This document shows, one piece after another, positions 1 through 64,000 of a DNA stretch of 64,000 nt. Under the pieces are notes generated by a model. It saw only the letters and a program-made list of their open reading frames with translations, had not been told where the DNA came from and did not search any database. The position numbers and the translations under genes were made by a program. Source of the DNA: Acorus gramineus (lineage: Eukaryota > Streptophyta > Magnoliopsida > Acorales > Acoraceae). The DNA is taken from positions 6,501,813 through 6,565,812 of the forward strand of contig CM060852.1 in assembly GCA_030737835.1 (NCBI GenBank), read 5' to 3'. How positions within the stretch are numbered: the stretch's first letter is position 1; the number at the start of each line of letters is the position of its first letter.

Positions 1-1
1 G

Positions 2-2091
2 AGCCATGTTGACGCGCCTTACCTCCGGAGCAACATCGCCGCTTGTTACATGCAGATGAACCCGCCCAAGTACCACCGCGCGATTGACGAGTGCAATCTG
101 GCGCTCGAGGCCTCCCCGAAGTACACCAAGGCGTTGTTGAAGCGGGCGAGGTGTTACGATGCGTTGAGCAGGCTTGACTTGGCGATCAAGGATGTCGAGG
201 CGGTGCTCGTGTTGGAGCCTAATAATTTGACCGCGTTGGATATTGGAGACAGGATCAAGAAGGATATTGAGAAGAAGGGGATCAATTTGGATGTGGAGAG
301 CGTTGGGAGCAATAATGAGGCGCATCCTCCGGTTGTGGTGAAGGAGAGGAGCAGCAAGAAGAGGAACAGTCACAGAGTCAAGGCCGAGGACAAGGTGGTG
401 GTTGTGGAGGACGAGAAGCTTAGTAATGGTGATGTGGGTGGTGGTGATGTTGTGAAAGAAGAGGTGGTGAAGGAGAGGAGCAGGAAGAAGAAGAACAGTC
501 ACAGAGTCAAGGCTGAGGACAAGGTGGTGGTTGTGGAGAAAGAGAAGCTTAGTAATGGTGATGTGGGTGGTGGATGTGTTGTGAAAGAAGAGGTGATGAA
601 GGGTGTGAAGTTGGTGTTTGGGGAGGATATAAGGTGGGCTCAGTTTCCGGCGGATTGTAGCGTTTTGTGCCTCCGGGAGGTTGTGGGGAACAAGTTTCCT
701 GGATTTAATGCGGTGCTTGTAAAGTACAAGGACAGGGAGGGGGATTTGGTGACTATCACTACCACTGAGGAGTTGAGGTGGGCGGAGGATTCTGTCGAGC
801 CACAGGGGTCGCTGAGGCTTTATATCACGGAAGTTGATCCTGAGAGGGACCCATTGTTGTTTGAGGAGTCGAGGAATGGGACGGATGAGCGGAGGGTCAA
901 GGTTTCGAGTGTTAGTAATGGTTCTGAAAATGGGAGTGCGAGGGAGGGTGAGCAAAAGGGTGTCAGTTCCACTTTTATAGAGGATTGGATAGTTCAGTTT
1001 GCGAGGCTTTTCAAGAACCATTTGGGCATTGATTCTGATGAGTGTTTGGACCTCCATGAGCTCGGAATGAAGCTCTACTCGGAGGCGATTGAGGAAACTG
1101 TTACGTGTGAAGACGCACAGGAGCTCTTTGATCTCGCCGAAGAGAAGTTCCAGGAGATGGCTGCTATGGCTCTCTTTAATTGGGGAAATATTCACATGTC
1201 GAGAGCTAGAAAGCGGTTGCATCTCTCTGAAGATCCTCCGAGCGAATTGGTAGTTGAGCAGGTGAGGACAGCATATGAATGGGCTCAGAAGGAATATGTG
1301 AACGCGGGGAAGCGATATGACGAAGCACTGAAGATAAAACCGGACTTCTGTGAAGGTCTTCTTGCGATGGGCCAGCAGCAGTTCGAGCAGGCAAAACTCT
1401 CTTGGTATTATGCGATTGGGAGCAAGGTGGACTTGGAGTTGGAGCCGTCAATATCTACAAAAATCATGGATCTTTTTAACAGTTCTGAAGAGAGCATGGA
1501 GAGAGGCACCCAGATGTGGGAAGAGATGGAGGAGAAGCGCCTGAATGAGCTCGCTAAACCCAATCAGGAGAAAGTCATTTTGGAAAAGATGGGATTGGAA
1601 GGGCTATTCAAGGAGATAACTACAGATGAAGCAGCAGAACAAGCTGCTAACATGAGGTCTCAAGTTAACCTCTTGTGGGGTACTATGCTTTATGAACGAT
1701 CAGTTGTTGAGTTCAAATTGGGGCTTCCGATCTGGGAGGAATGCTTGATGGACGCTGTCGAAAAGTTTAAACTTGCAGGAGCTTCCCCATCAGACATTGC
1801 TGTAATGAGAAAGAACCATTGTTCCAATGAAACTGCTACAGAAGGTCAGTAATTCTCTTATAACAAAATTGTCTTAGATTTGGAATCATTTGTGCTTGGT
1901 AAAAATTAATCTCTGTTGTACATTGCTTTTGCGTGATTGCAGGTTTAGGTTTCAAAATTGATGAAATTGTGCAGGCATGGAATGAGATGTATGATGCTAA
2001 CAGGTGGCTGAGTGGTGTCCCATCTTTTCGGTTGGAACCATTATTTCTGCGGAGGGTCCCAAAGTTGCATCAGCAGCTGGAGCATGTATGA
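2..2091 (+). CDS. TPR and PB1 domain protein (PHOX/CLMP1-like), 5' end outside window
   Basis: Two exons are visible, 2-1844 and 1943-2091, joined in phase (GAA G|GT TTA) across a 98-bp GT-AG intron; the frame is open to the left edge, so the N-terminus lies upstream. The start of the visible part is TPR repeat sequence ([10 protein letters not shown], then [12 protein letters not shown]). A charged linker follows, then a PB1 domain at about nt 605-840 ([11 protein letters not shown] to [10 protein letters not shown]), then a conserved helical C-terminal region ending with the [11 protein letters not shown] block in exon 2. This domain order is that of the plant PHOX/CLMP1 family, described as HSP70/HSP90-interacting co-chaperones, one of which affects chloroplast distribution. 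The visible TPR would bind chaperone tails and the PB1 would mediate oligomerisation; both roles are inferred from the family. The stop at 2089-2091 follows LEHV. The family call is firm; which paralogue is uncertain. Confidence 0.9.
335..592 (+). repeat. 129-bp in-frame tandem duplication in the PHOX-like linker
   Basis: Nt 335-463 and 464-592 are near-identical direct repeats of 129 bp (43 codons). Each encodes a basic patch ([16 protein letters not shown] type) followed by an acidic/glycine stretch (LSNGDVGGG) and VVKEEV. The duplication lies between the TPR and PB1 domains, keeps the frame and lengthens the flexible linker. Confidence 0.9.
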
Positions 2092-2300
2092 TGATACACT
2101 GGATTTGATTTTGAAACTTTTATAGATTTCATATCGGGTGCTCAGTTGTCAAGCCGTGGCTCATGTTATCCACCAACAAGGTATTTTCATATTTAAATTA
2201 TCTTGCAGAAGCCATAAATTTTGTTCAAAATGATGATAATAGATTATAAGATGATGTAGTAGGAACCTCATCACCTCCCCATAAAACACAATAAATGGGA

Positions 2301-2886
2301 TTTTTTTTTTTTTTGGTGTGAAGGCCCAGATCGGGCTTATATATTTATACTATCATAATCATTGTGTACAACCTGCCCATTTTCAAAAGTATTGGCCTGA
2401 TTGACCTCTTCTATACATAACTTTAAAGACTGTAGATTAGGAGTGACCCATCTACGGATTTTATCATCTAACATACCCTCCATTAGTCGAGAAACCTGGC
2501 GTTTAGCTGCTTTCCTTGCCAAATGCCAACAGCTCTGGGGCTTGTACTCCCTCCCTGGATACCTTACGAAAATGTATTGGGTCAGCTTCCGCTTCATACC
2601 TTTGGATTTGTGAGAGGAAGTCCTGGAGTTGAGGAGACCTCGGGTTCTTCTCCTTTAATAACTTGATAATTGGCTCAGCATCACTGCAAACATATAAGTT
2701 ATTTAAACCCATTTGCTGTGCCTGAGAAATTCCTAGGCTGATATCCTCCATTTCCATACGAGCTGGGGTTGACCACATTTTACTCATGCAACCCGCTCCC
2801 AGAATTTGCCACGGGTTCTCTCGAACAATTATATATGCGGCTCCTGCTGCTCGTGATTCCAAATCTACACTAGCATCAGTCACCAA
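2301..2886 (-). pseudogene. 5'-truncated LINE (L1-type) 3' end with RNase H domain
   Basis: On the minus strand 2886-2503 reads as an RNase H-like domain: VTDASVDLESRAAGAAYIIV holds the first acidic residue, MEMEDISLGISQAQQMG the second, and VCSDAEPIIKLL the third. A second frame (about 2560-2400) carries the family's C-terminal HLARKAAKRQ block, so the copy is frameshifted. The T-run at 2301-2314 is the poly(A) tail read on the minus strand. This matches the RNase H at the end of plant L1 LINEs; it is a dead, 5'-truncated insert 210 bp past the PHOX-like stop. Confidence 0.8.
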
Positions 2887-4852
2887 AAATTTTTATTTTA
2901 CCCTGTAGCTCAACTCTCCATTGGTGTTGATGTTGTTGCAACAGAGGTTGCAATGGGATTTTATATCTTTTATGATTTTCAAGAACCTTCTTGAGAAATA
3001 AAAAAAGTCATGTCATAGTGTTCATGGTCTTGGAAGAGTCAATAGTGTTAATGGTCAAATAAATAATGGTTTCTAGTAGCTTCTTGGGAGGCTAAGAGTC
3101 ATTTGTACACCTACAAATAGGTACCAAGCCTTTGTACTCAAACTTCTTCAAGCAATAGCAATATCTATTTAATTTAGTTACTTTTCCAATTCCTTGTGCT
3201 CTTTTGGGAGAGAATGTGCTTCTCTCTTATATCATCGAAGAAGGTTGTGATCTTTTCTGATTCCTCTGATCCCGCTACCACCTAACCTAAGACTAGCATT
3301 GCAAGTCTGCTGTATGCGTGTGATGTTGAAAGGAGGTGTGATTGCCTTGGGGAAGTGTAGAAGAAACAGGGAATTTAATGATATACAGAATTCTGTTGCC
3401 TTACAAAAAAAGGTCTTAAAAAAAAATAGGAACTTTTCTGTGTGCTATGAATATGAACATCAATATATTTACTAATGTGGGAGATAATAAAATTTGCGAA
3501 TGAGTGGCATATACAATTATGAGATAAAAAATAATAGTCTGCATGAAATTCTTCACTTCAAAGCAATTGTGTATCTTGATTATTCTTATGGCCTCTATCT
3601 TCATGTCATTATATTATCTTCCACAGCCAAATATTATCAATTAGGGGCTGAAATGTCCACTCATTATTTATTCAGTTCTCTTCTCAAAATTTGTCTTTGT
3701 TCACTTAAAAGATTATTCTTGACGGGATGGTTATGATTTTTTGAAAGAGTTCCTTTAAAGAGTTGTAGAAAACATTCAAGTTGATCTTCTATTGAAGCGC
3801 CTTTTTTTTATTGAAGAAAATATAGGAGCAATCTTATTTTAAAAAAATCCCCCAAACAAAAGGAGGCGAGGGACCTTTACAAAATAATAAATGAGAGAGG
3901 TTAAACAATAGTGTGGATGGCTAAACTTTGGGAAGGGAGTCCCAATGAGGAGAAAACCCATAATGTCATCCCGCGAACCAAGGATTGCCCATTATGGATG
4001 AAGGGGTATTCTGTATCCATTCGTAATATCATTTTAATCCAAATATCCAGTCTTTAAGCATGCATCTCCATCCCAAGTGTTTTCCATGTAAAGATTGCCC
4101 AATATAGAAACAATTTTTCACGGGATAATTATGATTTTTAGAGTAATTTTGATTATACTATTTCGAAAGAGGACTTTGAAGTGTTAAACATTCAGATTGT
4201 TTGCCTGTTAGAGGGACTAAGGGAGAGGGAGAGTTTTCTTTTACAGGTGTTTAGTGGAATGTATGGGTGACACAGCTAAGTTTGGGTACCTTTGAAGGGG
4301 AAAAAAACATGGCCAGATGAAAAGATATTACATGGACAACAGAACTGTGTTTATCTCAATTTGTTTTATGGTTGCATCTCAAATCCTTTAAAGAAAGATG
4401 TGGATCAGATTGTTTCTCAAATGTGTGATGTCTTTACCCCTGGAATATTTGAGCGAAGCCTTATCATAACGATTAACTGTTTGGGTTTGTCTTCCTTGTA
4501 GTATAAGTGATGATTTTATGCTTTGCTTGGCTTGTTATCCAATGATAAAATATGTTCTTCTTTACATGAGGAGTGAATGATATTACAAAGAAATATATAT
4601 TTGGATACATTTTCTTCAGAGTTATTTGAATCGTTTCTTTGAGCACTGTTTCTCTGTGGATTGTGTTGGAGAGTTTGGATTCTTCTCCCTCAGAATGCCT
4701 AGCGAAATAACTTGCAAGACGAAATAAATCAACCGAAGAGGAGTTTGTAAGTACCCATAGGAAACAAAGTAACAAGTGAATATTGGCCTTACATTTTAAA
4801 CCATGAGGAAAAAAGAGAGAGGGGAAACACGATAGAGTGCAAGTATATCTAC
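2887..4852. other. Intergenic, no gene recognised
   Basis: AT-rich sequence with frequent stops in all frames. The part around 3780-4120 looks like degraded retroelement sequence but I cannot assign it. The only open frames are 60-80 codons with no recognisable content. Confidence 0.6.
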
Positions 4853-5226
4853 CAATGTTTAAAAAATCCCTTCTAGGCCCCGATTTATACCCCGCCTAGG
4901 CCTGGGCGGGCCCAACCCGCAATGCTTAGCACCTAATTGTCTTTCCAATTAATTTACAGTTGACTAATAAGCTATTGAGTTGCCTTATATATATTAATTA
5001 TTTTTTGGATGCTATCCCTAATATGCTTATATTATCAATTTTGTTTTTATGTTAATTTGTTATTATTTTGCAGTCTAAAATTTGAACAATTATATATAAT
5101 ATCTATATGTATTATATTATTGTTTAACAAAGTGATTGGTTAATCCTGATTAATCCCCGCCTCACCAATTAATCACTAGTTGATCATCAACCGCCCGACT
5201 AACGCCTAGTGCTTTTTATAACATTG
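4853..5226. mobile_element. MITE-like element with imperfect terminal inverted repeats
   Basis: The left end (CAATGTTTAAAAAATC, then CTAGGC) is mirrored by the right end, whose reverse complement is CAATGTTATAAAAAGC then CTAGGC. The GC-rich terminal motif (GCCTAGGCCTGGGCGGGCC on the left, GCCCGACTAACGCCTAG on the right) surrounds an AT-rich core without coding capacity. Flanks share a weak 8-bp duplication (ATATCTAC against CTATCCAC). It is a small non-autonomous DNA element; the superfamily is uncertain. Confidence 0.55.
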
Positions 5227-6249
5227 CTATCCACGCAAGACTATTCTACAATGGGAATATAGTTCTTGTTTGTATGGGAAGAAACACATTAGTTCGTCTG
5301 TGGATCACATAATTAACATTGTAGAACATGGTTAATGCCCTTGTTGTATTGTTTATTGCTAGTATTCTATTGTTTCGTTTGTAACAATGATTAGATTGAC
5401 ATTATCTGAACCATAAAAATCACACAATTTTTTGTGTATGACATTTTTTCAATATGCATATGAACATATGCATGATAATGATTATGATTATTGTTGTTGT
5501 TGTTCCCTGTTTAACTGTACAAAAGAATGTGCTAATTAATTATTTTTAATATGTCACAAATTATTTTGTATACTTGCTCAAGAATCACATGATAAATGAC
5601 AGGCTACTATGATAATAAAGTATTATGGTTGCCTGCATGTGTATTTGACATCTAGCAATAAGAGTAGCTGTGAATAAATTATATGCACTGTTGATAGTTG
5701 CCATCTCCAGAGGGGATCTTTTTCAATGACTGCTTGGATAGTATACCAATTTAGGTCTTGCATTTCATTCTCCTCCTGAGTTTAGCTTTGTTAAATCATT
5801 TAATATTGTTCCTAACCCATCTCTTAAGAATTTTCAGTTTGTCAGAAGTTGGAATTCAGGATACTTTGGATAGGTTAAAAGTTCACTGCTTGGGAACTGG
5901 TGGAATTCAGTAAAAGTTCGGGAAAATTTAATAAAGGATTGATTATTCCTTATTTTCAGGAGAAAAAGAGAGAATTTGAGAAAGCAGTAATTGGAGAATA
6001 GCCATAGATTGAAAAATAATAAAGAAATAGAGTGGGAAGAGGAAGGATAGAGAATAAGGTGAGGGCTCACTGGCGAAGTGAAACACAGGGACTTCTTGTC
6101 GGGATGTCTTGAAGAATGAAAAAGATCAATGCAGCCCAATGATAGTTTTCTAGAGAAAAAGCAATTATGTTAAGGTTTGTTGTGGTCATCTCCTCTCTAG
6201 TTACGTGAGATAGAGGGAGGATTTTTTTATGTGAATTATACAATTGCCG
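5227..6249. other. Intergenic, no gene recognised
   Basis: AT-rich single-copy-looking sequence; I see no coding signature, RNA gene or clear repeat boundary. Confidence 0.55.
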
Positions 6250-7370
6250 GATTATGGGCCAGAGATGTTCGAGGATTTTTTATTGAAGGTTCACAAGGGC
6301 CAGGGGTGCATTAATTCTTCTTTAATAGCTTGCTTCTGAAGAAATCAACAACGGAGCATATCTTAGATTATAGAAAGATTGGTCTTATCAACGGCATTAC
6401 AAGATGATTTTAAGGTTTTGGAAAATCATCTGAAAGTAGTTGTGGAGTTCTAGTTGAGGAAAATCATAGAGTTTTCATTAGAGGAAAGGCTCTTGATGAT
6501 GGTTTCTTGGTGATGCAAGACTGCTTGTCTGCACCGTACAGAAATAAAAAGAAAGGTGTAGTCTGCAAGCTTGATTTTGAGAAGGCTTACAACAATGTAG
6601 ATTGGGTTTCTTATGATGTCCTCTCCATGTCATGGTTTTGATGCTAATTGGATCAGAATGTCAAATGAATGTATTCTGATGACAAATGCTTCTTTTTAAG
6701 TAAATTACAAATCATGTGGTTGATTTCATCTTCGCAAGGGGCAAGGTGATTCAATTTCACCAATGTTATTTATTTTTCTGACATATATACATGAAGATAG
6801 CAGCAGATGGGGTGTGTGAAGGGTTTGAGTTGCAATACCCATGAGCCCACCATCTCCCATGTTTAGTATGCAGATAATACATTGATCTTTAATGAAGCAT
6901 CTACTATGACATCTGTGGGATCAGATGTTTGTGCCAATTGTTGCAGATGATCTTCAACAAGAGCTACATGTTAGGGGTGAACATGGAGCTGTGGAGCTGT
7001 ATATAATAGTGGATATATTCAGATGTCAAGAGTTTTCCATCTAAATATTGGGGCTTCCATTGCATTTAGGTCATCTGACTATGAATGATTGAGCCCCGCT
7101 AGTCCCAAGGTTTGAAAAGAGGTTGGAGGGATAACAAAGTAAATCACCAAGTTTGGGTGGAAAGCTCGTACCCATTCAAGCCGTATTGTCGAATCTCCTA
7201 TTATTCTATTATTTATTTTCAAAATTCTTAAGGGCATCCTTTGCAATATTAAACATCTTAGTAGAAAATTTCCATGATGTGGAGCAAAAGAAGGAAGGTT
7301 CATCATGCTTTGTGGGAAGTGGTGTGTAGTAGTAAAAGAAAGGGTGCTTTGAGAATTCTTAATTGGTAGA
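6250..7370 (+). pseudogene. Degenerate L1-type LINE reverse transcriptase fragment
   Basis: Pieces of the plant L1 reverse transcriptase appear in order in different frames: a KKSTTEHILDYRKIGLING block (family: IPKK..RL.DFRPISLVNG), EENHRVFIRGKALDDGFLVM, GVVCKLDFEKAYNNVDW, a QGDSISPMLF-type motif, then QYADNTLIF, which is the degraded YADD-type active-site box. Past 7040 come remnants of the YLGLPLH and RLEGW...LSNLL segments. Many stops and frameshifts make it long dead. It lacks a recognisable endonuclease domain here. Confidence 0.8.
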
Positions 7371-9169
7371 CAGGCTTGTCAGTGAATTGGGTGTTAACCT
7401 AGACCCAACACTGACCCGACCCGAAATGAAGTGTTACAACTCAGATATCAGACCCAGGCCCCAATATGGATCCAGACCCGACTGACCTGTTTTCAAATCG
7501 GGTCGACTTGGAGGTCCCCAAATCACACGTTGATTCAGCTCAGTCAAATTGGGTCAACTCAGAATTTTTTTTCCAAAGACCAGTTTTGAAGAGTGAAAAC
7601 TGGTTTTGGCAGCTCTATAAAGCGTATTATTACAATTCTATAGATGCAGGTGACTTTAATGTATTTGATATTCTCTCATAAACAATGGTAGATGTTGTTC
7701 TTGCTTAAAGAGTTGGAGAAAGAATGAGTCTGTCCAATGTAAGAGAAAAAAATCTCGTCTGGTTCATTGAGTTGTCAGATTTTTTAATTTGGTTTGGTAT
7801 GGAAGGTTCCCTTTTTCTTTTCTTTTTATTTTTTAAACGTGGATTGATTCATTGGATTTGGGGATTGTTTGCAATTGCATCTTCTGTCCAAGGATCAAGT
7901 GAAGTCTACTCATCATCATCCAAAATCCCATCTTTCAAAAAGAGTCCACTCTAGCACCAACCCAAAGCCAACTCATGCTCAACCCTCCCCGCTTTCAGAA
8001 AATGTAATAAATGTTGTGCACTCTATGGTTCAATTCTCTCCTAATCGTTAGTACATGATTTGAGTCTATGGTTATTTCAGTTAAGAAACTGAAGTTCATA
8101 GTAGGTTCAGGCTCAGCTTTGGATTAAGAAGCTTGGTTGGTCAGATCTTTGTAGGTTCAATTTTTCGAGTGATTTTCAGTCATTTTTCTTAAATGTATAA
8201 CCTTCTAGGTGTTGTAGAAATCTTTTACTTTTCCATTCAACCTAATGTGTGTTTAATGGATTTTTATATGGTATATGTTAAATACATCAGATAAAATCAT
8301 ACTGGAAAAGCAATAATTTTTCTGTGGCATTCAAGACAGGGAAGGGAACTATACAGGTCCTGTATTTTGTAATCAGTGTATTACAACTCCAGCAAAAACC
8401 TTCGAAATGGCATTTTCAAAAGATATACAATTATTTGAATGCCGTTTGTCCATTAGGTAGACAATTCTGGGTCATTGCAGTGAGGAGGCAGTGCAAGGCC
8501 AGTGAAACTATTTATTTGAAATGATATGGATTGACACGCTGTATTATTACAACACACATCAAAGAACTCATATCCATTTACACCTTTTTTCAAATCAAAG
8601 TATATTTTAAACATGATCTATATAATTTAAGAATCATGTGAGTGATGGATTAAAGTCTTGACTTGCCTGCTCCTTAACCTTAGAGAAAGATATCTTTCTC
8701 ATTACATTCCACGCTCTTCACCACAATAGAATCACTTCAGTTTTGAGAAACAATTGAAGCTACCCATAGACTTTAATGGGTCAAAAAGTTTTCAAAGATA
8801 ATGCTTAGTGGCTACTTTAAAACTTTAGAAAGCCTAGCCATCCTAATTCTAACGTATGTATATACCTCTTACAATGAGTGCATGTGGCTAATGAGATATA
8901 AAGGATTAGAAACACGGTTGCAACAACCTTTTTTTCATGTATACCATAAAAAAACATGTTATTTATTTTTATACTATCACAAATACCACATTTAATTTTA
9001 CACCGTTAAAAAATTTCTTAATGAAAAAATGTGTCACTCTGTTATCCTTTTGAATCAAAATCAAACTTAACTAGAGTTAATTCTTAACTAATTAGTGAAA
9101 ATGACAAAAATAACCTTAACATAATATTTGTTATAATGTAAATAATTAAACATATAACCGGTCGGGTGT
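7371..9169. other. Intergenic, no gene recognised
   Basis: No supported gene. A short compositionally distinct stretch rich in GACCCGA-like words lies at about 7400-7560. The left edge of the tandem duplication falls at about 9170. Confidence 0.5.
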
Positions 9170-10897
9170 GTTCTAAACAGAATCCAATGTTCACATACAT
9201 AATCCATGGATATTAGTACAATCTCTTGCATGATACTTGATATATAAAAAAAGGATATGTTGAGCAGCTGTTTTGATGTATATCTGATGTAAATTGAATT
9301 AGTTGTCAACTTTCAACTTTACATATTATTTACATATTGCTTGTCTTAGCTGATTTGGAAAATCCGAGGTTTTCTTACAGTGTCAATCTATTGCAGACAT
9401 CAATAGTTATCCTTAGAAGCAGTTTCTTCTTGTAAAGTGCTGATCCATTTCAGACATCAATAATGCTAATTTATATTTTATTGCAGATTTCATGGATGGC
9501 TGTGTTCTCCCACCTGGATTGTATATTTTTCCCTTGTGAAGTAAAGTAGAAAGAAAAGAAAAAGAAGAAAGATTGGTGTTTGTTTTAAAGGTGTTTGGTT
9601 TGAAGGTGTGTTATTTGTCTTTGTTTCCCATACGAGGCCTCAGATTCAATGTACTTCAAATTTTTTTTTTTTTTTTTTTTTTGTGTACAGATTCATACAA
9701 GGAGATAAAAGCTTCCCCATAGTTCCCCATCATTCAAGTAGAGATTGGTTTCGTTTCTTACCAAAAAAAAAAAAAGTAGAGATTGGTTGTGTTGATTTTT
9801 TATTTTATGTTGGGTAAAATATGATACACTGCAATTGATTGTAATGTTGTATTTGAAATGTTTATGATATCGATTGTTTGTTTCATAATTACAAGTGGTG
9901 GTTTCTCTAAGATGGTGCTGTTGCATCATTCAGATGCTACATTATTTAATGAAGTATAAATTTAATACAGTGCATACTCTACCATGTCAATAAATAAAAA
10001 TATTCAATTATTCGAGTATATATGCTTCAATTTTTTTTTTATATATAGAATATGTATTTCGTTAAACGCTTCAAATGTGTGGTATGCAGTATGACTGAGG
10101 GCCCTTTGTTAGCTGGTTTTGGATTGTTTCTATTTTTTAATTAAACAAAAACCTTGAACATGTTATCAAACGGGTTTATAAAATAAATTTAATTAAAAAG
10201 TTATTTACAGTTTTTAGTGTAAAAATATTTTTTTTTTTCAAAAAGCGTAGAAAATGCGATTTTTAGGAATTAAGTCTATTTAAACAACTTTATTCTAAAT
10301 CTTATTTTCAAACGTGTTTTTAAATGCTCCCCGAGTATAGTATAACATTTCCCGTACTTAAGGGGGTGAGAAAAATCAATATTCCTCTATACTATGAATA
10401 CAATGTTACATCATACTACGTTATTATAGTGCATAGGGTTCTATTATAGAATGTGGACTAAAAACAATTTTATTTTTTTACAATGAAAAAAATATACTAT
10501 TATATCTGGGGCAGCGCTACGACCTCACATGTTTTTATTTTTTAAAAAATAGTAAACATCTTTGATAAAAAGTGCATATCTTTCCATTTCAAGTTAAATG
10601 AATCCATTTTTAGGTAGTGTAAGAAAAATTTTAGTGAGGTGTATACATCATCTAATTAGATATATGTTTAGTGAATCTATAACAAGGTATACATATCTAT
10701 GTTCTAAATTGAAAAAAAAACTGAGTGTAGCAGGCTAGCAGCACTCAAAAAATAAAAAAAACGTTTTAAGTAAAAACGGTAAAAAGAAGCCCAGCCCGGT
10801 CCAATGTTTATTGATCGTATCATTGACCCATTAAAAACCCAAAAGAAAAAAAATTTGGACCCCAAAACCTATCCACCTTAAAAAAAAAAAAAAGGGT

Positions 10898-11169
10898 TAA
10901 TGTTATGTACACTCCATTTACAGCCTTAATTTTGGTCTATATGAGTTTTGAAATTTTAAAAAATAATATACTTCATCTAATTAGATACAGACTTTTATAA
11001 AAAAGTAAAACATACTCTAATGAATTGCATAGATACATTTATAAAAAAATATAAAATATTTCTATTGAAACATATATCTCGTTAATATGAGTATATACTC
11101 CTTTAATTTTCTATCGATGCATATAAGACTAGAATTGTGGCTGAAAAAAAATCGTGTGTAATAGCACTA
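10898..11169. mobile_element. Small MITE-like element (family M), unit 1
   Basis: The left end (AATGTTATGTACACTCC, then ACAGCC..AATT..GTCTATATG) resembles the reverse complement of the right end (AGTGCTATTACACACG, then CAGCC..AATT..GTCTTATATG). It is about 270 bp, AT-rich and non-coding. The unit 2 counterpart (about 35600-35842) lacks the left terminus. Related sequence lies at about 10505-10745 and 12646-12906. Confidence 0.45.
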
Positions 11170-12019
11170 AAAAAAAATCGTCGGACTAGCTGATTAGGAC
11201 CCTTATCTTCCATCAAAGTCGGGGGACGCGCGGATCACCAATGGACGGACATATGAATGCGCCGATTGCTACTAGTTACGTTGCCAATCTCCTCTTTCTA
11301 CTATGCTTTAGGTTTCTAATCATGGATTTGTTTTTGTTTTTTTTCTTTCACCATTTTTTATGTTAATTTGAATCTCTCCCATCACTACATAATCGTGTAT
11401 GTATAATGAACAAAACTCATCAACATTACACCCCTCTTTCATTCACCTGTTTGTGTATCAGAAGCCCCTTTTTATGTATATACATTTATAAAAACTTTAT
11501 TTGACAGATTGTACCATTTGTTCAATGGATAAATTTTATTTTATAGACATATTCAATAATGTTGATAATGAAATTATCATGCAACAATTTTAAAATATGA
11601 AATCTTGTTGAGGATAATTGTAAAAGTTTATATATTGAAAATCATTGATCTCATATATTTGATGGTTTATTTTTTATTAATGTAAATTGTTGTTCTATTT
11701 TCAAAAAAAAAAATTATGTTTTGATAAATATGTAACAAGAGTAGGTTTTTTAAAATTTTTAATAAATTTATTTATTTTTTAATAACCCCATCTATAAAAT
11801 TTTCTATAACACTTATTATTTCTTAGTATATATTTCATTTTGTATAAAAAATTTGTACTCCAATAGAAAAATATATAATTGAAAAAAAGAAGAAAAATAG
11901 TGTGGACTATATAAGTATGGACATATCATTTTCCTTTTCTTAAAGTACATGTTTTATTTGCATTCATAAAAAATAAAGTGCATACTCATGTTACTTGAAT
12001 GCAACAGTCACAAAAAAAA

Positions 12020-12245
12020 AACTCATGTTTTATTTGTCCTCAGTGGTCATAGAACAATGGTTAAGGGCTTACTTGTGTTAAAGGTAGGTCTTGAGTTTGA
12101 GTCTTGATGCTGACTTACCCACCTGTTTGTTGTCGATTATTCAAAAGAATTTTCCGTGGAACCGGGACAAACAGACGGAGATAGCCTTCTCAGCTCGACC
12201 GTAAAGTCAGCCATGAGGTCCCTCCGATATCAAGAAAAAAAAAAA
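12020..12245 (+). mobile_element. tRNA-derived SINE, unit 1
   Basis: A head resembling a tRNA-type internal promoter (CATAGAACAATGGTTAAGGG as A-box region, GAGTTTGAGTCTTG as B-box region) is followed by a unique body and a terminal A-run at about 12234-12245. Flanking direct repeats of type CAGTCACAAAAAAA (about 12006-12019 and 12245-12258) fit target-primed insertion. The orthologous copy in unit 2 (37112-37334) shows the insertion came before the duplication. Confidence 0.7.
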
Positions 12246-12410
12246 CGTCACAAAAAAATTAAAAAAAATAGTAGTTTATTCAAATAAATGTTATACGAAA
12301 GATAAGAGACTTATTCGTATCTTAACTTGGACAATCACCAAACAACAAAAGTGGAATGAGGTAAGAGAATTGATACACTCAGTTTGTTTTACAATTGAGA
12401 CTACAGTTCC

Positions 12411-12469
12411 ATACACTATGATAGCACAGGATATACTACATTATCATAAAGGGTTCTATCATAGTGTAT
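12411..12469. repeat. 14-bp inverted repeat, hairpin-forming
   Basis: ATACACTATGATAG (12411-12424) and CTATCATAGTGTAT (12456-12469) are perfect reverse complements around a 31-nt spacer. The structure is also present in unit 2 at about 37491-37550. A degraded relative lies at about 10430-10456. It may be the end of an old fold-back element; function unknown. Confidence 0.6.
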
Positions 12470-12645
12470 AGTAGAAAAAAAGTAAAAAAATATATACATT
12501 ATTATATCTTAGTATATACTTCATTTCGTATAACATCATATATTTCATTAAGAGAGTACAATTTAAAAAGAAAAAGAAAAATGGTGCGGACTGTGGTTGG
12601 TGGTACACAATGGGCTGGACATATCATTTTCTATAAAGTAAAGGA

Positions 12646-12906
12646 TGATGTTATGTACAGCCCCTTTTCAACCCATATTCCAGTCCACGTATGTTTTAAT
12701 TTTTTTTTAAAATAGTATATATTCTAATGAGTTACATGATTTTATAAAAAAATTGAATCACATACTCTAATAATTACACTGATACATTAATAGAAAATGT
12801 AAAAAATTTATATCAAAACATATACCTTATTAATGTGAGTATATAGCGCCAATAAAGTATATGAGATTGAAATTAAGGCTGGAAAATGACAATGTATAAC
12901 AACACT
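12646..12906. mobile_element. Small MITE-like element (family M), second member
   Basis: It begins GATGTTATGTACAGCCCC and ends in GACAATGTATAACAACAC; the ends are imperfect inverted repeats and resemble those of 10898-11169. The interior is AT-rich without coding capacity. The orthologous copy is at about 37741-38008, so it predates the duplication. Confidence 0.45.
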
Positions 12907-13788
12907 TATAAGGCTAATTTGGCGAGGGGTTAAGTTGTCCTAATTTCAGGAGATAAAATGTCCATCAATTTTATTCATATTTATATTTATTAAAAGTGAG
13001 ATAAAAAATAGATAAATATCACAGCCTTTAGTGAAACAAAATATCTTTATTTTCATTTTAAAATTATAGCAATTGTCTAGAATTTATCCGATTATTTTTG
13101 CATCTGCTTTTGGGGTTGAAACACTACTCTTTGTTGCTAATCTTCGTACACTTGATGTTGTTCATATTTTACAGTAATACATCATATCATTTAATATACA
13201 ACAGAAAATACAGGTGTTTGTGTCGCATTTCATTAACATCTAAATCGACACTCCAATACCTATGGCTTTGCTCCCCTAATAATCATAACCATCGCCACGT
13301 ACGCAATCATTAAGAAGTACAAAGTTGGTGGGAGGGACACTTTCCCATGAATACATTTGAAAATAATTCATTCAACCATCCTACTGCAATCCCGATAATT
13401 GTTTTAATTTTTTTTTAAATATATATTTATCTGATAAAATGAAATATAAATTTAAATGAATTGGTAAATATTTTTTTTAAATTAAAAAAAATCATTTTTT
13501 TTTAATTTTTATGCACTGAACTATTGGAGTATATATTGCGTTAAAACAATATGCATTCTACAAGTAAAGTGTATAGGCGGTTGGAGGTGTAAAACAAATT
13601 GTGTGCAGTTTTACCAATGAAGAAAAATTGTGTTTAGCTCTTTGAACTAGATATTGTGAATTTTTTATCTATAGTTTATTTTGGGCTTTATTGGCTGATT
13701 GATTTCTCTTTGCGCTAAAAAATATAATATAAAGTCATGGAAATTTTTGGCTATATGGGATGTGTCAGCTCTAGACAATATCTTTTAT

Positions 13789-15096
13789 GAGTCATGATAC
13801 TCAGACTCTATAATATAAGCCCCACTCACAAGCCCCATGAGGTGTCATCATTTCATTGGTTGGTTTTTTGATTTGTTGACTTTTTCAAAAAATGGTAAAA
13901 TGACAAAATACAAATTTGCCCTTCATTAAAAATTTGTCTTATTAACCCAAATCCCCCCATTTTCTCTATTTGGTTATGACTCTTCCATGTAAATCTTAAA
14001 ATCCATTTACCTATTTCAAATTTTGAATTTTGAAATCATTACCTAAATTATAATTGAACCTAGATTACACAAAAAATTACCGAAATTGTTTTCATTAAAA
14101 TCCTTCAAACGACTCATTTTCTCTAGGTAGTTATTGTATTCAAATTTAAATAAAAAACACATATAGTTAACATATGAAACAGTTACATTTTATATTATAT
14201 TGGTAGTTACAAATACATTTCTTAAATGTTTATATCTCTCACAACGATTTGTTACATTTATATAAAAACTGTTATATTTATATAGATGAAACAAACAATT
14301 ATATTTACTTAAATGTCAAACAGTTACATTTACTATTTAAAATTATCTATTTCAATTTCTAATGCACTGCCTTCCAAAGAAAATGTATCAGAATCCTCTG
14401 TAAAAGTATGTACTTCACTGTTACATTTATACGTCATTTCTATTTGCATTGTTAAAAGAAATGCACAACATGAGATAATGTTACATTTTAGAGTGTTACA
14501 TTTATGAATGTAACAAAATTGTGTAAATGAATATCCGAGTTCGGGAGTCTAATATAAACATCACACAAACCAGTAACAATTAAATGTAACAATATCAAAA
14601 TTACATTTATAAAATTATAACGAAACAAATATAAAAAAAGTGTGAAATAGTGATCAAAACATAAAAAAAAATTCATTTTTTGAATTGAAACATGTAACAT
14701 AGATTGAATATTTGATCATCAAAAATTTAATTTCAAATTCGATGTGACTTTCATTCAATAAGATAAAAAAAACAAAAAAAACAATTGACAAACCTGATCC
14801 GGAAGAGAGATCCAACTCGATAAAGAACAAATCAGTTTTTCAAACTTCTTCATATTAAAATTTCGAGACTGCTACTAATATGTTCATCGTAAATTATAGG
14901 GATTAATGATTTTACACAATGGAAGGAAGAAGAAATATAGTAATTAATGAAATCTCCACGATCCTAGAAATAAATCAAGCCGTTTTCCTTGTTTATAGGT
15001 GATTATCAATTAGAGGGTATAATAGATAATGTCATATTGCCACATCATGGGGCCTGTGATGGGATCTAAAAAATTGGGGTCTAAAAATCATTATTG
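13789..15096. mobile_element. Non-autonomous TIR element (Mutator-like by target duplication), unit 1 only
   Basis: A 1,308-bp insertion absent from unit 2. It is flanked by the perfect 9-bp repeat ATCTTTTAT at 13780-13788 and 15097-15105. The ends form an imperfect inverted repeat of about 60 bp; the best block is CAAGCCCCATGAGGTGTCA against the reverse complement CAGGCCCCATGATGTGGCA. The interior is about three-quarters A+T with many copies of GTTACATTT-like words (14150-14520 and again on the other strand at 14490-14620) and no transposase. A 9-bp duplication with long TIRs points to the Mutator superfamily; the driving transposase is unknown. Confidence 0.75.
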
Positions 15097-15492
15097 ATCT
15101 TTTATTATCATATATATATTTTTAAAGAAAAAAAAAAAGGCTAAAATTGCCTATCATCCAAGAGAGTATGCTACTCTCTATTTGGTTGTTTCCAGTCAAA
15201 TCAAACAGCAAAAAATGGAATAAAATGTCATTGTACCCTTTATTCCACCTCTATCCAGGGATGAAAATGTAGAGTTTTATTGGTAACACACCCTGACCTG
15301 ATTTGAGTTCCATAATTTTTAAATTCATATTGACACTTTGCAATGTCCAAGTCATATTTAGGTTTATCATATTTGATAGGTATATCCAAACTCATTCTGA
15401 GACGTGTAGGATACATTATACTCACAGACAATGTATAACGGCTTGGTTCTCATCAATTCATGCATCATTTAGAATAAATCGATATAAAAAAT

Positions 15493-16061
15493 CTTCTTAT
15501 GTATGATGACGGTTTTTTGAATATCACATTCATAAATTAAAGTTTTTTTATGTTAAATGATTCTCTCGTTAAAGAAGTAAATTAACAAGACATCATATTT
15601 CTTTCCTATTTTAAAATAATGTTAAAGCATTTCAATTACATTCAATAGTATGTAACACATTTATGCATAACCATATGCAACATATTTATATATTTCATAT
15701 TTAACAATTGAAAATATTAAAAAAAATTATCACAATAAAAATAATAATAAAAATGTCTATAAACATAATAAAAAAAAATTAGAAAAAAAATCTAAAACAT
15801 TGATAGATCATTTTTTTTTTTAATTTGATGTTTATTTTTGGATTGGAAGTGTTTGAGAGATGTTGATTGAACTCAGGGTGTTATTTAAATTTATATAGAT
15901 GTTTTTGAGGTTATATAAATTAAAAAAAAGAATAAAGGGGAACATGGATTTCCATTTTCCCGTATTTACAAGGGGTGTTATTTGGATTTTTCCATTCAGT
16001 GATGTGGGTGAAAAACTGAATAACAGGTTCACGAACAAAGCCCCTGTTTTCACGAGTCTCG
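15493..16061. other. Block present in unit 1 but missing from unit 2, just upstream of the TPL promoter
   Basis: Alignment of the two units breaks after GATATAAAAAAT (15492) and resumes at TATTCTCGTTTCC (16062); unit 2 joins these directly near 45850. I found no convincing target duplication or TIRs, so it could be an insertion in unit 1 or a deletion in unit 2. No gene is visible. Confidence 0.5.
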
Positions 16062-16319
16062 GTATTCTCGTTTCCGAGAGAGAGAGAGTTGGCATACAGT
16101 GGGAGACGTTGATAATCTCACTTCCATTGACCAGTAACCACCCATGGCAGATCACACCGTTCACTAAATTACTTCACAAAAGAATCAAAGATGAAGTGTA
16201 CGACTGAAGGCAAGGGTGACAATATCAATCACTTCTTTATCAAAAGAAAACCATCACGAATCAGACGGCCAGGATACCCTGAATTTATCGTGACGCGAGA
16301 TCCGACCGTTCAGTGGCAT

Positions 16320-16640
16320 ATCACGTAAAAAAGGCTGTCCGTTTTCTCGAACGCAATTACGTGACGTCAGAAAATCGTCCCTGTCCAAACAAAAACAAAA
16401 AAAAGGACAGCTGTCGGTGCTCGAGATTCCCATCCACAAAGTCTTAGCCGGCTCGTGCGGGCCCCACCCAAACTCACTCCTCTACTTATCATATCGGAAA
16501 ACCTGATATGCTGATCAACCGTACTGTGCTTATCGTCTCTTCGATAAGCACAAGTTCTTATCATCTGCCACCATGTCTGAACTCCTTATAAATGTTGCTT
16601 TCGTCTCTCAGCTTTCCTTCTCTCTCTCTCTCACTGTGCC
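16320..16640 (+). promoter_or_regulatory. TPL copy 1 core promoter: bZIP site, GATA inverted repeat, TATA box
   Basis: TTACGTGACGTCAG at about 16357-16370 holds an ACGTG core fused to the palindrome TGACGTCA, a bZIP (C-box/CRE) target. GTGCTTATCG (16526-16535) and CGATAAGCAC (16542-16551) form a perfect 10-bp inverted repeat with two GATAAG boxes facing each other. TTATAAAT at 16586-16593 fits a TATA box, followed by a CT-rich initiator/5' leader at about 16613-16637. A 5'-leader intron is plausible (donor CAG|GTAATC near 16806), but I cannot fix its acceptor. All elements recur in copy 2. Confidence 0.65.
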
Positions 16641-17117
16641 TTTCAAGGCCGAGATTTGTTTTTATTAATAATAAAAATCTGTTTTTTTTGAGAGACGGTG
16701 CAGATCGACCGATCGTCCTCGAATTGACGGTCCCGATCTTTCCGTTTCTGAAGGTTTTCGTGCTTCGCGGGTTGGATAACGTGCTCTGCTTCGGGCTTGT
16801 TCAGGTAATCTCACTCACCTCCCCTTTTTGAGAATCTTTTCCTCTTCGAAGAAGTCTGTCTTTTGCTTTTGCTTTTGCTTTTGCCTTCCGTGAGACCTCG
16901 GAAACCCCCCCCCCCCCCCTCTTTCGAAGCCTCAACTTCCAAACCCTAGGTCCCTAGCCAAAAACGCCTCGGATTTTGGTTTCGATCCTTTCAAAAGGAG
17001 GTCTCTTTTTGGCGATTCGTTTCGATTGATTGCTTGTTCTCGCGATGTTGGAGGGCGCGGAGTCCGAGATGGGACGTTGACGAGGTTTGTTGAGGCGGTG
17101 TCTACGGCGGGCGCACC

Positions 17118-20100
17118 ATGTCTTCTCTCAGTAGGGAACTGGTGTTCTTGATTCTGCAGTTCCTCGATGAAGAGAAGTTTAAGGAGACGGTCCACAAGTA
17201 AGTTTTTGATTTTCAAAAAAAAAAAAAAAATTTGGGTGCAAAATTGGGATTTGTTGAGCTTCAATTTTGATGTGTGTGTGAGGTGTCCCTTTATAGGCTG
17301 GAGCAGGAGTCGGGATTCTACTTTAACATGAAGTATTTCGAAGATGAGGTCCACAATGGGAACTGGGATGAGGTCGAACGGTACCTTTCAGGCTTCACGA
17401 AGGTTGATGACAACCGCTATTCGATGAAGATCTTCTTTGAGATCCGGAAGCAGAAGTATCTTGAAGCCTTGGACAAGTGGGGCTTTACATCTCTTCCTTT
17501 CAAAGCTTTTGGTGTTCCTAGCCCCTTTTGTTAAAATGATGGTGTGTTCTTTTTTTGCAGGCATGACCGGGGTAAGGGCGTGGAGATCCTTGTGAAGGAT
17601 TTGAAAGTGTTTTCGTCGTTCAATGAGGAGCTGTTCAAGGAAATCACACAGCTTTTGACATTGGAGAATTTTAGGTGTGTTAATGAGTTGTTATTTCGTT
17701 TTTCGTCCGTTCATTGTTATTATTTTTTTCTTGGTGGCTTGACCAAGGGGAGATTGTTTTTTATATGGTTTCCTAGGGAGAATGAACAGTTGTCCAAGTA
17801 TGGGGATACAAAGTCGGCAAGAGCAATAATGTTGGTTGAGCTCAAGAAGCTGATTGAAGCAAACCCTCTTTTCCGTGACAAGTTGCAGTTCCCAAGCCTC
17901 AAAAGTTCTAGGTTACGGACCCTTATCAATCAAAGGTATTGTTTATTTTTTTTGAGGTCGAGAATTTAGTACCCAACTTTTTGCGTATTGAAATCATTGT
18001 GACCAGTTAAAGTCTTCATGTAGGCAGTCCATTCTGTGTGCATAAAGTCAAGTCAATCATATGAAACAATAGCTCGGACCATTCCTTCATGTTTTGGTTA
18101 AAAAAATTGTATTTTCCAACTATGTGGTTCCACTGGCGGATGATGAACTCCCACTGCTTATACTCTTGTGCTGCTTACATTAGCCTAGTTGAGATAACTC
18201 CCATCTTTTTCTCACTTTGTAGCCCCTTAAGATCTGACAACATGAATCAAGTTCAAAATTATATCACTACTAAATGCAATGGGCATATGACCACTTTGTA
18301 CCTTATAGCACAAATAATACCACGAGTAGTGCCTCTACTTGTATTTGTCATGAAATAATTTCCAGATAATTTTAATTTATGAAAAAAGCAATTCTTTTGT
18401 ACTGTCATACTTGAATTCTATGCTAAGGAGATTAGTTCCCGGGTGCCAGAAAAGAATATTTGGAGGTGGGACAAATTGGTGAGTTCCTGGTGCATTCTCT
18501 GGAGGCTTGTTAGTGGTGGCGGTAATAAATGTGATCGTATGAATCTAGTTTGGCGGAGACATGGTCTCGGACCCAATGTTACCGTCTTTCTTTCTATATA
18601 GTTTGAGCGTTAGTTCAATTGTTGACAACTTTCCTAACAAAAAGGCTTGTTTTTTGGCCAGAGATTAGTGTATCTCTTTGCTTGTGTAACGGGGAAAATG
18701 AATCCGTTGACCACCTCTTTGTTATCTGCAAGTCTTTGTGTGGTTTGAGAGAATGCATAATATTTGAGAGGGCCCAAGCTCCATGGAAGGACCCAACACT
18801 GGTTTTATGTTTGTTCATGGGGTGGAATCCAATTCGATCAATTGTAATGACATATTAGCGTAGCATATAGGGATCGAAATGAATACATATGTTATTCTGA
18901 TATTCGTATCTCCATGTATTTGAAAACAATATGGATATTGGAACTGATAAAATATATTTATATCTGTATTTGTTTTTTGGAGAAAAAAAAAACAGATGAC
19001 AGTACTGAGTCCTAGACCAGTATCCTTTATTTTTGGGCCATATCTTTTTTGTTTATTGTTTCTTGATCTTGTAATTGGGAGTTTTCTTCTCTTTGATAAA
19101 ATTGGGATAGGATGCCTACCGTTTTTAACCAAAAAAAGGTTGGAACAATGAATTATATAGCCTTTTGGCTGTTTCACATAGTCGAATATAGGAGAAACTG
19201 CTTTCTTTAGAAAGCACTTTGTGTTATAATCAGCCACAATATTTGCTTCAGAAAAAAAGCAGCCACAATATGAATTTTGGTTGTTCCGAGGGTGGGTTGA
19301 AGCTACAAGCATGAGTAGTGCCTGATATAGACTCGAGAAACCAGAGTTACCTTTGTTTGGGCGCCACTTGTGATTGCTTTAGCATGAATATACATGGTGG
19401 AAAGAATCTTTTCTGTGTCATCGCATACTTATAGTTATTATTAACTTATTATCTATTGCTTGAACAAATTTATAAGGGTGTTTAACTAGTAATCAAAATG
19501 TTTTTTTGGTTGACGAAAAAATAACTTGTTTGTATTGGAATATTTCATCCAGAATATTTTGAAGAATGTCTAAATGTGTATCCTGTTTCGTTCAATTGGC
19601 AGCTTAAATTGGCAGCACCAGCTATGTAAAAACCCTCGACCTAACCCAGATATAAAAACCCTCTTCATTGATCATTCATGTGGTCAACCGAATGGTGCTC
19701 GAGCTCCGTCGCCTGCAAACAATCCCCTACTTGGATCAATGACAAAGCCTGGTGGGTTTCCTCCAATAGGATTGCATGCGGTAACTGAGCCAACCCTTCA
19801 TCGATCCAATTGACTTTATTTCACCAATGCTCATGGGCTGATTGTTTGGATTTATTTTCTGCAGCCTTTTCAACCTGCACCAGCGCCTGCCCAAACTCCT
19901 CTGGCTGGATGGATGGCTAATCCATCTACTATAACTCATCCATCAGTTTCTGGAGGACCTATAGGACTTGGTGTTCCTACGAATCCAAGTACAAGTTTAT
20001 GTTAATTTATAGTGCTCCCAAAACTTTTGTTCTATATTGGTGGTATCTTAAGTTGTCGGATATGTTGTTTGATTTTTTTTTTTTTTTTGAACTTTTGAGT

Positions 20101-23100
20101 GGTTGCTCTATTATAGCTGCAATTTTGAAGCATCCTAGGACTCCTCCAAATAATAATTCTGCTGTGGATTACCCATTGGCAGATTCTGATCATGTATCCA
20201 AAATAACAAGATCAATGGGTATTACTGACGAGGTACACCCTTTGTCATTCATCCACATTTGTGTTTTCATTTTTTTAAAATCTTTTATTCTCAATGTCGA
20301 CATGTCATTGGCTTGTTCTGATATCTGGAGATCATTTTGTAGGTGAATTTGCCTGTAAATATATTGCCAGTAACTTATACTGGTCAGAACCATACTCAGG
20401 TTATGTATTCACTGGATGACTTGCCAAAGACTGTTGCACGAACTTTGAGTCAAGGGTCTACTCCCATGAGCATGGATTTTCACCCTGTCCAGCAGACTGT
20501 ACTTCTTGGTCAGAATGCAATCCTAATATTTCATATATTTCTGAGTTCTTGGCATTGGTCTGTTGTTGTCTTGTTTATATTATTTGGTTGATGTTTCGCA
20601 TATGATTATCCATGGTTCTGTAGTTGGTACAAATGTGGGAGATGTTGGATTATGGGAAGTTGGTTCACGGGAGAGATTAGTTTTAAGAAATTTCAAGGTT
20701 TGGGACCTTGGAGCATGCTCCATGCCTCTTCAGGTATCTTCGGTAACTTTTCCAGACCTCAATGGTTTTTAATTTGATGTAACAAGTGATTTCAATGCCA
20801 AGAACTAAGTCAAACATGAGCCGAAAGCTAACTTGATTCCAATTGAAACCAGACATCTCTAGTTAAAGATCCAGGCGTATCAGTTAATCGTGTGGTGTGG
20901 AGCCCTGATGGAACCTTGTTCGGTAAGTTAAGAGATAATAAGTTTTACTTTACCTCAAACAAATAATGTTCATTTGTGCATCATTGCTCAATGACTTCTT
21001 GTTTTATAGGAGTTGCATATTCAAGGCACATTGTGCAAATATATTCTTACCATGGTGCTGACGACATTAGGCACCACGTGGAGGTGTCGCTACATACTCA
21101 AATCTTTGTATTTGATTTGCTTCTGTTTACATACTAATTTTCTATTACTTTACACTTTTTTGCTAATTTTGGCATCCTTTAGATTGATGCTCATGCTGGT
21201 GGTGTCAATGATATTGCATTTTCACTCCCCAACAAGCAATTATGTGTTGTGACCTGTGGAGATGACAAGACCATCAAGGTTTGTCTTGTATTTTCTGATG
21301 TCATTAATTATGAGGCATTATTCTTGAATCTGTTGTAAAATGTGAACAACATTAGGTGTGGGATGCAACTACTGGTGCCAAACAATATACATTTGAAGGT
21401 CATGAGGCTCCCGTTTACTCTGTTTGTCCCCATTACAAGGAAAATATTCAGGTATGATGCTCTTTGATTAGCCAGACTTCATCGCTGATTTGTGGTTGAT
21501 ATTTTAGGTTCACGTATTTGTTGGCTAAATGATGGCTTCCTTCCCTTAATATGCTTCTTTTTTCTTCTCCAGTTCATTTTTTCTACAGCATTAGATGGAA
21601 AAATAAAGGCATGGTTGTATGACAATCTGGGTTCCCGAGTTGATTATGATGCCCCAGGTCGCTGGTGCACTACCATGGCTTATAGTGCTGATGGTTCCAG
21701 GTTAGGAAATGATCAATCTCGTTTTACAAAGTCATATGAAGTTAAGTAGAGCTACTTATGGTGTACTGAACCTTAGGCTATTTAGTACTTTAACATCTTA
21801 TGCTTTTCTTAAATTCTATATAGGCTGTTTTCTTGCGGTACCAGCAAGGAAGGAGAATCGTTCATCGTTGAATGGAACGAAAGTGAAGGAGCTGTGAAGA
21901 GAACCTATCATGGTTTCCGGAAACGGTCTCTGGGTGTTGTACAATTTGATACGACAAGGAACCGGTTTTTGGCCGCTGGTGATGAATTTTTGATCAAATT
22001 TTGGGATATGGATAATGTCAATCTTTTGACTACTATTGATGCCGATGGCGGTTTGCCAGTGAGTTCAGACTGGTCTCTTCCTCAAATAATGTTCATATAT
22101 GCACTCAAAGATATCATTGCGCTTAACATTGTACATCATGACCTTTGTGATTTGTAGGCAAGCCCGAGGATTCGCTTTAACAAGGAGGGAACACTGCTGG
22201 CTGTATCTGCGAATGATAACATGATCAAAATCTTGGCAAATGCTGATGGCCTTCGGTTATTGCGCACACTTGAAAACCGGGGCTTTGATGCTTCTAGGGC
22301 TGCATCTGAGACTGTGACAAAGGTACTCTTTAGATTAGTCAAATAGCTACTTATTCACAGATATAGATGATTTCACCTAATGCTCTTATATCATGCAGCC
22401 TATAATCAATCCAATGACAACTGTTGCTGCTGCAACCAGTTCTGGAATCACACCATCAGTTTCTATGCCTGAAATGGTGTGTAGAACTTTATTTTCTATT
22501 TTTCTTCTCGGTGCATGATATATATTTATCAATATTCTTCATCCTCCTCATGTCCTCATCCAATTATATTAAAGACAATTTCATATTGAAATTGCTTCTT
22601 TTTTTTTTTTTTTTTGCATTATGTGGTAGAATGGGGACACCAGAAACATGGGGGATGTTAAACCTAGAATAACTGAAGAGTCCTTGGACAAGTCAAAAAT
22701 ATGGAAGCTTACTGAAATCAATGAACCAGCACAATTACGATCCTTGAGGCTCTTGGATAATATAAGAACAAGCAAGGTAATCCTTCATTCATATTTTGTT
22801 TGCCAGCCTCGTTTTACATGCACATGGTGTTCTTTTTTAAGGTTTGTGATATAAATATATAGTGCATGCATTATCATTACAACCATGACGACTTTAGAAG
22901 TGCTTATTTCTACTACTTAGCAAATCCTCCTTTGGACCAGCATGGTGTGTTCTTCCATGAAACTGCATGGATCCTGTAAAGTAGCCGCTTATTTCACTGC
23001 CATGGTTCTAGACCTTTGCTTAGCAGGACTTATAATAGTTGATGTCTATAGGTCATTTTAATGCCTAAGATCCAATTATAATGGTACATGATTTATTTGG

Positions 23101-26100
23101 TCCATTTGATTTATGATGGCTTAATTAACTATTTATAAAGCTGCAGTTTCCCCCTCAATTTGGTTTCCAGCATGCAGCTGTTATTTTTCAAATGATCTTT
23201 CATTGCTATTTATACACCTTCTGTAAGGGCAAGTGTTAAAAAAAATTATTTAATGCTAGCTGAAGATACGTGGAAATGCATGTGCACATGGGAATACAAC
23301 ATATGATGCGGGTGGAGAGGCAGAGCCGAAGAAGCTGCTTCCCATTATAATATTGTCTTTTTTACCTTATAACATGTGGCTGTTGCATGAGAAGCTATCT
23401 ACTATCTCTTTCATTACTTATTCTCGGAATTATCTATATTTTAAATATAACCATTTTTTTTTTAACTTCCTAAAATGCTCTCAATGCAGTATATGATGGA
23501 CAGTCAGTCACACTTGGTCCCCTTATCACATTAAACAGTGGTATAGAATATAGATGACCTGCAACAATAAAATATATACTAGTATCTTAATGTTGCATGT
23601 CTGTGGTATAAAGATAGTATCTAAAATTAAATGAAGAGACCAAAGTTTCTGAACTGGTTGAATGATCAAGTTGTATCTCAATCACGTTTTTTTATGTTGG
23701 TGCCCACATCATGATCTTAGGATGTTGTTTGACCTGAGTAAGAAATCATGCTTGGTAGCACATCTGCAGTTTTCTTTCTTTATTTATTTGTTTTTATTTG
23801 GGGGTGGGTGTCAGGATCTTTTATAAAACGAAAGGAAAAAATATTCACCTCGTACTGGTTTCTCTGTGAAGACCCTTTATACAAAGCTCAACAGGAACCC
23901 CCTTCAAGACCTTACTACCACCTGGTTTGAGTGGCTTATTTGAGGTGACCTCGTGCCTTTGAAGATCCAGTGTTTCATGTGCCTTCTGATGCTTGACAAG
24001 GTTCATACAAATGGTAAAAGATTGAAATGAGCTCAAGTTGGTCATGAGACTTGTGAGCTTTGTGGATTGGAAGAGGAGTCAAGGGGACACCTTTTCTTTA
24101 GGTGCCCATCTAGTGCGAAGATTTGGGAAAAGGTGGGTTTGTCCCGGTGCTCTTTCAATGAGCTTGAAGGTATGTGACAGTGGTTCTAGAAGAGGCTTAA
24201 GTGAGGTGACCGAAGCAACCTCACTGAATGGAATTTTTTGGTGTGGGAGGTGATGCTCCGGGAATTTGTTGGAATGGGATTCTCCCTAAGTGTTGATGTT
24301 CTTCCTTCTTTACTCTTCCTTTTTCTTTTAATAATTTGTTCGAAGATCCATCATGTCCTTTGTTCAGGGCATCTTTTATTAATAAGATTGCTCCTCTCTT
24401 TTTTCAATAAAAAAGAGGAAAATTTTATTGTCCTGCATTTAAACTTGCTTGTTTTGAATTATGCGCTCAAGCAATCTGGGATAATAACCATGCATGCCTT
24501 TGCCAAATTTTTATACTTGAAGATGTCATTAAGATGTTTTCAGTGACCAAAACTTGGTACATTTCTTAACTGCACCAGGTAGAATTTGACATAATGGGTA
24601 AAGTCCAAAAGGGATCTATGCCACTTGATACATGGATACAGCTCTCTAGATTGAACTAAAATATAGGAGCCCATAATATTTTTTTAGTTTTGTGCACAAG
24701 AGGGGTTGAGGTTGGGTGCTCATTTATTGATGTTGAAGTTGTCTTTGATGAAAACAATTTCAAAATCGACATCAACATCAATACAATATGCTTTTCCACA
24801 GCATAGGATTGGCTTATTGCATCATTATTTGAGTGTGTACCTTTTCCTTAATAGCTATTCTCTTCGATGTCTTCCCTAAGTCTATGTGTGCAATTAACCT
24901 TAATCTGTGACAATAGTTTGTAGTCCTTTTTTCCTCCTTTGTTCCATTGCATATCCCGATTTCCATCATACATTATCATTTCCTTCATCTACATTTACAT
25001 CCTCATTCCTATGGCACATTGCTTTTGCCTTATTTTGAATTGTCTGCTCTTCTCCATTAAAAATTTCCTTATAAAGCTGGAATTTATAGTATCTTTTATC
25101 TTTTGCTTGCAGATTTCAAGGCTAATTTATACCAATTCTGGCGTTGCCATTTTAGCATTGGCATCCAATGCTAGCCATTATCTCTGGAAATGGTCAAGAA
25201 GTGAGCGTAATGCAAGTGGGAAGGTAGAAAATCTGTAAATCAGTACGTCATATTGCAATTATTTACTGAGTTGCTAGAGTATTCTCATTGTTGCATGAAA
25301 TTGTAGGCAACAGCTAGTGTCGCTCCTCAATTATGGCAACCACCAAGTGGCATTTTGATGACTAATGACATAATTGACACAAACTCTGAAGAAGCTGTAC
25401 CCTGCTTTGCTTTGTCAAAAAATGATTCTTATGTGATGTCAGCATCAGGAGGGAAGATTTCCCTTTTCAACATGATGACATTTAAGGTAACATCCTGTTA
25501 TCTTGACCCCGTTGTACAAAATTTTGTATTTTTAATTTTGGAGGTAAAGCATCCATATCCCCCTTTATGTACAAAATTAGGCATTTATGGTAACATGCAA
25601 TGATCACATAATTCTTTAATCATAACTTTATATATTCCTATTGATCATTATGAGTTTAATTGGACAATTACAGACAATGACAACTTTCATGCCTCCACCA
25701 CCCGCAGCAACTTTTCTAGCATTCCATCCTCAAGATAACAATATAATTGCCATAGGAATGGATGACTCCACGATTCAGATATATAATGTGCGAGTAGATG
25801 AGGTATAATTCTGGATACTTAACTACTTTTCTGTAGCATACAATTGTTGGTTCATAAATAGCACTGATGAAGTATATGTATTGTTTTCATTCAGGTCAAA
25901 AGCAAGCTTAAAGGCCACTCAAAAAGAATTACTGGCCTTGCCTTTTCGAACACATTAAATGTACTAGTCTCATCGGGAGCTGATGCTCAGGTAACTAGTA
26001 ACTTGTGCGCTTTCACCCACCATTTCTTCTAAGCATTACTGTTGATCATCCTTCACAAGTTATGTCCAATTAAGTAAAGGTGGGGTTATTACTGAACTTA

Positions 26101-27028
26101 GATTAATGTTTGTGTTTCTTGCTGCAGCTTTGTGTGTGGGGAACTGATGGATGGGACAAGCAAAAGAGCCGATTTTTGCAGATTCCATCTGGACGAGTAC
26201 CTTCTGCACTTTCAGATACGCGTGTGCAATTTCACCTGGACCAGACCCACTTCCTAGTGGTCCATGAAACTCAGATTGCCATTTATGAAACTGGGAAACT
26301 AGAATACGTGAAGCAGGTATTTTGCCAACCTCACATTATTTCTTTCAAAAGTTTAAGATGCTCTATTTTGAACCCTGTCTGCTGTGTTGCTTTTCAAGTG
26401 GATCCCTCGCGAATCATCTGCACCAATCTCCCATGCGACATTCTCATGCGACAGTCAGTTGGTGTTTGCTAGTTTTGTGGATGCAACTGTCTGCGTTTTC
26501 AATGCGGCAAACCTCAGACTACATTGCAGGATTAACCCAGCTTCATATCTTCCTGCCAACATCAGGTATGCTTGTTGACCCTAAATTTCGTGCATCAAGA
26601 TCCATTGTTAAATTAGACTTTGCTGGTGGGCTGGTAAATTTGCTCTTATTTCTGCTTTGATTTGTCCAGTGCTTATAGTGGCATATTTATAGGAATATCA
26701 TCTTTAACTCAGTTTGCTTCCTTAGTTAACTTCTATGGCTGAACATCATGCTCTAATATTTCACTTTGAGATGGATCAACACCATCATTTTGATTATTTC
26801 CGTGATGGATTCTGCAGCTCTACTGTTTATCCACTAGTGATTGCCACTCATCCATTTGAACCGAATCAGTTTGCCCTTGGACTAACCGACGGTGGAGTCC
26901 ACGTGTTGGAGCCACTAGAATCTGAAGGAAAATGGGGGGTGGCCCCACCTGCTGAGAATGGGTCAGCGAGCCGCATGTCCACGCCACCTCCAGGTGGAGC
27001 CTCAAGCTCTGATCAACCACAAAGATGA
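17118..27028 (+). CDS. TPL: TOPLESS co-repressor, copy 1 (25 coding exons)
   Basis: Groucho/Tup1-type transcriptional co-repressor that binds EAR-motif partners such as Aux/IAA and JAZ-linked adaptors in the nucleus and recruits histone deacetylases (family knowledge). Exons: 17118-17197, 17297-17476, 17561-17674, 17777-17935, 19603-19780, 19865-19988, 20117-20232, 20343-20508, 20624-20733, 20853-20922, 21010-21083, 21183-21278, 21356-21451, 21573-21700, 21824-22058, 22158-22322, 22399-22476, 22630-22776, 25113-25223, 25307-25486, 25674-25802, 25895-25990, 26128-26316, 26399-26565, 26818-27028; all GT-AG and in phase, 1,132 residues. LisH starts at MSSLSRELVFLILQFLDEEK, followed by CTLH (EVERYLSGFTKVDDNRYSMK) and the rest of the TPD helices to about residue 210, a proline-rich linker (PSPANNPLLG, HPRTPPNNN), then WD40 repeats from about residue 340. 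The GKWGVAPPAENGSAS tail places it in the TPL/TPR1 clade. Odd point: residue 308 is Ile in SKITRS where Arabidopsis TPL, from memory, has SKRTR. Confidence 0.95.
18430..19137 (+). mobile_element. LINE 3' fragment in TPL copy 1 intron 4
   Basis: Intron 4 (17936-19602) holds a 5'-truncated L1-type remnant. CLCNGENESVDHLFVICK is the zf-RVT zinc-binding motif at the LINE C-terminus, preceded by VWRRHGLGPNVTVFL-like sequence. A T-rich 3' untranslated stretch ends in an A-run near 19131. The same insert in copy 2 (about 48247-48957) shows it came before the duplication. Confidence 0.7.
23830..24420 (+). mobile_element. LINE 3' fragment in TPL copy 1 intron 18
   Basis: Intron 18 (22777-25112) contains another zf-RVT motif, CELCGLEEESRGHLFFRCPS followed by AKIWEKV, then a T-rich tail ending near the AATAAAAAAGAGG run. 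It is a degraded L1-type 3' end, different from the one in intron 4, and shared with copy 2 (about 53657-54250). The rest of the intron shows nothing recognisable. Confidence 0.7.
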
Positions 27029-27842
27029 TAAGGTCAAGCTGGTAGCATTATTCTTTCCTCAACTTTTACCCTTCCTTTAATGCAGGGGCTTTCTAATCCA
27101 GGTCTGTCTCCATTAAGTGACCTATCAAATGATTGAATCACCACAATGGGAACTACTCATTTTCTAGTCATAAGCCATGTTAAAGATATTTCAGTTTGAT
27201 GTGACATCCAGAGATTTCCATATTTGTTACGCGTGTATAATTTTGTTCTTATTGAGATTCTAGACTTAAATATTTCATCTCGTCGGCATTGCAGGTGGGG
27301 TTGTATTGACAACATATGATCTCCCCAGATAACAAAATGTAGGCACTTAACAATCTAGTAGAAATCTCTGTAGTCTTTTGCTGTTGTGTTGTCTTGCATC
27401 TGGCAAGTAACTTTGTTGAGTAGTTGTTTGAAGTGAATTTTATTGGAATGTTCAATATGTTTTTGTTTTGTTTTTATTTTATATAGAGCAAGGACATATG
27501 GAATTTTAGAGTGTAGTTAATGATTCCATATATTTGAACATTTCATGAATGTATGTGCTATTATATTATAATCACTGATCAATATAGTACTGTTATTGTA
27601 TACTTCACCCACCTATTATTCAACATTAGCATTTGTCATCAAACTGAGTTTTCTAACAGATGGAAGGCTGGCAATTGTGGAAGAAAAAAAAGCAAAGAGA
27701 CTATCACAAGCTTAATTGGTTAACTTAAATCAACTTGTGACCCCTAACCTGCTGCTCTTCCACTCTTCGTTTTTCTTTTGAACCAATGTAACTTTCTATC
27801 TTTAGTTATAAAATGGTCTATCTTCTCTCAAAAAAAAAAAAA
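27029..27842 (+). other. 3' UTR and 3' flank of TPL copy 1
   Basis: Non-coding sequence following the TGA. A 3'-UTR intron is plausible (donor CCAG|GTCTGTC near 27103, acceptor GCATTGCAG near 27295). It holds the empty target (CTGTTGTGTTGTCTTGC, about 27381-27397) where the Copia element sits in copy 2. It ends at an A-run that marks the duplication junction. Confidence 0.5.
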
Positions 27843-28729
27843 ACTTAATGTTGTATAAGTTCTAAACAGAATCCAAAGTTAACATACATAATCCATGGAT
27901 ATTAGTACAATCTCTTGCATGATACTTGATATATAAAAAAAGGATCTGTTGAGCAGCTGTTTTGATGTATATCTGATGTAAATTGAATTAGTTGTCAACT
28001 TTCAACTTCACATATTATTTACACATTGCTTGTATTAGCTGATTTGGAAAATCCGAGGTTTTCTTACAGTGTCGATCTATTGCAGACATCAATAGTTATC
28101 CTTAGAAGCAATTTCTTCTTGTAAAGTGCTGATCCATTTCAGACATCAATAATGCTAATTTATATTTTATTGCAGATTTCATGGATGGCTGTGTTCTCCC
28201 ACCTGGATTGTATATTTTCCCCTTGTGAAGTAAAGTAGAAAGAAAAGAAAAAGAAGAAAGATTGGTGTTTGTTTTAAAGGTGTTTGGTTTGAAGGTGTGT
28301 TTTTTGTCTTTGTTTCCCATACGACTATACGAGGCCTCAGATTCAATGTACTACAATTTTTTTTTTTTTTTTTGTGTACAGATAAAAGCTTCCCCATCAT
28401 TCAAGTAGAGATTGGTTTCGTTTCTTACCAAAAAAAAAAAAAAAAAGTAGAGATTGGTTGTGTTGATTTTTTATTTTATGTTGGGTAAAATGTGATACAC
28501 TGCAATTGATTGTAATGTTGTATTTGAAATGTTTGTGATATCGATTGTTTGTTTCATAATTACAAGTGGTGGTTTCTCTAAGATGGTGCTGTTGCATCAT
28601 TCAGATGCTACGTTATTTAATGAAGTAATCTAACACAGTGCATATTCTACCATGTCAATAAATAAAAATATTCAATTATTCGAGTATATATGCTTCAATT
28701 TTTTTATATATATAAAATATGTATTTCGT

Positions 28730-29553
28730 GCAATCTCCAGTTCTTACTCAAACCTATATTCAAATTTCACTGGGTTTTTAGAGTAGGCCCTATGTTTTGG
28801 AGTCCTATTTTTCTTGCTTTTAGTCCTCTTTGTTCCCCTTTTTGGGCTCTCTCTCCATTTAATATAAATGAGGGTGTTGGCCAACCATTAAAACTAAAAA
28901 AAAAAACAACTTATATCCAAATTTCACTTAAAATATAAGTAAAAGTTTGATTTGATATAATGTGTCTTCAACCATTACTTTGTGTTTTATTCAAATTTAA
29001 TTAAAAAAATTCACATCTTCTTCTAATTATTTCCTATAAACATTTTCAAAGTCGTTTCCTCAAACTTTTTTACTAAATTTTTCTTCCCTCTAGGATATTT
29101 AAATTTAAAAATTAGTATATCCAATTTTTTGAAAAAAAAAATAAATATAATATTTTTTTATTAGAGTAAAAATAAAAAGTTAAAAAACAAAGATGAAAGA
29201 CTAAAAAAGAAGACTAGTTTTTTTTTTTTTTTGTTGAGATGGTGAAAATTTTAGGGGTGGAAATGCATCAAATTTTAATTCAACTAAAAGGTAGAGTTGA
29301 AGGAAAAAAAAATATTATATTAGAAGAAAATGTTGAAATAAAGGAAAAAAAGAGATGTTAAAAATTTGGGTAAAGATTTGAGTCTCCCTTGATTTGGGTA
29401 AAGATTTGAGTAAAAATTTGATTTGATATGGGTATTGGTAAGTAAAAATTTGATTTGATATGGGTATTGGTAAATGGTTGAAGAGGGTTTTAGGTGACTT
29501 TTATTCAAATTTAAATTTGTAATAAAGATTTGGGTATAGGATTGGAGATGCTC
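28730..29553. mobile_element. MITE-like TIR element, unit 2 only, with a nested retroposed tail
   Basis: Inserted where unit 1 reads TTTCGTTAAACG (about 10067). Ends are imperfect inverted repeats around ATCTCCA (GCAATCTCCAGTTC on the left; GAGCATCTCCAATCC as reverse complement of the right end). A TTA on the right flank suggests a PIF/Harbinger-type TWA target, but the left copy is not preserved. Inside, about 28772-28906 is a short A-tailed insert flanked by a roughly 22-bp direct repeat (CCTATATTCAAATTTCACT at 28753-28771 and its near copy ending 28928), a 5'-truncated LINE or SINE tail. A 34-bp tandem duplication lies at about 29410-29475. Confidence 0.6.
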
Positions 29554-30695
29554 TTAAACGCTTCAAATGTGTGGTATGCAGGCATGACTGAGGGCCCGTT
29601 TGTTAGCTCGTTTTGGGCTGTTTCTGTTTTTTAATTAAGCAGAAACCTTGAACATATTATCAAACGGGGTTCATAAAACAAATTTAATTAAAAAATTATT
29701 TACAGTTTTTAGTGTAAAAATGTTTTTTTTTTTCAAAAAGCGTAGAAAATGCGATTTCCATGAATTAAATCTATTTAAACCACTTTATTCTAAATCTTAT
29801 TTTCAAACGTGTTTTTAAACGCTCCCTGAGTATAGTATAACATTTCCCGTACTTAAGGGGGTGAGGAAAATCAATATTCCCGTATACTATGAATACAGTG
29901 CTACATCATACTACGTTATTATAGTGCATAAGGTTCTATTATAGAATGTGGACTAAAAACAATTTTATTTTTCCACAATGAAAAAAATAGGGCACGGATA
30001 GTCCCACCACCCATTTTATTTTGAGCACCACCTTTTTTACCCCACAACCTATCATTTGGTTTATTTTCAAGTTCACCACCTTATAAAAATTTCTTATCAA
30101 AGACTCAAAGCTCACCACCTTCACATTTTCTAAAACATGCATCTTTCTTCTCTCTTTTTTATTTCCCTTCTCTCCTCTCATTCCACCCTCCCTCTCTCTG
30201 TCCGCCTCCGCTTCGTCGTTGACATCCATCGGTGCAAGAGTGGATCCCGACCTCCACCATCAACGTTCACTTCCACTTCGCCCTCAACATCCATCGGTGC
30301 AAGAATGGATCCCAACTTCTGTTGATATCCTCCTCAGCTTCGTTGTAAATATTCGCTGGTGCAAGAGCAAATCCTGACCTCCGTCGATGTCCACCTCTGC
30401 TTTGTATTGGACATCCCCCGGTGCTTTGAATGTTGGTTTTGATCAAACGTTAGATGGTTTTCTATGCAAGTATGACTTTAAGTGTTTATCAATGTTTATC
30501 AATGGATTAATTGAAAAGACCTAAGTGTATAAGTAATTCTTGTTGAATTTGTGATTTTTTCTTCTTCTTATGTTTTATGAAAAAACTTTATTTATGTAGG
30601 AATCGACACGCAAATTGTCTAACAATACACATATACTCGATACACGATGTGTCTATCATTTCAGAAAACAACATTAAAGCTTCATACATTTATGT

Positions 30696-32849
30696 TGTAA
30701 TGCCCCCGAATCCACGGCCTCGTTTTGAAGCATGAAATCCGGTTCCGTTAACTTAATTCATCGAATCTCAGAGTACTCGTATTTTTTTTATTCCCAAGAA
30801 CAAAAGAAAAACATCATCATATTTATAGATCAATTGTCAAGGCTAAAATCCAATACTAATTCAATACACATCGGAAACAACTGAATTTTTTTTTATATAT
30901 CCACACTATCATACATATGGGTCCTCTACATGCCAAAGAAAAGACCAACACCTTCTACACAAGTCTAGTGCTCTGAAAATCATTATCTTGATCGCTACTA
31001 CGTGAGATCCATCAATCTAAGCCCTTAACCTGAAAGGGGAAATAATGAGGGGTGAGCAACCATACGCTCAGTGAATAGACTATCATTATTCTGTTAGTAT
31101 AGTTGTATTCAAAATATCATAATTATAATATGCCCACAGACATGTAATATATCAAGAAAATAAATATACAACAAGACCACCAAGACATGCAATAATAATA
31201 TATACACACACACACAATCCTATCCAACATGATGCATGCAACACCACGAACACGCATGTCCGTCTTCGCAGCACCTAGCTCGCAGGGCCGTTCACAGGCA
31301 TGGCCACATAGACATAGCCACAAAGACTTGGGTCCTACGTTCTCGGACCTGGCCACGTAGACGTACGCCCACCTAAACGTTGGCCACTAAGACCGAGCCA
31401 CCTAGACGGAATGTATGCATTTGCTAATTTACCACATTTTCAAACCATAAAAAAGACAGAGCATGTACGATCTCAAAATACAAATCATAATGATGTATAT
31501 ATCACCAAAAACATGCTCATATTTTTATATCCAAACTAGCAGTCATATTCCATAAAATAAGTTGGTTCTAGCATGAATACATAATATATTATTTGAAATC
31601 TACATATGAGACTCAAGTCCACTCACCTTTAGTCATCGCAATACAGTCGATGCACGTGTATGAACACCACACACTCGCACATGGAAAACTTAGCATAATA
31701 ATTATGCAATAATAAATAAAAAATCATTCAATCATGACCCAAACAACTTACAACAACACTAGGCCCATTAATCCCAAAAGCACATACCTAATAGACCTAC
31801 AATCCGCAACTCACCTTAAAAGCTTAACAAAAATCACAACTCCAAATAAATATTAAAGTGTTCATATCTCACAATGATCAAATAATTAATATCCATTTAT
31901 TTCATAAGACCCATATAATCAATCCATCCTCGAATAAATATTTAGACAAATCCAATAAGACTCAACTATAAATCCAATGATCGAAATAACTCAATCCAAT
32001 AAATTTACATCCAAATAACAATAATATCCAATTAATATTCACTGATCCTACAAAATCAAATTATCGATTTAAGATCCAATTTGAGTCACCGAGATCAACG
32101 AAATCATCAAAACCCACAAATTAAATTGTACTCATTAAACATCCATTTGGGATCCCTTTAATCTCTAAAATTCATCAAACTTGGTCATGAATCTAAATAT
32201 TTAAATTCTAAGAAACTGCATAGAAATCTTTGAAAAATCATACCTTTCTACCCGTAACTCCGAATTGGACTATTCATGATTCGTTGGAAAGATCTTTTCG
32301 AAACCTATTTCTGTTTGTAAAATACATTTTTCTCAGAAACGATCCCTCGACGGGTAGAGTTAGGCCATCACCACCCTTCATGCCTCATGAGAAATCTGAT
32401 GCAAACTCTAACCCAAAACGTGTTATATAAATAGGGTTTTTTTACCAAATTACAAAACGACCCCTCAACTATTCCAGGTTTACAACAAGGTCCTTATCCG
32501 ATTTACAAAAAGATCTTTATAGACAATCTCTAAAGGCTATTAAAAGATATTCTGGATTCGCAACTAGATCCCTGGGCCCAATAACTTAACACAAAATCCT
32601 AAAAAACATAATTTCCCGAACTTCGAATCTTACCAAATTTCAACCAAAATATCTTGAGACTATAAAGATCTCTAGAAAAATATAAAATAAATATTTCAAT
32701 ATCAATTTATAATTATTATAATTATAAATCAAATTGGACCCATTTGGGCCCACCGCCAAATCTAAAAATGAAATAATTAAATTTCAATCTAAAATTTTTA
32801 TTATATATTTAAAATAAATATATAAGGCTAAAAATACAGAGACGTTATA
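30696..32849. mobile_element. Solo LTR, probably Ty3/Gypsy type, nested in the TIR element
   Basis: A 2,154-bp block beginning TGTAATGCCCCCGAATCC and ending GAGACGTTATA, flanked by the 5-bp repeat TATGT (30691-30695 and 32850-32854). The undisturbed version of the target is present at about 34393-34410. The terminal words (TGTAAYGCCCC...GACGTTAYA) and an internal CGCTCAGTGAATA segment are typical of plant Gypsy LTRs. No internal domain or second LTR is present, as expected after LTR-LTR recombination. It is a fossil younger than its host element. Confidence 0.7.
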
Positions 32850-32932
32850 TATGTATTCGGCAGTAACCGTCTCCAATTACTACAATCATTGACACTGGTG
32901 TAGTCAAACACACAATTATAACTCATTCCAGA

Positions 32933-33285
32933 ACTTACAGTTTTTTTCTTGTTCCATCGACAAGGGCATTGTCTAACAAATATAATTATGTAGACACTTC
33001 ATGTGTCTAATGCATTCCAGAACCTACAGGTTTTTTTCTGTTCCCATCGACAGAGACATTGTCTAAGAAATATAATTATATAGACACCCCATATGTCTAA
33101 CTAATTCCAGAATTTACAAGTTTTTTTTATGTTCCCATTGAGAGGGACATCGTCTAGGAAATCTAATTATGTAGATAATGCATGTGTCTAACTCATTCCA
33201 GAACATATGCATTTTTTTCTGTTTCCATTGACAAGAACATTGTCTAGGAAATATAATTATGTAGACACCCCATGTATGTAACCAA
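32933..33285 (+). repeat. Tandem array A, about 4 units of roughly 90 bp
   Basis: Units start CATTCCAGAACCTACAGG, run through a T-run, CATCGACA, ATTGTCTAGGAAATATAATT and end with TAGACACCCCATGTGTCTA. The last segment is a hairpin (TAGACAC/GTGTCTA arms). Unit starts lie near 32933, 33013, 33103 and 33193. Confidence 0.8.
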
Positions 33286-34470
33286 AGCTAAGTGTGTGGA
33301 TCTTACTATGGACCTTACCTATATATTACATACAAAATCTCCCTTAGAGAATATTATTGTTTGCATGTTGAACATACTCATGATTCATGAGATGAATTAG
33401 TATACTGACATTGATCTAAAATTGTAAAATGGTTCAATACATATTGTTGAGAACTAAGTTTAAACAATAATGTAATACTAATTTATTCATGCTCTAATCA
33501 ATCTAGTAAAGATAATTTAGAGAAAGTTAGGGTATTTTTTTAGAAAAATGAATTGTGTTGGATGAATTTGAATGGTTTAGGATTGAAAGATAGCGTTGTG
33601 AATGCATTTTAGTAACTTGTTGAATTAAATACTATGTGTTAGTCAAATTTTCATTGTTTGTATGTTGGTGGCATTGATGAATCTCTTCTTTTTTTTCCCC
33701 TTAGAGAAGAGTATTATTGGCATGACGAGCCAGTACCTACACCTTGGGAGGTGGTTTAGGGGTACATGGCATGGTTTCAGATGATGAACCACAATTTGAG
33801 ACAGGGGACAACTATCAAGGCTACGTAGAGAGTAGTTGGATACATGATACATTATTTGCAAGATGGAACACCACTTCATGACCCAAAATCTATGTGATGT
33901 ATGTCAAAGCAAATGCACAATTGACATGGATGAATTAGTTGGCTCATGTTAGAATAAAATTTTCAATTTTTTTTGTGTTATAGATTTCAGTGCCCACAAA
34001 CAATTGGTGTTAAATCATCTTTTATGTGTTTGTAGATTTAACTTGTATTATGTGTATTGAAACATAAGTTTAAATGAAGCTGTTTAAGTTTCAACACATG
34101 ATTGTATTATGATTTGATTGTGTTTGTAGAATCTCATAATACTTTAGGGGTGAATATGTTAATTAATGTGAATGTGTTTTGGGGAATGTGAATGTCTTAT
34201 TGAATGTGAATGTTGAATGTGTTTGTAAATGTTTTATTGGATAAGTAATTCTTGTTGAATTTGTGATTTTTTTCCTTATGTTTCATGAGGAAACTTGATT
34301 CATGCAAGAATGGACAAACAAACTGTCTAATAATACACATATACTCGACACACGATGTATCTAACCTTTAGAAAAAACATTAAAACTTTCATACATTTAT
34401 GTGTTCGACAGTAACAGTCTCCAATTACTACAATCATTGACATTGGTGTAGTTAAACACACAACTATAAC

Positions 34471-35025
34471 TCATTCCAGAACCTACAGGGTTTTTTCTGT
34501 TTCCATCGACATGGATATTGTCTAGAAAATATAATTATGTAGACACTCCATTCGTTTAACTCATTCAAAAACCTACATGTTTTTTTCCTGTTTCCATCGA
34601 CGGGGTCATTGTCTAGGAAATATAATTATGTAGACATCTCATGTGTCTAACGCATTCCAGAACCTACGTGATTGTTTTTTCTATGTCTATATACATAGGA
34701 ATTGTCTAATAAATATAATTATATAGACACCCTATGTGTCTAACTCATTCCAGAACCTAAGGTTTTTTTTTCTGTTTTCATCGACATGGCCATTGTCTAG
34801 GTAATATAATTATGTAGACATCCTATGTGTCTAACTCATTCCAGAACCTACATGATTTTTTTTTCGTGCTTATCGACATAGGAACTGTCTAAAAAATATA
34901 ATTATGTAGACACCCTATGTGTCTAACTCATTCTAAAACCTATATGTTTTTTTTTCCTATTTTCATCGACAAGGCGATTGTCTAGGAAATATAATTACAT
35001 AGACATCCCATGTGTCAAACTTATG
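34471..35025 (+). repeat. Tandem array B, about 6 units of roughly 91 bp
   Basis: Same unit and orientation as array A, with starts near 34471, 34561, 34652, 34745, 34836 and 34928. A shared leader precedes both arrays (30530-30695 plus 32855-32930 for A; 34243-34470 for B), so leader and array form an internal direct duplication of the host element. Confidence 0.8.
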
Positions 35026-36602
35026 CCAATTACTTAGGGTGGTGGGATTGATCTAACCAATTACTTGGGGGTGGTGAGAAGGGGAGGGTGGTGCCCTTAA
35101 TGCATTTTTGGGAGTTATGCACGGATGGCAATATTGTAAATAAAGGGTGGTGTTTAATATAAATGGGGTGGTGGAAATATCCGCCCTCAAAAAATATACT
35201 ATTATATCCGGGGCAGCGCTATGACCTCAACATATTTTCATTTTTTTTAAAATAGTAAACATCATCTAATGATGTATATGCTTTAATAAAAAGTGCATAT
35301 CCTTCTATTTCGAGTTAAATGAACCAATTTTTAGGAAGTGTAAGAAATTTTTTAATGAGGTATATAAATCATCTAACTAGGTATATATTTTACTGAATCT
35401 GTAATGAGGTATACAGGTCTGTATTTTGGACTGAGAAAAAAATTGAGTGTAACAAACTAGCAGCACTCAAAAAAAAAAAAAAAAACGTTTTAAGTAAAAA
35501 CGGTAAAAAGAAGCCCAGCCCGGTCCAATGTTTATTGATTGTATCATTGACCCCATTAAAAACCCAAAAGAAAAAAAATTGTGGACCCAAAACCTATCCA
35601 ATTTCAGTCTACATGAGTTTTGAATTTTTAAAAAATAACATATCTCATCTAATTAGATACAGACTTTTATAAAAAAGTAAAGCATATACTCTAATGAATT
35701 GCATGGATACATTTATAAAAAAATATAAAATATTTCTATTGAAACATATATCTCATTAATGTGAGTATATACTCCTTTAATTTTCTATCGATGCATATAA
35801 GACTAGAATTGTGGCTGAAAAAAAATCGTGTGTAATAGCACTATGAAAAAAATCATCGGACTAGCTGATTAGGACCCTTATCTTCCATCAAAGTCGGGGG
35901 ACGCGAGGATCACCAGTGGACGGACATATGAATGCGCCGATTGCTACTAGTTACGTTGCCAATCTCCTCTTTCTACTATGCTTTAGGTTTCTAATCATGG
36001 ATTTGTTTTTGTTTTTTTTCTTTCACCATTTTTTATGTTAATTTGAATCTCTCCCATCACTACATAATCGTGTATGTATAATGAACAAAACTCATCAACA
36101 TTACACCCCTCTTTCCTTCACCTATTTGTATATTAGATGCCTCTTTTTTTTGTAATATGTTTATAAAAAATTTATTTTACAGATTGTACCATTTGTTTAA
36201 TGGATAAATTTTATTTTATAGACATATTCAATAATGTTGATAATGAAATTATCATGCAACAATTTTAAAATATGAAATCTTGTTGAGGATAATTGTAAAA
36301 GTTTATATATTGAAAATCATTGATCTCATATATTTGATGGTTTATTTTTTATTAATGTAAATTGTTGTTCTATTTTCAAAAAAAAAAAATTATGTTTTGA
36401 TAAATATGTAACAAAAGTAGGTTTTTTAAATTTTTTAATAAATTTATTTATTTTTTAATAACCCCATCTATAAAATTTTCTATAACACTGATTATTTCTT
36501 AGTATATATTTCATTTTGTATAACAATTTTTACTCCAATAGAAAAATATATAATTGAAAAGTGCGTACTCATGTTACTTGAATGCAGCAGTCACAAAAAA
36601 GG

Positions 36603-37104
36603 GGGATTTTTAGTTTTAAGTCCCTGTAAACATGTTTATTTAGGGATCGATCTCTCCATTCTTTATATTTTTTTTCAAGTCCTCATATTCAACCGCCTAT
36701 TTAATTTTTAGTCCCTCCGTCGAACGTCCGATCATACACCGTTAATTTGTGAAATGTAATTTTATTTTTAAGTCCTTGTAAACTATGTTATTTAGTGTTA
36801 AGTCCCTATAAACTATGTTATTTAGTTATCAGTCCCTGTAAAATATGAAGAAGGGAGGGACTAATCACTAAATAACATAGTTTACAGGGACCTAAAAATA
36901 AATCACATTTCACAAATTAACGGTGTATGGACGGACGTTTGACGGAGGGACTAAAAACCAAATAGGCGGTTGAATATGGGGACTTGAAAAAAAATATGAA
37001 GAATGGAGGGATTGATCCCTAAATAAGCATGAAAAAAAATATGAAGAATGGAGGGATTGATCCCTAAATAAGCATGTTTACATGGACTTAAAAATAAAAA
37101 TCCC
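36603..37104. mobile_element. Fold-back MITE (near-complete inverted repeat), unit 2 only
   Basis: The 502-bp element reads GGGATTTTTAGTTTTAAGTC at the left and the complement of GGGATTTTTATTTTTAAGTC at the right. The two arms, about 36603-36840 and 36850-37104, are inverted copies along almost the whole length (for example CAAACGTCCGTCC-type and ACCGTTAATTTGTGAAATG words on both arms). The right arm has an extra 45-bp tandem duplication (around 36985-37075). It lies in the A-run of the SINE's 5' target duplication; unit 1 has the empty site at about 12008-12019. The exact duplication cannot be told from the A-run. Transcripts would fold into long hairpins. Confidence 0.8.
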
Positions 37105-37111
37105 AAAAAAA

Positions 37112-37334
37112 ACTCATGTTTTATTTGTCCCCAATGGTCATAGCACAATGGTTCAGGGCTTACCTGTGTTAAGGGTAAGTCTTAGGTTTGAGTCTTGGCG
37201 CTGACTTACCCACCTGTTTGTTGGTGATTATTCGAAAGAATTTTTCGTGGGACCGGGGCAAACAGGTAAAGGTAGTTTTCCCAACTCGACCATAAGGTCG
37301 GCCACGGGGGGTCCATTTGATATAAAAAAAAAAA
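37112..37334 (+). mobile_element. tRNA-derived SINE, unit 2
   Basis: Orthologue of 12020-12245: CATAGCACAATGGTTCAGGG A-box region, GGTTTGAGTCTTGG B-box region, terminal A-run, and downstream repeat CAGTCACAAAAAAA at 37335-37348. Its upstream flank has been split off by the fold-back MITE. Confidence 0.7.
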
Positions 37335-39195
37335 CAGTCACAAAAAAATAAAAAAAAGTAGTTTATTCAAATAAATGTTATACGAAAGATAAGAGACTTA
37401 TTCGTATCTTAACTTGGACAAACAACAAAAGTGGAATAAGGTAAGAGAATTGATACACTCAGTTTGTTTTACAATTGAGACTACAGTCCCATACACTATG
37501 ATAGCACAGTATATACTACATTATCATAAAGGGTTCTATCATAGTGTATGGTAGAAAAAAAAAGTCATTTTTTCAATGTAAAAAAATATATACATTATTA
37601 TATCTTAGTATATACTTCATTTCGTATAACATCATATATTTCATTAAGAGAGTACAATTTAAAAGAAAAAAGAAAAATGGTGCGGACTGTGGTTGGTGGT
37701 ACACAATGGGCTGGACATATCATTTTCTATAAAGTAAAGGATGATGTTATGTACAGCCCCTTTTCAACCCATATTCCAGTCCACGTATGTTTTAATTTTT
37801 TTTAAAAATAGTATAGATTCTAATGAGTTACATGATTTTATAAAAAAATTGAATCACATACTCTAATAATTACGTACATTGATACATTTATAGAAAATGT
37901 AAAAAATTTATATCAAAACATATACCTCATTAAATGTGAGTATATAACGCCAATAAAATATATGAGATTGAAATTGAAGCTGAAAAAGGACAATGTATAA
38001 CAACACTTGTAAGGCTAGTTTGGCGAGGGGTTAAGTTGTTCTAATTTGAGGAGATAAAATATCCATCAATTTTATTCATATTTATATTTGTTAAAAATGA
38101 GATAAAAAATAGATAAATATCACAGCCTTTGAGTGAAACAAAATATTTTTATTTTTATTTTAAAATTATAGCAATTGTCTAGAATTTATCCCATTAATTT
38201 TGCATCTGGTTTTGGGGTTGAAACACTACTCTTTGTTGCTAATCTTCGTGCACTTGATGTTGTTCATATTTTACAGTAATACATCATCTCATTTAATATA
38301 CAACAGCAAATATAGGTGTTTGTGTCGCATTTCATTAACATCTAAATCGGTGAGTGGAAAGCAACACTCCTATACCTATGGCTTTGCCCCCCTAATAATC
38401 ATAACCGTCGCCACGTACGCAATCATTAAGAAGTACAAAGTTGGTGGGAGGGACACTTTCCCATGAAAACATTCATTCAACCATCCAACAGCAATCCCTA
38501 TAATTGATTTAATTTTTTCTTGAAGCATGAAGTAAATAATATAGAAAGTGAAATATAAATTTAGATAAATAGGTACATATTATTTTTAAAAAAGAATCAT
38601 TTTTTTTTAATTTTTATGCACTGAATTATTAGAGTATATATTGCGTTAAAACAATATGCATTCTACAAGTAAAGTGTATAGGCGGTTGGAGGTGTAAAAC
38701 AAATTATGTACAGTTTTACCAACGAAGAAAAATTGTGTTTAGCTCTTTGGACTAGATACTGTGAATTTTTTATCTATAGTTTATTTTGGGCTTTATTGGC
38801 TGATTGATTTCACTTTGCGCTAAAAAATATTATATAAAGTCATGGAAATTTTTGGCTATATGGGATGTGTAAGTTATTGACAATATCTTTTAGGGAATTT
38901 TGCATCTATACCCCTGGAAAATGCCTATTTTTGCGTTATACCCCCATAAAAAAGCTAATTTCATCTATACCCCTATAAACTTCTTTTGTGTTTCAACTAT
39001 GCCCCTCCGTCTGTGTTCGTTACCGAGACTGAATCAACCATGGTTACCGACCTAACTCTACTGCATGAAATATCTGTTTTACCCCTGTTGTTAACTCAAC
39101 CCTAAATCCCCAAAATTACTCTCACTCCCTCTCATACCTTCTCCTTCCACCGAAAAACCCTCCACGAAAACCCTAACCCAAAAATCTGCAAAACC

Positions 39196-39275
39196 CCCTT
39201 CCAAACCTGAAAACCCCCCTTCTAAACCTGAAATCCCCTCTTCCAAACCTGAAATCCCCTCTTCCAAACCTTAAA
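39196..39275 (+). repeat. Short tandem repeat inside the MULE 5' leader
   Basis: Three to four copies of a roughly 20-bp unit of type TTCCAAACCTGAAATCCCCTC between the left TIR and the transposase ATG. It may hold sub-terminal binding sites or simply be leader sequence. Confidence 0.65.
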
Positions 39276-39301
39276 ACTTCAAAAACCCACGTATTACGGC
39301 A

Positions 39302-42300
39302 ATGTGGAGGCATAAACACTCGTTGAGGAGTGTAGTGAGGACTCCTGATGGGCGTTTGGTTCCTCGTGGTCCAGCTAGTCGTTTGCCGAGGACGAGCATG
39401 GAAGATCCTATCATGCTGGACGCAGACATTGTAAGTAAATCCTCTACATTTAGCCTTCATGTGGGTTTGGTGTGAGGTTTAGAGTTTAGGTTATTTGTTT
39501 GGAATTTGTCAATGTGGATATTGTTGAATTTGTTAATATATGCTTAGTTTTACATTGTTTTGTATGTTAATTGTTATGCATTGATTTTCTGTGTACATTC
39601 TGTATGCTTAGTGATAATGTTTATGTAAAATGTTATTCATTGGTTTGTGTGTGTAGATTGTGTAGGTTTAGTTATATGGTGTATGTAAAATATTATTCAT
39701 TGATGTGTGTAGATTATGCAGGCTAAGTTATACTTTGTGGGTAAATTGTAATGCATTAATGTGTGTGTAGATTATGCATATTTAGTTATACTTTGTGGGT
39801 AAATTGTAATGCATTAATATTTGTGTGGATTATGTAGCATTGCTATGTTTAAGAAGATGTTATGGTGTTTTGTATTGCAGTTAGAAGAGGACAGCCATGT
39901 TGATGTAATGTTTAGATATGGAGGGTTTTGGAAGATTGATAAACCCTCTGGAAAAAGAACATATAGGTTAGGTAGACAGAAAAAAGTCAAGATAGATAAG
40001 TATTGCTATAACATGGATGATATACTTGGGGATGTTGAAAAGTTCATGCAGTCTGGTCCACATGATCATATGATCTTGTCATACAAGTTCCCAGATGTAG
40101 ATCAATATGCATTACTTGATTCTGATGCTGATTTGATGAGAATGTTTATTATTCATAAAAAAAGTAAAAAAATAGATGTTTACATAACATTGGAGAAGAA
40201 TGTGGGAGGTTATGATGTTTTACCTACACCAGAGGAGAATGAAGGACATAAAAGAGTGGCAGAGGATGGTTCAGATAGTAGTGATCATGGGGATGACAGT
40301 GACAGTAGCAGGGGAGATTGTAATCCCAATGTGTTTGAGGATGCAGTATTGGAGGATGCAATGGCTGATGCTGATGATGAGCCATTGCAGGGGGCAGATG
40401 AAATAGAAGTTAGTGAGGGGGGTGAGATGCAGAGGGAGAAGGGAAAAGAAATTCAAAATGAAATGGGTAATAGGCATGCAGAGATCAGGGGAGACAGACA
40501 CACAGATCTTGGGGATGTTGGGCAGACAGATCTTGGGGATGATAGAGAGACAGAAGTATTGGTAGATGTAGAAGATGGCCATGGGAATGTGTGCAGTGAG
40601 TCAAGCTATCATGAATTGTATAGCTCTGACACTGCACAGTTTGTGACAGAAAATGATGTTTCAGCTGATCACCATGATGTAGAGGATCCCATCATGAATG
40701 TAGGGATCACATTCCACAGCATAGGGGCTTTTAGGGATGCACTGAGGCAGCATGCTATTAGGAAGGAGTTTTCATTAAAATATTTGAGAAGTGAGCCATC
40801 CAGAGTGACAGCCAAGTGTGCAGAAAATGACTGTCCTTGGAGGATTCATGCATCTGTTTTGCATGACAAGGTGACTTTTCAGATCAAAACCCTAAACCCC
40901 ACACACACATGTTCCTCTATGAACAGAAAGGGTACTAGTATGGCATCAGCTGAGTGGATTTCAAATAAAATAGTTGACTGGCTAAGGCATGAGGGTGATA
41001 TTCCCATTTCACAAATTAAGAAAAGGTTGCAGAGAACTTATGGACTTGATAATGTCCCGTATCATAGGTATTGGAGGGGAAAAGATAAAGGAAATTTTAA
41101 GATTTGGGGATCCTATGAAGATCTATATGCATTGGTGCCTTCACTGAGAGCTGAATTGTTGAAACGAAACGAGGGCAGTGTTGTTCATTACACAGTTGAT
41201 GATATAGATCATTCTTTTGAGAGGTTCTTTGTATGCTTCAAGGCTTGTAGCTCAGGGTTCATTAGTGGTTGCAGGCCATTCATAGGCCTTGATGGATGTC
41301 ATTTAAAGAGTAAGTACTTGGGTTCACTGTTGGCAGCAACTGCAATGGATGGGAACAATGGATTGTTTCCTGTGGCTTATGCAATTGTGGAGGGGGAGAA
41401 TAGTGGTAGCTGGCAGTGGTTCTTGGAGTACCTCCATGAGGCTATTGGACATGCAGAAGGCCTTGTATTTATGTCTGATAGATGCAAAGGCCTTGATGAT
41501 GCAGTGAAGGTTGTATTCCCAAGGGCAGAACATAGAGCATGCATGAGACATTTATACAAAAATTTTAAAAGAAAATATCCTGGAGAATACTTGGAGAGAT
41601 TGGTTTGGTCAGTTGCTAGGGCATATACACCACAGTGGCATGCAGAGCATATGAGACAAATTGAGGCAGTTTCAAAAGATGCATACCATTATTTGCTGTC
41701 TGAAAAGGATCATGCATGGAGCAGGGCAATGTTTGGAGAAACTGCAAGATGCCACTACCTCACCAACAATATGTCAGAGTCATTCAATTCTTTTGTTGGA
41801 GATGCAAGATTCAAGCCAATAATTTATTGCATTGATGCTATCAGACAGAAGTTAATGAAAACAATGCATACTAGGAGACTGAAAGCTCAAAAATGGACAG
41901 GTTGGTTGTGTTAAATCTTATTAACATTCTTTAATTGTTAACTGTGTAACTTTTTCATGAATAAGTGTTATTTGTTACTCATTTGGACAGGGACTATTGT
42001 TCCAGAAGTTCAAAAACAATTGAATGAGCTAAGCAAGGGTAATGGCATGTATGATGTCCATAGATCCACTGATGTGAGGGCTGAGGTTGATGGACCTGAA
42101 GGGAGGTTTGATGTGAGGCTGAATGAGAGAAAATGCAGCTGCAGGCAGTGGCAGATAACAGGCATACCTTGCAAGCATGCTGCTGCAGTTATTTCAACAA
42201 TCAGAGGTGTGAAATGGGAAGATTTTGTGGACATCCATTACACAATTGACAGGTACACATAGGATCACACATGTGAATAGAAAATATTCCTTTAGGTGTA

Positions 42301-43098
42301 TGATTCTAATAAACATTTCATTTGTATTGACAGGTACAAGGCAGCTTATGCCTTAGACATTTCACCATTACCAGACAAATCAATGTGGGAGATAGTTGAT
42401 CTGACATACACTGTTATACCACCAAAATGCACAAGACCACCTGGTAGGCCAAAAAAGAAAAGGATTAGGCCTTTTGATGAAGAGACCAGTGGAAGCTCAA
42501 CAGTGAAGAAGGTTCATAAGTGCAGAAGGTGTGGACAAGTTGGTCATCATCAGAGTACATGTAAAAATCCAATCACAACCACTGAAGAACAATCTGCTGA
42601 AGCCTCAAGGTAGAAAGACTAGTTATACATGTTTATACTTCTGATAAAGAGACCACTTTACACTACTAATGTGAACTTTGATTTTACTTATGCAGTTCTC
42701 AAAAAAGACCACCAGGAAGGCCAGCAAAGAGGCATGTCAGAGGACCTCTTTCAGTTGGTAGAGGGATTTCAATCAGAGGTGAGAAATCTTACATTATTTA
42801 TTATGTGTCTAAAATTTACTCAAAAGTATTCACTACTAATATGGCATACTCATGTTTTATATGCTCAGGTCATGGAAGAGGATCAGTTGCAGTTCAAAAT
42901 GAACCAGGACCATCGACAACAAATTTAGATTCAATTACAGGAGGTCAAAGTAACACTCGTAGAGGCTTATATGCACCATCTAATTATTCAACCAGAGGAA
43001 CTAGTAGATGGTCACTGGGATTGAGGGGAAAGACACAGATTCCAAGAAGAGGAGGATCAGGCAGTGAGTGGTTCAGTAGGGGTGGGACATCTATGTAA
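39302..43098 (+). CDS. MURA-type Mutator transposase (six exons, 999 residues)
   Basis: Proposed exons 39302-39430, 39881-41900, 41991-42252, 42334-42609, 42696-42778 and 42869-43098 total 3,000 nt with matching phases and GT-AG borders. Order of parts: a PB1-like N-terminal region (HVDVMFRYGGFWKIDKPSGK, about residues 48-160); an acidic Asp/Glu-rich spacer (about 175-285); the Mutator DNA-binding domain (VGITFHSIGAFRDALRQHA to TLNPTHTCSS); the MULE DDE domain with candidate catalytic D514 (FIGLDGCH), D576 (MSDRCKG), the C-x-x-H pair in ACMRHL, and E676 (NNMSESFN); a SWIM finger (CSCRQWQITGIPCKHA); a CCHC knuckle (CRRCGQVGHHQSTC); and a Gly/Arg/Ser tail. It would cut and rejoin the element's TIRs in the nucleus. 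The start was chosen as the first ATG after the left TIR that joins in phase to exon 2; the short first exon is the least certain part. Confidence 0.88.
39597..39838 (+). repeat. Diverged tandem repeats in transposase intron 1
   Basis: Four to five imperfect units of about 57-60 bp of type GTGTGTAGATTATGCAGG, TTTAGTTATACTTTGTGGG, TAAATTGTAATGCATTAAT fill the 3' half of intron 1 (39431-39880). Non-coding. Confidence 0.7.
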
Positions 43099-43269
43099 AA
43101 GAAACAATGTCTTTGTTAGTTATGTGTGTTTAATGGACCTGAAGGTCTGTATGTGTGTGTAAACAAAACAAGCTGTTGTATTCAGTGTTTATTATGTTTG
43201 TTTGAACAAAAGGCTGTTTTTATGTGATGTTATGGATCAATTATTATCTGATGCTCTGTTTTGATGTGT

Positions 43270-43476
43270 TGTGTTGCCATATATGAGTGAAGTAAATGTC
43301 CAGATATCTATTTTAATGTGTTGCCATATATGAATGAAGTGAATGTCCAGATATCTGTTGCCATATATGAATGAAGTGAATGTCCAGATATCTGTTTTAA
43401 TGTGTTGCCATATATGAATGAAGTGAATGTCCATATATTTGTTGCCATATATGTTGAAAGTTAATGTCCAGATGTT
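43270..43476 (+). repeat. Tandem array between the two convergent MULE genes
   Basis: Five units beginning TTGCCATATATGAATGAAG and running through GAATGTCCAGATATCTG; unit lengths alternate between about 47 and 37 bp, the longer ones with an extra TTTTAATGTG. It lies just past the transposase stop, where the two genes' 3' ends meet. Confidence 0.85.
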
Positions 43477-43788
43477 AACTTTTCTAAAATGTGACAGTTC
43501 AAAAGAGCTGATGTTGCAGAACCTATTCACTGTCTAAGCAATTCATCATTATTAGGGGTTTGCATCTTAGACTCCCATGTCTAACACCATATGTAGCAGT
43601 TGTTAAGACGCCAGTATGGATTCTCATACTTTATCAAAACAAAGAACAGCCAGACCTCAAAGAAATATCAAAGCAATATTCACACACAAAATCAGCCATA
43701 TATTATAGAACATGGAAATTTACATACATATACATGCTTATTGCATGATAAACAAAATATTCATCTCATTTCAAAATAGGTGACTCGA

Positions 43789-44263
43789 CTACTTCACAAA
43801 TAACACTACAATCAGTAAGAGCCCTATAATGAATAGGCACAACCAAATCTGTCTACGCATTTCATCAATCTTCTTTTCCATCATGTTTCGCATTACATCG
43901 AACTTCTCATCCATTTTTTCTTCAAATTTATTGATTTGTTGTTTCAACGCACATGTTCCTGGATCAAATTCATCAACCCAGCAAAAGAAATTGCAATCTT
44001 CTGAGGTCTGCAACATGTAAATAAATCAGATTAAAATGAAACTCGCTACGAACCCTAGTCAAACACATTCAGACAGCATAAACATTGCACCCAAATTAAA
44101 CACAAACCCACAGAGAACCTACCCTCCATTGTCGACACCTGTAGAATTTTCTCCCTTTGCTAACTTCTCTATTAGATGTCAACACTATACTGGATGACCC
44201 GCATCGACAATTGGGGTTACGAATGGCACGGATAGAAGAAGATGATTGAGCAGCTTCACTCAT
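43789..44263 (-). CDS. MULE-borne GRF zinc finger / coiled-coil / membrane-anchor protein
   Basis: Two minus-strand exons, 44263-44123 and 44007-43789, join in phase (TGG AGG|ACC TCA) across a GT-AG intron and give 119 residues. Residues about 18-60 form a GRF-type zinc finger: NPNCRCGSSS, then GRKFYRCRQWRTSEDCNFFC, then WVDE, with C19, C21, C43 and C52 as likely ligands. An amphipathic charged helix follows (KQQINKFEEKMDEKFDVMRN, then KKIDEMRRQ), likely a coiled coil. The last 20 residues are a hydrophobic tail (IWLCLFIIGLLLIVVLFVK), a probable tail anchor. Small plant proteins of this build (At4g04775-like, from memory) are common and uncharacterised. Transcription would start near the right TIR, converging on the transposase, the layout of mudrA/mudrB in maize MuDR, although this protein is not recognisably MURB. 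Role in transposition is unknown. Confidence 0.75.
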
Positions 44264-44328
44264 CTTTGTTGGACTGGAGGTTGAAGATGACTTATACAGG
44301 CTGTTGCTTCGGGGTGTTAGATGGCATC

Positions 44329-44431
44329 CGTTGGAGCAGTGGTGAATGTTGGAGCAGCGAAGAAATCCGTTGGAGCAGCGAAGAAAGCCGTTGGAGCAGC
44401 GAAGAAAGCCGTTGGAGCAATGGTGAACGTT
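44329..44431. repeat. 21-bp tandem repeat near the right TIR of the MULE
   Basis: About five copies of CGTTGGAGCAGCGAAGAAAGC with small changes lie between the GRF gene's start codon and the right TIR, in that gene's presumed 5' leader. Confidence 0.8.
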
Positions 44432-44787
44432 GTCTGGAGGTTGAAGAAGGGTTATATAGGCATCAGGGGTATGGATGCAATTTCTTAAAGCCCCAACGGT
44501 CTTAAAGGGCAATTTAGACATTTTTCTACGACTTAACGGCGTTAGACGAATATTCTCAGAAATTTTCACTCCCATCTGACAGAACTTAACCGGAGGGGCA
44601 TAGTTGAAACACAAAAGAAGTTTCTAGGGGTATAGATGAAATTAGCTTTTTTATGGGGGTATAACGCAAAAATAGGCATTTTCCAGGGGTATAGATGCAA
44701 AATTCCCTATCTTTTATTATCATATATATTCTTTAAAAAAAAAAAACTAAAATTGCGTATCATCCAAGAGAGTATGCTGCTCTCTAT

Positions 44788-45530
44788 CGGGGACCTTTAT
44801 TTCAACCCTTTATGTTATTCAACCCACCCCTTTAAACTAAAAATCTTTTTTTTTTTTTTTTTTAATGGGGAGGAACCCACCCCGATGTATAACTCACAAT
44901 CTCATTCTCACGTTGACGTTCGCCGCCTGTGGGAGGAAGAGACATCGGTGTTCAACGTCAAAAGACACGGGTCGATCCTGGTGGAAGAGCTTCACATCCA
45001 TCGCGTCTCCGCCACACCATCCGTCGCGGTGCTGAAGAGGATCGGCGAGGAGGCGTCGCTCGTGAGGTGCCGGAGGATGATTGGGACGGCAATGGACGGA
45101 TTGCTTCGACGAGTTCAAGGTGATGACGATGGGATCGTCGTTCCTTCCTGGACCGGACCGATTGAGGTGATGTTTGGTTTCTATTGATGGGGGAGCGGGG
45201 GATGGAGAGGACGAGGGAGGGGGCGGAAGAGACGCGGCGAGGAGGACGGAGTGGGTGAGGAGGGTGGCGACGTCGGATCTGGAGCGGATGATGATGGGAG
45301 GGGAAGGATTGAGGAGAGTCAGAGGGGGTGGCGGTGATGCGACGGAGGTGGAGTGGAAGGAGGACTCGGGGTCGGAGCGGAAGGTGCGCCGCAGTTGAGG
45401 AGGTAGTTGTCGACTTGTCGGGGGCGTGGATTGTGAGTTCTTAGGGTTTGCTCCCCATAAAAAAAAAAAAAAAGATTCTCAATTTAAAAAGGTAGCGTGA
45501 ATAACATAAGTGGTGGAAATAAAGCCCCCC
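44788..45530. mobile_element. Pack-MULE-like element carrying a GC-rich gene fragment, unit 2 only
   Basis: 743 bp flanked by CTCTCTAT (44780-44787 and 45531-45538; 9 bp if one mismatch is allowed). Unit 1 has the intact site at about 15171-15179. Ends are inverted: GGGGACCTTTATTTCAACCC on the left, and GGGGGGCTTTATTTCCACCA as reverse complement of the right; both continue into CTTTATGTTATTCA-like or ACTTATGTTATTCA-like sequence. The interior, about 44890-45430, is far richer in G+C than anything around it and reads openly in several frames (RHGSILVEELHIHRVSATPS in one), which suggests a captured host exon. I cannot identify the parent gene and do not call a product. Confidence 0.65.
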
Positions 45531-46139
45531 CTCTCTATTTGGTTGTTTCCAGTCAAATCAAACAGCAAAAAATGGAATAAAATGTCATTGTACCCTTTAT
45601 TCCACCATTATCCAGGGATGAAAATGTATTGAGTTATATTGATAATACATCCTGATCTGATTTGAGTTTCATAATTTTTAAATTCATATTGACACGTTGC
45701 AATGTTCAAGTCCCATTTAGGTTTATCATATTTGATGGATATACCTAAACTCATTTCAAGATGTGTAGGATATATTATATTCACAGACAATGTATAAGGG
45801 CTTAATTCTCATCAATTAATGTATCCTTTGAAAAAAATAGAGATAAGAAATATTCTCGTTTCCGCTATCAAAGTGAGAGAGAGAGAGAGAGGGGGGGGGG
45901 GGGAGAGAGGGGAAGACGTTGATAATCTCACTTCCATTGACCAGTAACCACCCATAGCAGATCACACCGTTCACTAAATTACTTCACAAAGAATCAAAGA
46001 TGAAGTGTACGACTGAAGGCAAGGGTGACAATATCAATCACTTCTTTATCAAAACAAAATCATCACGAATCAGACGGCCAGGATACCCTGAATTTATCGT
46101 GACGCGAGATCCGACCGTTCAGTGGCATATCACGTAAAA

Positions 46140-46426
46140 AAGGCTGTCCGTTTTCTCGAACGCAATTACGTGACGTCAGAAAATCGTCCCTGTCCAAACA
46201 AAAACAAAAAAAGAACAGCTGTCGGTGCTCGAGATTCCCATCTGCAAAGTCTTAGCCGGCTCGTGCGGGCCCCACCCAAACTCACTCCTCTACTTATCAT
46301 ATCGGAAAACCTGATTTGCTGATCACCCTTACTGTGCTTATCGTCTCTTCGATAAGCAGAGCGTCCTATCATCTGCTACAATGTCTGAACTCCTTATAAA
46401 TGCTGCTTTCGTCTCTCAGCTTTTCT

Positions 46427-46459
<33 letters not shown>

Positions 46460-46460
46460 C
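46140..46460 (+). promoter_or_regulatory. TPL copy 2 core promoter: bZIP site, GATA inverted repeat, TATA box
   Basis: TTACGTGACGTCAG at about 46166-46179 is unchanged from copy 1. GTGCTTATCG (46334-46343) and CGATAAGCAG (46350-46359) keep the inverted repeat with one terminal mismatch. TTATAAAT is at 46394-46401, followed by a longer CT microsatellite than in copy 1. Homology with copy 1 extends upstream only to about 45850. Confidence 0.65.
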
Positions 46461-46932
46461 AAGGCCGAGATTTGTTTTTATTAATAATAAAAATCTGTTT
46501 TTTTTAAGAGACGGTGCAGATCGACCGATCGTCCTCGAATTGATGATACCCATCTTTCCGTTTCTGAAGGTTTTCGTGCTTCGCTGGTTGGAAAACGTGC
46601 TCTGCTTCGGGCTTGTTCAGGTAATCTCACTCTCCTCCCCTTTTTGAGAATCTTTTCCTCTTCGAAGAAGTCTGTCTTTTGCTTTTGCTTTTGCTTTTGC
46701 CTTCCGTGAGACCTCGGAAACCCCCCCCCCCCCCTCTTTCGAAGCCTCAACTTCCAAACCCTAGGTCCCTAGCCAAAAACGCCTCGGATTTTGGTTTCGA
46801 TCCTTTCAAAAGGAGGTCTCTTTTTGGCGATTCGTTTCGATTGATTGCTTGTTCTCGCGATGTTGGAGGGCGCGGAGTCCGAGATGGGACGTTGACGAGG
46901 TTTGTTGAGGCGGTGTATACGGCGGGCGCACC

Positions 46933-49900
46933 ATGTCTTCTCTCAGTAGGGAACTGGTGTTCTTGATTCTGCAGTTCCTCGATGAAGAGAAGTTTAAGGA
47001 GACGGTCCACAAGTAAGTTTTTGATTTTCAAAAAAAAAAAAAAAAAAAATTTGGGTGCAAAATTGGGATTTGTTGAGCTTCAATTTTGATGTGTGTGTGA
47101 GGTGTCCCTTTATAGGCTGGAGCAGGAGTCGGGATTCTACTTTAACATGAAGTATTTCGAAGATGAGGTCCACAATGGGAACTGGGATGAGGTCGAACGG
47201 TACCTTTCAGGCTTCACGAAGGTTGATGACAACCGCTATTCGATGAAGATCTTCTTTGAGATCCGGAAGCAGAAGTATCTTGAAGCCTTGGACAAGTGGG
47301 GCTTTACATCTTTTCCTTTCAAAGCTTTTGGTGTTCCTAGCCCCTTTTGTTAAAATGATGGTGTGTTCTTTTTTTGTAGGCATGACCGGGGTAAGGGTGT
47401 GGAGATCCTTGTGAAGGATTTGAAAGTGTTTTCGTCATTCAATGAGGAGCTGTTCAAGGAAATCACACAGCTTTTGACATTGGAGAATTTTAGGTGTGTT
47501 AATGAGTTGTTATTTCTTTTTTTGTCCGTTCATTATTATTTTTTTCTTGGTGGCTTGACCAAGGGGAGATTGTTTTTTATATGGTTTCCTAGGGAGAATG
47601 AACAGTTGTCCAAGTATGGGGATACAAAGTCGGCAAGAGCAATAATGTTGGTTGAGCTCAAGAAGCTGATTGAAGCGAACCCTCTTTTCCGTGACAAGTT
47701 GCAGTTCCCAAGCCTCAAAAGTTCTAGGTTACGGACCCTTATCAATCAAAGGTATTGTTTATTTTTTTTGAGGTCGAGAATTTAGTACACAACTTTTTGC
47801 GTATTGAAATCATTGTGACCAGTTAAAGTCTTCATGTAGGCAGTCCATTCTGTGTGCATAAAGTCAAGTCAATCATATGAAACAATAGCTCGGACCATTC
47901 CTTCATATTTTGGTTAAAAAAATTGTATTTTCCAACTATGTGGTTCCACTGGCGGATGATGAACTCCCACTGCTTATACTCTTGTGCTGCTTACATTAGC
48001 CTAGTTGAGATAACTCCCATCTTTTTCTCACTTTGTAGCCCCTTAAGATCTGACAACATGAATCAAGTTCAAAATTATATCACTACTAAATGCAATGGGC
48101 ATATGACCACTTTGTACCTTATAGCACAAATAATACCACGAGTAGTGCCTCTACTTGTATTTGTCATGAAATAATTTCCAGATAATTTTAATTTATGAAA
48201 AAAGCAATTCTTTTGTACTGTCTACTTGAATTCTATGCTAAGGAGATTAGTTCCTAGGTGCCAGAAAAGAATATTTGGAGGTGGGACAAATTGGTGAGTT
48301 CCTGGTGCATTCTCTGGAGGCTTGTTAGTGGTGGCGGCAATAAATGTGATCGTATGAAACTAGTTTGGCGGAGACATGGTCTCGGACCCAATGTTACCGT
48401 CTTTCTTTCTATATAGTTTGAGCGTTAGTTCAATTATTGACAACTTACCTAACAAAAAGGCTTGTTTTTTGGCCAGAGATTAGTGTATCTCTTTGCTTGT
48501 GTAACGGGGAAAATGAATCCGTTGGCCACCTCTTTGTTATCTGCATGTCTTTGTGTGTGTTTGAGAGAATGCATAATATTTGAGAGGGCCCAAGCTCCAT
48601 GGAAGGACCCAACACTGGTTTTATGTTTGTTCATGGGGTGGAATCCAATTCGATCAATTGTAATGACATATTAGCGTAGCATATAGGGATCGAAATGAAT
48701 ACATATGTTATTCTGATATTCGTATCTCCATGTATTTGAAAACAATATGGATATTGGAACTGATAAAATATATTTATATCTGTATTTGTTTTTTGGAGAA
48801 AAAAAAAAAACAGATGACAGTACTGAGTCCTAGACCCCAGTATCCTTTATTTTTGGGCCATATCTTTTTTGTTTATTGTTTCTTGATCTTGTAATTGGGC
48901 GTTTTCTTCTCTTTGATAAAATTGGGATAGGATGCCTACCGTTTTTAACCAAAAAAAGGTTGGAACAATGAATTATATAGCCTTTTGGCTGTTTCACATA
49001 GTCGAATATAGGAGAAACTGCTTTCTTTAGAAAGCACTTTGTGTTATAATCAGCCACAATATTTGCTTCAGAAAAAAAGCAGCCACAATATGAATTTTGG
49101 TTGTTTCGAGGGTGGGTTGAAGCTACAAGTATGTGTAGTGCCTGATATAGACTCGAGAAACCAGAGTTACCTTTGGTCTGGGCACCACTTGTGATTGCTT
49201 TAGCATGAATATACATGGTGGAAAGAATCTTTTCTATGTCATCGCATGCTTATAGTTATTATTAACTTATTATCTATAGCTTGAACAAATTTGTAAGGGT
49301 GTTTAACTAGTAATCAAAATGTTTTTTTGGTTGACAAAAAAATAACTTGTTTGTATTGGAATATTTCATCCAGAATATTTTGAAGAATGTCTAAATGTGT
49401 ATCCTGTTTCGTTCAATTGGCAGCTTAAATTGGCAGCACCAGCTATGTAAAAACCCTCGACCTAACCCAGATATAAAAACCCTCTTCATTGATCATTCAT
49501 GTGGTCAACCGAATGGTGCTCGAGCTCCGTCGCCTGCAAACAATCCCCTACTTGGATCAATGACAAAGCCCGGTGGGTTTCCTCCAATAGGATTGCATGC
49601 GGTAACTGAGCCAACCCTTCATCGATCCAATTGATTTTATTTCACCAATGCTCATGGGCTGATTGTTTGGATTTATTTTCTGCAGCCTTTTCAGTCTGCA
49701 CCAGCTCCTGCCCCAACTCCTCTGGCTGGATGGATGGCTAATCCATCTACTATAACTCATCCATCAGTTTCTGGAGGACCTATAGGACTTGGTGTTCCTA
49801 CGAATCCAAGTACAAGTTTATGTTAATTTATAGTGCTCCCAAAACTTTTGTTCTATATTGGTGGTATCTTAAGTTGTCGGATATGTTGTTTGATTTTATT

Positions 49901-52900
49901 TTTTTTTGTTTTTTTTTTTAACTTTTGACTGGTTGCTCTCTTATAGCTGCAATTTTGAAGAATCCTAGGACTCCTCCAAATAATAATTCTGCTGTGGATT
50001 ACCCATTGGCAGATTATGATCATGTATCCAAAAGAACAAGATCAATGGGTATTACTGACGAGGTACACCCTTTGTCATTCATCCACATTTGTGTTCTCAT
50101 TTTTTTTTAGTCTTTTATTCTCAATGTCAACTTGTCATTGGCTTGTTCTGATATCTGGAGATCGTTTTGTAGGTGAATTTGCCTGTAAATATATTGCCAG
50201 TAACTTATACTGGTCAGAACCATACTCAGGCTATGTATTCACTGGATGACTTGCCAAAGACTGTTGCACGAACTTTGAGTCAAGGGTCTACTCCCATGAG
50301 CATGGATTTTCACCCTGTCCAGCAGACTGTACTTCTTGGTCAGAATGCAATCCTAATATTTCATATATTTCTGAGTTCTTGGCATTGGTCTGTTGTTGTC
50401 TTGTTTATATTATTTGGTTGATGTTTCGCATATGATTATCCATGGTTCTGTAGTTGGTACAAATGTGGGAGATGTTGGATTATGGGAAGTTGGTTCACGG
50501 GAGAGATTAGTTTTAAGAAATTTCAAGGTTTGGGACCTTGGAGCATGCTCCATGCCTCTTCAGGTATATTCGGTAACTTTTCCAGACCTCAGTGGTTTTT
50601 AATTTGATGTAACAAGTGATTTCAATGCCAAGAACTAAGTCAAACCGGAGCTGGAAGCTAACTTGATTCCAATTGAAACCAGACATCTCTAGTTAAAGAA
50701 CCAGGCGTATCAGTTAATCGTGTGGTGTGGAGCCCTGATGGAACCTTGTTCGGTATGTTAAGAGATAATAAGTTTTACTTTACCTAAAACAAATACAGTT
50801 CATCTGTGCATCATTGCTCAATGACTTCTTGTTTTATAGGAGTTGCATATTCAAGGCACATTGTGCAAATATGTTCTTACCATGGTGCTGACGACATTAG
50901 GCACCACGTGGAGGTGTCGCTACATACTCAAATCTTTGTATTTGATTTGCTTCTGTTTACATACTAATTTTCTATTACTTTACACTTTTTTGCTAATTTT
51001 GGCATCCTTTAGATTGATGCTCATGCTGGTGGTGTCAATGATATTGCATTTTCACTCCCCAACAAGCAATTATGTGTTGTGACCTGTGGAGATGACAAGA
51101 CCATCAAGGTTTGTCTTGTATTTTCTGATGTCATTAATTATGAGGCATTATTCTTGAATCTGTTGTAAAATGTGAACAACATTAGGTGTGGGATGCAACT
51201 ACTGGTGCCAAACAATATACATTTGAAGGTCATGAGGCTCCCGTTTACTCTGTTTGTCCCCATTACAAGGAAAATATTCAGGTATGATGCTCTTTGATTA
51301 GCCAGACTTCATCGCTGATTTGTGGTTGATATTTTAGGTTCACGTATTTGTTGGCTAAATGATGGCTTCCTTCCCTTAATATGCTTCTTTTTTTTTCTCC
51401 AGTTCATTTTTTCTACAGCATTAGATGGAAAAATAAAGGCATGGTTGTATGACAATCTGGGTTCCCGAGTTGATTATGATGCCCCAGGTCGCTGGTGCAC
51501 TACCATGGCTTATAGTGCTGATGGTTCCAGGTTAGGAAATGATCAATCTCGTTTTACAAAGTCATATGAAGTTAAGTAGAGCTACTTATGGTGTACTGAA
51601 CCTTAGGCTATTTAGTACTTTAACATCTTATGCTTTTCTTAAATTCTATATAGGCTGTTTTCTTGCGGTACCAGCAAGGAAGGAGAATCGTTCATCGTTG
51701 AATGGAACGAAAGTGAAGGAGCTGTGAAGAGAACCTATCATGGTTTCCGGAAACGGTCTCTGGGTGTTGTACAATTTGATACAACAAGGAACCGGTTTTT
51801 GGCCACTGGTGATGAATTTTTGATCAAATTTTGGGATATGGATAATGTCAATCTTTTAACTACTATTGATGCCGATGGCGGTTTGCCAGTGAGTTCAGAC
51901 TGATCTCTTTCACAAATAATGTTCATACATACACTAAAAGATATCATTGTGCTTAACATTGTACATCATCACCTTTGTGATTTGTAGGCAAGCCCGAGGA
52001 TTCGCTTTAACAAGGAGGGAACACTGCTGGCTGTATCTGCGAATGATAACATGATCAAAATCTTGGCAAATGCTGATGGCCTTCGGTCATTGCGCACACT
52101 TGAAAACCGGGGCTTTGATGCTTCTAGGGCTGCATCTGAAACTGTGACAAAGGTACTCTTTAGATTAGTCAAATAGCTACTTATTCACAGATATAGATGA
52201 TTTCACCTAATGCTCTTATATCATGCAGCCTATAATCAATCCAATGACAACTGTTGCTGCTGCAACCAGTTCTGGAATCACACCATCAGTTTCTATGCCT
52301 GGAATGGTGTGTAGAACTTTATTTTCTATTTTTCTTCTCGGTGCATGATATATATTTATCAATATTCTTCATCCTCCTCATGTCCTCATCCAATTATATT
52401 AAAGACAATTTCATATTGAAATTGCTTCTTTTTTTCTTTTTTTTTGCATTATGTGATAGAATGGAGACACCAGAAACATGGGGGATGTTAAACCTAGAAT
52501 AACTGAAGAGTCCTTGGACAAGTCAAAAATATGGAAGCTTACTGAAATCAATGAACCAGGACAATTACGATCCTTGAGGCTCTTGGATAATATAAGAACA
52601 AGCAAGGTAATCCTTCATTCATATTTTGTTTGCCAGCCTCATTTTACATGCACATGGTGTTCTTTTTTAAGGTTTGTGATATAAATATATAGTGCATGCA
52701 TTATCATTACAACCCTGACGACTTTAGATGTGCTTATTTCTACTACTTAGCAAATCCTCCTTTGGACCAGCATGGTGTGTTCTTCCATGAAACTGCATGG
52801 ATCTTGTAAAGTAGCCGCTTATTTAACTGCCATGGTTCTAGACCTTTGCTTAGCAGGACTTGTAATAGTTGATGTCTATAGGTCATTTTAATGCCTAAGA

Positions 52901-55900
52901 TCCAATTATAATGGTACATGATTTATTTTGTCCATTTGATTTATGATGGTTTAATTAACTATTTATAAAGCTGCAGTTTCCCCCTCAATTTGGTTTCCAG
53001 CATGCAGCTGTTATTTTTCAAATGATCTTTCATTGCTATTTATACACCTTCTGTAAGGGCAAGTGTTAAAAAAAATTATTTAATGCTAGCTGAAGATACG
53101 TGGAAATGCATGTGCACATGGGAATACAACATATGATGCGGGTGGAGAGGCAGAGCCGAAGAAGCTGCTTCCTATAATATTGTCTTTTTTACCTTATAAC
53201 ATGTGGCTGTTGCATGAGAAGCTATCTACTATCTCTTTCATTACTTATTCTCGGAATTATCTATATTTTAAATATAACCATTTTTTTTTTAACTTCCTAA
53301 AATGCTCTCAATGCAGTATATGATGGACAGTCAGTCACACTTGGTCCCCTTATCACATTAAACAGTGGTATAGAATATAGATGACCTGCAACAATAAAAT
53401 ATATACTAGTATCTTAATGTTGCATGTCTGTGGTATAAAGATAGTATCTAAAATTAAATGAAGAGACCAAAGTTTCTGAACTGGTTGAATGATCAAGTTG
53501 TATTTCAATCAGGTTGATTTAAGTTGGTGCCCACATCATGATCTTAGGATGTTGTTTGACCTGAGTAAGAAATCATGCTTGGTAGCACATCTGCAGTTTT
53601 CTTTCTTTATTTATTTTATTTTATTTGGGGGTGGGTGTCAGGATCTTTTATAAAACGAAAGAAAAAAATATTCACCTTGTACTGGTTTCTCTGTGAAGAC
53701 CCTTTATACAAAGCTCAACAGGAACCCCCTTCAAGACCTTACTACCACCTGGTTTGAGTGGCTTATTTGAGGTGACCTCGTGCCTTTGAAGATCCAGTGT
53801 TTCATGTGCCTTCTGATGCTTGACAAGGTTCATACAAATGGTAAAAGATTGAAATGAGCTCAAGTTGGTCATGAGACTTGTGAGCTTTGTGGATTGGAAG
53901 AGGAGTCAAGGGGACACCTTTTCTTTAGGTGCCCATCTAGTGCGAAGATTTGGGAAAAGGTGGGTTTGTCCCGGTGCTCTTTGAATGAGCTTGAAGGTAT
54001 GTGACAGTGGTTCTAGAAGAGGCTTAAGTGAGGTGACCGAAGCAACCTCACTGAATGGAATTTTTTGGTGTGGGAGGTGACGCTCCGGGAATTTGTTGGA
54101 ATGGGATTCTCCCTAAGTGTTGATGTTCTTCCTTCTTTACTCTTCCTTTTTCTTTTAATACTTTGTTCGAAGATCCATCATGTCCTTTGTTCAGGGCATC
54201 TTTTATTAATAAGATTCCTCCTCTCTTTTTTCAATAAAAAAGAGGAAAATTTTATTGTCCTGCATTTAAACTTGCTTGTTTTGAATTATGCGCTCAAGCA
54301 ATCTGGGATAATAACCATGCATGCCTTTGCCAAATTTTTATACTTGAAGATGTCATTAAGATGTTTTCAGTGACCAAAACTTGGTACATTTCTTAACTGC
54401 ACCAGGTAGAATTTGACATAATGGGTAAAGTCCAAAAGGGAACTATGCCACTTGATACATGGATACAGCTCTCTAGATTGAACTAAAATATAGGAGCCCA
54501 TAATATTTTTTTAGTTTTGTGCACAAGAGGGGTTGAGGTTGGGTGCTCATGTTTGATGTTGAAGTTGTCTTTGATGAAAACAATTTCAAAATCGACATCA
54601 ACATCAATACAATCTGCTTTTCCACAGCATAGAATTGGCTTATTGCATCATTATTTGAGTGTGTACCTTTTCCTTAATAGCTATTCTCTTCGATGTCTTC
54701 CCTAGGTCTATGTATGCAATTAACCTTAATCTGTGACAATAGTTTGTAGTCCTTTTTTCCTCCTTTGTTCCATGGCATATCCTGATTTCCATCATACATT
54801 ATCATTTCCTTCATCTATATTTACATCCTCATTCCTATGGCACATTGCTTTTGCCTTATTTTGAATTGTCTGCTCTTCTCCATTAAAAATTTCCTTATAA
54901 AGCTGGAATTTATAGTATCTTTTATCTTTTGCTTGCAGATTTCAAGGCTAATTTATACCAATTCTGGCGTTGCCATTTTAGCATTGGCATCCAATGCTAT
55001 CCATTATCTCTGGAAATGGTCAAGAAGTGAACGTAATGCAAGTGGGAAGGTAGAAAATCTGTAAATCAGTACGTCATATTGCAATTATTTACTGAGTTGC
55101 TAGAGTATTCTCATTGTTCCATGAAATTGTAGGCAACAGCTAGTGTCGCTCCTCAATTATGGCAACCACCAAGTGGCATTTTGATGACTAATGACATAAT
55201 TGACACAAACTCTGAAGAAGCTGTACCCTGCTTTGCTTTGTCGAAAAATGATTCTTATGTGATGTCAGCATCAGGAGGGAAGATTTCCCTTTTCAACATG
55301 ATGACATTTAAGGTAACATCCTGTTATCTTGACCCCGTTGTACAAAATTTTGTATTTTTAATTTTGGAGGTAAAGCATCCATATCCCCCTTTATGTACAA
55401 AATAAGGCATTTATGGTAACATGCAATGATCACATAATTCTTTAATCATAACTTTATATATTCCTATTGATCATTATGAGTTTAATTGGACAATTACAGA
55501 CAATGACAACTTTCATGCCTCCACCACCCGCAGCAACTTTTCTAGCATTCCATCCTCAAGATAACAATATAATTGCCATAGGAATGGATGACTCCACGAT
55601 TCAGATATATAATGTGCGAGTAGATGAGGTAAAATCCTGGATACTTAACTACTTTTCTGTAGCATACATTTGTTGGTTCATAAATAGCACTGATGAAGTA
55701 TATGTATTGTTTTCATTCAGGTCAAAAGCAAGCTTAAAGGCCACTCAAAAAGAATTACTGGCCTTGCCTTTTCGAACACATTAAATGTACTAGTCTCATC
55801 GGGAGCTGATGCTCAGGTAACTAGTAACTTGTGCGCTTTCACCCACCATTTCTTCTAAGCGTTACTGTTGATCATCCTTCACAAGTTATGTCCAATTAAG

Positions 55901-56871
55901 TAAAGGTGGGGTTATTACTGAACTTAGATTAATGTTTGTGTTTCTTGCTGCAGCTTTGTGTGTGGGGAACTGATGGATGGGACAAGCAAAAGAGCCGATT
56001 TTTGCAGATTCCATCTGGACGAGTACCTTCTGCACTTTCAGATACGCGTGTGCAATTTCACCTGGACCAGACCCACTTCCTAGTGGTCCATGAAACTCAG
56101 ATTGCCATTTATGAAACTGGGAAACTAGAATACGTGAAGCAGGTATTTTGCCAACCACACATTATTTCTTTCAAAAGTTTAAGATGCTCTATTTTGAACC
56201 CTGACTGCTGTGTTGCTTTTCAAGTGGATCCCTCGCGAATCATCTGCACCAATCTCCCATGCGACATTCTCATGCGACAGTCAGTTGGTGTTTGCTAGTT
56301 TTGTGGATGCAACTGTCTGCGTTTTCAATGCGGCAAACCTCAGACTACATTGCAGGATTAACCCAGCTTCATATCTTCCTGCCAACATCAGGTATGCTTG
56401 TTGACCCTAAATTTCGAGCATCAAGATCCATTGTTAAATTAGACTTTGCTGGTGGGCTGGTAAATTTGCTCTTATTTCTGCTTTGATTTGTCCAGTGCTT
56501 ATAGTGGCATATTTATAGGAATATCATCTTTAACTCAGTTTGCTACCTTAGTTAACTTCTATGGCTGAACATCATGCTCTAATATTTCACTTTCTCTAAT
56601 ATTTCACTTTGAGATGGATCAACACCATCATTTTGATTATTTCCGTGATGGATTCTGCAGCTCTACTGTTTATCCACTAGTGATTGCCACTCATCCATTT
56701 GAACCGAATCAGTTTGCCCTTGGACTAACCGACGGTGGAGTCCACGTGTTGGAGCCACTAGAATCTGAAGGAAAATGGGGGGTGGCCCCACCTGCTGAGA
56801 ATGGGTCAGCGAGCCGCATGTCCACGCCACCTCCAGGTGGAGCCTCAAGCTCTGATCAACCACAAAGATGA
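46933..56871 (+). CDS. TPL: TOPLESS co-repressor, copy 2 (25 coding exons)
   Basis: Tandem paralogue of the gene at 17118, with the same domains and identical exon lengths. Exons: 46933-47012, 47116-47295, 47380-47493, 47593-47751, 49424-49601, 49686-49809, 49947-50062, 50173-50338, 50454-50563, 50683-50752, 50840-50913, 51013-51108, 51186-51281, 51403-51530, 51654-51888, 51988-52152, 52229-52306, 52460-52606, 54939-55049, 55133-55312, 55500-55628, 55721-55816, 55954-56142, 56225-56391, 56661-56871. No stop or frameshift is seen. Compared with copy 1 I read P241S, Q247P, H284N, S302Y, I308R, V337A, D415E, Y444C, A615T, L676S, E722G, A757G and S793I. Copy 2 keeps the SKRTRS basic motif but has Cys for the Tyr of the WD40 segment HIVQIYSYHG and Ser for Leu676. 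The whole LisH/CTLH/TPD region is identical between copies. A Copia element lies in its 3' region. Confidence 0.95.
48247..48957 (+). mobile_element. LINE 3' fragment in TPL copy 2 intron 4
   Basis: Orthologue of the intron 4 LINE tail of copy 1, with the same truncation and A-run and a few changes in the zinc motif (CLCNGENESVGHLFVICM). It confirms the insertion predates the duplication. Confidence 0.7.
53657..54250 (+). mobile_element. LINE 3' fragment in TPL copy 2 intron 18
   Basis: Orthologue of the intron 18 LINE tail of copy 1, including the CELCGLEEESRGHLFFRCPS motif. Confidence 0.7.
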
Positions 56872-57233
56872 TAAGGTCAAGCTGGTAGCATTATTCTTTC
56901 CTCAACTTTTGCCCTTTCTTTAATGCATGGGCTTTCTAATCCAGGTCTGTCTCCATTAAGTGACCTATCAAATGATTGAATCACCACAATGGGAACTACT
57001 CATTTTCTAGTCATAAGCCATGTTAAAGATATTTCAGTTTGATGTGACATCCACAGATTTCCATATTTGTTACGCGTGTATAATTTTGTTCTTATTGAGA
57101 TTCTAGACTTAAATATTTCATCTCGTCGGCATTGCAGGTGGGGTTGTATTGACAACATATGATCTCCCCAGATAACAAAATGTAGGCACTTAACAATCTA
57201 GTAGAAATCTCTGTAGTCTTTTGCTGTTGTGTT

Positions 57234-57420
57234 TGTTGAGTGTGAGCCCAGCCCAGATGGGCTTTTTTTCTTTTTTGGTCCAGCCCATGATGGGTACATG
57301 CATGGATGAGGTATGCACGTGAACAGTGAGGTATGCACGTGAACAGTGCAACATATTTATTAGGTCTTCTTTCTCTTTTGTTTGTTAGACGAACAGAGGT
57401 GCGGCGGCTTTTCGTTCGGC

Positions 57421-57451
<31 letters not shown>

Positions 57452-60400
57452 GAGCAGTTCTCTTTAGGGCTTCTTCTTCGTGGATTCCGACGTTGTTCCA
57501 CGTGGTCTTCTTCTTCCAATTATTTAGAAGATCAGATTTAGGGTTCTTCTTGTGGTAACCCTGTATCCCTCTCTTATATTTGTATTCCTCAAGTTTTGGG
57601 CAAAACTTGAGAAGACATTATTTTTCATTATATTTTTAATATAGTGGATTGCTGCTGGAGTGCCCCGTGGATGTAGGCTTAAGCCGAACCACGTTAAATT
57701 TGGTGTTGCTTGGTGGTTTGCTTGTCTTTATATTTTTCTGATTGCTTTGGTGATTATCTTGGGCTGCATAAATATTTTTTCCGCGATTAGTATTATTTAT
57801 TTCACTCAAATAAAATTGTTAAAAATCCCAACAAGTGGTATCAGAGCAGGGTTCAGATTTATTTGTGTGAGATGGCAGATAATACTATTGGAAAGATGAT
57901 TGAGTTGAATAATTCCAATTGGTTGATATGGAAGCCCAAGATGGAGGACATCCTTTACTGTAAGGATTTGTATGAACCAATTGAAGGAGATAAAAGCAAA
58001 CCAGAAAAAATGTCAGAAGAAGATTGGACCAAGTTGAACAGAAGATGTGTTGCCGCTATTCGACAATGGATTGATGCCAGCATATTTCATCACGTTGCTA
58101 ATGAGAAGAATGCGCATACTCTATGGAAAACGTTACAGTCTTTGTATGAGAAAAAGACTACGAGTAACAAGGCGTTTTTAATCAGAAAACTCGTGAACTT
58201 AAAGTTCAAAGGTGGCAGTGTTACAGAGCACCTGAATGAGTTTCAAAGCTTAGTGAACCAGTTGACCACGATGAAGATGACTCTAGATGATGAGTTACAG
58301 GCTTTGCTGCTTTTGGGATCTTTGCCCGACAGTTGGGAGACATTAGTTGTCACGTTGAGTAATTCTGCTCCAGATGGTGTATTGTCTATGAGTACGGTTA
58401 CGAGCTCTTTGCTAAATGAAGAAACAAGGAGAAAATCAACGGCTTCAGACAGTCCACAAGCACTTGTTATAGATAACAGGGGGAGGAGCAAGAGTCGAGG
58501 ACCAAAGAGTTATGGCAGATCTAGAAGCAAATCAATGTCTAGAGATTTTGCGTGTTACCACTGTGGTAAAACAGGTCACATTAAAAAGTATTGCCGAATT
58601 TTTAAAAGAGAACAGAAAGAGGGACATGATCAGAAGAAAAAGGATGACGACAAGAACACTGCGGCTATTACATCTGCAGATGATTTGGTAGTCTTCTCAT
58701 TCGGAGAGGATGAATGCCTGCATATTTCAGATCGGGGCACTGAGTGGGTGGTAGATACAGGAGCATCTTTTCATGCGACTCCTAATATGGGGTCTTTCAC
58801 TTCGTACAGAGCAGGAGACTTTGGCACCGTGAAAATGGGTAACACCAGCCACTCAAAGATTGCAGGGATTGGTGATGTGTGCGTACAAACTGATGTAGGA
58901 CACACATTAATTTTGAAAGATGTTCGTCATGTTCCTGATTTACGCCTCAATCTGCTTTCGGGGATTGCTTTGGATCGACAAGGGTTCGAAAGTCATTTCG
59001 GCAATGAAAAATGGAAGCTTACTAAGGGCTCGTTGATTGTTGCAAGAGGAAAGAGTTGTTGCACTTTGTACAAGACTCATTTAAAGGTATGCAGTGATGG
59101 AATGAATACAGCAGAAGAAAATTCGTCTCCAGATTTATGGCATAGGCGGCTTGGTCACATGAGCGAGAAGGGGTTACAAGTTCTGGCAAAGAAGTCTCTA
59201 ATTTCCTTTTCCAAAGGTATGCCTCTTAGCTCTTGTGAACATTGTTTGATTGGAAAGCATCATAGAGTTTCATTCGGAAAAACATTAGAAAGAAAATTAA
59301 ATATTCTTGATTTGATATATTCTGATGTTTGTGGTCCATTTGAGGTTGAATCTCTGGGTGGCCATAGGTATTTTGTTACTTTTATTGATGATGCATCCAG
59401 GAAAGTGTGGGTCTATTTGTTGAGAACGAAGGATCAGGTCTTCGAGCACTTTCAAAAATTTCATGCCATGGTGGAAAGGGAGACAGGAAGAAAATTAAAG
59501 TCACTACGGACAGATAATGGAGGAGAGTACACTTCGAGAGAGTTCAGAGATTATTGCTCGCGTCACGGCATTCGACACGAAAGAACTGAACCTGGTACTC
59601 CACAGCATAATGGTGTTGCAGAACGGAAGAATCGCACCATCGTTGAAAAAGTCGTGTGTATGATGAAGATGGCAAATTTGCCTAGAACCTTCTGGGGTGA
59701 AGCTGTTTCGACTGCCTGCTACTTGATAAACAGATCACCGACAGTATCTTTGGATTCTAATATTCCAGAGAAAGTTTGGTCCGGAAAGGAGGTTTCGTAT
59801 TCACATTTGAAGGTCTTTGGATGTAAGGCTTTCGTGCATGTACCCAAAGAGCAGAGAAAGAAGCTTGATGATAAAGCAGTTCCATGCATCTTCATTGGCT
59901 ATGGCGGTGAAGAATTTGGCTACAGGTTTTGGGATCCGATAAAGAAAAGGGTGATTCGGCACAGAGATGTGGTCTTCTACGAGAGTCAGAGTATTAAAGA
60001 TTTCGACAGAACTACGAAATCAGTTGATGGTGTTGCAGACCTTACACCTATTCCCTCTCCAGGACAGCCGGCTACAGATGGAGAGGAGACGAGAAGTGAA
60101 GACATTGATGTGGTGCCAGAAATTCCTAACAACAATGAAGAGCCAGAACAGGAAGTTCCTGAACAGGGGGAGCAGCATAGTCAGTCAGAGACTACAGATA
60201 CTCAGATTAGAAAATCATCCAGAGAGCACAGGCCAACATCAAGATACCCCACCTCTGAGTATATTTTGCTCACTGAAGAGGGGGAGCCAGAAAGTTTTCA
60301 GGAGGTACAAACTCATAAAGAAAAAGAAAAATGGCTTAGGGCCATGCATGATGAGATGAACTCTCTACAGAAAAATAATACTTATGAGTTGGTTGAACTT

Positions 60401-62483
60401 CCTAAGGATAGAAAAGCTTTGCAAAATAAATGGGTGTTCAAGCTCAAAAGAGATGGGAACGAGAATCTGGTGAAGTACAAAGCTCGACTAGTGGTCAAAG
60501 GCTTTGGACAGAAGCACGGAATAGACTTCGATGAGATATTCGCTCCAGTGGTGAAGATGACTTCCATCAGAACAATTCTCAGTTTAGCAGCTAGCCTTGA
60601 TCTTGAGGTTGAACAGCTCGATGTAAAGACTGCATTCCTCCATGGCGATTTGGAGGAAGAGATATACATGGTGCAACCAGAGGGATTTGAAGTCAAAGGA
60701 AAAGAACACATGGTTTGCAGATTAAAGAAAAGTCTCTATGGACTGAAGCAGGCACCAAGGCAGTGGTATAAAAAGTTCGACTCCTTCATGGTGAGTCAGG
60801 AATACCAAAAGACAACTGCAGACCCTTGTGTTTATTTCAAAAGGTCCACTAAAGGTGATTTCATAATTCTTTTGCTCTATGTGGATGATATGCTCATAAT
60901 CGGACAGAATGCTATGATGATCACAAAATTAAAACAGGAGTTATTTAAGTCTTTTGAAATGAAAGACTTAGGATCAGCACGACAGATTTTGGGCATGCAG
61001 GTTATTCGTGATAGGAAAGCTAAGAAATTGTGGTTGTCACAAGAAAAATATATTGAACGAATTCTTGAAAGGTTCAATATGAAAGGTGCCAATGCCGTTA
61101 GCACGCCTATCACAGAAAATTTAAAATTGAGCAGAAGTTCGTGTCCCTCGACCAATGAAGAAAAGGAAGAGATGAAGAAAATTCCCTACTCCTCTGCAGT
61201 AGGAAGTTTGATGTATGCTATGGTATGCACTCGGCCAGATATATCATATGCAGTTGGTGTTGTGAGCAGATATCTTGCGAATCCTGGAAAGGATCATTGG
61301 GAAGCAGTGAAGTGGATCTTCAGGTATTTAAAGGGCAGTTCGAAGTTGTGCTTGAGTTTCGGCAGTTCAAAACCAGTGTTGGAAGGCTTTACAGATGCTG
61401 ACATGGCAGGTGATCTTGATCAACGAAAGTCAACATCGGGATACTTATTTACTTTCGCAGGGGGAGCTGTTTCTTGGCAGTCAAAACTGCAAAAGTGTGT
61501 TGCTTTGTCTACGACAGAAGCAGAGTATATTGCAGCTACCGAAGCAAGTAAAGAAATGATATGGTTGAAACGTTTTCTCCAAGAACTGGGTTTGAAGCAA
61601 GACGAGTATGTAGTATTTTGTGATAGCCAGAGCGCTTTGGATTTGAGTAAAAATGCTACTTATCATTCTCGTACGAAGCACATTGATATTAGATATCATT
61701 GGATCCGTGATGCCATCGAGAAAAACTTGATGAAGATGAAGAAGATTCACACCGACCGTAATCCCGCAGATGCGATGACAAAAGTTGTTCCGAAGAACAA
61801 GTTCGAGCTTTGCAAGAAGTTGGCTAGCATGGACTCCAGGTGAGGAGTCACGGACCGGGTTCCCCCCTCAATGGGCTGGAGGGGGAGATTGTTGAGTGTG
61901 AGCCCAGCCCAGATGGGCTTTTTCTTTTTTGGTCCAGCCCATGATGGGTACATGCATGGATGAGGTATGCACGTGAACAGTGAGGTATGCACGTGAACAG
62001 TGCAACATATTTATTAGGTCTTCTTTCTCTTTTGTTTGTTAGACGAACAGAGGTGCGGCGGCTTTTCGTTCGGCAAAACAGAGAGAGAGAGAGAGAGAGA
62101 GGAGCAGTTCTCTTCAGGACTTCTTCTTCGTGGATTCCGACGTTGTTCCACGTGGTCTTCTTCTTCCAATTATTTAGAAGATCAGATTTAGGGTTCTTCT
62201 TGTGGTAACCCTGTATCCCTCTCTTATATTTGTATTCCTCAAGTTTTGGGCAAAACTTGAGAAGACATTATTTTTCATTATATTTTTAATATAGTGGATT
62301 GCTGCTGGAGTGCCCCGTGGATGTAGGCTTAAGCCGAACCACGTTAAATTTGGTGTTGCTTGGTGGTTTGCTTGTCTTTATATTTTTCTGATTGCTTTGG
62401 TGATTATCTTGGGCTGCATAAATATTTTTTCCGCGATTAGTATTATTTATTTCACTCAAATAAAATTGTTAAAAATCCCAACA
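57234..62483 (+). mobile_element. Ty1/Copia LTR retrotransposon (Tnt1-like layout), looks whole
   Basis: 5,250 bp flanked by the 5-bp duplication GTGTT (57229-57233 and 62484-62488); unit 1 has the empty site at about 27385. LTRs are 57234-57833 and 61890-62483, starting TGTTGAGTGTGAGCCC and ending AAAAATCCCAACA. They differ mainly in microsatellite length and a few bases, so the insertion is young and later than the tandem duplication. The primer site next to the left LTR (TGGTATCAGAGC at about 57836) fits initiator tRNA-Met. A purine-rich tract (about 61877-61889) precedes the right LTR. It lies on the same strand as TPL copy 2, 363 bp past its stop. Confidence 0.95.
57872..61843 (+). CDS. 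Copia gag-pol polyprotein
   Basis: One long frame, taken from the ATG at 57872 (MADNTIGKMIELNNSNWLIW). Parts in order: Gag region (UBN2-like), CCHC knuckle (CYHCGKTGHIKKYC), aspartic protease (WVVDTGASFHAT), pre-integrase zinc region and integrase core (DLIYSDVCGPFEVESLGGHR to GTPQHNGVAERKNRT), reverse transcriptase (LDVKTAFLHGDLEEEIYM; active site LLYVDDMLI) and RNase H (DQRKSTSGYLFTFAGG; STTEAEYIA). Integrase before reverse transcriptase is the Copia order, and a single gag-pol frame is usual for this lineage. It looks whole. Confidence 0.93.
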   Translation: MADNTIGKMIELNNSNWLIWKPKMEDILYCKDLYEPIEGDKSKPEKMSEEDWTKLNRRCVAAIRQWIDASIFHHVANEKNAHTLWKTLQSLYEKKTTSNKAFLIRKLVNLKFKGGSVTEHLNEFQSLVNQLTTMKMTLDDELQALLLLGSLPDSWETLVVTLSNSAPDGVLSMSTVTSSLLNEETRRKSTASDSPQALVIDNRGRSKSRGPKSYGRSRSKSMSRDFACYHCGKTGHIKKYCRIFKREQKEGHDQKKKDDDKNTAAITSADDLVVFSFGEDECLHISDRGTEWVVDTGASFHATPNMGSFTSYRAGDFGTVKMGNTSHSKIAGIGDVCVQTDVGHTLILKDVRHVPDLRLNLLSGIALDRQGFESHFGNEKWKLTKGSLIVARGKSCCTLYKTHLKVCSDGMNTAEENSSPDLWHRRLGHMSEKGLQVLAKKSLISFSKGMPLSSCEHCLIGKHHRVSFGKTLERKLNILDLIYSDVCGPFEVESLGGHRYFVTFIDDASRKVWVYLLRTKDQVFEHFQKFHAMVERETGRKLKSLRTDNGGEYTSREFRDYCSRHGIRHERTEPGTPQHNGVAERKNRTIVEKVVCMMKMANLPRTFWGEAVSTACYLINRSPTVSLDSNIPEKVWSGKEVSYSHLKVFGCKAFVHVPKEQRKKLDDKAVPCIFIGYGGEEFGYRFWDPIKKRVIRHRDVVFYESQSIKDFDRTTKSVDGVADLTPIPSPGQPATDGEETRSEDIDVVPEIPNNNEEPEQEVPEQGEQHSQSETTDTQIRKSSREHRPTSRYPTSEYILLTEEGEPESFQEVQTHKEKEKWLRAMHDEMNSLQKNNTYELVELPKDRKALQNKWVFKLKRDGNENLVKYKARLVVKGFGQKHGIDFDEIFAPVVKMTSIRTILSLAASLDLEVEQLDVKTAFLHGDLEEEIYMVQPEGFEVKGKEHMVCRLKKSLYGLKQAPRQWYKKFDSFMVSQEYQKTTADPCVYFKRSTKGDFIILLLYVDDMLIIGQNAMMITKLKQELFKSFEMKDLGSARQILGMQVIRDRKAKKLWLSQEKYIERILERFNMKGANAVSTPITENLKLSRSSCPSTNEEKEEMKKIPYSSAVGSLMYAMVCTRPDISYAVGVVSRYLANPGKDHWEAVKWIFRYLKGSSKLCLSFGSSKPVLEGFTDADMAGDLDQRKSTSGYLFTFAGGAVSWQSKLQKCVALSTTEAEYIAATEASKEMIWLKRFLQELGLKQDEYVVFCDSQSALDLSKNATYHSRTKHIDIRYHWIRDAIEKNLMKMKKIHTDRNPADAMTKVVPKNKFELCKKLASMDSR

Positions 62484-62941
62484 GTGTTGTCTTGCATCTG
62501 GCAAGTAACTTTGTTGAGTAGTTGTTTGAAGTGAATTTTATTGGAATGTTCAATATGTTTTTGTTTTGTTTTTATTTTATATAGAGCAAGGACATATGGA
62601 ATTTTAGAGTGTAGTTAATGATCTCATATATTTGAACATTTCATGAATGTATGTGCTATTATATTATAATCACTGATCAATGTAGTACTGTTATTGTATA
62701 CTTCACCCACCTATTATTCAACATTAGCATTTGTCATCAAACTGAGTTTTCTAACAGATGGAAGGCTGGCAATTGTGGAAGAAAAAAAAGCAAAGAGACT
62801 ATCACAAGCTTAATTGGCTAACTTAAATCAACTTGTGACCCCTAACCTGCTGCTCTTCCACTCTTCGTTTTTCTTTTGAACCAATGTGATTTTCTATCTT
62901 TAGTTATAAAATGGTCTATCTTCTCTGAAAAAAAAAAAAAA

Positions 62942-63652
62942 TCTTATACTGGGATTGTCTATGTGACAGTGTATATTTGACCATGTGCGCATGGTGTCCA
63001 TGTTGGAGTGTTTTTTTTTTTTTTTACTTTCTAACTTTTTTTTTTTTGAAGGGGGGGGGGGGGGGGGGAAGAGGAAGGGAGGTTCATTGGGATTTGTATT
63101 GTGTACCAATTAGTGGAAAAATGATACATCTCATCTTAAAAATCGTCTAAAAATATGTCATACGCTCATTGTTTGAAGTTATATATATTTTGACGGATTT
63201 TTTTCTTGTATTTTTGAAGTGCATAGAACCTCTAAATAAGTGTATATAATCTAATCTGGAGGTGATTTTTGGGGCAGGGATTTGTACTGTGGTACTGGGA
63301 TAGGTGCATTTCTTCGTAAGCGACCAAAACTGCGTGCAATACTAGAAGTAGGATTAAGTGTAATATTTTGTTTTTTCAAAACATGTTAGGATTGCAAAAG
63401 TAAACATATTTCCAAGTTGCAAGTTTGAATGATTCATAAGCGACCAAAACTGGCTTGCCCACCACAACCCAAGTGGGATGGCATTGGAAATAGATGATCC
63501 TGTAACACAAGTGGAATTCAAATTGGTATAATTTACTGTGTGATCTTTAATGTCAAAATGACAACAGCAGCTCAAATAATTATACAACACAAGTGTTCAT
63601 GAACTGAATTCCGATCCATAAAATGGTTGTAAAAACTACAGGAAGCAATAAA
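62942..63652. other. Intergenic, no gene recognised
   Basis: Unique sequence past the duplication. It contains long T- and G-homopolymers at about 63010-63068 and the presumed 3' flank of the minus-strand gene beyond 63652. Confidence 0.5.
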
Positions 63653-64000
63653 CTAAGAGGCCACCACAGAGCGGGCGCTGTGGTGGCGCACGTGGTTCCG
63701 TCCAAGGCCAAACCCTAAACCCAGAGGCACACCGTTGGTCTTGCCATCACTGTTGTGGTTGCAATTGGCGGAATGCACATGTCCCTGGGGCCTCGTTGTG
63801 CCTTTCGTGTCAACTTCGATGGATACATGCCCTCCTCCATTGCCATTCGCAATGTTGGAGTGGATGTCCTCATTTTGAGTGCTTGTCGTTCTCGTCATTG
63901 GAAGCATTCTGATTTCATCAAGATGGGTCGTCGATGGTTGATCCATTCGTTCCACATCTTCATTGTAACCATTTATCAAGAACTCGTAACAATTTCTCTT
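63653..64000 (-). CDS. C-terminal part of an unidentified gene, runs off the window
   Basis: A minus-strand frame stays open from the right edge to a stop at 63653-63655, over 110 codons. It reads CYEFLINGYNEDVERMDQPS near its visible start, then a low-complexity Asn/His/Gly tail ending LGLGFGLGRNHVRHHSARS. Its codon usage and higher G+C content than the flanks suggest real coding. I see no named domain and cannot assign a family; splice sites may interrupt it near the edge. Confidence 0.5.
   Translation of the reverse strand, partial: KRNCYEFLINGYNEDVERMDQPSTTHLDEIRMLPMTRTTSTQNEDIHSNIANGNGGGHVSIEVDTKGTTRPQGHVHSANCNHNSDGKTNGVPLGLGFGLGRNHVRHHSARSVVAS

Follow-up and report, generated by a model that had tools for sequence, protein, structure and literature searches.

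Why would a transposon carry, beside its transposase, a gene for a small zinc-finger protein with a hydrophobic tail? Genes that pair a GRF zinc finger with a membrane anchor (GRF/TM genes) are widespread in plant annotations, and the plant entries named 'uncharacterized protein At4g04775-like' are small GRF proteins; the accessible parts of the literature naming At4g04775-like protein make no mention of its domains. The locus that raises this question is a Mutator-like element (MULE) in a stretch of 64,000 nucleotides from Acorus gramineus (contig CM060852.1), which was analysed as a whole and is referred to here as the window. The roles of MULE second proteins are largely open, with MURB linked to insertion and VANC to anti-silencing (PMC6446971; PMC9168764), and the function of ORFR is described as unknown (PMC9168764). 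With a recognisable domain, a known ligand class and a clear predicted anchor, the role of a MULE second gene becomes a direct question. An intact GRF/anchor gene in an apparently young MULE suggests that these little-understood plant proteins, which combine a zinc finger with a membrane anchor, may belong to transposons.

The element and its transposase

The element spans 5815 bp (38893..44707) and is bounded by terminal inverted repeats (TIRs) of 117 bp, the left on the + strand (38893..39009) and the right on the - strand (44591..44707), which are 99.1% identical, the strong match ending at 117 bp. Its start reads GGGAATTTTGCATC and its end is the reverse complement of that start, while the 9-mers on either side (38884..38892 and 44708..44716) are both TATCTTTTA, giving a perfect 9-bp target-site duplication (TSD). 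Long TIRs of this kind are expected of a MULE, and the identical 9-bp duplication falls within the 8-11 bp described for the group (PMC6446971). TIRs and TSD together show that the boundaries given in the original prediction, 38893-44707, are exact at base level. The window is a tandem duplication and the element is absent from its other copy; the element itself appears to be a two-gene MULE whose structure is complete and whose insertion is recent. A fragment of a TOPLESS/TPR1-like gene is also present in the window and, like the type of element, points to a plant host; a search with ARAGORN found no tRNA.

From the left TIR the transposase gene (MURA) runs inward on the + strand as a frame of 999 aa in six exons, with GT-AG introns and no internal stops. 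Exon 1 (39302..39430) is part of the open spliced frame and ends at a GT donor, exon 2 (39881..41900) encodes the MuDR DNA-binding domain (PF03108, 3e-21) and the MULE transposase domain (PF10551, 2.5e-21), and exon 3 (41991..42252) a SWIM zinc finger (PF04434, 2.2e-10). A CCHC-like knuckle in exon 4 (42334..42609) lies under the Pfam cut-off (PF00098, E 0.057; 14 bits against 20.8), and exons 5 (42696..42778) and 6 (42869..43098, stop included) complete the spliced frame. The splice sites of both genes of the element were placed by eye and reading frame, so that their introns are predicted ones. The motifs GLDGCHLK, MSDRCKGLDDAV and NNMSESFN, which we take to be those holding the DDE residues, are found at residues 512, 574 and 672. 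The open frame and its PF03108 and PF10551 matches, the domains expected of a MULE transposase, bear out the full MURA-type transposase that had been claimed. An AlphaFold model of a 428-residue piece of the transposase was poor (mean pLDDT 38.7) and is the basis for no conclusion. A tblastn search of the window for a second copy of MURA or of its partner gene gave weak matches only (E 1.8 or more).

A convergent gene for a GRF zinc-finger protein

The second gene runs inward from the right TIR on the - strand and so converges on MURA, as in MuDR-type elements, the ATGs of MURA and the GRF gene lying 409 and 444 bp from their respective element ends. Exon 1 (44123..44263, residues 1-47) and exon 2 (43789..44007, residues 48-119 and the stop), both placed by the spliced frame and the Pfam match, flank a predicted GT-AG intron of 115 bp that is 45% T (44008..44122). 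Read across this junction, the two exons encode a product of 119 aa with no internal stops, in agreement with the spliced protein originally proposed. By codon score this frame ranks first of six, yet it lies under the window background.

The zinc finger occupies residues 17-60 (43969..44215, - strand) and is split by the intron. It matches PF06839 at E 7.2e-10, with 39.3 bits against a gathering score of 25.9, and because the match reaches this E-value across the splice junction, the sequence similarity is not due to chance. Seven Pfam matches were returned up to E 1, and GRF alone is above its cut-off; the best of the remaining six is DUF7201 (E 0.0015), in the proposed coiled-coil region. 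An NCBIfam search gave two matches only, both far under cut-off. The solved structures nearest by sequence are NEIL3 and ZCCHC4, the APE2-type 5u6z matching at E 0.14, the same level as chance matches. In ZCCHC4 the residues F61, R68, F76 and W78 accompany a CHCC zinc set, and these four residues are linked to single-strand binding in APE2/ZCCHC4 (PMC6834594). Set onto the alignment by hand from the accessible part of that paper, they correspond without gaps to F40, R47, F55 and W57, and the CHCC set to C19, C21, C43 and C52. The claimed GRF-type finger, then, keeps its four putative zinc cysteines, and the predicted single-strand contacts strengthen the original idea that it may bind single-stranded DNA. 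Although the zinc and nucleic-acid-contact residues of the NEIL3, APE2 and ZCCHC4 fingers align with those of the present protein, those fingers sit in larger enzymes, whereas this protein is small and would be membrane-anchored.

At the other end of the protein, residues 101-118 (43795..43848, - strand) form a hydrophobic segment, the 19-residue Kyte-Doolittle mean reaching 2.98 over residues 100-118, and a single residue follows it. Hydropathy thus agrees with the C-terminal anchor of the original prediction, and one hydrophobic run at the extreme C-terminus is the arrangement of a tail anchor, whose targeting is predicted from sequence. A 56-residue helix is predicted to cover both the link from finger to anchor and the hydrophobic segment, in a model of the exon-2 half of the protein with three intron-read residues rather than of the spliced protein. 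The coiled coil proposed for residues 68-100 stays putative: despite the predicted helix, its heptad score is equalled by 929 of 5000 shuffles.

Both leaders contain 21-bp tandem repeats detected by repeat search, at 39182..39277 (+) for MURA and 44326..44419 (-) for the GRF gene, and the repeat units differ. A leader shared by the two genes past the TIRs was considered and rejected, since the score of their best alignment is attained by 189 of 200 shuffles. The same repeat search located a minisatellite between the stop codons of both genes (43270..43473), and the bases at 44464-44480 nearly copy part of the TIR tip.

Precedents among Mutator-like elements

The element resembles maize MuDR in having two oppositely transcribed genes between its TIRs, a MURA-type transposase and a 9-bp TSD. 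It differs in its second protein, here a GRF finger with a membrane anchor; MURB, to our knowledge, is without a GRF domain. The mudrB gene has been described as required for insertion (PMC9168764; PMC6446971). The suggestion that the locus mirrors MuDR with a different second protein stands as regards the convergent layout, but convergent second genes without relation to mudrB were described before: ORFR of the Abermu elements is such a gene, lying on the opposite strand between the transposase and the 3' TIR in 13 plants (type II; PMC9168764). Barley Abermu also has a 9-bp TSD, with TIRs of 138-145 bp (PMC9168764). ORFR is like the GRF gene in its convergent position and its element's TSD; the accessible text of PMC9168764 names no domain for it.

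A GRF-domain gene within a MULE also has a precedent, GLU-U7 of the rice Pack-MULE TNR12/MuDR, which was read as a case of gene capture (PMC3503983). It is described there as a captured gene fragment, and the part of the paper available mentions neither a transposase nor a membrane segment. Pack-MULEs have lost the transposase gene and carry fragments of host genes (PMC6446971), whereas the present element keeps a complete transposase frame. VANDAL/Hiun elements, which carry vanB and vanC, one of them anti-silencing, are likewise MULEs with additional gene content, but in VANDALs the TIRs are absent or short and degenerate (PMC6446971), as against 117 bp here. Second genes are, indeed, recurrent in MULEs (PMC6446971; PMC9168764).

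Given that Abermu ORFR and the rice Pack-MULE GRF gene are already in print, neither half of the arrangement is wholly new; as far as the accessible sources go, the part that may be new is a GRF/anchor gene and a transposase in one MULE. No GRF gene in a transposase-bearing MULE was found among the matches listed in a literature search whose scope left out preprints, most subscription papers and Repbase. One scan each for relatives of the GRF protein gave 6 pattern matches in viral_contigs and 46 in genome_contigs, none confirmed, and in viral_contigs a 673-residue transposase piece and a 24-base TIR pattern each gave zero matches. Since neither is a plant collection, these negatives weigh little.

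The role of the second protein

The best reading, to which we would give an even chance, is that the GRF protein is an accessory factor of the element, tail-anchored and able to bind nucleic acid. Once translated, it would enter the ER or nuclear membrane by its last ~18 hydrophobic residues, so that the finger would face the cytosol or nucleoplasm and there bind single-stranded nucleic acid, either strand ends bared in excision and integration or transcripts of the element itself. Through such binding it would help to complete insertion, a part also claimed for MURB, or would protect the element against silencing; guiding insertion, sequestering transposase and countering silencing are all roles that might be inferred for it. 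The accessory reading is favoured by the convergent, MuDR/ORFR-like position, the GRF domain with NEIL3 and ZCCHC4 as its nearest solved relatives, the aligned zinc and contact residues, the hydrophobic C-terminus, the long predicted helix, the recurrence of second genes in MULEs and the intact spliced frame within a young-looking element. Against it count the lack of a heptad signal, the sub-background codon score, the E of only 0.14 for 5u6z and the fact that element and GRF gene are known from one copy; furthermore, a young insertion would keep even a useless gene open for some time. It is doubtful, though worth stating, that much of the plant small GRF/membrane-anchor family consists of, or descends from, an accessory protein encoded by MULEs, a single-strand binder tethered to membranes that moves with the transposase and aids insertion or evades silencing. 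If true, plant GRF/TM annotations would gain an origin that can be checked in any plant genome project.

The main rival, less probable than the accessory reading but still substantial, is that an intact GRF/TM copy, intron included, was captured from the host by transduplication and has no part in transposition. MULEs do take up host genes (PMC6446971; PMC9168764), and the interpretation of the rice GRF-domain gene as captured (PMC3503983) speaks both for capture and against an accessory function. The end of the strong TIR match at 117 bp, beyond which the leaders have no further similarity (189/200 shuffles), also favours capture. Capture is harder to reconcile with a complete GRF frame that has its own leader and the convergent position of mudrB/ORFR, in an element that retains its transposase. 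We consider it improbable that the GRF/TM protein counters silencing in the manner of VANC of VANDAL, acting via DNA methylation or element RNA: a MULE second gene with such a role exists (PMC6446971), and candidate binding sites are offered by the leader repeats and by the near-copy of the TIR tip at 44464-44480, but a membrane anchor is ill-suited to a chromatin factor and the repeat units of the MURA and GRF leaders are unlike each other. Least credible of all, and very improbable, is that the frames are open by accident or that the gene is a pseudogene in decay; the single copy found and the codon score under background would fit either, but the GRF match holds at E 7.2e-10 across a GT-AG junction, with the aligned zinc and contact residues kept.

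Structure of the two-gene MULE

The two-gene Mutator-like element (MULE) occupies 38893-44707 (5815 bp), limits that were set by a sequence reading of 38500-45100 together with a script, and its anatomy is firm. It starts with GGGAATTTTGCATCTATACCC and ends with the reverse complement of this start, the TIRs match at 99.1% across 117 bp (one mismatch), and a perfect 9-bp target duplication, TATCTTTTA, lies on either side. The near-identity of the ends points to a probably young insertion. A MURA-type transposase gene (39302-43098, plus strand) reads inward from the left TIR through six exons with GT-AG joins, the splice sites having been picked by eye and frame, and encodes 999 residues without an internal stop. 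Pfam recognises a MULE transposase domain (2.5e-21), a MuDR DNA-binding domain (3e-21), a SWIM finger (2.2e-10) and Transposase_mut (6.3e-10), while a zinc-knuckle match falls under the cut-off. When a 673-residue piece was compared with solved structures, the one match up to E 1 was 6xg8, 'Mutator family transposase' (E 1.9e-4). Also present are acidic motifs typical of DDE enzymes, and these we take to be the DDE residues.

The second gene, which encodes a GRF finger and is termed the GRF gene here, reads inward from the right TIR on the minus strand. The start codons of the transposase and GRF genes lie 409 and 444 bp in from their respective MULE ends, and the stop codons are 690 bp apart with a minisatellite in between. 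Both leaders carry 21-bp tandem repeats of differing units, and beyond the TIRs no leader similarity was found (189 of 200 shuffles reach the score). Within the GRF leader, 44464-44480 is a 94% copy of 17 bases from near the TIR tip, a possible extra transposase-binding site.

The GRF protein

The exons of the GRF gene (44263-44123 and 44007-43789) are separated by a 115-bp GT-AG intron (45% T) and encode 119 residues, precisely the splice structure of the original prediction. Of the six frames scored against transposase codons, this one ranks first at -0.065, the rest lying between -0.244 and -0.354; its score falls under the window background and is weak support for the frame. A Pfam GRF zinc finger covers residues 17-60 (7.2e-10; 39.3 bits, cut-off 25.9), spanning the exon junction after residue 47. 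The top matches among solved structures are NEIL3 (E 4e-5 and 1.7e-4, whole-sequence values each summing two stretches weak singly) and ZCCHC4 (2.9e-4). A match to 5u6z, presumably an APE2 chain, carries no weight on its own, its E of 0.14 being level with that of an unrelated chain (0.13).

The ZCCHC4 alignment is without gaps. An excerpt on ZCCHC4 reports a CHCC zinc cluster in this domain and names F61, R68, F76 and W78, whose APE2 counterparts mediate ssDNA binding (PMC6834594). Placed by hand on the alignment, these four residues correspond to F40, R47, F55 and W57 of the GRF protein, all identical, and the zinc residues to C19, C21, C43 and C52. With contact and zinc residues both matched, predicted nucleic-acid binding by the GRF protein is supported by homology.

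Residues 101-118 are the sole run of at least 12 without charged residues, N, Q or H, and are followed by one lysine; the highest 19-residue hydropathy mean is 2.98. AlphaFold, given the exon-2 half as a single sequence of 75 residues (pTM 0.37), returned a single helix at piece residues 19-74 (protein residues 63-118), with ten-residue pLDDT means of 70-94 from piece residue 21 onward. In its build the protein is thus a putative tail-anchored one. Residues 68-100 are charge-rich; the coiled coil originally proposed is unproven because the heptad pattern here is no stronger than in shuffles (929 of 5000 reach it).

Accessory gene or passenger

Extra genes (mudrB, mutB, vanB, vanC) are listed for several MULEs in an excerpt of PMC6446971. 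In 13 type II plants, Abermu elements carry a second gene, ORFR, that is convergent and has no relation to mudrB; the excerpted account gives the function of ORFR as unknown and capture as possible, suggests that it may be unimportant as rice Abermu without ORFR is still polymorphic, and interprets Ka/Ks values of 0.39-0.56 in three comparisons as purifying selection (PMC9168764). A rice Pack-MULE with a GRF-domain gene is interpreted, again in excerpt, as gene capture (PMC3503983). The two-gene layout and the GRF-MULE link are therefore each already known. None of the matches listed, most subscription journals lying outside the search, described a transposase-bearing MULE that carries an intact gene of the GRF/membrane-anchor kind, and excerpts of PMC2528002 (grapevine transposons), PMC11099236 and PMC11734081 held nothing on a GRF gene-MULE link.

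Whether the GRF gene serves the MULE in an accessory function is evenly balanced: it is complete, sits in the position of MULE accessory genes and encodes a protein that retains its functional residues, all of which favour such a function. Against it count that one copy was seen (the collections scanned were non-plant), that the MULE is apparently young and that uptake of host genes is a known MULE habit. That the gene is a passenger is somewhat less likely and can be proposed tentatively.

The duplicated locus and the insertion site

The window holds a tandem duplication in which 16098-27390 and 45908-57233 are 98.1% identical over 11,337 aligned bases, and the left part is more diverged (89-93%; 12014-13787 and 37105-38892 at 90%). 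The copies extend over about 9170-27858 and 27859-62946, outer limits read from the alignment, and a TOPLESS/TPR1-like gene fragment lies inside the duplication at 17535-17966 (Pfam 5.6e-29). The first copy is without the MULE and its flanks there hold the same target sequence, so insertion came after the duplication or, less likely, the MULE was precisely lost from this copy. At the same target the first copy has a different 1.3-kb MULE-like insertion (13789-15096), with a 9-bp duplication, ATCTTTTAT, one base off that of the MULE. Its terminal repeats are imperfect and align over bases 6-69 with a local score of 44, against a maximum of 37 among 300 shuffles, and the two insertions have no common blastn match of more than 28 bases. 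Two dissimilar insertions at one spot suggest an insertion hotspot.

The second copy alone contains a retrotransposon of Copia-type appearance by eye (57234-62483; 1350-residue open frame, LTRs 98.7%), flanked by a 5-bp duplication, GTGTT, that is single at the empty site in the first copy. Elsewhere, a diverged 90/91-bp tandem repeat forms two arrays (32919-33282 and 34467-35028), and a reverse-transcriptase-like (RVT_3) frame lies on the minus strand at 2503-2889 (4.5e-12).
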